From the NCBI GenBank assembly GCA_036768485.1, contig JAVLUZ010000709.1, positions 223,007 through 287,006 on the forward strand: DNA of 64,000 nt, in the 5' to 3' direction. Under the pieces are notes generated by a model that searched no databases, was not told the origin of the DNA, and was given only the letters and a program-made list of their open reading frames with translations. The first letter of the stretch is position 1. The number at the start of each line of letters is the position of its first letter. Shown here piece after piece: positions 1-64,000 of the stretch. The position numbers were made by a program, and so were the translations under genes. Source of the stretch: Mermis nigrescens. Lineage: Eukaryota > Nematoda > Enoplea > Mermithida > Mermithidae.

Positions 1-105
1 TTTATTGTTCCCGGTAAATAAAGGTCGAATTAAAAATTTATTGTTCTCGAAGAATGAAGGTCAATTCGAATTGGAATGTTAAAATTTCAAAAAGCAAATG
101 TGAAC

Positions 106-2708
106 CAGTGATCGGACCGAGGGTACTTTTTGGACCCTCGGCCTTGGCCGAGGCGACTTAAAATCCTTGCCTCGGCCAAGGCCGAGGCCGAGGCCGAGGC
201 CGAGGGTAATGCCGAGGGTCAAGCTTATATACCTATACCCATAAATAGTACTCTTAGAATATTTTGTGTGCACATGAGCTAGAGAATAATCGTAATATTA
301 AACACTTTATCGAATGTCAAACAATTCATTTTTATTTTCAATAATAGTTGATTAAATGTGTGAAGGATTTATTGAATAAAGTCAGCAGCATGAAAACATA
401 CTTAATTTAACAAGTTGCCTTTGATGAAGACTTGGAAAAGTTTATAAAAAATATGGCTGAAGAAGCACTTAAAAACTTTTATTACTATAAATAAGAAAAC
501 AGTGTCGAAGAAATAAACGAACAAACGAAATAAGATAAGTAAAGACAGAACTGTAGCCATTGTTGTGCTCGCTTTTGCAGTAATGCATATTTAAACACGT
601 TTTTTCAGTCATCCAATTCTGGTGTGGCAGGTAATTTGACAGAAACTGCACTGTACTTTCCGGTCATAGTTTCCCAAGGTCCAGAGATGAGGGAAAGGTG
701 TAATCCCAACGCGGGGGACCAGTAAATTAAGTAGTGTCTTTGTATGAGCGAACAAATTTTTGTAGATATTTTATATAAATATATTTTTAAACATACACAT
801 TTTTACATACTGCCAGTGTGTGACTTGCAACTGGCATGCAGTCCTAAACAGTGTTTTTCTGTGCAAGATACCTTTTTACGTGTGCAAAGATGGTATCCAA
901 AAGTCTTTGAACATTTTGTAAATGCAAATTTTTGTGTACTATTATAGTATTGTACAGTAGCGATTTAGTGTGGTAAAACAGGGTTTTTCGACCTCTGGTA
1001 GTGTATCTTAGCTAATTCCTGGGTTTCTGAATATTTGACATTTTTCCATTCTAAATGCAAATTCTGCTATTTTAAAGATATATATGACAATTACTGATGC
1101 GCCGAAAATTTTCGGAAATTTTAAACCTTTTTACAGTTTTTGTCTCTCCAAAAATGTTTGTGTATGTAGATGGTCCTGAAAAGATTCTGTACATTATGAA
1201 AAATCTTTGCCGAATACAAAAAAACGTGGCCCTAAATGTGATAACTCGGCTTGAATTTAGTTGATAAGATTAGTTCGGCGCGAAGCGCCGAAATTTTTAT
1301 CAGCTTTTGATGAAATTTACACATAAAATTCGACTGAGAAAGCTAAAACAACTTGTACTACAAAATCAGAAATATTACAGATATTGTAATATGCCAATTA
1401 AATCTTGTAATAAGCACTACTGTGCGTAGAAATCCAATGCAACATCAGGATAAATTAGTCAATTTTTTCTTTGAACGGCAAAAAAGTGCAAAGTTATTAA
1501 ATAGTACTTATTTTGCATAAAATTTTTAAAAACAGTATAAATAGATACAAAACATTTTTAAATCTGCATAAAGATGCCTAGATTACACAAAAATTGATTT
1601 TGGAGTGTTTATTTCCCCTGCTTCAATCTAAATACAGTATATTAGCGATATTTTGCGCGAAGCGCCGAAAATTTTTTGAAATTTCCTAAAATATACTGAA
1701 AAACGATATAATAAATATCACTTTGTCCAAGAAAGTATTTTAACATTGAATAAAAATCGCTCCAAAAAAATGCACGAGCCGAAATAGATGTTTGGCAAAA
1801 CCTGCATTTATTGGCCTTTTTTAGGTGCATTTTTGCGATTTTCGGTCGAAAATTCGTGATCATTTACCCCCTCTCCCATAAAAATGGCCGAAAACCATAC
1901 GTGTAACAGGGGGTTTGGGGAATTCCCCATTTACCCAGGGTTGGACATCCTCACCACACCCTTCCCTCCAACGTCAACCCACCCTCCCCACTTTTGGCGA
2001 AAATTTGCGCTTTGTTGGCTATTTTTAGGTGCTTTTGCCATTTTTGACATAAGATTAGAGTCGCTAATCCCCCTTCCTTCTAAAAATGGCCAGGGACCCC
2101 TACCCGAAATTTCAAGCCGTTACATGTATGCCGAGGAGCCCCTTACGAAAATTTTGAGCTGTTGCATGCATGCTTCACAGTGATAGTTTGTCTATTTACT
2201 CTTGCTCACATTCAAAAATACTGTATCACTTCGTGAAATTCTAATAGTTAGCTGCACTTTTGCCATAGTAAAAATCAACTTCAAAAATTATTCAAAAGGT
2301 TTGCACCAAAAATCGTCTGACAGTGACTTGAGTCTTGTACCTTGAGAGGAGGGTTTATAACCCTCCCTCACCCCCCCTTTGGGAATGTGTGTTTCCGATC
2401 CATGTAGCGAGCATGAGAATTAAAACTAAGTCATCACATGAATAATAAATTGGCACTTTGCTGTATGTAACTTGGTGTAACTGGGTACGCGAGTAAAACC
2501 ATAAGAAAAGTCTATAGGTAAAAAAAGCCTGTGTACTGCAGATGTATTCTAAATAGTTAATATTCAACGGATATATTAAACTTATTCAAATTTGATTTTA
2601 ACCCTCGGCGCCTCGACACTTTTTAGCTTCGCCCTCGGCGCCGAGGCCGAGGCTCCAAAAACGCCGAGGCTTGCCGAGGCCGAGGCCGAGGCCTCGGTCC
2701 GATCACTG
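106..2708. mobile_element. Non-autonomous hAT-type DNA transposon (2.6 kb)
   Basis: The ends are inverted repeats: CAGTGATCGGACCGAGG at the left and its reverse complement at the right. They are flanked by a perfect 8-bp duplication ATGTGAAC at 98-105 and 2709-2716. An 8-bp duplication with CA...TG ends is the hallmark of the hAT superfamily. Both subterminal zones are dense in the short motif GGCCGAGG or its complement (about 140-220 and 2605-2700), which resembles the repeated transposase-binding motifs of hAT elements. The interior has only short, unconvincing reading frames, so the element probably depended on a transposase supplied elsewhere. It carries two copies of the GGCGCGAAGCGCC-type motif (1277-1289 and about 1654-1666) and a nested-looking GC-rich stretch near 1895-2190. 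Confidence 0.85.
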
Positions 2709-2716
2709 ATGTGAAC

Positions 2717-4118
2717 TCGATTCAAGAAGGTTCATTGTTTTTGGGAAATGAATGTCATCTCGATTTATCGAAAGTTTATTGAATTTGATGTAACCATTAA
2801 CTCGATTCTAAAAAGTTAGTGAACTCTACATATGTCCTCGAGTGATAATATTCGTTCGTATCACTTTAACATTTGTACGTGTCAATTTTGCGCATAAAAA
2901 ATATATATATATATATGCAAACTATGGCATTCCCGAATCAAACGGTGCTGATGAAGTCGGTACAAATTAACGAAAACATGCAGTTTTGTTAGACGACCAG
3001 AGTTTCTGCAATGTTTAATGCGGGGCACGGACAAAAAATAAGAGCGCGTTCTAATCAAATCGCAAAAACTTTATGGGCCCTAGTAATGCGATTTTGGTTA
3101 CCGACTATTCTTACGTGACCCCAAAATTAAAAAGTTCTACGCCCTTGCAGCATCAAACATATGCGCATATGATTTTACAAAAATTAATCTGCTCAATAAC
3201 ACGGGTTCTTGTAGTGCATTTGCCAACACCAAAAATTTCTAAAAAGAATACAACAGAGCAGAGCAGATATCAAATATATAGAAGAGCGCCAGCTTACCCT
3301 TCAAAATAGATAAATTCGAAAATTCTCTAAAAATAGATAGATAGATAGACCGGTCTTGATAAATTCGGCTGGCAAAACACAAAATAGTGGACATAGGCTC
3401 ATCGAACTATACGACATGGAAAACAGAGCACAAAGATATCTTTGCGGGCTTCTTACTCAAATAACACATCAGCATTATAGTATGCTGAAATCTAGGATAC
3501 CTTGCATGTCAAAGTCATAGACAAGTGCAAAATTCTCAATTAGAGAAGAATGAAAAGTAGCATGCACGCAATTGAAAAGCACGCTATTATTTCTGCAGCA
3601 AAAACAAAAGTAGATCAAATAAGCAAATGCAGGAATTCGAACTTCTTTTGATTCGAAAATATATCATGAAAAACAAATAAGCATTCAGAGAATTGACTTC
3701 ACAGCTTATTTATCAATTTTAGTCGTCATGACGATCTTACCGATTAATCGACGTAATGGTAGATTTTCTTGATGATCTTACCTACCGATCGCTATTAAAT
3801 ATTAGTATTAATGAATGAAAATAAAATCAAGAGTCTTCTACGACCCTGTCGGCTAAAATCGGGCGTAACAAAATTACTAATATTAATGCAATCACTCTCT
3901 CTGGCCGTCGGCTCCTCATTCTAGAAAATATCACAGTGGAAGGGCAACTGGGCACGCGTTTTCCCAGATTGCCCCCCAAAATGTGACGGGCAATGATCAC
4001 ACTAGATAAGTTTAATAGTCCGAGAGAGCCTTAAATGAAACAATACATAACTATTTATATGCGATTACATGACCTCCCATAACCTATATTCAATTAACAC
4101 GTCACCTAATTAAGTTTG
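2717..4118. other. Stretch without a recognisable gene
   Basis: No convincing coding sequence on either strand. It holds an (AT)n run at about 2900-2916 and a TAGA run at about 3334-3349. The part near 3870-4110 could be a decayed repeat, but I could not find its second end. Confidence 0.5.
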
Positions 4119-6512
4119 TTAGAACAATACATTATTAGTAAACCCATTATTATCATCCAGCGTCAAATGTGCGTCGAAACCGTTACACAACATAAGTACT
4201 AACATCGAGAAACTTAAAAATGCTTGTGGATAAGCAAAGTGTTGACCCGTTTCGTAGAATTGCTTTTGGCCATGTATTGTTTTCAGTATCAGTCCGCACC
4301 ACACCTGGGCGTGGGGGGTTTGGGGGTATGCACCCCCAGAAACCGAAATACCCCCCAGAAATCAAAATACCCCCCAGAATTCAATTTTTGAAAATTTTTT
4401 TCGCTTTTTTCGCAATTTTTTGACGCCAATGGATAGTGCTTGATGAGAAACGTCGAAAAATGGTGTTTTTATCACCATACCACCATTTTTAAGGCCATTT
4501 TTTGACCTTCAAAAAAATCTTGCACCCCCCCAGAAATTTCTTGCTGCCCACGTATGGTCCGCACTTGTTGAATGAGTGCAGGAAATAGATTGCGTTTTAT
4601 TAAATTTACATCATATTTTCCCGAATTAAATCCGAGACATGTAAGTTGAGTGCAATATCTATACAGCTTAGTTTTAGTCCGAATCAATTTATTGAGTAAG
4701 CCTTTCTCTCGTCTAACATCGGCTTCTTGCTCCTTAATATATGCTTCACTAGTGCTTATTTTTGCATGAAGAGCATCAAAAACATGTTGAAATGTTGATA
4801 AAAGAATGAAACTTTGTGCCTTTTGAATTTTTTCCAGATGTTGTAGAAGCCGTTTGACTAAATGATCCGGATTACTGTCTACAAAACATTGGGGCTGAAA
4901 TCCTGGAACACTTGTATGCACAGCACAGGAAATGGGGTGATGTTGAGCAACAAATCTTAACTTTTCAGAAGTTCCTATGCATATTTTTACAAGGAGAGCT
5001 TCGAAATCGTAAACAGCGAAGAAATTGCAAAAATGTTGCTCATTTTCAACATGTATTTCATACTCCTGTAATTCCTCGAAAATCGTTTTCTTCAGCTGAT
5101 ATACCCCATCAGGAAACTTATGTTTTGTTTTGCCATGCCTGCAATGATGTTTTGCATGATCACTCAATTTTTCTGCTCTTCTAAATAAGCGCCTGCACAT
5201 GAGGCACATGTATCGTTTAGCATACTGATCGAGATTTATACTGTAACTATAGTGAGCTTGTCTATAATTGGTGTAAGAAATGTCAAGATTTAATAGTTTT
5301 TCATACTTTCTAACTACATTCTTCCAAAAGACAGCTACCTCATCCATGTGAAAACACTGAATATCTACCTGAAACAATTTTTCGATCATTTCTAAATCCG
5401 TGTATGGGACGCCAATAAAAGTCTCAACATTTGCCTGAATATTTTTCTTTTGGCAGTATTTGACAAAAAGTTGAAAAACGATGTTTGGCTCAAAGTTTCC
5501 TACAAGACACTGTGCTAAACAGCGGAAAAGCACAAATTATCATTAAATTTATGACGATTGTTATCTTGAGTCATATGCAAAGTGTGTCACTGGTAAGCAG
5601 TATTTTCAGAAAGTTCCACATCTGTACAACCACTCACAAAATCTTTCTTTGGTGTCACAAAAAATTCGACATTGGTTATTGCCAGCAGTCCCCATTTAGT
5701 GTCAGGGCGAGTAAATTTCTCTTCAACATCAATTTCGTGCAATTTTTCAGCCACATTTTTTACATCATTACCGTTAGTTATAAGAACAGGTTTTCCTAAT
5801 AGCATAAAATTATTCTGGCACGCATACCAATAATTTACTGCACCAGTTTCACGATTTTTGAAGAAACACCCAAGTGCTGCATCTACCCGAAAAGCTTCCT
5901 TTGCATTTTGGAAAATATCGCTCAACATTTTTAGGTAATTTCAAGTTCCCCATCTATAGTTATATGCATGATCCAACGCATCATTCAAAGTTTTAGTCGT
6001 TTGGATAAGCCGCCAATATCTCCCAACTTCATCCCTAATTTCTTTAGAGTAGGTGGACAAATCTTCATCAATCATTTTGTCCTCAGGGATAATTTCAGTA
6101 GTTTAAATTTTTTCAATTGGTTCAATGACAGGATTAGCACATACTTTTAGGCATTTTTTATGTGAATTTCCGAAAATAATTCCTTTTTTGAACTGAAAGA
6201 TTGCTCACAATACATACATTTTGGTACTGCAAGTTTCACCTCAAAATGAGTAACTAAATTCCTTCTTAATCGTAAAAGAGAGGCACATGAAGGACATCTA
6301 AACCTAGATCCTAAATGCATGGAATTCTCATGCTCTGCTAACCTGCTTTGACGTGTAAAAAATTTATCACATACAGTAAATTGGTGCAGCTTGCGCTTTG
6401 GAAGCTGCGATTTGTTTGAATTGGCACCAAAAAGATTACTGGCGTCTGCCAATGGAGGCTCCTTAGAAACCCCACTGAGACCAGTAACACGAGATTTGAC
6501 AATATTGGTCAT
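4119..6512 (-). pseudogene. Polinton/Maverick protein-primed DNA polymerase B relic
   Basis: Read on the minus strand, this is the N-terminal half of a Polinton-type family B DNA polymerase, the enzyme that copies Polinton DNA. The first part (6512-6147) has Cys/His zinc-finger-like pairs. It continues with scattered stops to about 5590, then changes frame into a 353-residue open stretch (5533-4472). That stretch shows a zinc finger (Cys110, Cys113, His126, His130), the Exo I motif YDFEAL at residues 175-180 and the Exo II-like motif GFNSGKYDVNLIK from residue 301. These two motifs are typical of Polinton PolB 3'-5' exonuclease domains. A small hAT-like element (4300-4556) interrupts the gene within a Val-Arg-Thr codon run. 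Beyond it, 4299-4119 still reads as PolB-like sequence (a STSIFKFLDVSTY stretch). The polymerase palm motifs are absent, so this is a truncated, frameshifted fragment. Confidence 0.8.
4300..4556 (+). mobile_element. Small hAT-like MITE, copy 1 (inside PolB relic)
   Basis: 257 bp, starting CACACCTGGGCG and ending GCCCACGTATG, with an exact 8-bp target duplication GTCCGCAC at 4292-4299 and 4557-4564. The two flanks rejoin the PolB reading frame, so the insertion came after PolB was present. No coding capacity. Confidence 0.9.
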
Positions 6513-7384
6513 AATGACGTTTGTCAGAAACTATATTTCAGTTGTAAGAATCCTTATTTATAGACTTTTAGCCTTCAGGGAAAACCATTGTTAAATTGCA
6601 TTTTAAACTAACAAATTGATAGATTTACACACTGTATACAGGGGGTATTGTGTGGCGGGGATATCAACAACTGCGTCGATGTGTTGCAAGAGCGGACCCC
6701 TGCCTCAGATTTGTTAATTTTCAATCACCAAAACATGTGATGTATGCCCTCAGAATAATTCTTATCACTGCAGGCGGCGGCGGTGGCTCCCTGACTGCTC
6801 CCATAACATGTCAACACGTCAAGCGTGTTTAGAACATGTCAAACTTGTTTTTTATTCATTTTGTGCGCCCAATAACACGTCCATTTTGCCCATCTTATAA
6901 CATGGGCTATCTTATAACGTTATATCCAGGGTGGCAGGGATAATTACTACTTTTAATCCTATTGTAAAAGAATTGCTTTGCTGGTCAACAAAATGCGCTG
7001 ATAAATTTGTATCATAAAAAATGCTTCACAAGTGCGCTTATTATAAATTCCAAACAGGCTGTGCGGCCATCAAAGAGAGCCGCCAGTTGCAAAAAATGCT
7101 TCGCCAATTCGCTTATTATTAGTCAGGCTGCCAATGCGCGATATTACCAGCTGCAAAAGACTGCTTCGCCAAAGCACAATATGCGTCACAAGCTGCTTAG
7201 CCAATGCGCAATATTATGATTGCGTCACTTAGCCAATGTTCGACTTAATTGTGTCTGCTTATTATAATTAGGATGCATTAAACGGCCCAACAAGCATATT
7301 AAAAAGTGGTACCCTTGTGTACAAAAGATAGGCGGCCTGTCCCCACGTTATAACATAGCGGTACCCTTGAAATGCGCTTGCGAC
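6513..7384. repeat. Intergenic DNA with degenerate local repeats
   Basis: No gene recognised. From about 6980 to 7260 a degenerate motif around 'gcttcgccaatgcgc' and 'gcttattat' returns several times. The block at about 7311-7385 (near 'gtacccttgtgtacaaaa' and 'ataacatagcggtaccc') recurs, diverged, at about 55608-55685, so it is a dispersed repeat. Confidence 0.5.
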
Positions 7385-7385
7385 C

Positions 7386-8487
7386 CCCACTCCATCCTAC
7401 TCAGCATCAACACCCCCAACCCCTTTTCCGAAAATTTTTCATTTACTGAAGTAGGGTTTAGGGGCTCTGAAATGGGGTACCACATAATTCAAATGTGAAG
7501 TTGAACCCGGTTCCATTAGGGGTTTCTTCGCTCTGGGGGCAGTCCGAAGTGCCAGAGCCGGGATTCATCAAGTAGGACCTATTGATGTAAACACCCTCAA
7601 ACCTGTTTCTGGCAAAATTTCTCCCAATCAAGGGGTTTAGGGGCTCGGAAACGGGTACCCATTATTTGTATATGTACATGGGTTAAATTTTGCCAAAAAC
7701 GGGGTTGGGGTGTTGTCCTTAATTCGTCCTACTTGCTAATAGCCGGTTACGCCACTTTGAACCACTCTCAGGGCGAAGAAACCCCTGATGGACCCGGGGT
7801 CAGCTTCATATATGAATAATGGGATACCCCGTTTCTGTGCCCCTAAACCCCTCTTCAGTGGGAGAAATTTTGCCGGAAACGGGGCTTAAGGTGTTCAGAT
7901 TAAAAGGTCCTGCTTGAGGAACCCCGGTTCCGCCACTTTGGACCACCCCCTAGCCGGAGTAACCGCCAATGGAACCGGGTTCAGCTTCAAATTTGAATTA
8001 TGTGGTACCCCTTTTTCGAGCCCCTAAACCCACCTTCATTGGGAGAAAATTTGCTGGAAACGGGGTTGGGGTGTTCACATTAATAGGTCCTACATGGGGA
8101 ACCCCGGTTCCTCCACTTTGGACCAATCCCAGGGCGGAGCCCCTGACGGAACCAGGTTCAGATTTACATTTAAATTATGCGGTACCCCGTTTTTGAGCCC
8201 CTAAACCTCCCTTCTGTGGGAGAAAATTTGCCGGACACGAGGTTGAGGGTGTTCACATTAATTGGTCCTGTTTGGGGACCCCAGTTCCACCACTTTAGAC
8301 CACCCCAGGCGGAGGGGTCCCTGACGAAATGGGGGTCATCTTCACATATGTATTAAGGGATACCCCGTTTCCGAGCCCCTAAACTCCTCTTCAGAGGGTG
8401 AAGTTTTGCCGGAAATGGGGTTTGGTGTGTCGACCCTGATGGACCCTACTTGGGGAACCCCGTTTCCGGCACTTTGGACTACCCTCA
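7386..8487. repeat. ~179-bp satellite array with an orientation switch
   Basis: A tandem repeat whose conserved core resembles 'accccggttccgccacttt' appears near 7921, 8101, 8278 and 8457, giving a period of 177-180 bp. Left of about 7680 the same unit runs in the opposite orientation, for example 'aagtgccagagccgg' near 7550 and 'tttaggggctcgg' near 7640. The array is therefore an inverted arrangement of one satellite. A further inverted piece lies at 26390-26868. Confidence 0.8.
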
Positions 8488-8589
8488 GAGCGGAGAAACC
8501 CCCAAAGGAACTGTGTACAAAATACTATAACTATGTTTCTGATTCCATATTTTACCCATCGTTTCCGTTTCCGGATTTTACCCACGCCC

Positions 8590-8857
8590 TCAATATACAG
8601 GCATTAGTTTGGACCGCATATCGTAGGGTTTAAACAATCGTATTCTTTTCTTTTCTTGTATTCCGTCTAAATGTATTTCACGTCAAACCTGCATTTTGGA
8701 TAAAGATAAAGATAGCCTGTGATTTTCTCAAAAGATAAAGATAAAGATGAAGATAAAATAAAGACATCGTCAAGATAAAGATAAAGATATTTTTATCTTT
8801 ATCTTTATCTTGCTAAAAAGATAAAGATAAAGATATCTTTTACAGCACTAGTAATCG
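8590..8857. repeat. AAAGAT-rich repeat, left copy of an inverted pair
   Basis: A unique lead-in (shared words 'gtagggtttaaacaatcg' and 'aaacctgcattttgga') is followed by runs of AAAGAT/ATCTTT that can fold on themselves. The whole block is repeated in reverse complement at 25708-26048. The common inner edge reads 'cttttacarcacta'. Confidence 0.8.
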
Positions 8858-9329
8858 CCCTTTTTAGGGGTCAATCAAGAGCCGGCGACTCAGGGGTAAG
8901 TGGCCCGACCTGTACAAGATAGCCTGGCCCTCTACGTGAGCACCTAGTGAAACTCACTTACTTAACCCCTTTGAGATTAAGTACCTAATTAATGTAAGTT
9001 TCCCAGAAACCTAGTTGAGGGCTCAAAAAGATTATTATATAACTTGTTTTAGACCGAATTCCGGTGCTTGAAAATATTGAGGGTTTCTAATGTAGTGTAG
9101 CACAAGGACAGAATTCTACAGCAGGAAAATTCGAACCAAGCCCAATCATCATTCAATATATTAATAATTCTTACAATATGTTTGGATAGAAAATTATGAA
9201 GCAATTAAAAAGCGACAGCATGGAGGATAAATGCTGCCAACTGTCATGTTACACTAATCGGGTAAAATTAAGCAATGTAATTAACAAGGGGACAAAGCCT
9301 GCCAAATGCATACAATTGATGCCAAATTG
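8858..9329. other. Pre-insertion host sequence left of LTR element E1
   Basis: No gene seen. The last four bases ATTG (9326-9329) are the left target duplication of E1. The matching continuation of this DNA resumes at 23456. Confidence 0.6.
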
Positions 9330-10668
9330 TGTAACTACAACAAGTTACACGATATGAACTTTATACAAACAATTTACCATTAGTTCGCGAAAGCCAGCCG
9401 ACGACATCATTATACTGTACCAAATTTACATAACTATTCGAGCAGCCACCCTTGCAATGTGTTAGTTCGAGGTTATGCCTTCAATTCTCAATTAACCCAT
9501 ATTTTTCAATTCAAAATTCAATTACTTACTTGTCCGGTAAAGTAGAGTTATGTATATGCTAACAGCAGTAATTTACCTATGTTACTGCTATAAGCTTCTA
9601 GAACATTCGATTTGGTAAAAAGTTATTTTAATCGTTGTTAAGTTGTTTTCATTGACATTGCTTAACTGTAGTCATCCTAGTAGGATAATCAGTCGGAGTT
9701 CTGACGTTTTTAGAGTTGTTGCATTTTAGCTTTAGCATTATTCTTGTGTGGCAGCTTGCAGCCGTGCATTGTGCATTTGTGTAATAAAATTAGAAAAAAA
9801 CACCCAGTGATAAGCTTTATCAAGGGTTGGTCGGGCAATGTCGACGATTATTTTATTTTGGATTTCGATTGAGTAGAAAAGGGTAAATAATTTATGGTCT
9901 TATCTTTTGTTTGTTTTGTGGATTTTCTCTTATCTTTTCTCAACCCTAAAATGACTAAAATTATCTTTAATATTGTATGATGACTGACCAGTTGAGAGCT
10001 CGCTTTTGTTGTATTCGAAATTTAGAGTGCTACACAAATTAGGAACAAAAAACATTTTCGAATTACTAGGACCTCAGAAAAGAAGTTAAATTATCAACTT
10101 GAGTTGGGTTGAGATAGGTCAACTGACCTTGCGAGCATTCCGGGCTTTAGGTAGGTATGAGTGTTAGTAATTAGGGCGTAGCCACACATGGGCATGGGGG
10201 TTTGGAGGGTATGCATCCTCCAGAAGTTGAAATACACCCCTCCTCCAGAAATCAAAATACCCCTCTTCAGAATTCAAATTTTGAAATTTTTTTGCTTTTT
10301 TAGCGATTTTTTGATGCCATTGGTTAGTGCTCAATGAGAAACGTCGAAAAATGGTGTTTTTCGCTATAAGACCCATTTTAAGACCATTTTTTGACCTTTG
10401 AAAATTTTTTCAACCCCCCTCAAATTTTGGTGCTGCCCACCTATGGGCTTAGCTGCTGAGATTCCCAATAGGTAGCGGTCAGCAATATCAGGACGAGGGA
10501 ATCAAAGCCGTAGGTCTACAAGGGTCAATGGGTGACAATACAATTTGCCCTGCAGTTTCACAAACCTGACCAGCGCTGAGAGCAGTTTAGGAACCTAAGT
10601 AAGTCCCAAAGGCAAATACACCCGTATCTGTGTTGATTCCGTAAACACAGTGCGGCTCTATATTTACA
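9330..10668 (+). repeat. E1 5' LTR
   Basis: 1339 bp. Removing the 263-bp element at 10183-10445 and its 8-bp duplication leaves 1068 bp, against 1069 bp in the 3' LTR. It begins TGTAACTA and ends TTTACA. A polyadenylation-type AATAAA lies at 9783-9788 and is conserved in the other LTR (22839-22844). I could not fix the promoter with confidence. Confidence 0.92.
10183..10445 (+). mobile_element. Small hAT-like MITE, copy 2 (inside E1 5' LTR)
   Basis: 263 bp, CACACATGGGC...GCCCACCTATG, with flanking octamers GGCGTAGC and GGCTTAGC (one mismatch). The 3' LTR has the uninterrupted site near 23230 ('agggcctatctgctgag'), so this insertion came after E1 integrated. Confidence 0.9.
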
Positions 10669-10690
10669 TTGGATAGTCCCGCTTTGAGGT
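10669..10690 (+). promoter_or_regulatory. Candidate tRNA primer-binding site of E1
   Basis: Directly after the 5' LTR comes T and then TGGATAGTCCCGC. A TGG at this place is the usual start of a primer-binding site, because it pairs with the CCA end of a tRNA. I could not name the tRNA from memory. Confidence 0.5.
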
Positions 10691-11254
10691 TGCTAGCTAC
10701 AACCAACCCGGCCAGTCATCTTAAAATTATTTTTCTATCCAGAAATCATTATTTTTGGGCTATCTGAACATGTGTAACGTTTTGTTCACTTCTGTTATTG
10801 TATCAACCGCATCCGTGGCAGTGCGCATTTAAGTAAGTGTTTGTGGCAAATTTTTGTGTATCATGGTAAGTTTGCCAATATTTTTTCTATTTCCGTCGAC
10901 CCTCTTGCAACGACAACATTGAGGACGCTATCATTTTTCTATATACATCGACCCTCAGGCGACAATTCCCTATCACTTTTCCTCGACAATATATTTTGCC
11001 ACCTAGGTTTTTTGCCTACATTTGCACTAAGTCCGCACGCAATATGCTGCTTAGGCTTAGCCGTACATCTAGTTTTTCACTATATCACGTTGGTTACCTA
11101 TTGCCCAGTGTAAGCGAGTACTATAAACGTAAAAAGCCCCTTTTTCGAGCCCAAAAAAAGGTTGAATTCAAAAATTTATTCTTTCGCAAAAGTCAAATTT
11201 TTCTTACCTAATGTTATATTTTTGGATGTTTCGATACCTAAAAATTGCTGGTAA
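10691..11254 (+). other. E1 untranslated leader
   Basis: About 0.55 kb between the primer site and gag without a clear gene. At 10863 an ATG is followed at once by GTAAGT, a consensus 5' splice site. A second donor-like sequence (CTGGTAAGA) lies near 11248. These hint at a spliced leader, but no acceptor can be assigned with confidence. Confidence 0.4.
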
Positions 11255-12099
11255 GAAAACTTTGCAAATGCCACCAGGGAAGATAAAACCTTCAACACCA
11301 TCTCATTTGATTCGCCAATCACATACCAAACAGGTCAACTCTATGCAAATAATAATGCAAATAATGATAAATTATCCCCATCGTTAAATGCACCATGTGC
11401 TTCACATTCAGATGACGACTACATAGCCGGTAATGCTCAATCAAACATTAATCATTTTGCTAAAGCTTCAGGCGATAATTCATCAAACAATACGATCATC
11501 GATAATACTCACATTCTTAATACGTCAAATAACCAGGAAGCTGGTTCAGAGCTACGCAACATAGCCTCCAACATAGAGTGCAATAATAGCCCAAGCCTAA
11601 ATGTGGAAAATAATCCAGCCGAATCTAGCGTCACCAATGAACTTATTCTTGAAATGCTTCAGTCTATTCATAGACAATTTTCTCATCTTTCTTTGCGTGT
11701 AAATCAAGATAAGCAGGAAAACTTGGAAGAAATGCATAAACTTTGAGCGGAATTAAGTAATTTACTTAAGCTGCAATTGGTTTCTAATCGCATCAAAATT
11801 AATCCATTTCAGCGCAAAAACCACTCTATCGATAGCAAAAATTTTTCTGATTTTAATACCCAGCATTCTAATTGCTCAGAACATGCGCAACTTGCATCTT
11901 CTATGTTACCATCTAGCCACCAAAGGTTGAATTCTCGGTCGAATTCTGAAATTCTTCCAGAAAAATTCTGCGCCTAGTTTTTTGAACCGTGCATCATTAT
12001 CAGCTGAATTATCTCATAACCCTTCAAATTCGGTTTTGCAACCGTCTCAAAATTTGGGTTATGTGAAACACTTACCCGCAATTTTGCAGACATCAGCAC

Positions 12100-12365
12100 C
12101 ATACGTGGGCAGCAAGAAAATTCTGGGGGGGGTGCAAGATTTTTTTGAAGGTCGAAAAATGGCCTTAAAAATGGTGGTATGGCGATAAAAACACCATTTT
12201 TCGACGTTTCTCATCAAGCACTATCCATTGGCATCAAAAAATTGCGAAAAAAACGAAAAAATTTTCAAAAATTGAATTCTGGGGGGGGGGTATTTTGATT
12301 TCTGGGGGGTATTTTGGTTTCTGGGGGGGTGCATACCCCCCCCAAACCCCCCACGCCCAGGTGTG
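12100..12365 (-). mobile_element. Small hAT-like MITE, copy 3 (in gag)
   Basis: 266 bp in reverse orientation, CATACGTGGGC...GCCCAGGTGTG, with an exact duplication ATCAGCAC at 12092-12099 and 12366-12373. The gag words before and after it repeat across the duplication. Confidence 0.92.
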
Positions 12366-12795
12366 ATCAGCACCAATTTTGCAGACGTCGTTATCTCGGC
12401 CATTGCCTTCGTTGAATCGAAATGCGCCTTCTTTTGTACCTAATTTGTTGAATTCGACTTTGCAGCCATTGCTAAACCCTCCTCCGCTGCAATATTTTCC
12501 ATTGAATGTCGAATTTCAGCCAAATAATTTTGTTTTGAATCCTTTTAATGTCAAAATTCCGCCAAATAATTCTATTTTGCATTCCGCAAATATAGAAATT
12601 CCGCCAGAAGAATTTAATCTGTCTGGCGTAAATAACAAAGCTAATAATTCGCAAAATTTATCTGTGCAATTACCCAAGTCATCCGCAAGGAGATGTCGTG
12701 TAAAATTTTCTGACAAAAGTTTGAGTAGTTCTGATTGCTCGCATAGCCATCATTCATGCTATAAAATTAAATCACATTGTCATTGCCATTGTCAC

Positions 12796-13064
12796 CACAC
12801 CTGAGCGTGGGGGGAGTTTGTGGGGGGGGGGGTATGCACCTCCCAGAAACCAAAATACCCCCCAGAAATCAAAATACCCCCAGAATTCAATTTTTGAAAA
12901 AATTTTTTTTTCGTTTTTTCCGCAATTTTTTGATGCCAATGGATAGTGCTTGATGAGAAACGTCAAAAAATGGTGTTTTTATCGCCATATCACCATTTTT
13001 AAGACCAGTTTTTGACCTTCAAAAAATCTTGCACCCCCCAGAATTTTCTTGCTGCCCACGTATG
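12796..13064 (+). mobile_element. Small hAT-like MITE, copy 4 (in gag)
   Basis: 269 bp, CACACCTGAGCG...GCCCACGTATG, with an exact 8-bp duplication ATTGTCAC at 12788-12795 and 13065-13072. It separates a Cys/His/Ser-rich gag segment from the capsid segment. Confidence 0.92.
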
Positions 13065-14200
13065 ATTGTCACTATTCGGATTCTTCATCCGGTTCTTTGC
13101 ATAGTCAAACGCATCTTGCCAATACTTTAAATTGTGGTCCTTTTATGCAACAAATGCAAATCGCCATTGCTGATAAAAATTTTTTTCATGCAAATAAAAT
13201 GGACATACAATCCGTTTTTGCAGAGTTTGAATCGCTTGCTGAGACATACAATATCGATAAATCGGTTCACGTTAAATTTATGTCATCATTTTCAGATCCC
13301 TATGCTTCACATTTATTCCATTTGTTGCCTGCTGATATAAAACAGTTGTATACAAAATCGAAACACGCCTTAATAGCTGAATTCTGTCCATTGGACACCG
13401 AGACGTTATTCAATCGTTTTCTAGACCATAAACAGCAGCCTAACAAATCGATTAAATCATATTATCTCTCGATCGCGATTAATCAAAGCACAACCTGATC
13501 TCGAAGTCAATTCTCATCATTTTAATAAATTGCTTCGTCATTAATTGAAAAAAGGATAATTGCCTGAAATATCTAGCAAAGTGTATCATCGCGCGCCTCG
13601 AGCTTTGCTGGCTGAATTCTTAGATAACGCATTAAATGCTGAGTTCACTAATAAGCAATATGCACATAAAAAAACGCTTTCACCATATTTATCAGCAACA
13701 GCCACCCCAACAGGACGCGCAATACCAAAAGATGCATTTTGCGCATCTAATCAAAATAAGCCCAATTGCTTGCACCAGAAAACGTTTTATTGTTCATCAT
13801 GCGCCAAAAAAAACAAAAATTCTTCTCAAAAATTTTGCACGTATTGCAAGCGCACTGGTCAATTTATGAAGAGTGTTTTACTCGCCTGCAACAACGTTCA
13901 TTGAATAATATTTATTCTGATTGTAATAGAAACGATTCTATGGTTCGTAATTGTAGCCAGTCACGTTTCTTTTTGAAACAAAATTGCTTGCCGTTGCGTT
14001 CTAATTCTCAAAATCAACAATCTTTTCAATCTCGATTTTGTAATCCTAGCCAAAATCGCTCATTAAACTATTCAAATAATGATAATCGCTTCGATCTGAG
14101 ACAAGCACGTTCGGATTTTTGACAAAATTATAACAAATACCAACCAAATTCGCGTGCTAATTATCTAAATTCGTGTTTTGATAATTGTTATTCGCACCAG

Positions 14201-14905
14201 TTGCGACAAAACGGTCCTTATGTTCAATTCCCTACTGAACAATGCGCAACATATTATAATTCAAATTATTGCACCGATAATAGCCTTAATTGCCCATATG
14301 TTATGTATGCTGCTGATCGCCAACCCACCATAACGTCGCCCCCACCACAGCCAACCCCTACATCTCCTAATGATGTAAACATGGTTACTGTGAAAGCGCA
14401 CAAAACAAGCCCATGTCCGAACTTATTTGCGTTGCGAGAGTTTCTCAAAGAATATGAGTGTTTGCAGTGCCATTTCACAATTTATGAAAAATTAAATTTG
14501 CCTTTGATTAAAACAATTGATCCTAATATTCCGATTGTAAATCACGCTGGGACAAATTTGCCTACTATTGTTGTTAATATTCAAGGCATCAATGTTCCGG
14601 CTCTAATTGATACGGGTTCGCAGGTCACCATGATGACCACATCAGCATTCTTACGCCTTGGTTTTAATTTACCGCCTGAACAAATTTCTCAGGTTGTTCA
14701 TGGCATAGGCGAAATCAGTGCTGTCGTTCAATATAAAGTCAAAATGACTATCACCATCACTGAGCATTCAATTCCCATGGTAGTATCTATTATAGATTAT
14801 TTGCCAGAAGATATCCTTTTAGGCTTTGATTTTTGTGAATTTGCTTCAATGTGGGTTAAGCCTAAAGTTGCCAATTTAGTCGCATTTTCTCTTCCGAAAA
14901 TGGTT
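14201..14905 (+). pseudogene. E1 retropepsin-like protease, fused to the end of RT
   Basis: An aspartic protease that would cleave Gag-Pol. In the open frame starting at 14201 the active-site motif is ALIDTGSQ (Asp137-Thr-Gly-Ser140), followed by ILLGFD at residues 205-210, the retropepsin C-terminal signature. After FCEFASMWVKP the frame passes directly to NLVAFSLP and then FLGLVQWF. In relatives the last words are the thumb end of reverse transcriptase. The whole finger/palm part with the catalytic Asp residues is absent, and the junction keeps the reading frame. This may be an internal deletion or a non-autonomous lineage. E2 does not settle it, because it is cut at the same region. Confidence 0.78.
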
Positions 14906-15868
14906 AAATCTTCGCAAAAATTTCTTGGTTTAGTCCAATGGTTTAAAAATTTGTTAAAGATCTCGCTAAAATTGCTAAACCATTATTCCATCTTCCTCGC
15001 AAAGATGTTGAATTTAGCTGGACTACTGAGCACCAAACCGCTTTTGATCTTTTGAAAAAAGCGTTTACTTTGCCTTCTATTTTGCAACTGCCTAAATTCG
15101 ACAATGAGCAGTAATTCATTTTAACAACTGACACGAGTAACTACGCGTTAGGTGCTATTTTAAGACAAAAACATTTACCATCAAAAAATCGCTTCATTTT
15201 AAGCTACGCTAGTTGTGTGCTAAATTCTGTGAAATGTAACTATGCTACTTCGGAAAAAGAAGCGTTAGCAGTTGTCTGGGCCATCAAACATTATAGACAT
15301 TATTTATACAGTAAAAAATTCATTGTCCAAACCAATCACCAGGGGTTAACTTGGATTGTGAATATAAAAGACCCATCGAGTCGATTACGCCATTGGGGTC
15401 TTAAATTACAGGAATATGAGTATGAAATCATGTATGTTCCTGGCGCATTTAATTGTGTGGTGGATCTTTTATCACGACACCCTAATACGATCACGCTGAA
15501 TGTAAATATAAACTCGAGTGTAAATCTATCATTAATATCGCAAATTTAGACTAGGAAGATTCTGAATCCGAGGACAAATTGGTCCCGCCTGACCGACTAT
15601 GCAATAATATTCCTAATTTACCATCTAATAATTCTTATTTGCCGATTAATCCTACAAATAATTGACCTCCTACTTTTTGCGAATGCATTCAACTTACTGA
15701 TGCAGAAAAAGCTGAAATTTTAACGCCTGTGCAATTACTTGCAGAGCAGCGCGCCAATGACGAATTGAATAAAATTTGCATCACTTTAAACGATTTATCA
15801 ACAAAAAAGTATCTTGATGAATTTTTTCTATTAAACGATGTTTTTGTCGATCTCAACCTAAGCGCTAG
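14906..15868 (+). pseudogene. E1 RT connection and RNase H domain, with linker to integrase
   Basis: RNase H removes the RNA template during reverse transcription. Visible signatures are FLGLVQWF, then LTTDTSNYALGAIL (first catalytic Asp) and SEKEALAVVWAIK (catalytic Glu). The third is QTNHQGL, where the usual Asp of TDHQ is Asn. E2 keeps LTDHQ at this site. The domain ends with WGLKLQEYEYEIMYVPG. Frameshifts near 15050 and stops near 15115 and 15550 break the frame. The linker to integrase has an in-frame stop near 15664 and can be read in parallel in E2 (LLAEQ.ANDEL). Confidence 0.8.
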
Positions 15869-17570
15869 TCAACTATCGTTCATTGGCTAGTTATTTCTAA
15901 ATTATTGTGTCACTTCATTTTATCCAAATTTCATGATTCCATATTTGGAGCTCATTTTTCATTGCGCAAAATTTTGCCCGCCATACAAATGCGTTATTGG
16001 TGGCCGCGTATGGGGAATGATGTGATTGCTTGGTGTAAGAATTGTGATGTCTGCTTGCAACGCTAGGTTGCATTAAATTCTACATCTGTTCCTTTGCAAC
16101 CAATTGAAGTATCCGCACCTTTAGAACTTATTGCATGTGATTCTTTGCATATGCTGCGATCATCCCCTGGAAACGACCAAATTGTCGTGTTTATGGATTA
16201 TTTTACTAAATATGTTGAAGCTTTTGCTGTCTCCGACATTAAAGCAACAACTATTGCTAATCTTTTATTGCGAGAAATCGTTCCGCGTTATGGCGTGCCT
16301 AAACAATTTTTAACCAATCAGGGATCAAATTTTACATCCGCCTTGATATCTGAAGTTTGCAAATTGCTTAACGTTCAAAAAATTTTCATGACTCCGTATC
16401 TCTCCCGAAGTGACGGTTGACGGTCTCGTTGAACGTTATAATTGAACTTTAATTGATGTTTTGTCTAAATTGAGTGCGAGGAATGAGTATGACCACACAT
16501 GGGCGTGGGGGGTTTGGGCGGGTATGCACCCCCCAGAAGTTGAAATACCCCCCCCCCCAGAAATCAAAATAGCCCCCCCCCAGAAAATTTTTTTTGCTTT
16601 TTTAGCAATTTTTTGATGCCATTGGATAGTGCTCAATGAGAAACGTCGAAAAATGGTATTTTTTGCCATAAGACCACCTTTAAGACCATTTTTTGACCTT
16701 TAAAAATTTTTCACCCCCTCCAGAAATTTTTCCACCCCCAGAATTCTGGTGCTGCCCACCTATGAGTATGACTGGGAACAATATTTGCTATTTGCATTAA
16801 TTGTGTATCATGCAACTCCGCAAGCGTCGACAAATATTTCACCTTTCAAAATGCTGTATGGTCGTGAACCAGCTTTTCCTCTTGATATCTTACTTTTGAA
16901 TGATTTAACTATAAATCCGAAGTTACCACCTATTGCGGAAAAATATGTCATTGATTTAAAGCTTACGTTGCAAGATTTGCATGAAATCGCGTCTAAAAAT
17001 TCATCACAAGTGCGTAAACAGCAAAAATTGCAATATGATAAAGCCGTCACCAAAAATAATTTTGCTGTTTTGGACATCGTTTATCTTAATAATACATCGA
17101 TAATTCAACCCAATATTGGTAAACTATCACCTACACATGTAGGTCCGTATAGAATTGTTGCTCTGTCAATGCCGCAAACTGCACCTATTGTTTACGTCTA
17201 TCATCTGGTGATTTTGCATCTCGTTCATCAAAATACACTTTTGCCAGAGCCTAAATTACCATATTCTGATTTAATCGCCAAAAAACATGCTTATGTACTA
17301 GGTGATTTTGTTTTGGTAAAGTTACCGCATCGCCCATTGGCTCCAGCTGTAATTATATCTTTTTCGGATTTACCAGGCCGGGAAGGAAAATTATGGGACT
17401 GCGCGCCAATTTGTTTATTAAATGGCTCTAAAACTGCACAAGCTGTGCCATTATCTGATATTTTTCCTTTTGCAGACCCATGGCTGAGCAAGGTGCCTGC
17501 AGCAAAGAAGAACTCTTGGAGTCAGCTGGTCAGCAATTTTTGTTTCAAGGACGTGCCCCAGCCAACTTGA
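15869..17570 (+). pseudogene. E1 integrase with a long, possibly PWWP-like tail
   Basis: Integrase inserts the cDNA into the genome. The N-terminal zinc finger is visible as FHDSIFGAHFSLRK and WCKNCDVC. The catalytic core has ACDSLHM (first Asp) and FLTNQGSNF, where the second Asp of TDQGSN is Asn. The glutamate region is broken by a frameshift at about 16410 and by a hAT-like element at 16494-16764. After GREPAFPL and a GPYRIVAL SH3-like stretch the protein goes on for about 100 residues. This tail has GDFVLVKLPHRPLAPAVII, then LLNGSK and AVPLSDIFPFADPW. The spacing resembles a PWWP-type chromatin-reader fold (basic strand, aromatic cage region, 'FPF'). That is an inference from pattern only. 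The last 91 nt overlap the start of ORF3. Confidence 0.75.
16494..16764 (+). mobile_element. Small hAT-like MITE, copy 5 (in integrase)
   Basis: 271 bp, CACACATGGGC...GCCCACCTATG, with exact duplication AGTATGAC at 16486-16493 and 16765-16772. Removing it rejoins the integrase core (NEYDWEQ). Confidence 0.92.
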
Positions 17571-20500
17571 ACAAATTTTGAGCGGCAATGGATGGAGTAG
17601 CTGCTGCTAAGCAGTTGAGTCTCCCTAATCCATTGCCGCAGAACAATGCATCGTGCGTCAATGATTTTGCCGGACTTAGTGTTTGTTATATAATAAAATG
17701 ACATACACAAAGGCGCAACAACATAAAAAGCGCGTAAATAAACAAGATTGATGGTGGCGTGACACTTTCAATTAATCACCGTTATCAATGCTTTGTGTGC
17801 CCGTCAGCGCAGTCAGAGCTACGGGGCTCATCAGGAGCAGCAGGAATCATTTGTGGCGATGCTGGCACTATTACAGCCAGATAAATTAAGTTGTGGTTGT
17901 TTATTTTTGGGATACAATTCCAAATTCATTAACAATCAAAAATTTATGGCCTTCTCTGATTGGGAAGCCCAATTTAAACAATTTTAGCCGACTTATAAGC
18001 ATAAAAATGGACCTTTTGTCCGCTACATTCAGCTCACTAGCCCATTTGGCCATATTTTTTGCTGGGATATTTTGCGATTTCCAATGCCGCTGTTCCGATT
18101 GCACCAATTGCTAGCAACTTCCCTATGAGATGTAAGGCTAGTGTGCCAAAATCCAAACAATGATCAAATCGCTTATTTTCACGTTTATGGACCGACTTTC
18201 GAACAAATTTATGACATTCCCAATGCCCAATTGCACCAAAACGCCTATTCGCATAATCCGTTTTGTGCTACATTGTATAATACGTTGGCTAAGGCCCAGG
18301 AATTTATTTGACATCATGTGATTGAGGCAGAATCGCATCGCTTAAAGCAGTTGGCCGAATTTTGCTTTGATGTGTATGTCAATCCAAAGTAACCAAATTG
18401 TTACGGCCAGGCCTGGAGCCTCCCGCTTACTATTCCAATGGAGCACTATATGGCACTGGATCTGCTTATCACCATCTACGTTTTTATTTTGATGGAAGCT
18501 TATTCCGTCAACAATGAAATTACGCCAACTGAGGAATCACTGCCCTTATCATTCAAAGATGAGGAATTAACCATCAAACAGGCGCCAACAAATCAGCAGA
18601 ACAGGATTCCTTTATCGCATGTACTGACGCACAAACAGCAGCAGCTGGACAAGAAAAAGTCGGAACCATTGACAAGTACCGATTGTGGATATTTTGTCTG
18701 ATGAAGAAATTGTTACGTTCAAAGACATTTATCCAGCGTTTTCTGAGGCCTATGCCAGCCATTGCCACGGCTACTGTCATCATCACAACAACAATGACAA
18801 CTTTTTATGAATCCGTGTTGCTGAACCCGGTTCTCTTGTTGCTGAAGTACCAGATTTCTACCAGCTCTCTGCTGAGTTCAGCCATACCTTCAACAACAGA
18901 AATCGCAACCACCCCAACAGCAATGCCCTTGCCAGCCAGTATTCCGCCAAGTGCCACTTTGACATTAGCAATCACGCCATCACCAACCATTGCGCAATTG
19001 ACGCCGCTTATTTTGCAAGCTTTGTCAATTATTTCAGAAGCGTTACCAATTATATTGCACACCTTGCCAATTTTTGCGCAAACGCTACCAATTTCTTTAC
19101 AATCAATGGCAACTATGTTGCAAGCATTGCCAAGTTTTGTGCAAGTGTTGCCTATTGCTTTGCAGCCATCTAATTGGGACATAAATTGTCCAATTCCTGC
19201 GCACATGCTGACGTTACAATGATTATGGTGCCGCCACAACTGCAAGTGACTTTGCTGCCGCCAGTTGCGTCACAAGCAAGCGCCGCGATATTCTACCGCA
19301 TTGTCCGCTGCTGAATCGTTGCACACATTGGATGCAGATGCTGTTTTAGATGCATTGAGTATCCCGTATGTAGTGCCAAATTTAGCCCAAGTGCCGCTGT
19401 CCGTCATTGCCGCCACACATGGGCGTAGGAGGGGTTTTGGGGGGTATGCACCCCAGAAGTTGAAATTCCCCCAGAAATTGGAGTACCCCTCCAGAATTCA
19501 AATTTTGAAAATTTTTTTGCTTTTGTAGCAATTTTTTGATGCCATTGGATAGTGCTTAATGAGAAACGTCAAAAAATGGTGTTTTTTGCCATATGACCAC
19601 TTTTAAGACCATGTTTTGACCTTTAAAAATTTTTTTCACCCTGCCCCCCAGAATTTTGGTGCTGCCCACCTATGGTCGCCGCTGTAATCAAAAACTTAAA
19701 GAATCTGTTAACGGCTCATCAGCAGAACGCCGCCTGTTTCGCTGTGTATTTTTACCAATCAGTTGAATTGTTAGGCCGCAACGTACCAAAGTATTTATCT
19801 GTCGATAGCATGCAAAATTATTGCTCTTGGCTTGGCTCCGAACGTGGACTTTTGTTCTATAATGACATGTTGGACGTTGTTCAATGCAGCTACAACAAAC
19901 TGTATGCCTGCCATTTGCGCTATTCGCCCATTCCAATTCTGCCGCAATGCCCGTTGGTTTTGTCAGCTGTCGTGCCAGTCGCGATAGATGCTGACTGAAG
20001 ACCAACACCGCATTTTATTACGCAACCGAGCATATTCCAACATTTGTATTATCCGAACAATTGTTCATGAAATCGTTTTTTCATCATGACCAGAATTATG
20101 CTATACAAAGTTCCGTTTGAATTTTGGGTCAATCATCTGATGCTCAAAATGCTGCGCAAGATGTCATTAAATCCCGTGCATAACATTCCTAGTGAAATGT
20201 TGCCGCATTGCGTTCATCCTGCACCAGACCATATGGCGCCAATTTTGATCACAGTGCGCCAAATGTTTGACATTGTCAAAAATTTTTGGGAATTCCAAAA
20301 CGATTACAATAGGATTTTCCATCATATGCCAATATTTTTGTCGCCAGATGTTATGTGTGCAAAACTTTTGCTCAAATTTTTGGATCATCTATTCTATGAT
20401 TTTGCCGCCGTATACGAGTACAAAAACCTGATCATTGCCTGGCGTATGATCAAACAGTTGCAATGCATGATTTGTGTTGCATTTATTGGCCGATCTTACA

Positions 20501-21512
20501 CCAATTTTCCAGTTGAAGCCTTTCCGTAGTTTCCCAAATTGGCTGAGAATATTGACGACCCAGAAGAATCACACCACCAAATTTGAGCCATTTGTTTGGA
20601 GGCCAACCTGCATTTTGTCATGTCAGTCCAGATTGACCACTACTGCCAATGTCAAAAATTGACGTATTATTTGTGCACAAAGTGCAGGAATATTTAGCCC
20701 AAATTTGGAAGGAGCAACAGAAATTGCAAACCAAAACCAATACAACGACCCGCGAATGGCATGCCTCTTTGCAATATCCAAGATGGATCTACGGCAAAAG
20801 TACATAGGCATGCCGTCAATTTGGAAATTCCTGCCCAAATTAAGATTCAAAAAACAAGGATGGTTATTGAGCAGAAGGAACGAGGAGGAACTGCCCCCAA
20901 ATTACCGAGGCACTTGACCCTTACGTGTTGCCCCAGATTGCTAACCATTTTGTCTACCGCTTGCCACACTTCTGATGAAGAGCATAACTGTAAAATTAAT
21001 GAATTTTACATGGTGAAAACGTTGCATGCTCTCCATTGCTTGGAAAATTTGGAGAAGGAGCATCTAAAGCGACTTTGTCAACCCGAACCACAAATGGACA
21101 GCAATTAGGTGCTTACCACATTGACAAAGGGCAGCAAGAACCGCACCCGTTGAGGCAATTGCACTCACAATTGCACTCGCAGTCGCATTTGCATTCCAAA
21201 TTGCATTTGTATTCTATGACTAGCCACACTTTGCGCCCATGTCAGCATCAAGCATGAGTTTTTCACCCAATGTCACAGCCAAATCGCAATACCTTTGAGC
21301 AACATACCCAGTTGCGCCCAGCAAGACAACCATTGTTGCCAAAGCCATGTCCCACAACGCGTCCCAAGGAGCATCCATCTTTGTTGCCAATGCGTCGCTC
21401 ATATGGGTACTCCACTAATCAATACAAGTTACTGGCTCAGCCGTTACCTCGTTGTGCCAATGATTTGGACAATGACAATACGCTCGCCAATCCGCATTGT
21501 GACTTACGTTGA
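17480..21512 (+). pseudogene. E1 ORF3: large unrecognised protein downstream of pol
   Basis: It starts at ATG 17480 (MAEQGACSKEELLES) inside the pol end, in a different frame. Its partner in E2 starts MADKGASCKSTLLES at the equivalent place. The protein is broken by several stops and frameshifts and by the element at 19414-19674, but many blocks match E2. Examples are SFVAMLALLQP, KNGPFVRYI, GHIFC, LATSL, IAYFHVYGPTFEQI, MALDLLITIYVFILME, HPAPDHMAP and a C-terminal SYGYSTNQYK...PRC followed by acidic residues. The middle is rich in Pro, Ala, Thr and Leu, and a Gln/Ser/His/Leu-rich repeat lies at about 21140-21260. I see no signal peptide, protease, polymerase or classical envelope motif, and I do not recognise the family. 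It sits where some elements carry env, but does not look like one. Confidence 0.7.
19414..19674 (+). mobile_element. Small hAT-like MITE, copy 6 (in ORF3)
   Basis: 261 bp, CACACATGGGC...GCCCACCTATG. The flanking octamers are ATTGCCGC and GTCGCCGC, six of eight identical, suggesting an older insertion than the copies with perfect duplications. Confidence 0.85.
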
Positions 21513-21759
21513 TGTTTGCAACCGTGGATCACTTTGTCATCCAGGGATTGCTCTATGGTATGCCGCAAAACCGATTCCGACCACAAGTCCGAAGCCCTGC
21601 GCCATTACCCAGAGCATCACACTTGGTTTTACTCATCCAAACCCGCTTTTTGGATTGTTATTGAACTTAGAAGCTAGAAGCTAAAAACTCTGTGATTGTC
21701 GCCCCATCAGTCAGCAGCTGTTGTCACCAGATGTTGTTTTCCCAGTCTTTTATCGCATC

Positions 21760-22391
21760 ATGTTATTTTTCATGACTTAATTTTTGCATTGCCTTATCAT
21801 TGTATTTTTTCTTGATTTTGGTGCTATTTTTCTCATCAGTATTGCATAATCAGGTATTGTCTGATTTTGCCCGCATAATTACATTCCTTGTTTTATCTTT
21901 ACCTTGTTGTTTTATTTTTTTGTCTTTGCTCTTAATTTTTCTCTTGCCTATTGATCTTACGTGTCTTATAATCTTGTGTTTTAAAATTATTGCTTAAAAG
22001 CGGTATTGTTGTTAACATATCATAATTCTTTAACAGACAAGAGTTTAAAACCAACCTAAAAATTTTCATTTCAAAAATTTTACCTCCCGGGACTGAAGGA
22101 GTGGGTCAAAGATCCAAAGTGTACAAAAGTCCATTGCACGTGTATTGACCGTAATAAATCAAACAATCCTTCTATTCATTTGCTCCATGCATTATCTTGT
22201 TATTTGGCGCAAGTCTTGGAGAGCTTTTGAGCACAAACTTTAACATCAGCTCGCATTGTCCGTTTGATGAAAAAGTCTGGCCGCAAAGATCATCAATACA
22301 ATTACTCATGTTGAGGCGCAGTCAGCCGCCGTTTGTCTTGAAAAATTTGACACTACATCTCAAATTTTTTCCAAAACGTGGGAGAGTGTAA
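21760..22391 (+). pseudogene. E1 ORF4 relic: hydrophobic and C-terminal segment
   Basis: Matches ORF4 of E2 in order: ITFLVLSLP, then TCLIILCFKI, AVLLLTYHNSLTDK and, in another frame, SLGELLSTNFNISS. The last frame stops at TAA 22389-22391, just inside the 3' LTR. Hydrophobic stretches would make it a membrane protein if translated. Several frameshifts are present. Function unknown. Confidence 0.5.
22374..22386 (+). promoter_or_regulatory. Polypurine-type tract before E1 3' LTR
   Basis: The purine-rich run AAAACGTGGGAGAG immediately precedes TGTAAC of the 3' LTR, where plus-strand priming occurs in LTR elements. E2 has AAACGTGGGGTAG at the same place. Confidence 0.55.
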
Positions 22392-23455
22392 CTATGACAG
22401 TTACACAATATGATTTTCATACAAACAATTTACCATCAGTTCGCAAAAGCCAGCCGACAACATCATTATACTGTACCAAATTTACATAACTATTTGCGCA
22501 GCCATCCTTGCAACGTGTTAGTTCCAGGTTATGCCTTCAGTTCTCAATTAACCACCATTTTTCAATTCAAAATACAATTAGGTACTAGTCCGGTAGAGTA
22601 GAGTTACATATATGCTAACAGCAGTAATTTACCTATGTTACCGCTATAAGCTTTTAGAACTTTCGATTCGGTGAAAAGTTATTTTGATCATTGTTAAGTT
22701 GTTTTTGTTGACATTGCTTTACTGTAGTCATCCTAGTAAGATAGTTAGTCAGAGTTTTGACGTTTTTGGCGTTGTTGCGTTTTAGCTTTAGCATTATTGT
22801 TGCGTGCCGGCTTGCAGCCGTGCATTGTACATTTGTGTAATAAAATTGGAAAAAAACCACCCAGTGATAAGCCACATTGAGGGTTAGTCAGGCGACGTCG
22901 ACAATTATTTCATTTTGGGTTTTGACTGAGTGGAAAAGGGTAAATAATTTGTGGTCGTATCTTTTGCTTGTTTTGTGGAAATTCTCTTATCTTTTCTCAA
23001 CCCTTAAATAGCTAAAAATATATTTAATATTTTATGATGACTGACCGGTTGAGAGCTCGCTGTTGTTGTATTCGAAATTTAGAGTGCTACACAAATTAGG
23101 AACCAAAAACATTTTTGAATTACTCAGACCTCAGAAAAGAAGTTAAATTATCAACTTGACTTAGGTTTAGATAGGTCAACTGACCTTGCGAGCATTCCGG
23201 GATTCAGGTAGGTAAAAGTGTTAGGAATTAGGGCCTATCTGCTGAGAATCCCAATAGGTTGCAGTCAGCAATATTAGGACTATGGGAATCAAAGCCAGGT
23301 CTACAAGGGTCTACAAGGGTCATTGGGTTACAATTTGCCCTGCAATTCCACGAACCTGACCAGCGCTGAGAGCAGTTTAGGTACCTAAGTAAGTCCCAAA
23401 GGCAAATACACCTGTATCTGTGTTGAGTCAAACACAGTGCGGCTCTGTATTTACA
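22387..23455 (+). repeat. E1 3' LTR
   Basis: 1069 bp, TGTAAC...TTTACA, followed by the ATTG duplication at 23456-23459. Uninterrupted, so it shows the empty site for the element in the 5' LTR. AATAAA at 22839-22844. Confidence 0.92.
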
Positions 23456-23459
23456 ATTG

Positions 23460-25707
23460 GCACATAATAAATGATTAAAAGGAAAGCAAAAGGCAAAAAA
23501 TGCGTGCACAAATACGCTGGAAAATATATGACGACCTCTGCAGCCAAGCAGGAAAAAGGACACAGCACAGATGGACTGGCGAAAAAACCGAGTCTAAGAA
23601 GACTCTTAAAAATTGTAGGAACTGCCTTAATGTCAAAAACTGCGCTCGCACGCAGTTTCAAATGATACACAAAAAGAGACGTTGACAGACAAACAAAGAG
23701 AAATGAAATGGATCTACGAATATAACAATAGGCCTATGTGCAAAAGCTTATGGTAAAAGAATGTTTAAACGAGATAGGCACAAATATGAGACACACACAT
23801 ATGACTTTAAGTACATGTAAGATATGATAACACACGTACCGATTCGTACTCAAGTTGCATTAAGCCTGAGTGCCCATTTTCCTATCGCGGATTTTGATTG
23901 AAAATATGTGGGAAAGGAATGAAAATATGATAGTTTTCAGAGGAAAGTCTTCCCGTGCGACTCGCTTAAGCGTTGCGCTTAACGGTCGCATACATGTGTG
24001 CGTAAATTGAGCACATAAATGTACATCTGGGCAAATCAGTTGTAGGTATGTAGGTACATTGTAACCCAATACAAATGGAAATTTGTGTTTATCCATTATG
24101 GCAAAACGGCGTGTAGAGGGATCTCTACACTGTCCCGGGTGTCGAGAAAAATTTGCATGCAGTGTAAATTTTCACGCACAACAAAGTTTGTGCACCAATT
24201 TTTTGTGCAAAACAGCCATGGTGTGGAGCTGGGCGATTGTCAATTTGTGTTAACAGATCAGAGCGGGATGCTGACACATTTTTATGCACAAATGTATGTA
24301 TCAAAATGAATCAGATGACATATGGCTACATCAAACAATTGAGCAGCGGGAGAGAAAATTTGATGCGTCAATGATGCATTGGCAACGTAGTTTTGTGCAA
24401 CATATGGAATGACTGATTGCCCAAGACCCGGAGAATTTTGAATGAAAATAATTTATGATAGGAGGGCAGGTCACTTGGCTTAATTAGTATTGAGTACAAA
24501 AGAATCGAATTATGGACAAATTAAGCACACATATAGACAAGGACAATAAATGAAATAAAGACGGACAAATACAGTGAAATAACAAATATGTTTTTGGAAA
24601 AAGACGGAAAAGAATTCATAGTAATAAAAATATACATAGGAAAAATATGAACAATGGAGATAAGTAAAAAGAATCTTAGAAAATGTCCTAAAAGAGAGAG
24701 AAAATTTCTTGGATGCAAAAGATAACTAGTAAGTACAACAGGAAAAAATTTATGCAAAAATTAAATAAATATTATGACAAAAATTTAACAAACTGCTGGC
24801 GATTGATGACGCTGATCCTGGCACAGCAAAAATCAAACAAATAGAGAAAAAGTTCAAGTGCGACAATGTGGTTGATTGCAAGAAGTAGACAAGTGACCGG
24901 TGTGACAACTGTCAGTCGTATGCAAAGTAGATGGCAAAACGCGTAATTTAGACCTAGTGCAACTGGTTCCTTGAGACGGAATAGACAAAAAACACAACGT
25001 AATGATATGATGCTGAGCAGGACAATGGTCCTGCAATTGTGTAACCAAAGCGCGCAGCACGGATACAGACATCAGGGCGGCGCGATGCGGCACAGTGGTA
25101 TTGCGGCAACGATGAGAGTCTAAACGTGATGCTCATGGAATATTATGGCCAAAGCAGATGGCGGAGCAGTCAATTGTGAAGCCAAACACTTGGCTGCGGC
25201 GGCGCAGCGTGACTGGCAATTATGTTTAACGCGTTTGTAATGACATTGACGAGAACTATAATGTCCGGCAAGCTGCAAAGAATTGTGCGGCTGACGAACG
25301 GTGGAGGTAATGGCAAAATCGGTGGTATGCAAATCTGAAATGAATGAGGCGCTTCCTCAGTAGAACGCAAAGACCTAAGTTTGTGTCGCTATTGTTCCAT
25401 GTGACGACAACGCAAAGCAATTTGATTTTCTGTCAGTAAATCAACAGCGCATTGACACGTTTTCAAAGGCAGCTCACAAGAGGTCAATGTTGGCTCTCTA
25501 TGGAGAAGGGTTGAATCTTGAGCTGGAGTTGCGGATGCGTCGCGGTTGCTTTGTCAATTGCAAATTTCGTCTAATGCGGCTGGGGGGTCACGTCTAGGAA
25601 ACCTTGGATTTGTTGACACACCGAATAGCATGGAAAACGATTGGGCAAGTCATTGGCGGATTGGTACGCAAACAAAATAATTGAATTCGTTTATGCGCAG
25701 TATACAA
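23460..25707. other. Host-side DNA right of E1, with faint coding-like traces
   Basis: Continuation of the sequence interrupted by E1. Frames at 23461-23690 (with CRNCLNVKNCARTQF) and 24085-24310 (with HCPGCREKFACSVNFHAQ, then GVELGDCQFVLTDQSG after a shift) look mildly protein-like and contain Cys pairs. They are short and broken, and I cannot name a family. The stretch 24440-25700 has no convincing gene. Confidence 0.35.
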
Positions 25708-26048
25708 ATTAGTGTTGTAAAAGATGTCTTTATCTTTATCTTTTTAGCAAGATAAAGATAAAGATAAAGATTTCTTTATCTTTATCTTGATGATTTCTTT
25801 ATTTTATCTTTATCTTTATCTTTATCTTTTATAAAAATCACAGGCCATCTTTATCTTCATCTTTATCTTTTTGATAGGATTTTATATTGCTAAAAAAGAT
25901 AAAGTATGTACTTAAGATAGCAAGTAATCCAAAATGCAGGTTTGATGTGAAATACATTTAGACGCATTGAAGTTTCACTGTAACGCAAGAAAAGAAAAGA
26001 AAACGATTGTTTAAACCCTACGGCGTGCGGCCCAAACTAATGTCTGTA
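25708..26048. repeat. AAAGAT-rich repeat, right copy of the inverted pair
   Basis: Reverse complement of 8590-8857, with the same order of ATCTTT runs, 'caggccatctttat', 'tccaaaatgcaggttt' and 'cgattgtttaaaccctac'. It is slightly longer because of extra sequence near 25890-25925. Confidence 0.8.
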
Positions 26049-26289
26049 TCTCAACCTAAGTAAACGGGAGTGATACCGATCTAAGCGGGATTACTACTAC
26101 TAGCACCCACGTTAATCTATAGTCTGTTTCATTTATCCGAGAGCTTTGTCAGTGAATGTTTTTGGTGGCTACAGTCATTTCTTCTTTCTTATGTACTGTA
26201 GGTCGCTAGATCTTACTATAGCTACGGAGCATGGAAGGGTTTTTCAATAGCATTTTTGCGGCATAATTTAGGGTGTGGGTAAAATCCGG
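26049..26289. repeat. Inserted piece carrying one end of the TATAGTCTG family
   Basis: Absent from the left inverted copy. It contains 'ctatagtctgtttcattta' near 26118 and a body, 'gtaggtcgctagatcttac', that matches the right end of the element at 57665-58817 in reverse. The opposite end is not visible. Confidence 0.6.
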
Positions 26290-26868
26290 AAAGGGAAACG
26301 GAAATGATGGGTAAAATCCGGAAACGGAAACAGTGGGCAAAGCTGGAAACCAAAACGGAAACGATGGGTAAAAGCCAGAAACTGAAACGATCCAAACCGC
26401 CAGAACCGGGGTTCCCCAAGTAGGGCACTTCAGGGTGAACCCCATAGGTGGGCAGCACCGAAATTCTGGGGGGGTGAAAAAATTTCTGGGGGCGGGGCTG
26501 ACAAAATTTTCAAAGGTCATAAAATGGTCTTAAAAGTGGTCGTATTGCGAAAAAACACCATTTTTCGAAGTTTCTCATCGAGCACTATCAAATGGCATCA
26601 AAAAATCGCTAAAAAGCAAAAAAATTCAAAAATTGAATTCTGGGGGGTAGGTATTTTGATTTCTGGGATGGGGTATTCCAACTTCTGGGGGTGCATACCC
26701 TCCAACCCCCCACGCACATGTGTGGTCAACATCCCCAACCCCTTTTCTGGCAAAGTTTGTCTCACTGAAGGGGGTTTAGGGGCTCGGAAAGGGGGCCCTT
26801 GATTCATATGTGTAGCTGACCCTGGTTTTGTCGGGGGTTTCTGCGCCCTGGGGGTAGTCCAAAGCATA
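26290..26868. repeat. Inverted satellite piece with a short GGAAACGG tandem
   Basis: At 26275-26390 a unit like 'gggtaaaatccggaaacgg' is repeated about four times with a ~30-bp period. The ~179-bp satellite follows (26395-26442), is interrupted by a hAT-like element (26443-26724) and resumes to about 26868. The orientation is opposite to 7700-8480. Confidence 0.75.
26443..26724 (-). mobile_element. Small hAT-like MITE, copy 7 (in satellite)
   Basis: 282 bp in reverse orientation, CATAGGTGGGC...GCACATGTGTG. The flanking octamers GTGAACCC and GTCAACAT agree at only five of eight bases. The family is clear from the body, but the duplication is weak. Confidence 0.8.
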
Positions 26869-27783
26869 GACATAGCCATGGGGGCATTGGGGCACATGCC
26901 CCCTCCCGAAATTTTTCAGAAATATTGTTGATTTTTCTGTTGCAATAATTTGTGCCCAGAAAACGGAATTTAAAAAGGCAAAAACGTCAAAATTTTTCCG
27001 GCGCTTCGCGCGGAGTCATTATTATTTATTGTTATATAGATCCAATGAATTTAAAAGCTTGAATCAGCTAAAATAATCCAGCACTTCACATCACTTTAGT
27101 AATTTAATGCACTATTTAATCGTTGAATGAAACTGTGCATACTATCTTGAGCATAATAGTAAAAGTGCGAAAATTATTGTGTACCAGTTTGTCCATTCTC
27201 TGCTTTGTTTGTCTTTTGTGTACCACTTTGTCTATTCTTTGCATTGTTGTCTTTCTTTACAAGGTGACATAATCCTATTTTAAATGGAAGGAATGGCCAA
27301 ATTTTCTTATGTTTTTGCGCATTTCCTATTTTCTGAACTGCATCTTGTTGATAAGAAGGCCACAAATGGACCTGAAAACGGTAAGAACAAAATGTTCATT
27401 GATACATTTTTCTTTATCTTATTGGCAGCGACACGTTGCTGCGCTATGTAATTAGCAGAGGTCGAAAAACGCATTTCAGCCCAGAAGTTTTGTGCAATGT
27501 ACAAGTTCATCAATTTCAGGTATTTTTGGGCTTGCTTGATTCAGAACCGAGATTTGGCCGACTTTGCAAAAATTTTAACGTTTCTATTTAACATTAAGAT
27601 GCTTTTGTTACAAAATTTTCCGGGACTCTGCCCCGGACCCCGCTGGAAACGCTACACTACTAAAGGTCAAAAACTCAGGTTTATTATACATAGCGTTACT
27701 GGTATTCAAGGCAAAAGTAGTCTTAAAAAATTTTTGTTTATGTTTCCCCCCCCCGAACCAAAATCCTGGCTACGCCTCTGCAA
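26869..27783. mobile_element. hAT-like relic with CAGAGGCGTAGCCAGG-type end
   Basis: The right end 'atcctggctacgcctctg' and the left end 'catagacatagccatggggg' form imperfect inverted termini of a common hAT type. No matching duplication was found, so the ends may come from two insertions. One GGCGCTTCGCGCGG motif lies at 27000. No transposase seen. Confidence 0.45.
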
Positions 27784-29120
27784 GTTTTCTTGTGTTTTTT
27801 GCATTGTTTGTTTACTGAACTGTATGGCAAATATTTTTGCCGGCAAATTGCCGGGAAAAATTAAAAATTTTCCGGAAATGTAGTGCAAAAATAGCAAAAA
27901 TGTTAAATCGGTTTTTCACGGGACAAAAGTTCTTCGGGAAAAGTTGCCGATATAATTCCAGCTAAGGGCAAAGTTCCGGGGTTAAGGGGATAAATTTTCA
28001 CTAATAAGTCTTTCTGTATGTTATTGATGGCGACCTGTTGCTAAGGTACCTAAATATGTAAGTACTTAACTGAGTTTAAAAATCGCGTTTCAGCTAAAAA
28101 TGCATTCCAGGATTCAGCGGTCACCTAAGAAGTCTTGTGCATATTTGATCAATTTCAGTGTTTTTCGGTCTTAAATAAAAACCGAGATTTGACCAATTTC
28201 GTGTACATTTTCTTTTTTTACAAAATTTTCCATGGCTCCGCCTGAAGCTCGCTTTGAGTGCGCAATCCGAAATGCTCTCAAAGTCGCAAAATCTCCTTGC
28301 ACATGTTTACAGATTTTGGCTAAAAAGGTAGGTAAATAGGAATTACTATAAATTTTCGATTGTCTGTTTAAATAATTTTACAGCTGTATTAATTGAACCT
28401 ACAGAGCAAACAAGTCAAAATTTTTCGGCGCAAGCGCCAGTGACCGTCATACGTGTTCTTGGGGGGGGGGTGGTTGTCGACCCCCCGTAGAATCACTGCT
28501 GAATCCCGCAGAATGGTCACTGCCCCCTCCCCCTGCAGAATTGCCGATTTCTTAAAAAATCTTGAAAAGTTTGCTTTTTTACGCATTTTTAGCTCATTTT
28601 TGGCTCAAAGGTAATAAATTTTCGCCGTTTCGCGCCATATGCACATTTTTTGCATATATGTACTTCGTTCAATTTTTTCGATTTTTTCAGAAATTTTTTG
28701 GAATTTTTTAAATTTCTATGCTCTAGAAAGAACAACCACTGCTCTAAACGTCTAAAAATAGCGTTTTGGATGTGTATCTGACGTTTTTAAGCCCAAAAAA
28801 AGCCATTTTTTGAAAAATTTCCAGGGCCTGACCCCCTCTCCCCCAGATTTCGCATGCTGTACACGTATGGTGACCGTTATTTCGTATTTTGAATCTGCAG
28901 TATGTTTAAAAGCCTGAATCAATCACTATATTCATATGCTGCTAAATAACTTGGAGATTTGCAGTTTTTTTGTCAGACGACTACAAAGTGTTTAGGACGG
29001 TACTGAATGATTTATCACTTATGAGACCGTAAATTATATGGAATTATACAATAAAATGGTTAAACTTCAAAAATTTTTGGCACTTCGCGCCGCTTTACAT
29101 TTTTTATTTTTATTTTTTAT
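27784..29120. other. Old repeat sequence with a nested MITE
   Basis: No gene. Shares short words with 26990-27170 ('ttgaatca', 'aattt...ttcgcgcc') and carries variants of the GGCGC motif near 28427, 28622 and 29081. A clean insertion at 28448-28869 is listed separately. Confidence 0.4.
28448..28869. mobile_element. 422-bp hAT-like MITE, second family
   Basis: Ends CATACGTGTTCTTGGG and GCTGTACACGTATG, with a perfect 8-bp duplication GTGACCGT at 28440-28447 and 28870-28877. No coding capacity. A related copy is at 53514-53909. Confidence 0.88.
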
Positions 29121-29462
29121 TTATCCTATCTTGAACGCCTAAAGCTTCTTAACCTGCCTTCTTTAGAACTTCGTCGTCATCACATATGTCTATGTCTCAT
29201 GTATCAAATTATTAATGGTTTATCTTGTATTGATGCTTATGAATTTTTCATTTTTAGTCAAGGCACTACCAGATCAGTTAACAGTCGTAAACTTACGTTA
29301 CCAGTTGTCCGTTCCAATGCTCACCACAACGATTTTTTGCAAAGATACCGAAAAATCTGGAACTCCATACATAATCAAATAGTCTCTTCACCCAAAATCC
29401 GTTTGTTCAAAAAAGAGCTCCTTAACATTGATTTTACAAATTTATTGTTGGGACATACCTAG
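29121..29462 (+). pseudogene. LINE (non-LTR) reverse transcriptase C-terminal fragment
   Basis: A continuous frame from 29121 reads LSYLERLKLLNLPSLELRR and, a few residues on, CLMYQIINGL. This resembles the region C-terminal to the RT palm in CR1/Jockey-like LINEs (an 'ERL..L.L.SLE.RR...Y.I.NG' pattern). It ends at TAG 29462 after SPKIRLFKKELLN. The rest of RT and the endonuclease are absent, as in the common 5'-truncated LINE copies. No poly(A) tail was clearly seen. The nearby motif GGCACTTCGCGCCG at 29081 belongs to the neighbouring repeat. Confidence 0.72.
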
Positions 29463-29686
29463 TTACATCACTTCCGTGATCTTTGTATGTCCTTTTGTTC
29501 AGTCACTATTTTATCACGTATTTGCGTTTTAATAATTTTCGTGTATTTTTCTGACAATAAACACTTTCTTGTCTATCTTGTCTCTTGTCATTGTCAAAAA
29601 CCCTCACATTTGCATGAATACTCTATAAACGTCGAAAAACTCAGTTTTACTATGCATAACAGGTTACAGTGCTATATCAAAGCATT
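29463..29686. other. Spacer between LINE fragment and E2
   Basis: Short AT-rich stretch with no gene seen. The last bases before the LTR (near 29683-29687) would hold E2's target duplication, but its other side is lost. Confidence 0.5.
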
Positions 29687-30740
29687 CGTAAATGTAGCTG
29701 CCCGCACTGTACCTACTGAATCAGCAAAGATACGGACAAGGCTGACATTTGCCTTCAGGATTTACTTACGTAAGTACCTAGCTGCTCTTAGCGCTGGTTC
29801 CGATTGCATAGTTGCTCACAACATCGATCTTCTGAACCCTTGTAGACCTACGGCTTTGACTCCCTCAGTCCTAATATTGCTGACTGCTTCTTGTCGGGAG
29901 TCTCAGCAGCTACGCCCTTGATCCTATAAGTACCTATCTAAATCCCAGAATTGCCGCAAGGTCAGTTGACCTAACTCAACCCTGCTCAAGTTGATAAATT
30001 AACTTGTTTTCTGAGGTCCGGGTAAAACGGAAATGTTTTGTTTCCTAATTCGTATAGCACTTTGAAAATTGAAAACAACACCAACGAGCTCTAGACTGAT
30101 CAGCCATCAGAAACAATTAAATAATATTTTTAGCTAATTTTAGGGTTGAGAAAAGAATATTGAACTTTGAACGAAATAAATAACTAAAAACTATTTACCT
30201 ATCCTCTCCACCAAAAGCTCAGGAATCCTGAACGCTCGGGGCCAGCCTATCACATCCTTGGTATAATTCACCCCTGCGTGGATTTTATAATTTTATTCAA
30301 TAATGTACACACGGTGGGTGCCGGGAAGCAAAAACAATATCGCTAGATGATAAAATAAACCGAACAACTAATTCGTCGGAAAAGCAACTCCAATTAACAC
30401 CCCATCATGGGATCAATACAGTAAAACAAAAGTTTAAGTCAAATTAACATTATCCAAGATTACTCTCAAATCGACTCGTACAATAATACAATAAGCAGTA
30501 ACAAGTAAAACAATTACTATTACCATATACTTAATTCTATTTTACCGGACAAGTATCTAAAAGATTTTGTAATAAAAATTAAGGGATTTTTGTGAGAACT
30601 GAAGGCATAGCCACGAGCTCACTCTTCCGCAGATGTCAGCTCACAAATGGCTATGTTAACCGATACAGTACCAAGCTGTTGTCGGTAGGTCTGTGCGAAC
30701 TAATGGAACGAGTTCTCACCATATAACTCTCACAGATACA
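29687..30740 (-). repeat. E2 3' LTR
   Basis: About 1.05 kb on the minus strand, starting TGTATCTGTGAGAG at 30740 and ending GCTACATTTACG at 29687. Segment order matches the E1 LTR, including the polyadenylation signal (30292-30297 on the complementary strand) and the terminal block CAGTGCGG. The sequence is clearly diverged from E1, so E2 is a different lineage, not a recent duplicate. Confidence 0.85.
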
Positions 30741-31345
30741 CTACCCCACGTTTCGAAAAAAATTCGAAACACAGTAGCGAATTTTTTCGGGGGCTACTGA
30801 CGTCTGGATAAAAATAACAAAATAATAATAATATGAGCTGATGGTAACGTTTGCGCTCAGCAACTCTCTCAACGAAGCTAATTCTTGTTTCAGCTCATTA
30901 ACTTGCATGAAAAACTCTTCCTTTCTTTTTCCACAAAGTTCTTGCGCCCGAAGTAGTACCTTTTTGCACGAAAAACTTCGGCGCCTTTGCCTTCCTTCAG
31001 TCCCCGGGTAAGGAAAATTTTTGAATTGAAAAAGTTTTTGTAGATTGGGTGTGAGAACCCCTTGTCCGTTAAAGTATTAAGATACATTAATAGTAATACT
31101 GCTAATGAGCAAAAAATTTTAAGACACAAGATTATCAGGCAAGTAAAAGCCATTATGCATGAGGAAAAATTAAAGACATAAACAAAAATTAAAATATGAG
31201 GTAAATTTAAAACGAGGAATGTAACTATGCGATAATGACAAGAAAATAAGCACCAGAGAATCAAGAAATTACAATGATAATTAGACGCAAAAAAGGTCAA
31301 ACAAAAAACAAATAATATAATGCGAAAAAGTCCTGGAATCCACAT
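30741..31345 (-). pseudogene. E2 ORF4: hydrophobic then coiled-coil protein
   Basis: ATG at 31345 opens MWIPGLFRIILFVF and a series of hydrophobic segments, including TFLVLNLP and TCLIILCLKI, then LNTLTDKG. After a frameshift near 30930 it continues in another frame as EEFFMQVNELKQELASLREL, a heptad-like stretch. It ends FFRNVG at TAG 30741-30743, exactly against the LTR start at 30740. If made, it could be a multi-span membrane protein with a coiled-coil tail. The position fits an env gene, but I see no furin site, fusion peptide or signal peptide that would support that name. E1 holds the corresponding relic. Confidence 0.5.
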
Positions 31346-31591
31346 CAGGAAAAACGAAAAACGAAAAAGCTGCTGGTCGAGTCAACAGCTGTCGCAGAGT
31401 TTATAATTTCGAACTTCAAAGTTCGGTAGTGATCCCGATAATTAGATTTCGATCCGTGGGCTTTGCCGCAGCGACGCAGAAAAGATTCGCGGTCAGTCTG
31501 TTGCGACATGTATTTGAACGTTCCTTTCACAATATGGTGATGTGTTGCGACCATATAAATGTTGACGTAAACTACGATGCGGATCAACAGG

Positions 31592-34500
31592 TCAATCGTC
31601 ATCCTCGTCATCGTCATTGTCATCATCCGCGTAACAACGCGGTGTTAGCGGAACTGTCATCTGATATGGTTCTGGAGTGAATCCATAAGACTGTTCGCGA
31701 AGCATGTCGCGGGAATGTTCCTTCAATTGTGAAATAGGCCACGGCGGTGGCAATAAAGGCTCACATCGAGGGGGTGGTTGCGGATAGACCTGACTGGGTT
31801 CAAAATTTGGATACGGTGTTGAATAAAATGATTGATCCTGCTGTTGACGCAGGCGAGATTGTTGACGATCCTGATGAGTTTCGTGGTTTGGTTGTGATTG
31901 TTGTCAATACTCGCGTGGCTGCTGCTGTCGCAAGCGCAACATATGTCCAGCATGTGCCTGCAAGTACAATTCGGAACACGAATGCATCACTGAATACTGT
32001 TTTGGCCGCGTTGGAGCCTGCGTACGTGCTTGTGTTTGCAATTGCAGTTTTATTTGCAGTTTTTCTTGCATTTGTGCCTGTGGTTTTGTTTGTGATTGTG
32101 ATTGCGACTGCAATTGGGATTGCGATTGCCTGGACAAATGCGGAGCTTGCCGCGTAGCCCCCCTGTGGCTCGCACTTGCTTGCTATTGCGTGCAAACTTT
32201 GGCTCAAACTAGCCGTTTCACATGTTCTTTTTCTAAATTTTTTAAACGATGCAAAGTGTGTTGCGATTTTGAGTCATAAAATTTGTTTAATCAACAATAA
32301 TGTTGATTGTCGGACATTTCACAAATGCCTGATGCGATAATGAGCGAGCCAGCACAACACAGACGCGTCACGTGTTGCGGTACTTTGGGAGCAAGTGTTT
32401 TCCTTTTGCGCTATTCAATGACCATGTGCGCTCGTCGCATTGTGACTTGAGCTGGTATAGACGAATCAACATCTTGCCTTTCTTTGTTCGCCGTGGACCT
32501 GCACGGGTCTTGCAAAGAGGCTTGACATCTGTCTCTGCAAATTTTTCCTAAATCCGCTTGCAATTTGTGTTTGAGGTAGTATACCTATTTTTGGCGACCT
32601 TTGTACCAATCAAATTGCACTGGGACAGCAAATTCTGGATCAGTTTAAACACAAACGGCTCAAATTGTGCAATGCTATTCGGCCTGGTCTTCAATTCGCT
32701 CAGTCAGTTCCAGGAATTTTGGAAAAGTGTCAACTGGCGCCGGCGTGTATGATGGGCCGAGAAAAGCCACACGCAACATACGACACAGTTGCTCAACCAT
32801 TTGCCAGGGTTGGCCGTACTAATCGTCTGTCCAAGAATTCCAAAAGCACTTTTGCTTGCATAACATCTATAGATGAAAATATCAGTAGGAACCGATAATT
32901 TAATTCATATTTGGCTTGGAATTTGCAAACGTTTTCGAAAATATCAATCATTTGTTGCATAGTGACCAATAATGGTGCCATATGATCCGGTGCTGGGCAC
33001 ACTAGGTGCGGCAATGCTTCAGGGAGAATGTTCCAAGCTTGGCCATCGGTCATAACACTCGGAGTTTTGAGGTACTGGTGACTAACCAAGTATTCTAGTG
33101 GAACTTCATAAAGCATCATTCCGGTGGTTAAGAAAAACCAATTTCTCACAAAATAGTCATCCGGATAATAAAGACGTTGAAACACGCTCATTTGCGTGAT
33201 GAAACACGGCGGTGGTCCGCGATCAGCCTCTATTGCGGGTTGTGCGACTGATACCCAGGCCAAGGGGCGCTGGGGTGAATCGGCTGTGGACGAACGTCGC
33301 AAATGGATTGCATAAACGTTGTTGAGGTGAACTTGAGCAGCCTCTAACAGTTCGTCATACATTGTTGATCCTTCTATGTCACCTAAGTAGGTACGCAGAT
33401 CATGCAAAACCTCAGGGACAATATAGCACGGAGGATCGCGAGCCAAAGTTTTGACTATTTGGAAAAAATGTGCCAAATAGGAAGAGCAATTGCGCTGTTG
33501 CGCATTTTGTTCAGCTGATGCATGTTGGCGAACAATTTCTACATGCAGAGGTGGTGTGTCATCCGCATTCAGTGGTATATTTTGGGTACCCAGTGGCTGA
33601 ACGCACACATTGATATCCGATATACCTGCCGTAGTGCCAACAGTAATTTGTGACGCAACTGGTGGCGCGCTTTGTGACGCAATTTGTGACGCAATTTGTG
33701 TTGATAACACAGCTTGCGACACCTCTTGAGGTGGCAGCGTAGGTTGTGTTCGAGTAGGTGAATCCAAAATTTTGGTCACTATGATATCCGGCCCTGCGTG
33801 TTGTTCTTCCCAATCCGATTGCGGCATCAGGAACAAACGCAGAGTATCCGTCAACGCATGCAACAGAGTTGCGAGCAATTGTTAAGCAATTGCTTGCGTT
33901 GCGAGAAGGGTCCCCCTGGAGCGGATAAAATACACCCACATTTGGAAGGCAATAAATTCGCTTGCATTGCAGTTTCAGATTCTGGCAATGCAATTACAAG
34001 GCCTGAGGGCAATAAATTTGCCTGCTCAGTGGTCACAGATGGTCCGATTCCGACCATCGGAGTTTTAAATTGTGGCTCAGCTTGCAAAATAGTCGTAGTG
34101 GCCGGTGTAGATGTTATGACAGCGGTCAGTTTGGGAGCAGTTGCTACGGGCAAGCCCAGCTGGAAGCTGGCATTGTCCTGCAACTTGCGCCCCGCTAAAT
34201 ACGGATTATAGCAAACCGTTTTGTGCAATGGTGTCTCAGCCGCCATGGTAAGCAATTTAGCCATGGCTATGGCCGCTTTGGGCTGTGGAGGCGGCATATA
34301 GAAGTCTAAAGGCGTTACAACTTCTCTGCCATCCGAATTTACTTCAGCCTCAGCCGCCAAGCTGGTCGACTGGCCTTGCAATGGCTTACAAGACAACAGA
34401 CATCGCACTTTCTTTTTAGTTTCGCCTTTTTTAACGAATTTTTTGTCATCTTTAAAATAAAACGGCAATGGTTTTTGATCATCCGTAATGCAATTGTTTT

Positions 34501-35529
34501 GCGAGCAGACTTCCATCAATATGAACACATTGATGGTAATCAACACATCCAACGCCATATAGATTTGCATGGCGGGTGGTAGCGTTAAGGTCCATGCCTG
34601 ACCCCAATTGTCAGGGTCATCTTCATCAATGAACATATCAAAGAAGAACTCTACCAAACGCTTCAGCTTATGCGAGAAAGCTTTGATATTTTGGCGGCAA
34701 ATGAACGTGTTCGAATTACTAAGTATGTTAATAAAGATCGCCAAAAAATGATATTTCCAGTGCATATTACGGCAAATTTTGGCATCAGGAATTGCCAAAA
34801 TTTCTTCAAACGTGGGTCCGAAGACGTGAAAATACGCAATTTTATCTTGCGTTGGGTCATGGCACACTAGCCGTATGTCCGTAAGAGACGTTGCTAGCAT
34901 TTGGTGCAACCCGAATGGTAGGCTTGGGAAAACAAGACACATCCTAGCAAAAAATATGGCCATATGCACTGGCCAGCATTATGTAATGGACAAATGGACC
35001 ATTTTTGTCCGGGTACGTGGGACAAAATTGCTTGTACCGGTCTTCCCAATCTGTGTAATTTAAATCTTTTCTGTCATTTACAAACTCAGAATCGTAGCCT
35101 AAGTATAATGTGCCATTTATTATGTTTGACGGCTGGAGCAAAGCCAGCATAGCCTCGTATGATTGTTGATCATTGGTGACCAACGCAGTTTGGAGTATGT
35201 TCAGCTTTGGCACAAAGCGTAGCCAGTGGATAACGTCCAAACTTGTCGGCCCACCAAAGTTCCTGATTATTTATGCATTTTTGATGGCACCTAGCCTCGT
35301 TCTTGTGTTTGTATTTTATTTCTTTTACGCTTAGTGCTTCTAATTCATTTATGTGCTGATCGTCATTTTGCGGCAATGGGTCTGGGAAGTCCAACCCCCG
35401 TTCGGTGGCCACTTCCACCATTGCCATGTGAAAGTCATCTAGGGTTGTTGGGTTGCGTCCTTTGAGTGTAAATTGGCGACTAGCTGACTCCAAGAGCGTC
35501 GATTTGCAAGAGGCACCTTTGTCAGCCAT
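31592..35529 (-). pseudogene. E2 ORF3: large unrecognised conserved protein
   Basis: About 3.94 kb, some 1,300 codons, starting at ATG 35529 and interrupted by a few frameshifts. Long open stretches remain: 35529-35170, 35240-34944, 34969-33851 and 33878-32793. The N-terminal region has LLQPSNIINGTLYLGYDSEF, NGPFVHYIM, then IAYFHVFGPTFEEI and ALDVLITINVFILME. The middle is low-complexity and rich in Ala, Pro and Gln. The next block has FFLTTGMMLYEVPLEYLVS and CPAPDHMAPLLVTMQQM. The end has a Gln/Ser-rich repeat (32137-31904), SYGFTPEPYQ, PRC and an Asp tail, stopping at 31592. I cannot assign a domain. Confidence 0.72.
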
Positions 35530-37868
35530 GGGTCTGCAAAAGGGAAAACGTCAGATAATGGTACTGCATGTGCACTTTTACAGCCATTTAACAAACGTAC
35601 TGGCACGCAGTCTCTTGCTTTTTGCACCCTGCCCGGTAAGTCCAAAAACTTATTACTACAGCCGGGGCGAGAGGGCGATGTGGCAATTTTACCAAAACAA
35701 AATAGCCAGGAACATATGCATGCTTCTCGGCAATTAGATCCGAGTATGGTAGTTTGGGCTCAGGTAGAAGTCTATTCCGATAAACATGATATGTAATAAG
35801 CGGATTATAGACATAAGCGATTTTTGCAGTTTCCGGTGTAGGTAAAGCAATAATTCGATAAGGACCTCCTACACATTCAGGTGATAATTTGCCAATTTCA
35901 GGTTGAATTACCAATGTATTATTAAGATAGATGATATCCAAGACAGAAAAATTTGTTGCGTTGACAGATTTGTCATATTGCGATTTTTGCTGTTTACGTG
36001 CTTGAGCTAAATTTTTAGACGCAATTTCATGTAGATCTTGCAAGGTCAGCTTTAAATCGATGAGGTATTTTTCCGCAACAGGCTGTTAATTCGGATTTAT
36101 TGTGAAGTCATTTATGAGTAAAGTATGAAGAGGAAATGCAGGTTCACGACCATACAGCATTTCAAAAGGACAGATATTTGTTGACGATTGAGGAGTTGCG
36201 CGATAGGCGAACAATGCAAACGGCAAAAATTGCTCCCAATCATACTGATTTTGTGCACTCAATTTAGATGAACCGTCAATTAAGGTGTGATTATAACGTT
36301 CCACAAGACCATCACACTGAGGGTGATATGGGGTTGTAAAGATTCTTTGAACGTTTAGTAATTTACAGACTTCCGAAATTAGGGCAGATGTAAAATTTGA
36401 ACCCTGATCTGTCAAAAATTTTTTAGGAACTCCATAATGTGGGATAATTTCTCTGAGCAAAAGATTTGCGATAGTTGTGGCTTTTATATCAGAAACAGCA
36501 AAAGCTTCAACATATTTGGTAAAATAATCCATAAAGACTACGATTTGGTCATTCCCGGAGGGAGATTGCGGCATATGCAAACAATCACACACAATGAGTT
36601 CGAAAGGCACGGATACTTCGATTGGTTGCAAGGGAACAGATGTGGAATTTAATGCGACCTTACGTTGTAAGCACACATCACAATTCCTACCTACACCACG
36701 CGATCACATCATTTTCCATGCGCGGCCACCAATAATGCATTTGCATGGTGGGCAGAATTTTACGCAATGAAAAATGTGCTCCAAAAATAGAGTCATGAAA
36801 TTTGGTCAATACGAACGACGCAATGATTTTGGTATTACAATTTGATGCACGATGGTTGGCAAATGCTTAGGTTGAAAACGACAAAAAATTATATTGTTTA
36901 CGAGGAAAAATTCATCACGATATTTTTTCGTTGTTAAATTGTTCAACGCGATGTGAATTTTATGTAGTTCGTCATTGGCGCATTGCTCTGCGAGTAAACA
37001 CGCAGGCGTTAGCATCTTAGCTTTTTCAGCATCAGTGAGTTAAATGCATTCGCGAAACGTAGGAGGTTTAGAATTAGTTGGATCAATGGGCGGATTAGGG
37101 TTATTAATTTGTGCATTAGGCGTATTATTGCGTGGTCGGTCAGGTGGGACCGATTTGTCCTTGGATTCAGAATCTTCCAAGTCTAAATTCGTGATATTAA
37201 CGATATTTTTGCGCTCGAGTTTATATTTGCACTCTGCGTGATCGTATTTAGGATGTTGTGATAAAAGATCCGCTGCGCAGTTATAGGCGCCAGGAACGTA
37301 CACGATATCATATCCATACTCCTGTAATTTGAGACCCCAGTGGCGTAAACGACTCAATGGGTCTTTTACGCTTACAAGCCAGGTTGGCGCTTGGTGATCG
37401 GTCAAAACAATGAATTTTTTACCGTATAGATAGTGTCGATAATGCTTGATGGCCCACACCACTGCTAGCGCTTCTTTTTCCGAAGTAGCATAATTACATT
37501 TGGCTGAATTTAGTACGCGACTAGCGTAGCTAAGAATAAAACGATTTTTCGACGGTAAGTGTTTTTGAGTCAAAATAGCACCTAATGCATAGTTACTTGC
37601 GTCAGTTGTTAAGATAAATTGGTGCTCATCGTCGAATTTTGGTAATTGCAAAATAGATGGAGACGTAAATGCTTTTTTAAGAAGCTCAAAAGCAGTTTTG
37701 TGTTCGGCCTTCCAGCAAAATTCGACATCTTTGCGAAGAATATGGAATAAAGGTTTCGCGATTTTAGCGAGATCTTTAACGAATTTCTTAAACCATTGTA
37801 CTAAGCCAAGGAATTTTTGCAAAGATTTAACGGTTTAGGGTACAGGAAATGCGACTAAATCTGCATCA
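35439..37868 (-). pseudogene. E2 pol 3' part: RT end, RNase H, integrase, tail
   Basis: From 37868 the frame reads ADLVAFPVP (stop TAA) and KSLQKFLGLVQWFKKFVKD, the RT thumb end. RNase H keeps TTDASNYALGA, SEKEALAVVWAIK and LTDHQ. A linker follows with minor frame breaks. The integrase zinc-finger region is broken by a 4-bp GTAG duplication near 36690. The core (36676-36086) is open and keeps all three catalytic positions: CDCLHM, TDQGSNF and CDGLVERYN. The end has PYRIIALPTPE, YFVLVKLPHRPLAPAVVISF and, after a shift, LLNGCKSAHAVPLSDVFPF. The last frame stops at 35439, overlapping ORF3 by 91 nt. Confidence 0.82.
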
Positions 37869-37946
37869 ATTGTAGTCGAATTTTTAAATATCAAGATTTA
37901 CGCTTACTAGTCGATTTTGCTACTAATAGACACTATTCTGACAAAG

Positions 37947-37968
37947 AAAGGCCAATTAATTGGCCTTT
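37947..37968. repeat. Perfect 22-bp palindrome in left arm
   Basis: A perfect palindrome centred on GGCCAATTAATTGGCC. The same palindrome is at 50321-50342 in the right arm. It lies about 80 bp from each outer end, where a transposase-binding or hairpin function is possible but unproven. Confidence 0.85.
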
Positions 37969-38536
37969 GGAGCATTTTATTACTTACTTATTCACCTATA
38001 TTTACGATTCCAGTACATATTAAAAAATTGCTATTGCGATAATGGAAATTAAAGGCATTTGTTTGATCGATTAAGCACTCAGCTCGACTTGAGACAATTT
38101 TTGACGTCGGTTAAGTGCTTTGTCGATTTAACGGATTTGCCCAATTCAATTCGACCACATTGCTTATGTTTTATTTTCGTCGCTATGCTATTCTATCCGA
38201 CTTTTTGGTGACATCTAATCGTATGCACTGCTTACATTACTTATTTACTGAATTTACCTAAAGTTACATTGGTACATAAGTCAACGATTCTTTTTCAATC
38301 GGCTAAACACTTAGTTAGACTGAATAATTTGCACGTCAACTCTCTGCTTGGCTGATTAAACGAAATAGTCCGATTTTATTTGTCTATTGTTTATTCATCA
38401 TTCTATTTTATTAAGACGGATTTGAAACTTCTATTTCTCGATTTAACGAATTTGCCCGATTCGATTCGACCACATTGGTGATTTTTTATTTTCGTCGCTA
38501 TGCTATTTTCTGTGTTTAACTAAACATATGTAGAAT

Positions 38537-39327
38537 CACAGGCATAACCAGGGGGGCGGGGGGCAGGGCTCCCCCGACATGAAAAAATTTTTAAAAGCAA
38601 AGGGGGACCCTTTGCTTTTTTCTTCAGGTGAAGTGGAAACGGATTGTGGACAGCCATAATGCGTTTTTAGCACACTTTTTAGCTTCTGAACTCAAGATTT
38701 TCCGGCGCTTCGAGCCGAATTTCTTAGTTCTATTTTTTTCTTACCTTATAAACCCAGATTTTATTTAAAAATAGCAAATCTGTCAAAATTTTTGGCGCTT
38801 CGTGCTGGATTACTTATGTTCTATATTTTTTCTTAACTTAGACGCCCAGATAATTACTTAAAAATAAAGACTTTGCAAAATTTTTCGCACTACGTGCTGT
38901 ATTTTTTATGTTCTATCTTTTTTCTTATCTTTTAAGCCCAGATTTTATTTTGAAATAGCGAATTTGTCAGAAATTTTTGGCGCTTTGCGCCGATTTATCA
39001 TTTTCTGTATTAGTTTTCGTTACAAAACTGCAAAATTAAATACAAAGAAAAGAATTTCGAAATGTTTTGGAGTCAAGCTTTAATTTGATATTGAGAAATT
39101 AGTCATACCGATATGTTAAAAGATAGATTTTTGATATCCAAATTTGAAATCAAGCAAGGAAATTTTTGAATTCTATTTTAAACTTTTTACTTCACTATGG
39201 TATAGATCTTGTCGAGAAATGCTCAAAAATGCCATTATGTTCGAGTATCTCCTAATGGTTCCCAAGATATAGGACTTCAAAAATTTTGGGACCCCCTTCC
39301 CGAAATAAAATCCTGGTTACGCAGCTG
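38537..39327. mobile_element. 791-bp hAT-like element with internal tandem repeat
   Basis: Ends CACAGGCATAACCAGG and CCTGGTTACGCAGCTG, with a perfect 8-bp duplication TGTAGAAT at 38529-38536 and 39328-39335. Inside, a ~93-bp unit with the motif GGCGCTTCG..CCG is repeated about four times (near 38701, 38797, 38886 and 38980). No ORF of note. Confidence 0.85.
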
Positions 39328-39620
39328 TGTAGAATGAATCACATTCGATTGAAATGAAAAAATCTATATGGCTACACAGAAATCATGTGGACAGATATGA
39401 AACGCAGCGCACATAAATCTTTTCATCCGACCACACAAATTTGGCTATCTCTAAAAGCAGTAACAGACAAACATAGTTAAACGTAATTAAAAATAGATCT
39501 AAATTAATAGCGAAATTAGGGGAAGATAAAGTTTGTCGCAGCAAGTAATGAGAACTGTCGTATTTCAGCGAGTTTTATATCGTATGGTCAATTATGTATT
39601 TAATGCTAGAGGGTCAGACA

Positions 39621-40148
39621 CACACGTGGGCATGGGGGGGTTTGGGGGTATGCAACCATACGTGGGCAGCAAGAAAATTCTGGGGGGGGGGTGCAAGATT
39701 TTTTGAAGGTCAAAAAATGGCCTCTAAAATGGTGGTATGGCAATAAAAACACCATTCAAAAAATTGCGAAAAAAAACGAAAATAATTTTCAAAAATTGAA
39801 TTCTGGGGGGGGGTATTTTGATTTATGGGGCGGTATTTTGGTTTCTGGGGGGTGCATACCCCCTAACCCCCCTCCCCCACGCCCAGGTGTGTATGCAACC
39901 CGCCCCAGAAGTTGAAATATCCCCTTCAGAAATCAAAATACCCCCAGAATTCAAATTTTGGAATTTTTTTTTGATTTTTTAAACAATTTTTTGATGCCAT
40001 TGGATAGTGCTCGATGAGAAACGTCGAAAAATGGTGTTTTCTCGCCATACAACCACTTTTAATACTATTTTTTAACCTTTAAAATTTTTTTCATCCCCCA
40101 GAAATTTTTTAACCCCGCCCTCCAGAAGTTTGGTGCTGCCCACCTATG
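39621..40148 (+). mobile_element. Small hAT-like MITE, copy 8, hosting copy 9
   Basis: Outer element CACACGTGGGC...GCCCACCTATG with an exact duplication GTCAGACA at 39613-39620 and 40149-40156. It is split by another member of the same family at 39657-39891. Confidence 0.92.
39657..39891 (-). mobile_element. Small hAT-like MITE, copy 9 (inside copy 8)
   Basis: 235 bp in reverse orientation, CATACGTGGGC...GCCCAGGTGTG, with an exact duplication TATGCAAC at 39649-39656 and 39892-39899. It belongs to the CACCTGGGC/CACGTATG subfamily, while the host copy belongs to the CACATGGGC/CACCTATG subfamily. Confidence 0.92.
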
Positions 40149-40676
40149 GTCAGACACTTCAGGTCTGTACAATATATGTATGCTGCTTGTGTTTTCACTG
40201 ACGAACCTCACTGTGTAAAAATAGCACGGCTTTTGATAAGATTATGAGAAACGGATCTCCAACATGAAATTTTATGATTCGAATGAATGATGTTCAAGCA
40301 TTTGCAGCATACAAATGTCCATCAGCAAAGGTGGCGCGCGCCTGATTGTCGTTTGCATATTTTTTGTAAAATTCTTGATGCGTTGGCACATATGTATCGT
40401 TCTTTGAAGTAAAATTTCGAATTTATCCTTATGCAACGCTATATGCATTCACAATAGGACCTGACATACGTATACACATGAATGCTTAAACTATATAATA
40501 GAAGTTTCAAATCCGTCCTAATAAAATAGAATGATGAGTAAACAGTAGACGAATAAAATCGGACTGATTCGTTTAATCAGCCAAGCAGAGAGTCGACAGT
40601 AGTAACGCCTGGGGGTCTGGAACGCACTCTGTAACGCAGCACGTCATAGTGCACTTGCACTTTAAGCGCCCGCTTT

Positions 40677-40832
40677 GTAAGCAGGGCGCTAAAGCTGCGC
40701 GTCGAATCAACACATAGGGGGTGTATTAAGCAGGGCGGGCGATATAGCTGCGCGTCGAGCCAAGGCCAGGGGGTGTATTAAGCAGGGGGGCTAAAGCTGC
40801 ATGTAGGCCTAGCGCCAAGGGGGGTGTATTAT
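40677..40832. repeat. ~52-bp GC-rich tandem repeat, left arm
   Basis: Three units, each with 'aagcaggg', 'taaagctgc' or similar, and 'gggggtgtatt'. The matching array in the right arm lies at about 49716-49875 in reverse. Confidence 0.75.
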
Positions 40833-41167
40833 TCAATTGAGCTCATAGCATCATTCAAGTGACGTCACCCCCTTTTATTACGATAAGCTTAAGATTATAA
40901 TTTTCGAGAGTGCACATACTTACGCACAAGTCCTTCTTCCACCTAAATGTGTTTTGGTATGTACCTATGTGCAATTTTGTATGTGGCATAATACAAAGAT
41001 TTAATTAGGTAATAATCCACAAGAATTTGTTAATTCACTCGATATATTGATACAACAACTCGCCAAGTAGCTATATAGATTTTGACGCCCGATTAATGAA
41101 TAATAGCACTACAGAGTGACAAACGAACAACAATTTTTTAAATTATTCTATTTACATGGTTTGGTGA

Positions 41168-41652
41168 CTAAGAGTCGCCGGAACCCTGCCCAAAACCGCG
41201 TTCCGACCAGGTGATATCGTCGGAGCTCATGTCAGAATGGTCGTTGTCATCGACGCGGTAAACTCCTGGCATGATGGGTAGGATTACTGGCAACGCGTTA
41301 TAGTAAAAAAGTTGTTTGGGTCGCCGAGGTATGTAGCGTCTTCGGCGTGTATCCCTCCCCAAAGTTGTTTACCAATCACCGATAAAGAGTCAAATAATAT
41401 GGTTAAAGAAAAATGAATTGGAATACTGGTGTTCGTTATTAGGTTCCAAATGTACGAGTCAAAGTAGCCTCTATATTGATTATTGGAAACAGACGATAAA
41501 TTGAATAATTGTGTTTTCGTGTCAAAGTCGATTACATCATGGAAAAAATTAGCATATAAACTTTTTAAATAATGATCGTAAATGAAATTGTGACCGTTTA
41601 AACGAAAGTGGTGTAAAAATAATCCAAGGTTGCCGAGCACTATTTGATTCAT
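41168..41652 (-). pseudogene. Exon-like ORF in left arm (decayed copy)
   Basis: Starts MNQIVLGNLGLFLHHFRLNG right after an acceptor-like 'cattttgcag' on the minus strand, and runs to SLSVIGKQLW. After an insertion and frame change it resumes as RVDDNDHSDMSSDDITW and ends at TAG 41168 region. It is the partner of 48962-49360. It points toward the outer end of the structure. Family not recognised. Confidence 0.5.
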
Positions 41653-42290
41653 CTGCAAAATGATAATGTTTTTTAAAAACACGCAAACAAGCAGCCTTAT
41701 TTGAAAAGTCTTTTTATAAGTGTGTACAGGTACGAAAAAGTTGACAAATTTTACACAAGTAGCGTGACTAAAAAGCGAAATATATTAAAGAGCAGAAAAT
41801 ATGATTTTTGTGGAATAAAATTGCTTCGAGGCTTTATTAGGTATTGGTAAATAATGAACGCACAGGCTTTACTGAGCTAAACTCGAAATCGTTGAAATTT
41901 TTATTGTTTTGCACCCGCATACAGAGCTGAAAAACGCCAAGTGTAGAAATGATTGAACTCAGCAGCTGAAAAATCTAATTTAGAAAACGAGTTCTTTCAG
42001 CTCATGTGAGAAAGTTTTTTAAATAGCGCAGTTAGTGCCGAGTTGGAGAACGTTTCAGTAGAAATTGCAAATTGCATATCCATTCTTAATCTCGTCAAAT
42101 ATATTTGGCCAATGGGGGGCGACCTCCTCACCCGCCTGCTTAAATCCGCCCCTGGTAGATTTTTTTATGATTTATACATAGTTTTTGCGAACATTCTATA
42201 GAGGTTTATTAATTCTGAAAGCTGGATGAGCCTTATCTAAGTTTGGGATAGGATAGACGTACATAAGTTACTTATTAAATGGGCTTTGAG

Positions 42291-42430
42291 CATACATATG
42301 TAGCGACCCAAATCCGGGGGTCCTACAGGGCAAAATTGCCAAAAATAGCTTCAAAAGTTCAATTCTGTAGGGTCTATCGATTTGGGGGACCTTCGGATTC
42401 TGGGATCCAGACCCTCAGCCCATGTGTCGT
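42291..42430. mobile_element. Short MITE, 'GGGTCTA' family
   Basis: About 140 bp from CATACATATGTAGCGACC to GCCCATGTGTC, flanked by GCTTTGAG and GTCTTGAG (six of eight alike). The body, with 'gggtctatcgatttggggg', resembles 59311-59444 and relics near 42990, 60300-60590 and 63380-63470. Confidence 0.6.
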
Positions 42431-43790
42431 CTTGAGTATACATATGCTTGAAAATCGGAGACAATGAAGGGAGAATGCAAAAATTTTGTTAAAAATGCGA
42501 TTAGAATAAAAAAATCATTGAATGAAAGCAATAAGTTATTTTGAATTCGAACAGATGCTTTATATCGCGATATATTGCACTATTCTAAACTGAAAGACTG
42601 ATTTAGGCCATTTTTGCCAAAGGGCCAGCTTTTTTATGAATTTCAAAATTTCGTATCGCGTTTCCATTGACATGGTGGAAATAAGATGTATGTTCTGATT
42701 ATAACTATCTGATTAAAGGACAATTGAAACTGTAATAATGTGTAAATAAATCAAGGGAAAAACTTTGTGTTAAAAAGTAATAATCATAAAAATAAATTAA
42801 AAAATTGAAAAATATATTAAAAAATGAATTAAAATAAAAAAGATATTTAAAAACAAATATATTCGATAACACTTCCGATTGATTGCTATAAAGCATTTTT
42901 GCTAAATTTGCTAAGGTATGAGTACAGTACTTATTTAGATTTTTTTCCAGGTCAGATTGTGCAATAAGTGCTATCGAGTATCAGGTGGATTCTCCAAAAA
43001 ACTGTAGACCCCAAAACTGAATATTTGGTGCTATTTTTGGCAATTCGGCCTCATCAGACCTTCCCCAGCATTGACCCCGGCCTTGGGTGAAAGAACAAAC
43101 TTGTGTGATAAATAATTCAAAATAAAAATAACGTAAAAATAATACATAAAAAATTATAAGAAGTAAGAAATATAAATCATAAAAATGATAGAAAATCAGT
43201 CTTTTTGATGCTCATTCATAAAAACGAAAGTCTTTTCAATTTTTCCTATCATTTTATCTCTTATTTTTATATATTTCCTACATATTATGTATACCTACTG
43301 AATGTATGCTGCTTTGCTTATGCATGACTACTTAGGCCATTTTATACAAAATATCGCTGATAAGATAGTACGAAATAAGAGGCGTGCTTCTAAGGTTTAA
43401 CATTTTTTATTTTGTCACACCATTTGTTCGATTGTTTTGTCCACGTATTATCAAATTCAAGGTCAATTTGAGAGAAATAATATATTTTGTTTAAGAATGG
43501 TGTGATCAGTCACACCATTCTTTTAACGTTCCTGTGGAAGTATATTCTTTCAACGTTCCTGTAAAAGTATTATTCCACGTTAAATCGTTTTGTTTGTGTG
43601 CGCATTAACGCTTAACGACCAAAAATGCGTTTCCGGCACATTCTTATTTGTACTTTCTTTTTTACACCATCTTACACCATTGGGGATCCAAGTTATGGTA
43701 AGGCAATATAAGTCGGCTATTGCCGCGCAATATCATTAAGCACGAGCTGTATTTTCTGTTGGAGTATTGCATATAAATGGCTTACCCCTC
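42431..43790. other. AT-rich stretch without a recognisable gene
   Basis: Runs of A, AT and AAAAT around 42770-42860 and 43100-43290. A partial GGGTCTA-family relic is at about 42985-43085. No gene seen. Confidence 0.5.
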
Positions 43791-43794
43791 CCCA

Positions 43795-43940
43795 AGAAGG
43801 GATCCTCCAAAAATGATTTCTTTTTCACTCACCCCCTCCCCCAGAATTTACGATTTCCCGAAAAATTCGCAGAAAATGTGTTTTTTAAAAGCGCTTTTAC
43901 TTATCTGTGTGCTCGAAATGTCAAATATTTGGCGCATTGC
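43795..43940. mobile_element. Fragment of the 53514-53909 MITE family
   Basis: Shares 'caccccctcccc', 'agaattt.cgattt', 'aaaatgtgttttttaaa' and 'tcgaaatgtcaaat' in order with the copy at 53514-53909, but both ends are cut. Confidence 0.5.
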
Positions 43941-43944
43941 GTTA

Positions 43945-44717
43945 TACAGGGTGGCCCACAAAAAAGGCCACATCTTGATACAACAGGTCATATTTTCTGC
44001 TTATGTGAAAATAAAACTTTGGGACCAGCTCCATTATAGTCTGATTAATTTGACTTTGCGGTTTTCTGTTGAATTTAATCTGCATGAATCAGGCTACAAA
44101 TGTGGTTTAAAATCTTGATGCAGTAATGCGGTTTGACAATAGCAAGCGCCTCACTATAACTCAATATACTGTAGAATATCACTAGTGTACTGTTAGTTTA
44201 AACCAATTACCTTATCATATTATAATTAAAAAAACCTCAAAGTTAAATAAAACGGACTATAGCTACTCCTACATACATAAACGTGCCTTTGTTTAAACCG
44301 CGTTTAAAATTTAAGTCAGCTGCTGGTGGTTTGCGCACAGCCAGCGGCAAAATATTTGTTCCTCACTATGATATTCTTAAAAACCAAGAGTTTCTGTATT
44401 GTGTCACATTACTGCGTGTGTAGGTAACCCTTTTTTGACATTTTTGACAGTATGTCCTGTCAGAAAATTAATAAGCATATTTTTGAACCAGGCTATCGTC
44501 AAAAGAGGTTGTAAGCTCATGACAGGACCAATGACGCTGCTAGTATTTGAAATGTTAAAGTAGTGTTTAAACAAAATTACCGTAAATTACCATTAAAAAT
44601 TATTATCTGGCCAATGCTTATCTAAGTAGTGCAGCTAGTTCTAAAGTTTTACGTTAACATCAGCAGAAGTTATGACATCTTGAATTGAAATGTAGTCTTT
44701 TTATGGGTAACCCTGTA
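43945..44717. mobile_element. 773-bp TIR element with TA target (ACAGGGTGGCCCA type)
   Basis: Ends TACAGGGTGGCCCAC and GGGTAACCCTGTA, flanked by TA at 43943-43944 and 44718-44719. Such ends and a TA target are common for Tc1/mariner-like non-autonomous elements. It contains a second TA element at 44037-44259. No transposase seen. Confidence 0.6.
44037..44259. mobile_element. 223-bp TATAGTCTG-family MITE (nested)
   Basis: Ends TAGTCTGATTAATTTGACTT and, inverted, TAGTCCGTTTTATTTAACTT, flanked by TA on both sides (44035-44036 and 44260-44261). Other members are at 55851-56092 and 57665-58817. Confidence 0.7.
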
Positions 44718-45029
44718 TATTCATTTTTGACTAAATGTACTTTATTCATTTGAATTTTTTTCAGTGTTATGATATTCTAGTAAGGTATAGCGTCGTAAGA
44801 AAAGCGAAAAATGATTTTTCGACACCTATCCATTATTTTTAGCCGGAAAAAGGTATTTTAAAATTTCGCACTTCCCCTCTCCAGAATTCTCATGACATGC
44901 CTATCTGGTAGTAAAGTATTAATCATACATATAACAGCTCGAAATTTTGGGTGGGTGATCACCGACCATTTGGGGGACGACCTCTAGGTTTTGGCTAAAA
45001 ATGGCCAAAAACATCTTAAACGGCCGAAA

Positions 45030-45822
45030 AAAAACATTGAGAGGTGTAATAATAGCTGATGATGCCTTTTTAATGCAAAAATTATTTGACAATGTTTTGT
45101 TGCACAGTGTGCATAGAACAACCATGCCTAACTCGGTCAAAGACACTAAATGACTGCCACATACAGATCCGATGTTTTTATAAACACATGTTGCACATGT
45201 GCTGGACAGTGCACAGCACAGGTGAATACTGTGAGGTATGGGGACATCCGATTTAGGGTGGGGGATCCCCCAAACCCCCTGTAACATGTATGTATGTAAT
45301 GGCTTGACATTGAGCACCCCCTGTTACATGTATAGATGTAATGGCTTGACATTGAGGGGTGTCCACCCCATTTTCAGGGATATGGGGTAACCTCCAAAAA
45401 CGCCTAAAAAAGGTTAGAATTCGATGTTTTCCAAAAATCGAGAGGGGGGTTAAAAAGTTTCTGGCTCTGAGGGGATGGGGGGTCGTCCGACTTTGGTTGG
45501 GTATCCCAATTCAATTCAAGCCATTACATCTATACATGTAACAGGGGATGCTCAATGTCAAGTCATTACATACATACATGTTACAGGGGGTTGGGGGATC
45601 CCCCACCCAAAATCGGATGTCCCCATACCTCACAGTATACACCTGTGCTGTGCACTGTGCAGCACATGTGCAACATGTGTTTATAAAAACATCGGATCTG
45701 AATGTGGCAGTCATTTAGTGTCTTTGGCCGAGTTAGGCATGGTTGTTCTATGCACACTGTGCAACAAAACATTGTCAAATAATTTTACATCAAAGAGGCA
45801 TCATCAGCTATTACACCCTCAT
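45030..45822. repeat. Near-identical inverted duplication (~310-bp arms)
   Basis: 45030-45349 and 45514-45822 are reverse complements with few differences by eye, around a 164-bp spacer. Each arm includes a palindromic word around 'acatgta' and a 'gtaatggcttgacattgag' type repeat, plus the first part of a zinc-finger-like coding sequence. The right arm runs on into the ORF that follows, so the left arm is probably the duplicate. Confidence 0.8.
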
Positions 45823-46394
45823 TGAATACAGCAAATAGTGATACAGAAGATAATGAATCTGTTACTTCAGAAGAAGAAGGTGTAGAAGAAGGCAAACAAC
45901 AAAAACGAGAAATAGAAGAGAAAGAGGACAACCACTAGGGTTCCGAGGACGAAGAAACGTCAGACAATATTTCAGATAGTGATGATGAGCCTGACATCAA
46001 AACTGGTTGGAAGAATGAGTTCTGGCGTGCAATGATGGAAAATGCAGTACGAGATATGACAGTTATTCCAGATGCCGCTGAAAAACTGAGCAGATATCCC
46101 TTCTTCAACGCTTTTTTGTCAAAGCTTCACGAAAATTATGACAAACATGTTTTCCTGCAAAAAGCATTGGAAGAAAGTGACTTAGATACAAAACTGGCTG
46201 CAACGGCAGACTTTTTAAAATCAAAGCTGAGTTTTGGGGATACTGAAGCAACAAAGATAGCATGGAATTCTCGAAAGCATCTACTCAAGAAACTCATTAG
46301 TAAAAATGCTGATATCCTGTCTGATGAATTAAAAGAAAGGCAAGAAGATAATGAAGATACGAGTGAAATGCCAAATAGTCGAGAAACAGTGTAA
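45739..46394 (+). pseudogene. Zinc-finger-like start plus acidic helical protein, unrecognised
   Basis: The frame at 45739 reads MVVLCTLCNKTLSNN, a CX2C start of the kind seen in BED-type fingers of transposases. A one-base deletion relative to the left inverted copy shifts the frame near 45788. The frame then continues SLNTANSDTEDNESVTSEEE into a long Glu/Asp-rich region with one TAG at about 45936. The last part (46032-46394) is open: WRAMMENAVRDMTVIPDAAE and KLSFGDTEATKIAWNSRK are predicted helical and charged, ending at TAA 46394. I do not recognise the protein. It may be a transposon-associated or chromatin-type protein. Confidence 0.45.
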
Positions 46395-46756
46395 ACCTAA
46401 GACTACAACAATATGCTAAAACGTTGGTGAAAGTTAAAAGATTTTCGATTGACAAGATAAAATTATAGAAAAGGTGCTATATCTGCGTCGAGAAAATGTA
46501 TGGTTGATTGCACGATCATATGGGTCATTCACTTTACTGTGCATTATCAGATACTATATTACCAGTTGTTAAATGTAGGTACCTATAACCAATATCAATT
46601 TAATCGGGTAACTGACGTGTATGTGCTTTAGAACAATAAATTGCTTACATTTGTGGCATTAAACTTTCACATAGCCATAGACCTATGTAAGCTGGATCAG
46701 TCAGAAAAACTAGATGGATCTTTCATATTTTGAAGTGCATGTGTAGCACATACGCT

Positions 46757-46915
46757 CAGGCACGTAGCTGTGCGGGGAATGGGGGGTCCGGACCCCAAAA
46801 TTCAGGAAAAAACGTAAAAATAGGTTTTTTCACACGTTATTTTGTGCTATTCCTGGCTTAGACCGCCCAAAATTGATGTTGACCCCCCCAAATAGGAGGG
46901 CCAGCTATGTGCCTG
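46757..46915. mobile_element. 159-bp hAT-like MITE
   Basis: Ends CAGGCACGTAGCTG and CCAGCTATGTGCCTG, flanked by octamers CATACGCT (46749-46756) and CATACACT (46916-46923), seven of eight identical. Confidence 0.82.
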
Positions 46916-46923
46916 CATACACT

Positions 46924-47816
46924 CACTGTGCGCGAGGTAATTGTAATTTAACTGCATCTAGTCATCTTGCGACTCTGGCTGGGGTATCCCGCCAGGAACT
47001 TAAAATAAATGATATATTAATGGTGCGAATAAAACACGGTAAGTAAAACTATAAATGAAACTGATGCCCAAGCAAGCAGTAGGAAATAATTACACAAAAA
47101 GGCTTATTAATCGCTACATTTGTTCATTTTTGGCCTTTGATTTACAATACTTTACTGAGGAAATTAGCCCTTTCCCCAAGCTCCGTTGTGCCCGTCTGCT
47201 AGCGGCGCCAGTGGCTTAGCTGTAGGGGATAGGGGGAACTAGTTTCTCCAAAATTTTGCAAGTACAAAAATTTTCTACCAGGGCCCGCCAAAGGAGAAAT
47301 TTTAAATTCTGAAGCGCATCTGACAGATCGTTCAAATAAATTTCAGCACTCCTTGAACTAAAAAGCCCTAAATTCAAGGCCGCTTTGCACCCCTTTCTTT
47401 ACATAAAGCATACTTTTAATTTATAATTCAAACGAACTTAACTTTTTCAGAAAATTTTAGTGCGTAATCTCGCTGTGTAAAGCTCAAAAAACACCATTAT
47501 TTTTGCCTACTCGAAACGAGCGATGCAATACTCTTGCGAAAATTTTCTCCATTTCTTTTATCAGCATTACGCCACGTGTTTCTTATGTAACAAAAAACCC
47601 AAATAGCGAGTCTACCGTTAATCAAAGGCGCTCTAGCTAATGAAGGTACGCTCACAACGAGTAATGCAACACTCTTACAAAAATTTCCTCGATCAATTTT
47701 TTGTATTTGCAAAACGCCGAGAGAGAGCAAGAAATTGCATTGACAGCAAAGCAGTTCACATTGCTGTGGCCATCGAAATAACTGAAGGTTAAAATTGCTC
47801 TAAAATTAAATTTTAG
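46924..47816. other. Stretch without a recognisable gene
   Basis: Contains one isolated hAT-type end, CAGTGGCTTAGCTGTAGGGG, near 47209. Two related 'caaaaatttcctc' and 'cgaaaattttctcc' segments near 47530 and 47680 suggest a local duplication. No gene seen. Confidence 0.45.
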
Positions 47817-48228
47817 TTTATGTATTATTAAGGCGACTGCTTTTAATGTTGTACTTAAACGTGTAAATTTGAAAATATTTCAAGGAGTGGTCGCCCCAAC
47901 ACCCGACAAAAGCGAGCTACTAAATAAGGAGTCGAAGAAAATGCGAACAACTGCTCCCGAACCGCCGGCCGATAAAAATAAAGGTATATGTTTTTTTAAA
48001 CATATTCATTCTTTTATATAAATTTGAGCTCAATAAATAGCCATTAAAACTAAAGTTTATTTGTGAAAATCGCTCTGCTTTTTTCAAAACTCATAAACTG
48101 TAATTTCAGTCAAGCTATCTGACGACAAATTGCAAGATTCCATCGAAAAACGATTCTTGCGACTTTGCCTCAAAATTACTTTGGGAAATTGTCAAGTCTT
48201 GCAGTGTGTTCAATCCGGATATCGCTAG
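47817..48228 (+). CDS. Tentative two-exon coding segment, unrecognised
   Basis: Exon A has an uncertain start (acceptor-like 'attttag' before 47817 or 'atttcaag' before 47883). It ends at 47983 with PTPDKSELLNKESKK and APEPPADKNK, followed by donor GTATATG. Exon B starts at 48110 after 'gtaatttcag' and reads KLSDDKLQDSIEKRFLRLCL, then KITLGNCQVL, stopping at TAG 48226-48228. The split codon G/TC joins the two in frame, which supports the model. The gene may extend upstream. It lies in the loop of the inverted-repeat structure and could be its own gene or a trapped host gene. Confidence 0.35.
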
Positions 48229-48961
48229 CACTTCCGATAAATGATAATTTTTCGTAGCTTAGAATTAGTTAGTTTCATAGATGCATTCTTATTTCAGTGC
48301 GACGAATCGTTAGTTTTAGTAGTATGTTTTTATTCTTGACAATAGCCGCGTTTGTATGCTAAAATCGATACCGCGCTTTGTTACTATTATTTCAGGCGCA
48401 TTAAAAGTTGATTGTGGTTCGGCTTTTTACTAAATTAGCTTTAAAAATATTAATCTTTTTTCTAAATTACGCTATTGCAACTTTGTTCTGTTCGAAGCAA
48501 CGCTTTCCAACTACGGCGCAGCCTACACTTTATAAATTAACTTTTTCACCTGGGGGTTCAATCTTTTTTCTACTGAAACGTTCTCCAACTCGGCGCTAAC
48601 TGAGCTATTTAAAAAACTTTTTCACATGAGCTGAAAGAACTCGTTTTCTAAATTAGATTTTTCAGCTGCTGAGTTCAATCATTTCTACGCCTGGCATATG
48701 CGGGTGCAAAACAATAGAAATTTCAACGATTTCGAGTTTAGCTTAGTAAAGCCTGCGCATTAATTACTTAATAATACCTAATAAAGCCTCGAAGCAATTT
48801 TATTCCACAAAAATCATATCATCTGCTCTTTAATATATTTCGCTTTTTAATCACGCTATTTGTGTAGAATTTGTTAATTTTCGTACCTGTACACACTTAT
48901 AAAAAGACTTCAAATAAGGCTGCTTGTTTGCGTGTTTTTAAAAAACATTATCATTTTGCAG

Positions 48962-49360
48962 ATGAATCAAATAGCGCTCGACAACCTTGGATTATTTTTA
49001 CACCACTTTCGTTTAAATGGTCACAATTCCATTTACGATCATCATTTAAAAAGATTATATGCTAATTTTTCCCATGATATAATCGACTTTGACATGAAAA
49101 CACAATTATTCAATTTATCAACTTTTTCCAACATTCAATATAGAGACTACTTTGACTCGTACATTTGGACCCTAATAACGAAACCCAATATTCCTATTCA
49201 TTTTTCTTTAACCGTATTATTTAACTCTTTATCGGTGGTTGATAAACTACCCATCATGCTGGAAGTTCGCCGCGTCAGTAACAATGACTATTCTGACACG
49301 AGCTCTGATGATATCACCTGGTCGGATCGCGGTTTCTGGCTGGGGTCTGGCGGATGTTAA
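48962..49360 (+). CDS. Exon-like ORF in right arm, unrecognised
   Basis: After 'cattttgcag' (acceptor-like) an ATG at 48962 opens MNQIALDNLGLFLHHFRLNG and runs 132 codons to TAA 49358-49360. Visible blocks are FDMKTQLFNLS, YFDSYIWTLIT and an acidic end SDTSSDDITWSDRGF. The left arm encodes the same order. In the last ~30 codons several of the differences between the two are synonymous, which fits a real coding history. Function unknown. The open frame also extends upstream to 48932, but a spliced start is equally possible. Confidence 0.5.
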   Translation: MNQIALDNLGLFLHHFRLNGHNSIYDHHLKRLYANFSHDIIDFDMKTQLFNLSTFSNIQYRDYFDSYIWTLITKPNIPIHFSLTVLFNSLSVVDKLPIMLEVRRVSNNDYSDTSSDDITWSDRGFWLGSGGC

Positions 49361-49715
49361 TCGCCAAACCATGTGATTAGAATAATTTAAAAAACTGCTG
49401 TTTGTTTGTCACTCTGTAGTGCTACTATTTATTAGTCGGGCGTTAAAAATCTCTCTTGGCGAGTTGTTGTATCAATATATCGAGTGAATTAACAAATTAT
49501 TTAAGATCAATACCTAATTAAATCCTTGTATAATGCCACATACAAAAATGCACATAGGTACATACCAAAGCACATTTAGGTGTAAGAAGGACTTGTGCGT
49601 AAGTATGTGCACTCTCGAAAATTATAACCTTAAGCTTATCATAATAAGCGAGAAAATGCTATGTACTTGAAGGGGGTGATGTCACTTGAATGATATTAAG
49701 AGCCTGATTGAATAA

Positions 49716-49875
49716 TACACCCCTGGGCGCTGGCTCGACACACAGCTAAAGCGTCCTGCTGAATACACCCCCTGCCCCCTGGGCGCTGGCTCGACATTCA
49801 GCTAAAGCGCCCGCCCTGCTTAATACACCCCCTATGCGTTGGTTCAACGTAGCAGCTATAGCGCCCTGCTTATAA
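49716..49875. repeat. ~52-bp GC-rich tandem repeat, right arm
   Basis: Inverted counterpart of the array at 40677-40832, with repeated 'aatacacccc', 'cgctggctcgaca' and 'agctaaagcg'. Confidence 0.7.
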
Positions 49876-50423
49876 AGCAGGCGCGTAAAGTGCAGGTGCA
49901 CTATAACGTGTTACGTTCCAGACAACGTGCCAGAGGGCCGGGCGTTACTACTGTCGACGTGCAAATTATTCAGTCTAACTAACTGTTTAGCCAATTAAAA
50001 AAGAATCGTTGACTTATGTACCAACGTAACTTTAGGCAAATTCAATAAATAAGTAATGTAAGCAGAGCATACGATTAGATGACACCAAAAAGTCGGATAG
50101 AATAGCATAGTGACGAAAATAAAACATCAGCAATGTGGTCGAATTGAATTGGGCAAATCCGTTAAATCGACAAAGCACTTAGCTGCCCTCGAAAATTGTC
50201 TCAAGTCGAGCTAAGTGCTTAATTGATCAAACAAATGCCTTTAATTTCCATCATCGCAATAACAATTTTTTTATACGTACTGGAATCGTAAATATAGGTA
50301 AATAAGTAATAAAATTCTCCAAAGGCCAATTAATTGGCCTTTCTTTGTCAGAATAGTGTCTATTAATAGCAAAATCGACTAGTAAGTGGAAATCTTGATA
50401 TTTAAAAATTCGACTACAATTGA

Positions 50424-52042
50424 CAAAATAATTTGTCGGAGGCATACGTAGGTAAGGAATAAATAGGTTTTTCAAAAAAGGCGTAATGTACAGCAATAAA
50501 AATTGTAGGAGGCGATCCGGGCACAAGTGAAAACCGACAATCTACTAGATTACATACTATGCGCAATAAACTGATGAATCACGTTCGTGAAAAATACATG
50601 TGCGTCAGAATTATGTTAGTATGTACACCCAGCGGGGTTTCAGCTTATTGGTTGGGTAAACGTAAAGTGTCTGGCATGCGCTATGCGTCACGCGTACGCA
50701 TTTTGTAGCCAACACTACAGAAGGACGCGTTATCGTACCCTGCGCTTTATAAAAGACAAAAATGATGCGCTTAATAATAATTAAATTCAAAATCTATTCA
50801 TGTCAACACTACAGAAGGTACAGTGCGGGCAGCTACATTTACACATTCAATTGAAAACAGGCTTAAAAAATTTGATGTATGTACCTCCTAAAACGAAATC
50901 GTGGCTACGCCCATGATAGGCAATATAGCAGACAAAAGTCGACGATATTGCCGACATTTACTTCTGAAGCGGGCTCTATTTTAGGTAGAAGCATAGCCAG
51001 GATGTATACATCTCTTTAAAGCTTAAAAATTTTCCAATATTTTTTCGCAAAATTAAAAAAAAACTTTTTGATTGCTGTGTTAGGTGCGCAAGAAATGTTT
51101 TATATAGGTACATGTGCCCCTTGATCTATGTCTGAATAAGAGAGAGAGTTGGACATTTACATTTCATAAATTGATCGCCGGATATTGAGGAATAATGGTG
51201 AAATTTTTTCAGTATTTTCGAGTATTTAACATTGACTTTGATGGTTCAAAAGAATAAAATTTTTGGTGACACACCTAATTATAGTCTTTTTCAAATAAGT
51301 TAAGCATAAATTCTAAGGATTTATTTCAGAAGTATTGACGGATTATGATAATCTAACCAATACTATTGCAATCTGTCAACTTTTTGTTGGACTAGCTTTT
51401 GAAATTCATGCTAAAACTTGCGTGAAACAGATTAATTCAGTGTTGTAGCCCAAATCATATAGGTTATTTAGCTGAAAACAACTACAATATGTGTTAGAAA
51501 GATCTAGAAAATAATGCAATTATATAGTAATGTTTTATTGAACGAGTAAGGTAGATAAGTAGGTGTAGATATTATTTTTTTATAAAAAGCGGCTTATGTT
51601 CTGCGATCATATGTCTTTTCATAATTTAATTCTTTACATAAATGAGGTTCGGCGATCGTTTACGTGGGACACAGACATCTACAGTACATACCTACATACA
51701 TTATGTATCAGATATACATATAGGTGCCTACCTCAGTTTGTACGCTGTTCTTGGGATTCATAATAAAAAGCATCTAGCGCTGCAATGTTCCTAAATCTCT
51801 CGTTATTTTTTGAAAGTACCTAGTGGGATAGTCAGGCGGTCACGCGTAGTGTAATTAATCATAATTTTGAGTAAAAAAAACAAAGGCAGTGCAGTATGTA
51901 TGTGTAGGTATTGTGTGTGTATTCTAATGATTTTGTACCTGGAAATAGTCGCTCGTCTTAATTTCTTGTGATGTTTACTCTTTTGCGAAGTGTAAATATA
52001 GCACCTTGATGTCGAAAGCTAGCTAACACAGAAAGTTGTTCA
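50424..52042. other. Gene-poor stretch with one LTR-end fragment
   Basis: No gene seen. The word 'caacactacagaagg' occurs twice (near 50712 and 50804). A 28-bp piece of the E2-type LTR end is at 50816-50843. A hAT-type end ('gtggctacgcccatg') lies near 50895. From 51660 there are many 'tacctacata' words. Confidence 0.5.
50816..50843 (+). repeat. Fragment of an E2-type LTR terminus
   Basis: 27 bases are identical to the U5 end of the E2 LTR (29688-29714, opposite strand), and the next base makes TTTACA, the E1 terminus. It is in the opposite orientation to E2, so it is a separate remnant and not E2's missing 5' LTR. Confidence 0.6.
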
Positions 52043-52673
52043 CATGGGCGGATTTAAGGGGGGCGGGGGTAGAGGCGGCCGCCCCCCATCGACCAAAAAC
52101 ATTTGGCGAGATAAAGAATAGATACATAATTTGTGATGATTTTGGGCTGTCAGAGATCATAATTTATCGAATTTTTCTGGCGCTTCGCGCAGTATAATAC
52201 TTATTAACGACATTTATTTACTTTATTTGCTATCTAGAAGCCATTTTTCTCTCATAAAAAAGCTTTCAAAAGAATTTTAAGAGAAGAAACAGCTACTACA
52301 GCACAGATTTCTACTATTTTCGAGTGTAATTTTAGAAAAAAATTTCCATCGTTTTGTGTCAAATGCTACAAATACAGAAATTTGATTAGTAAATCCAAAC
52401 TTTTAAACGCTTTTAGTCGAAATTTCATTAATTTTTCGGCGCATCGCGCCAGATTTTCGCTGAACTTGAAAAAATTTAAAGATTTTTCGCGTACAATTTT
52501 CGAAAATTTTTAGGAAAATTTTGTGCAAAAGTGATTTTAAATTAAAGTAGACGATGTAAAACGCCGAAAAAACGTTATTTTGCGCATGAAGAGCGAATTT
52601 TTGAGCAAATTTTTGACGGTTTGCGAAAAAATTTGGGCAACGCCCCCTTACGAAAATCCTAGATCCGCCGCTG
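52043..52673. mobile_element. 631-bp hAT-like element (CAGTGGCGGAT type)
   Basis: Ends CATGGGCGGATTTAAGG and CCTAGATCCGCCGCTG, flanked by GTTGTTCA (52035-52042) and GTCGTTCA (52674-52681), seven of eight identical. Carries two GGCGC-hairpin motifs (52179-52190, 52438-52450). No transposase seen. Confidence 0.8.
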
Positions 52674-53513
52674 GTCGTTCACAAAGCATAAGCGCGAATC
52701 ACCTTATTTTTGCTATCTTGCATGACTTTTTTTTCATTTAGGCTCGTGTAAATTTTGTCCGCATTTTCTTTTGATCGTATTCATTTGTTTTTTATTTTTA
52801 TTGTTAAGAGATGATGCCTGATATGTATCAATTTACTTCCACGGTTTGTTTTCAAGCAAATTAGGCATAATTGTGGTACTGGGGACCCGTACTTTTAGGT
52901 TATAATTTTCAAATTCACCTGAAGCGGGTTAAAATCGCTGAAACAACTGCTGCAATACACTGTTTTGGGAATGATATGCTTCTCTCTAAAGTATTGAATT
53001 GCTCGCAGCTGATCAGAAAATATTTCTTGCATCAAGATAATGTATATTGTTGGAAAAAACAGAGACCTGGAATCATACATGTACAACGTGGGAATTCTGG
53101 GGTGCCAGCGTCAAAAACAATGTTTCTAATCGTTTTGAGCAATGCTTGTACTTTGTAGAACCTGAAATAAAGAAATTTTTCAAGAAAATTTGAAAAATTG
53201 AGAAAATCAAACACAGTATGTATAATCAAAAATATATATGGCGCGAAGCGCCGAAAATCTTGGGGCTTACTTATATTATCGCGGACCTACATACCTTTTC
53301 AACATGAAATGGTGAAGTTTAGTGAGTAAGCGACGTACCGTGGATGTCAACAGCCGCGCAACTCATTAAAAATTGGTTTTCGTGCTGTGAGAGCATAACA
53401 ATAAGACTAAAATATGTCCCGGTCGAGCGACTTATTCAAAATTTTGCCATCCGCTTATTCAGAATATATTTATTGCACAAGTCGCGCATAAAGCTCAGCA
53501 GCATAGATCAGAC
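52674..53513. other. Stretch without a supported gene
   Basis: A 95-codon frame at 52871-53158 has no recognisable domain and no clear gene signals. A GGCGCGAAGCGCC motif is at 53240-53252. Confidence 0.4.
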
Positions 53514-53909
53514 CATACATTATCTGGGGGTTTGGGAGGTTTCACCCCCTCCCCGCAAAAACATTTTTCACCTCCCACGAAAAATTTTTCACCCCTCCCC
53601 TAGAATTGGCGATTTTTCGAAAGTTTCCAAAACGTACCTGAAAATCGGTAGAAAAAGTGTCTTTTTTTAGGGTTTTTGGCTATCTATTTGCTCAAAATCG
53701 CCAAATTTTCGGCTCTTAGCGCCATATTTTTATGTATTAAGCGATATATTGGTCAACTTAGTCGACTTTTTTTATTTTTTCGAAATTTTTTCCATAATTT
53801 CATGCTAAACGCCAAAAAACTATGTTTTTAACGCGTACCCGCCATTTTTGGGCCCAAAAAAGGCACTTTAGGATCTCAACCCCCAAAATTCCCATCCTGT
53901 GCATGTATG
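53514..53909. mobile_element. 396-bp hAT-like MITE, second family
   Basis: Ends CATACATTATCTGGG and CCTGTGCATGTATG, with octamers GATCAGAC (53506-53513) and GATCAGAA (53910-53917), seven of eight identical. The body relates to 28448-28869 and 43795-43940. Confidence 0.82.
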
Positions 53910-53917
53910 GATCAGAA

Positions 53918-55325
53918 TCACATCGAAATGCGCTTATGATACGATTATGTGATAATCTTCCTTAACGATAAGGCGAAAACCTGACTTTAATGTCGCATTT
54001 ATTCTTCATGCAAAGTCATGTTGAAAAAAGACACCTGATTTTTTGTTTAAAAAGTGCATTTATTGGCAAATAATGCAAATGACTTATCACTCTCTGTTCT
54101 ATCATTCTTCCTGAGGAAAATCTTACATCATATCCTCAAAATTTGTTGCAGCACGTGTTTCATTTTCATTCGTTGCAATTATCCATAAACAGATTATTCT
54201 GTGATCAGCGGTCAATTCTTTTTGCAAATCTATTGAATATCACATGATTTTTATTTTCGCACTCTTTACACTCCCATTCGAGAACTAATCCGTATTTCAA
54301 AAAACAAAAAAAGGCTCATCCATCGAAATCCTCACTCTACAAACCCATGCCATTGAATTTTTTAAGTCATCAATACTGAGTTGTCCACGTGCCGTTGAAA
54401 AAATCTCCCGAAATTGGTCCTATGTTATAACGTTACACAAAAACGTTACACCTTCTTTACACAGCTAGTTTTAAATTTAAAGGAAAACTAAAGAACACAG
54501 GCATCGATATTTTTTATTATCTTTCTTTAAAAAAAATCGCATCTTCCAGATGTGTCCCGTTATAGCTGTAGGGAGCTCATATGTTAGGGGTACCCAAGTA
54601 TATTATAGGTATGCGCTAATGCGCTACCTATGATGTGGCAAAGTAACATATGTACCTGCCTTGCCTATATCTCAATGAGCGTAAGTGAGCATCGTGATGT
54701 AATTTCCAAAAACTAATCTTGTGTATGCACGGTCACACATGAAGCAAAGTAAGGCTGATTTTGGACGAGTTGGTTTGGGAGGGAGCTAGGGTCGAAGAGA
54801 TGACCTGAAAAAATTGGTAGGTATGAATGCTGAAATAGCATGAAAAGTATGTAGGTAGGTTATAGGTTTCTAGTCAAATTTCAAACACTTCTGAAAAAAT
54901 TTCAAAATTTTCATTGATTTCCGGCCTTTTTTCATCAAATTCCACCGAAATTTTCTATTTTTATATCTCTAGAGTCTGTAACACTTTACTAAATTCTCAA
55001 ATGCATGTCTAGCCATGACGCCGCCATTTTCTAATGTTGCTTTAGTAACGTTAAACCTCAAAATGAGAGTTTATAAATTTGTCTCTGAAAGTTAATCTAA
55101 TTTTGTTCCAAAATGAACAAAAGCACTCCAAATAAATAAGAATAATCTGTCAAAATGTATAACTCACTTTTCCTAGGCCACTTGTTCTTATATGTTTATC
55201 ACAGCGAGTGCGAAATTTGTGCCCCCACCCCTCACAGCAACAACGGCACATATCTGGGATGTGCCGTTTTTTTAATAGATAGATAATTAAAAAACTCGAT
55301 GTAGGTTTTTCCTCAACTATATCCT
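53918..55325. other. Stretch without a recognisable gene
   Basis: AT-rich, no convincing frames or repeats beyond short A/T runs. Confidence 0.45.
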
Positions 55326-55586
55326 ATCCTTAACCATTGTATATCCTTAACCATTGTATATCCTTAACCATTGCCTATGTTTTAGCGTTAGCCCCAGGGT
55401 CCCAGGCATAACTGTTAGGCTATCTGCTGCTGCTGAAAACTTATAAATATGACTTCCCGGTCCTTGCTCAGACACATTATGCAACTGAACTTGAGCACAA
55501 AAGGAGTGAGTATATATAAATTTGACTTCCCGGTCCTTCGACTTCCCGGTCCTTCGATTTCCCCGTCCTTCGACTTCCCGGTCCTT
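55326..55586. repeat. Two short minisatellites
   Basis: 55326-55375 has three 17-bp units of 'atccttaaccattgtat'. 55524-55586 has four 16-bp units of 'gacttcccggtccttc', with a further single unit near 55449. Confidence 0.85.
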
Positions 55587-55607
55587 TTTTGAGCCGCAGA
55601 AAAGTGG

Positions 55608-55685
55608 TACTTGCGTGTACAAAATATAGGCCGACTTTTTCACACGCTATAACATAGTGGTACCTGCGAAATACGCTTGCAGGGG
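55608..55685. repeat. Second copy of the dispersed repeat at 7311-7385
   Basis: Shares in order 'gtgtacaaaa.ata.gc', 'ataacatag.ggtacc' and 'aaat.cgcttgc' with the block near 7311-7385. Confidence 0.7.
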
Positions 55686-55850
55686 TGTCTCTATACTACT
55701 CCTACATATGTACCTACATAAATACATATGTACGTACAGTGTGCATAAATATTCTAATGCCATGTCAGTGTGCGATTTCAAATAGCTAGGTAGAGGTTAC
55801 CTACCTATGTAGCAGGACAATAGGTACGTATAAAGGTACCTACGCAACTA

Positions 55851-56092
55851 TAGTGTGTTTCATTTGATTGAGGGTTTTTTGAAAAGTTTAAAGTGGCTAC
55901 AAAAGTGTTTTATACTACTGCGACAGCAAATAGGTATATTCTACACAATATCGAGTTGCAATATGATCTTTGATATCTATTGCTAAGAGGCAAGACTGCA
56001 TCATATAGGTATGTACTTATAGGTCACTTTTGTAGCCTGCTTTATGCGGACTAAATTCAGCGGAAAAGCTTTCCAATAAACAAAACAGACTA
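55851..56092. mobile_element. 242-bp TATAGTCTG-family MITE
   Basis: Ends TAGTGTGTTTCATTTGATTG and, inverted, TAGTCTGTTTTGTTTATTGG, flanked by TA at both sides. Confidence 0.7.
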
Positions 56093-57664
56093 TACTTAAT
56101 TCTGGTCATACAAATTCGGCGTGTGATATCTTACGCTTTATGGTAACTGAAGTATAGCGATCTCAATATAGAGCGTAGCATTTGATAAGCATAAAGTTTT
56201 ACTGTGTAAAATTTTATTTCAATAATCTGCTTACAATACATACATACCTACATTTGTAGTTGTTCGTTAGATCGCTGAAAATTTTCATGTGAAGGTTTAT
56301 AGATACATAGGTATAGGAAGCTTTATATGTATGTACATATTTTGTGTAATGATTTTGTTTGGAGTTGTAATGGTTGGTATATACATAGGTAACAATAATT
56401 GACAAATCGGGAACTTTTTTTGCATCCATTTATTGAGTAAGATGAGCAATCTGTTTCTTACAAAAATAGCAACTGCGTATACTATATATAAGAGATAGCA
56501 TTAGTATTATTCTTCTGATAAGTGATCGCAATTTCGGTATGGCGCATTGTGCGCGCGTGAGTTTACCAACACAAAAGTATGGGGTTCGAAACTCACCGAT
56601 GCGAAGCATTTTAAGAATTTTAAATCATGAAAATATTGGCCCCTAATGCACTCATTATTGGCCAATATTGGCCTTTAACAAAAAATTCGGGGCCAACATT
56701 GGTCAATAATCAGTGCCATTTGCGGGGGCCAAATTTCTTTAAATGGTGCTCCTGAGCTGTAGATTACGAATCTGACCTTAGAATTTCTATACACTCAATG
56801 GTTGTTGCCCAAAAGTGTAAAGTATACGTCTTTTTTTACTTTTTGTGTGTGGCACAGCTTATCTAACTCAATTTTGGTTTCTATGCACTCCAATCAGTTC
56901 TATAATGTAGTGGGTTACAATATCTCGAGACCAAATTTTTTTCTCTTCTAACGCAATATTTCTTGATCTGTGATCGTTTTAATGTAAAGGATTCATGACG
57001 AAAAACAAAATTTATCCAGCTACACCGCTAAGTAGGCGTAACATTCTAATTATGCTTAAAATGTGCCCTGACCTTAGCGTTACAAATCCTAGTTTATTTT
57101 GTTCCTATACACCCAATATTGCGTTATTAGCACAAGTATTAAGCTAACACCAAAAATTCAAATGATCGGCGGAGGGCCTATATTTTTTTGAAAATGTTTG
57201 ACCTGATTAGTAGGTAACGAATCTGGTCTTAAAATTTCTTTATAGTCATTAGTTGTTGCACAGGAGTGTAAAGTAAACGGTTTTTTACTATTTTCATGTG
57301 CAGAAGCATATCTAACTCAGTTTTACATTCTATGCAGTCTGATTGGTTTCAAAAGGTAGACAATTATAAAATCTAGGGTTGTGTTTTTTAATTTTTCGAA
57401 AAAGTAATATTTTCAAATTTAGAGGCGGTTTATTGTAAAGAGTCCGGGACAACGTGCTAATTATCTTTAAAATAAGCCTCGTCCTAAGCGCTACACGTCA
57501 AAATTAATTTTGTTTCTTTACAATCAATATTTCGTTATAAGTGCAGGTGTAAACTTAACACTGAAATGATTTTTTTCGCCTAGAGCGTCGTGGATGATGA
57601 ATTTAAAAAATCTTATCCGTAAGGTCAGAATAACGAATCTGACCTTTAAACTTTTCCATAGCTA
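56093..57664. other. AT-rich stretch without a recognisable gene
   Basis: 'ttggccaatattggcc' type palindromic words occur near 56640-56700. Two diverged copies of a ~450-bp segment may be present, because 'acgaatctg.cctta.aatttc' recurs near 56765, 57218 and 57632. No gene seen. Confidence 0.4.
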
Positions 57665-57879
57665 TAGTCTGTTTCATTTATTCGAGAGCTTTTTAGTCAA
57701 TTTTTTCAAGGGTTACAGTAAGCAAAACAAGACGAATTACTGTAATTCATCAGGTCAACTCAGTGCGGGCGAGTGGCTGGAATTCTTCCATTTGTAATGC
57801 ACTAATCCGCCCATATAAATTTAATTTAGGCATTTAATCAGTGCTGCGACATACTACAGTAAGTGCGCTAAACAAAAAG

Positions 57880-57950
57880 CTACCGGCTGGAATCGAACCC
57901 GGGTTGCTCCGACTACAAGCAGAGGTTTTACCACTGAGCTCTGCGGGTGT
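57880..57950 (-). tRNA. tRNA-like sequence, possibly Thr(TGT), likely pseudo or SINE head
   Basis: On the minus strand, an A-box-like GAGCTCAGTGG (57931-57941) and a perfect B box GGTTCGATTCC (57889-57899) are spaced as in a tRNA. A five-pair anticodon stem CTCTG/CGGAG holds CTTGTAG, giving anticodon TGT. TTTTT follows soon after the 3' side, as for Pol III termination. The acceptor stem does not pair and the T stem is weak, so a decayed tRNA or a tRNA-derived SINE part is more likely than a working gene. Confidence 0.5.
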
Positions 57951-58320
57951 TCGCTGTTTCTTACATCTACGTCTATTGTGTTTAAAGTGTCAACTTAGAA
58001 TAAGTTGAATGCGCGATTTTTATCTGTAAATTAATTGATCTGCTGGAAGACGAGAATACATTATGCCGCAAAAATGTTATTAAAACCCGGGCGGAATAGA
58101 GAATACTGGAAAGTGTCAAATTTTCAAAAAAGGACATTTTCTAACTGAATTTGGGCTGGGGAGATCTTATTTGAAAGAATTAGGTGGCGGTCGGCATTAT
58201 TGGCCAAGTTACAGGCAGTTGAAGTTCACGTGCTTAAGGATAGGCGAAAAAAGGGAAAAATTGCTTTTAAGGTATTTTTCACTTTCAATTTTCGGCGACA
58301 GCAATTGCTTGCGGACTCAG

Positions 58321-58410
58321 ATTGGTGCCAGACATGGGCTAAGCCTAAGGCATAAATGGAGCAAAAATTGCTCCATTTATCTCAGGCTTAGCCCATGCGC
58401 TGGCATCAAT
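58321..58410. repeat. Long hairpin (arms ~43 bp, loop ~3 nt)
   Basis: 58321-58364 is nearly the reverse complement of 58368-58410 (core GGGCTAAGCCT and AAATGGAGCAA), with few mismatches. It could fold as RNA or as a DNA cruciform. Confidence 0.85.
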
Positions 58411-58819
58411 GTGAATGTACATAACTAAGCCTAAACCTAAGACATTGGTAATCCCGCTCGGTCACAGCCCCCGACGCTTCGGAGACTAATTTAAAAAATT
58501 TAAAACATTATTAAAACCATAGCTGACTTTTCGCCCATCTTAAACACATGAACTTCAACAGCCTGTAACTCGGTCAATAATACCGGTCGCCAGCTAATCC
58601 TTTCAGATATGGACTCCCCATCTTGAGCTCAGTTAGAAAATGTCCTTCTCGTAACTTTCTGCGACTTTCCAATCTCCTCTACTTTAGCCAAAAACCCTTC
58701 TTTACTACGTAGCTTTAGTGAGATCTAGCGACCTATGTACAGTAATAAGAAAAAAGGGGTTACTGTAACCTTCGAAAACATTCACTGAAAAAGCTCTCAG
58801 ATAAATGAAACAGACTATA

Positions 58820-59310
58820 GGTAGCTTTTTCCTATTCCCTTCCTTTTACATCCTTTATAACCCACAATCCAAAGTATATTCGTCTTTTTTAGTTCTACCA
58901 GAGAATTTTCTTTGCCTATATTAATAGTCGTTAAAATTAAAACTCTTTCTAGAATTTTAAAATTAATATTATTTAGGCCTACTAATATATACAATTTTTT
59001 TGACATAATTCGATTTAATAATACAGGATTTAAAATTTAGTAATGTTTCGCTCAATTTGTTCCTGGCTTTAAAAGTGATTCAAAGGTCTAATGCAGTGTT
59101 GCTGCACAGCGATATGGAAAAAATCATCCATCAACTCGATTTACTGCAAAATAAGACTTCCAATCGCGTAAGTTTACTACACACAGGTGTAAGAATTTCA
59201 AAAATCACGATTAAAATAACAAAAACACGGAACTATATGCATAAAATAAAACGGATATAAATTTTGACAAAATGACCCGAATTCATAAAATTGAAAACAA
59301 GTGAAGGCAT
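58820..59310. other. AT-rich stretch without a recognisable gene
   Basis: Only short frames, none with a recognisable domain. Confidence 0.4.
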
Positions 59311-59444
59311 CACACATGGGCAGCGACACAATTCTGGGTTATCTGGGTGGTGTAAAACTGCCAAAACTGGGGGTCTATAGATATTTTGGTGGTCTACCGG
59401 ATTTTGGAGTGCTCTTCACACTAGACCCCCTAAGCCCATGTGTG
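59311..59444. mobile_element. 134-bp MITE, 'GGGTCTA' family
   Basis: Ends CACACATGGGCAGCGACAC and TAAGCCCATGTGTG. Flanks GAAGGCAT and GTAGGCCC agree at five of eight bases. The left end resembles that of the nine-copy family, suggesting a shared hAT-like ancestry. Confidence 0.65.
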
Positions 59445-59951
59445 GTAGGCCCTTGTTCAAACAAGTTTTGGAGTATGAAATGTCCGAAACAGAGGCAAAC
59501 CATTAGCATATCCATCTAGCGGAAATTTATTTGTTGCAAAATATGCACAAATTAGCATCATTGCAACAGAATACAAAAATAATGAGTAGATAGGTGAATA
59601 TTCATATAATGGATAAAAACGCAAATTATTTCAGGAAGTCAACATCGTTGCTCATCGAGTTCTCACGTTGTTTTCAATCATTTATCAAAAAATTGAAAAA
59701 ATGATTATGAAATTCAGCTAGAAACGTCAAAATTTAGGCATTTTTGCAAGCATACTGTAGAAAATCAGTTTTTAGGGAACAAATCGCGAAAAAACGAAAT
59801 CGAAATTAATTTGATTTGGGATTCTTCTGGACTCCAGGGTCTGAATCTCCAGAATCCCTCGCCCATGTGTAAATAAATCTCTTAAATCCAATAATTTGAT
59901 CATGACGACAACGAGAATCCTCGGATTGAAACCTGAGCCATAATCATTGCT

Positions 59952-60251
59952 TCATCCTATACAGTCGTCGGGTACGTTGCGGGCATGACGAGTGGGGCGT
60001 ACAAATAGGGCATTCCGTACGTACGGATTACCATAATAAGCGGCCATGCCACTATCAGAATACTGATAAGGATTGTAATAAGACCAATACGGATTATACT
60101 GCGTATTTTGCGCGTACGGATTTGGCATTATATTCTGCAACGTATTCAAAATAGCGCCCTGGTTACCGTGGTCGAAATATTTTGGGACGTTTGACTGTTG
60201 GACTACCGCGACGGAATCAGGCGGCCCATTCATCGAAGTCATGGCCGAGGG
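59952..60251 (-). CDS. Exon-like segment, Tyr/Asn/Pro-rich protein
   Basis: On the minus strand a strong acceptor (a pyrimidine-rich tract ending 'ctttattctag') precedes CCCTCGGCC and then ATG at 60242. The frame reads MTSMNGPPDSVAVVQQ, a low-complexity region with NPYAQNTQYNPYWSYYNPYQ and YYGNPYVRNALFVRP, ending at TGA 59952. Unlike the surrounding repeats it looks like ordinary protein-coding sequence and may be a terminal exon of a host gene. No domain is recognised. Internal GT donors also exist, so the exon end is uncertain. Confidence 0.45.
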   Translation of the reverse strand, partial: PSAMTSMNGPPDSVAVVQQSNVPKYFDHGNQGAILNTLQNIMPNPYAQNTQYNPYWSYYNPYQYSDSGMAAYYGNPYVRNALFVRPTRHARNVPDDCIG

Positions 60252-60286
60252 CTAGAATAAAGAAAACAGTTTCTTTTTGCTGTGCA

Positions 60287-60590
60287 CCCATATGTACATG
60301 GGCAAGGATCACATTCTGGGGGGCCATGGGGGCAAATTGCCAAAAGTAGTACCAAAAATTAAATTTTGGGGTCTACCTATTTTTTTTGGGAGAGGGGGTC
60401 CAGCAAATTATGGGGAGACGGTGGTTCAGCCGGACCGTACATGGGCAGCAACTAAATTCTTGGGGATTCGATGAAGCCAAATTATCAGATACAGCAACAA
60501 TTATTCAAGTCTGGGGTCTATCGATGAGATGATCATTCAGATTCTGGGAGGTGCAGAGTCCAGACTTCCAGACCCCGTAGGCCCGTGTGA

Positions 60591-60592
<2 letters not shown>
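60287..60592. mobile_element. Adjacent decayed 'GGGTCTA' MITE copies
   Basis: Left-end words 'acatgggcaaggatcacattctgggg' type (60297 on) and 'acatgggcagcaactaaattc' (60438 on), and a right end 'cagaccccgtaggcccgtgtg' (60574 on), all match the family at 59311-59444. Boundaries are blurred. Confidence 0.5.
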
Positions 60593-60687
<95 letters not shown>

Positions 60688-60688
60688 C

Positions 60689-60775
<87 letters not shown>

Positions 60776-60780
60776 GTGTG
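60593..60780. repeat. (GT)n microsatellite, ~185 bp
   Basis: Almost pure GT with a GTGCGTGCGTGC interruption near 60680-60692. It begins exactly at the GTGTG end of the neighbouring MITE, so it may have expanded from that terminus. Confidence 0.97.
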
Positions 60781-62566
60781 TGCATCCTATTCAGTGTCGT
60801 AAAGTTGGAATCTAATATCTTTTGTACATTTTTTATTTAAAGTTGAATCAATATAAGAACATGTACATAAAAACGAAAATCATGCGACTCGAAACATTTG
60901 AAAAGGATAAAAAGAATAATTTAAACTCGTATTAAATTAAAGCCATGCACTTGTTAGGAAAATTTGCGATGGGTTTTACGGGGTTTGCGACAAGACATGC
61001 ACAGTAAGGGAATTCTGGGAAGAAAGGGGGATGGAATTTTTTGAGTGCCATTTTTTGGCATGAAAATGCTGAGTACGCCTTATAAACATTGTTTTTCGGC
61101 GTTTCTGACGATTCCCTATCTTTCTAGAGCACAAAAACACGAAAAATTTCGGCTGAATCCGATCCTGGGGGAGGGGCGCGCCGCCAGTTCTGACCGGAGC
61201 GACTCGAGCAAACAAATTAGTGCCCGAACGAGTGCGCAATTAATTATACTGGGCCACTTCGGTCGACCAATTATGCGTCTGGTACTTACAGTAATGCGCC
61301 CGACTAGGGGGTATTTTTTGAACACAATTTTTAACAGAGCGAGAATCAAATTTAAAAGTTCAATTTTTCGAGCTCATCGTGAAAAATGGAGCAGGAAAAT
61401 ATATAATTTTACAACATTTCATTCACTCCGGAAATTGTTTTGGGAGGTGCAGAGTTGTGCAGAGGTGCAGAGAAATTGTTTTGGGAGGTGCAATGTTTTG
61501 CGGAGTACCTGAGACTATTACTGATACATTCAGGACGGGGATGGGGATCCCCATCGATTCTTATCGTAACCCCCCACCAAAAGATGGTCGGCTCGTTCGT
61601 AAACCTTTTTCCAAAGATTAAGATTTTCAACCTCACTTCTAAGTTCTGGCAAAAATTGTTTTTACGGCCATTTTTATGTACTTTTTGTGCCATTTTTGGT
61701 CAAAATTTGAAGGTCATTTACCGTCTAATGCCATAATGAACGGCAACCTCCAATCTAAATTTAGAGCCGTTACATGTCTGTTATCATCTATTAGATTTAA
61801 AAATTAAGGAATCGTATTATTGATGAGACTTCAGCTAGTCCTGAGTTCGGTAATGCGAAAATCTGTAAGCTAATCGTGCAATGGGTACTAGTGCTGCGCA
61901 GAGGAATATAGGGCATATATTAGTTAGCCCGAGAAATTTTTTTATTGACTTTTTGGTTTAAACAATAACCACGTCATAAACTTGACTTGTACATTTCTAA
62001 CAGAGCATATATTTCTAAAACACAAGATCAAAGAGAGAGCTCCGAAACATTCATGAAGATGATTTAAATTCGGGTCCGTAAGTACGTCTGACAAGCACTC
62101 ATAAAATTATACTGTTTAGGCAAAAATATTTTAAGATTTCGATTTTTCCAGATTTCCGAAAAACTGGGTGTTCTACTACTAGAAACAGACATGCATCCAG
62201 AAGATTTGATTAAGCGTCCAGCTAGATCCCAAAATTAAACAATAGAAAATTTGTTGGGAACATATAGGTACAGTAATGTGAAAAAATGGATAAAAATAAC
62301 AAAATCTTATACAAGAATACTCGAAATTGATCAGAAACTATAAACTAAAATGAGGGCAGAAAAATCAATATGAATTTTCAAATACGTCAAGCTAAAATAA
62401 TAACTAAAAAATAGATTTAAATCAAATAGAAAGATATAAATGAAATTTAATTTCAAGCCGACTTTCGGGCTTTAATTCTGCCATAATTTCCAAGTAATCT
62501 TCTCATTATTTCATATTAGTCATCTATACTACAAATCGCCCATATGCTAATAATCATAATGTCTAC
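60781..62566. other. Stretch without a supported gene
   Basis: A MITE-like relic with 'gacatgcacagtaagggaattctgg' begins near 60993. Around 61438-61515 the phrase 'ttgttttgggaggtgca' is repeated twice. No credible gene. Confidence 0.4.
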
Positions 62567-62801
62567 CTGTGACCATAATTCCCCATGCAAAGCTTAATCT
62601 CACCGATGGTATTAATCTAGGCCGAAAGTTGTACAACTTCTTTCTAGAACGCGTGTTCCCGTAGGGTACTCTGACTTTGAATTTGAACGTCCTGGGTCCC
62701 TTATCGATCGTCGTTTCATTGACTAAATGACAGGTGAAATTATAGCCTAATTCATCCGATTTCTCGATTACGCTATTGTAGCCAAACATAGTAGTAAGGG
62801 T
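62567..62801 (-). CDS. Candidate internal host exon, unrecognised
   Basis: On the minus strand, acceptor 'gacatttag' precedes 62801 and donor CAG/GTAGAC follows 62567. The 235-nt segment is open throughout: MFGYNSVIEKSDELGYNFTC, then PRTFKFKVRVPYGNTRSRKK and SVRLSFAWGIMVTG. Composition is typical of a folded protein and it is not seen elsewhere in the window. The phase (ends after one base of a codon) does not match the acceptor at 60251 if that exon starts at its ATG frame, so they are not obviously joined. Family not recognised. Confidence 0.4.
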
Positions 62802-64000
62802 CTAAATGTCCGACTGGACCCGCCTAACCTATTCATAACAGCCCCACCATACATGTATTTACAGAGTGCGAATTCTAAGGTCAGCCCGAAAAGCTTTTGA
62901 AAAGCACTATTTTGGGCTTAAAAAGCACGGGAACGCGACAAAATCAGTATTTCGACGTTTTAGACGGAAGTCGTTCTTTTTAGAACGAGAAAAGATTAAA
63001 AATTCAAAAGAAAATTTCGAAAATATTTCGAGCAAATCAAACAAAATGCAGTCAAAAATGATTAGTAGTATGGCGCGAAGCGCCGAAAATTTGGCACATT
63101 TGAGCAAAACGATAGCTAAAAACGCTTAAAACGGCGCCTTTTCTATAAATTTTCTTCATAATCACGAATTCTGGGGGTAAGGTAAAAAAGTAAGGTGGTA
63201 TGAATCCCCCTCGTAGATCACGTTGGTCATCACTACATTTTCAAGCTGTCTTATGCCAAAACAAATAATGAATAAAAGCGATCTTACAACGATTTAAGAA
63301 TTATTACAACTTGGAAATATTTAGATTTAGTTGTAGTCTTATATAGACCGCAGCCTAATGCTGGTATCTAAATGGTGTTAAACTTGCAAAAATCACAAAA
63401 AATATGCCAAAAATTCAATTCGGGGGTCAATCGATTTTTGGGGGTCTACCAGATTCTCGATGATCTACCCCACGCCTTGCATAAACAACAGACAGATAGT
63501 TGAGTTTTAGTATAAGCTTCAAGTTTGCCTCGAAATGATTGAATTTTCTTCGAACGATATTCCACTAAAATTTTTGAATTCACAATCTATGATGAAACGC
63601 TGTCCTCGCTTGTCATTCAAACATTTCATGAACCGAACTTGATGAAAGTTTCCGAGTTTCGGAGAAGTAGTTCTCACTCTAATTTACATCACCGATGGTT
63701 CTTTAAATCACAGAGGATCATCGTAGGCTGAAGTTTCACGTTTCCTGATAATTCTGCTCAGCTAATCAAAAACATTTTACTAACTGGCTTTATTCTTAAA
63801 GATGATCATAAATTTTCGATAACTCTTATTCAATATTCGTTGTAATGATAAACCCTTTGAACGAAAACAATAAATCAATACTTATTACGACCAAAGTTAT
63901 AGCTGTAAAACACTACTCGTATCAACTAACTGACTTAAGACAGCTCCGTGCTGTCTTAAATATTTGCAACTTAAGTCGGAACTTAATTTTTTCAGTTCGG
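62802..64000. other. Stretch with MITE relics and a small hairpin
   Basis: A MITE-like piece at about 62851-63200 contains GGCGCGAAGCGCC (63072-63084). A GGGTCTA-family relic is at about 63380-63475. A 10-bp-stem hairpin (TTAAGACAGC / GCTGTCTTAA) is at 63935-63959. No gene supported. Confidence 0.5.

What the first reader, a model, noticed from the sequence alone, without database searches (positions are those of the whole stretch)
17480..35529. Large extra gene (ORF3) conserved in two diverged gypsy-type elements
Downstream of pol, E1 (17480-21512) and E2 (31592-35529, minus) both carry a ~1,300-codon ORF3 whose N-terminal, middle and C-terminal blocks match in the same order. In HPAPDHMAP against CPAPDHMAP and the following residues, many codon differences are third-position synonymous changes. 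It has none of the motifs I know for env, protease, helicase or polymerase. This is the best candidate for an undescribed retroelement function.
Basis: partly seen in the sequence, partly recalled or inferred. Interest (0 to 1): 0.8.

Follow-up and report, generated by a model that had tools for sequence, protein, structure and literature searches.

The report
Giant retrotransposon gene with exonuclease domain
Hundreds of jumping genes in this probably nematode genome carry a large extra gene whose front part looks like a DNA/RNA-trimming enzyme kept in shape by natural selection, while the rest of the protein matches nothing found in the searches made.

Summary
E1 (+) and E2 (-) are two broken copies of a gypsy-type LTR element; both carry a collinear ORF3 after integrase. 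Open ORF3s of up to 1,390 codons exist elsewhere in the genome.

'No known motif' fails for the first quarter: ORF3 begins with a DEDDy 3'-5' exonuclease domain. Direct Pfam scores stay below cut-off (best 17.0 of 23.6 bits). The link runs through other, apparently mobile ORFs of the same genome that pass the PF01612 cut-off and match ORF3 (BLASTP E 3e-11; profile-profile E 2e-14).

In 11 of 11 copies chosen for open frames, D, E, D and Y-x3-D are invariant; the exonuclease is the most constrained part (pN/pS 0.077; ORF3 0.228). About 1,000 further residues include two constrained regions without a relative found.

A splice-acceptor-like site sits 4 nt before the ATG; this junction occurs 503 times genome-wide. 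Silent divergence suggests ORF3 is swapped between lineages.

DEDDy ORF3s are known from bdelloid rotifers (PMC5408684): a new variant of a known kind. Activity, substrate and function are inferred.

The parts
9329..10672 (+). E1 5' LTR (interrupted by a ~265-bp repeat at 10181-10446)
   Evidence: 89% (853 columns) and 86% (235 columns) identical to 22386-23460; TGTAAC...TTTACA ends
11255..13495 (+). E1 gag region, broken
   Evidence: Retrotrans_gag only E 0.021, under cut-off, at 13016-13495
14123..15052 (+). E1 aspartic protease; RT palm missing downstream
   Evidence: Asp_protease_2 E 9.9e-10; protease is followed at once by RT thumb/RNase H sequence (deletion is inference)
15115..15483 (+). 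E1 RNase H piece
   Evidence: RT_RNaseH E 3.4e-30
16067..17567 (+). E1 integrase, interrupted by a repeat at 16490-16764; PWWP-like tail
   Evidence: rve E 1e-8; in genome copies PWWP E 0.011 (L105) and 0.2 (L109), below cut-off
17461..17476 (+). splice-acceptor-like site 4 nt before the ORF3 ATG, E1
   Evidence: 5 in window against 0.43 expected; 17 of 20 fetched copies; 503 in genome
17480..21512 (+). E1 ORF3 (broken)
17763..18617 (+). E1 ORF3 exonuclease domain (motif I reads N-S-K; motif II D and motif III Y-x3-D kept)
19412..19677 (+). ~265-bp repeat inserted in E1 ORF3
19672..20526 (+). E1 ORF3 conserved region D2
20587..21200 (+). E1 ORF3 conserved region D3
22386..23460 (+). E1 3' LTR, preceded by purine tract GTGGGAGAG
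10833..10871 (+). two GTAAGT donor-like sites in the E1 leader
   Evidence: use as donors is inference
35442..37834 (-). E2 RNase H and integrase; element 5'-truncated near 37866
   Evidence: rve E 2.2e-12, RT_RNaseH E 4.1e-34
35533..35548 (-). splice-acceptor-like site before the E2 ORF3 ATG
31592..35529 (-). E2 ORF3 (broken)
34391..35168 (-). E2 ORF3 exonuclease domain in two frames, all four acidic residues kept
32720..33512 (-). E2 ORF3 conserved region D2
32084..32659 (-). E2 ORF3 conserved region D3
29683..30706 (-). E2 3' LTR (68% identical to the E1 3' LTR)

Best explanation
ORF3 is an accessory replication gene of a gypsy-type LTR retrotransposon clade. It encodes a ~1,390-residue protein: a short N-terminal region, a DEDDy 3'-5' exonuclease domain (about residues 115-345 in L109), a Pro/Ser/Thr-rich linker, two further conserved regions of unknown fold (D2, D3) and a variable tail. 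It is most likely translated from a spliced subgenomic mRNA, as retroviral env is: a donor in the LTR or leader joined to the acceptor 4 nt before the ORF3 ATG. The exonuclease most likely trims 3' ends of the element's own RNA or cDNA, with the C-terminal regions binding substrate or partner. ORF3 is exchanged as a cassette between element lineages. Shown by sequence: domain identity, conserved catalytic residues, selection, the conserved acceptor-ATG arrangement. Inferred: splicing, enzymatic activity, substrate, role, and exchange as the cause of the silent-site pattern. My odds: DEDDy identity about 0.95; splicing about 0.75; action on the element's own 3' ends about 0.45.
For: Domain: 41 PF01612 places in the own genome at E <= 0.01, each marked over cut-off; ORFs L125, L128, L133 and L132 score 30.9-40.4 bits against a cut-off of 23.6. 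ORF3 (L109) against L128: BLASTP E 3e-11, 53 of 216 identical. Profile-profile of 9 ORF3 copies against 5 such ORFs: probability 98.3, E 2.3e-14, score 98.2, against a best of 22.4 in 150 column shuffles; against 51 bacterial/phage DEDDy sequences: probability 43.6, E 2.4e-4. Residues D147, E149, D229, Y324, D328 (L109 numbering) identical in 11 of 11 open copies; pN/pS exo 0.077, D2 0.167, D3 0.194, N-terminus 0.308, linker 0.328, tail 0.624. Acceptor-like site plus ATG: both window copies; 17 of 20 fetched copies, with the pol stop 88 nt after the ATG in 15 of those 17; 503 matches to the 21-nt pattern in the genome, 0 for the reversed control. Exchange: in 9 copies (36 pairs) mean pS is 0.193 in the pol tail, 0.409 in exo, 0.382 in D2; L106/L107/L108 against L112/L115: pol 0.057-0.070, exo 0.234-0.247. 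The exo/pol distance ratio falls in groups: 0.6-1.8 in the 4 closest pairs, 1.4-1.9 in 8 pairs, 3.3-5.1 in 24 pairs.
Against: No direct ORF3 match passes the PF01612 cut-off (12.3-17.0 bits of 23.6); of three full-length open ORF3s only L105 showed PF01612 at all, L103 gave no family and L109 gave two unrelated weak ones. Single-sequence PDB searches found nothing; PDB profile searches gave no exonuclease. Both AlphaFold models are useless (mean pLDDT 39 and 33). With the first 14-sequence DEDDy set 57 of 300 shuffles reached the real score. The 11 copies were picked for long open frames and are related, so the pooled pN/pS leans towards constraint and its pairs are not independent. No transcript, protein or enzyme data. 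Lower silent divergence in pol could partly reflect constraint on pol.
Confidence: 0.55

Rival explanations
1. ORF3 is a silencing antagonist: its exonuclease attacks host small RNAs or their precursors, or competes with host DEDDy factors such as MUT-7 or EXD1, so that the element escapes small-RNA silencing.
For: Host DEDDy relatives act in transposon silencing, as discussed in PMC5408684; strong constraint on the exonuclease; high copy number (503 junctions).
Against: No silencing or expression data; a role in the element's own life cycle explains the same facts.
Confidence: 0.25
2. ORF3 is a catalytically dead, RNA-binding exonuclease derivative (as PMC5408684 says of Maelstrom and EXD1), for example packaging element RNA.
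For: E1 has lost both acidic residues of motif I.
Against: All four acids and the Tyr are identical in 11 of 11 open copies and kept in E2; E1 is a decayed copy.
Confidence: 0.1
3. ORF3 is an env-like gene for exit or entry.
For: Position after pol and the acceptor-like site are env-like.
Against: No hydrophobic N-terminus and no hydrophobic segment except the motif III helix in three open ORF3s; domain identity.
Confidence: 0.03
4. ORF3 is a passenger with no function for the element.
For: [quoted passage not shown]
Against: pN/pS 0.228 over the whole ORF3 and 0.077 in the exonuclease among open copies; 0.447 between the two dead window copies.
Confidence: 0.02
5. No cassette exchange: pol is simply slower at silent sites because of extra constraint.
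For: pS is lower in the pol tail than in exo in 33 of 36 pairs and than in D2 in 35 of 36.
Against: The exo/pol ratio is not constant: 0.6-1.8 in the 4 closest pairs, 1.4-1.9 in 8 pairs, 3.3-5.1 in 24 pairs. I lowered this rival from 0.3 to 0.2 after making that table.
Confidence: 0.2

Closest known systems
DEDDy-type ORF3 of bdelloid rotifer LTR retrotransposons (Juno, Vesta) and Athena/Terminon elements, Rodriguez et al. 2017, PMC5408684
   Same: A DEDDy 3'-5' exonuclease as a third ORF after pol in an LTR element; the paper says such ORF3s are typically expressed from spliced messages and infers exchange between retroelements.
   Different: Other host (probably a mermithid nematode); DEDD here, whereas the paper reports DEED; ORF3 is ~1,390 residues with two more constrained regions; purifying selection shown here, not tested there for the DEDDy type. 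I could not compare sequences: none were available to me.
DEDDy exonuclease domain of Dada DNA transposons, PMC3706591
   Same: A mobile element that acquired a DEDDy exonuclease, proposed there to process cleaved 3' ends.
   Different: DNA transposon; the domain lies inside the transposase.
Cellular DEDDy exonucleases (PF01612; RNase D; WRN and MUT-7 recalled)
   Same: Motifs DxE, D, Y-x3-D in order.
   Different: An insertion after motif I (about 30 residues, by eye on the alignment); part of a retrotransposon protein; direct score below the Pfam cut-off.
env of gypsy/errantiviruses
   Same: Position after pol; spliced transcript (PMC8096092, passages).
   Different: No fusion-protein features seen; enzyme domain instead.

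Membership tests
DEDDy 3'-5' exonuclease superfamily | Motif I DxE | tested here: met
   D147/E149 in 11 of 11 open copies; E2 yes, E1 no
DEDDy 3'-5' exonuclease superfamily | Motif II D and motif III Y-x3-D | tested here: met
   D229, Y324, D328 in 11 of 11; both window copies
DEDDy 3'-5' exonuclease superfamily | Homology to accepted members | tested here: met
   through L128/L125/L133/L132, which pass the PF01612 cut-off
DEDDy 3'-5' exonuclease superfamily | Direct Pfam score over the curated cut-off (a detection threshold, not a property of the family) | tested here: not met
   best 17.0 of 23.6 bits
DEDDy 3'-5' exonuclease superfamily | RNase H-like fold | tested here: inconclusive
   model of half the domain, pLDDT 39
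DEDDy 3'-5' exonuclease superfamily | Metal-dependent 3'-5' activity | not testable with these tools
   needs an assay
Ty3/gypsy-type LTR retrotransposon | LTRs, protease, RNase H then integrase | tested here: met
Ty3/gypsy-type LTR retrotransposon | RT palm with its catalytic motif; RT phylogeny | not tested
   no RT palm seen in either window copy; RT of genome copies was not fetched
Bdelloid DEDDy ORF3 type | DEDDy ORF downstream of pol in an LTR element | tested here: met
Bdelloid DEDDy ORF3 type | DEDD changed to DEED | tested here: not met
   DEDD here; DEED reported in PMC5408684
Bdelloid DEDDy ORF3 type | Common descent with the bdelloid ORFs | not testable with these tools
   no bdelloid sequences were available to me
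LTR-element envelope proteins | Signal peptide and transmembrane anchor | tested here: not met
   hydropathy only, three open ORF3s

The most novel reading that the evidence does not exclude
ORF3 is an exchangeable counter-silencing cassette: a retrotransposon-encoded, active exonuclease fused to a new nucleic-acid-handling module that removes or blocks host small RNAs, which would help explain how this clade reached at least 503 copies of its ORF3 start junction.
Probability: 0.2. Interest if true: 0.88.

Novelty: new variant of a known kind. Interest (0 to 1): 0.6.

Why it matters
[quoted passage not shown] Here a high-copy family in another host keeps the catalytic residues invariant in the open copies examined and the exonuclease is the most constrained part of ORF3, which argues that it is needed. 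Open ORF3s in the genome make activity and substrate directly testable. The remaining ~1,000 residues hold two constrained regions with no relative found in the databases searched.

Tried and rejected
Leads that failed. Homologue searches with the E2 pieces: none at E <= 1 among 2,266 and 3,135 candidates; viral contigs; phages. Single-sequence Pfam, NCBIfam, PHROGs and PDB searches: weak or no matches.

Own DEDDy profiles on the window pieces. With 14 sequences (best of three models, of 2,000 shuffles reaching the real score): E1b 8, E1d 19, E2C 20, E1c 121, E2N 133, E1a 292. Profile-profile with that set: 8-16 of 300, and the N piece aligned in the wrong register. With 51 sequences, of 3,000: E2C 1, E1b 98, E1d 240, E1c 287, E1a 2,361, E2N no score. 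E1 read in one frame with X at stops, of 3,000: 43 with residue shuffles and 202 with block shuffles against the 51-sequence model. In a whole-window control of 2,106 overlapping stretches, one just 3' of E2 ORF3 scored 7.6 bits against 5.2 for ORF3. Pooled domain profile: 0 of 300 and 2 of 900 with the 51-sequence set, 57 of 300 with the 14-sequence set. So the window alone did not prove the domain; the genome search did.

Withdrawn: I first read motif II as F-E and thought of the DEED variant; the alignment with the genome's other DEDDy ORFs puts it at PTQD.

Rejected: an ORF4 with membrane segments in the T-rich 3' region (no three-base periodicity); D2 or D3 as relatives of the C-terminal part of the other DEDDy ORFs.
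Full report
WHAT IS THERE. The window holds two dead copies of one kind of LTR retrotransposon. E1 (+) runs from 9329 to 23460 between LTRs 89% identical over 853 columns and 86% over 235. It has a gag-like region (weak), an aspartic protease (Pfam E 1e-9), RNase H (E 3e-30), integrase (E 1e-8) and ORF3; the RT palm is missing. Repeats of ~265 bp have been inserted in its LTR, gag region (two), integrase and ORF3. E2 (-) keeps RNase H, integrase, ORF3 and a 3' LTR and is cut off near 37866.

SELECTION. Between E1 and E2 pN/pS is 0.22 for pol and 0.447 for ORF3, with third-position bias in the pol and ORF3 blocks tested and none in the LTR or the 3' region. This is well below 1 although both copies are decayed.

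THE WHOLE GENOME. After many failed attempts the window's own assembly could be searched: 524 Mb in 860 contigs. 109 of 2,103 candidates were scored, giving 111 matches to the E2 piece; by my count of that table 29 of the 111 rows have open frames of at least 1,000 aa. A published assembly of the mermithid nematode Mermis nigrescens has 524 Mb in 867 scaffolds and 84% repeats (PMC10989877, abstract and passages). That the host is this species is an inference from assembly size and contig number alone. I fetched 20 ORF3 regions, chosen for long open frames plus several broken or divergent ones.

IDENTITY OF THE N-TERMINAL DOMAIN. Direct evidence was thin: Pfam PF01612 E 0.15 in E2, at best E 0.0053 in a genome copy, always under the cut-off; PDB searches were empty. 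The link came from searching the same genome for PF01612: 41 places, each over the cut-off. Several score identically on different contigs, as dispersed repeats would; L123 looks like an exon of an ordinary host gene, with further matching pieces nearby on the same contig. In 4 of the 12 fetched loci (L125, L126, L131, L132) an integrase match lies upstream within the ~1.5 kb held; in the other 8 none was found with the E1 integrase as query. The ORFs L125, L128, L133 and L132 pass the Pfam cut-off as proteins. ORF3 matches them: BLASTP of L109 against L128 E 3e-11; profile-profile of 9 ORF3 copies against 5 such ORFs E 2.3e-14, score 98.2, against a best of 22.4 in 150 column shuffles. The alignment places motif I at GYDSEF, motif II at PTQD and motif III at YLAMD (YMALD in E1 and E2). 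E2 keeps all four acids; E1 has lost the two of motif I. In 11 of 11 open copies all four acids and the Tyr are identical. I therefore call the domain a DEDDy exonuclease although its direct Pfam score fails.

THE REST. Regions D2 and D3 (about 691-985 and 986-1190 in L109) are constrained (pN/pS 0.167 and 0.194); the N-terminus (0.308) and linker (0.328) less so; the tail is nearly free (0.624). These are pooled over 55 pairs of related copies picked for open frames. No Pfam family reaches its cut-off (the nearest over D2 is DUF3408 at E 0.097), and they do not resemble the C-terminal part of the other DEDDy ORFs. A model of D2 was useless (pLDDT 33).

EXPRESSION. The ORF3 ATG lies inside the end of pol in another frame, 88 nt before the pol stop in 15 of the 17 fetched copies that have the exact junction; 3 of the 20 lack it. 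Just before it stand a pyrimidine tract and CAG: TTTTGCAG/ACCCATGG. A strict acceptor pattern occurs 5 times in the window against 0.43 expected, and two of the five are these. The 21-nt junction pattern (first five bases any pyrimidine) occurs 503 times in the genome and never in the reversed control. The E1 leader has two GTAAGT sites within 40 nt (about 25 are expected in the whole window, 29 found), and one lies in each E1 LTR with one at about the corresponding place of the E2 LTR (not aligned base by base). The bdelloid paper states that ORF3s of LTR elements are typically expressed from spliced messages (PMC5408684, passages). Splicing here is likely but unproven.

EXCHANGE. At fourfold sites E1 and E2 differ in 87 of 201 in pol and 67 of 108 in ORF3 (p 0.002); at twofold sites 51 of 266 and 47 of 132 (p 0.0005). 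Among 9 genome copies with an open pol tail (36 pairs) mean pS is 0.193 in the pol tail against 0.409 in exo and 0.382 in D2. The exo/pol distance ratio is uneven: 0.6-1.8 in the 4 closest pairs, 1.4-1.9 in 8 pairs and 3.3-5.1 in 24 pairs. Copies with nearly identical pol can carry clearly different ORF3s. I read this as replacement of ORF3 by recombination between element lineages; constraint on pol silent sites is the rival.

WHAT IS KNOWN. DEDDy ORF3s are described in bdelloid LTR elements and Athena elements (PMC5408684: abstract, passages, section 3.6 and the Discussion read), and a DEDDy domain in Dada DNA transposons (PMC3706591, passages). A review calls a DnaQ-like exonuclease a well-known accessory domain of LTR-element polyproteins, citing Rodriguez 2017 and two papers I did not see (PMC6338049, first of four parts); two others repeat the rotifer case (PMC6431247 and PMC5718144, passages). 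My searches showed no other LTR element with such an ORF3 among the rows listed (7 to 15 per search, of up to 1,531 papers); subscription journals are mostly outside that library. Hence: new variant of a known kind. What is new is the host group, the giant architecture, and purifying selection shown for the nuclease.

FUNCTION. The bdelloid authors suggest 3'-end processing of element RNAs and mention a silencing role as an alternative. I prefer action on the element's own 3' ends (about 0.45) over counter-silencing (about 0.25). Invariant catalytic residues argue against a dead RNA-binding version, and the lack of membrane features by hydropathy against env.

Noticed in passing
L131:192-1046; window 16764-17567 and E2 equivalent: The integrase tail of an LTR element in this genome carries a PWWP domain (Pfam E 2.4e-8, over cut-off); the E1/E2 family shows it weakly at the same place (L105 E 0.011, L109 E 0.2). 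A built-in chromatin reader on an integrase; a paper search for PWWP, LTR retrotransposon and integrase listed 3 papers, none of which by title or abstract start concerns an element-encoded PWWP (listing only).
   Followed up: partly
L125, L126, L128, L130, L133, L134 and L131, L132: At least two further kinds of apparently mobile DEDDy ORFs in the same genome (about 490-500 aa and about 300 aa), in dispersed copies, some downstream of integrase.
   Followed up: partly
4297-4558, 10181-10446, 12098-12365, 12793-13064, 16490-16764, 19412-19677, 26442-26730, 39655-39891, 39903-40150: A short (~265 bp) G-run-rich repeat in nine places, five inside E1; in the integrase it is flanked by the direct repeat ATGAGTATGAC.
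   Followed up: partly
7685-8502: Tandem array, 4.6 copies of a 181-bp unit.
   Followed up: no
4475-5536 and 6150-6530, minus strand: A 354-aa open frame with no Pfam family over cut-off and a neighbouring C2H2 zinc-finger-like frame just under cut-off.
   Followed up: partly
37866-42064 and 48567-50423: A repeat in inverted copies (81-93% identical) that begins within a few bases of where E2 is truncated; an insert of about 2.3 kb with ~100-bp inverted ends sits in one copy.
   Followed up: no
21740-22100 and 31370-30993: T-rich region after ORF3 conserved at about 75% between E1 and E2 with no codon periodicity; perhaps a 3' RNA signal.
   Followed up: partly
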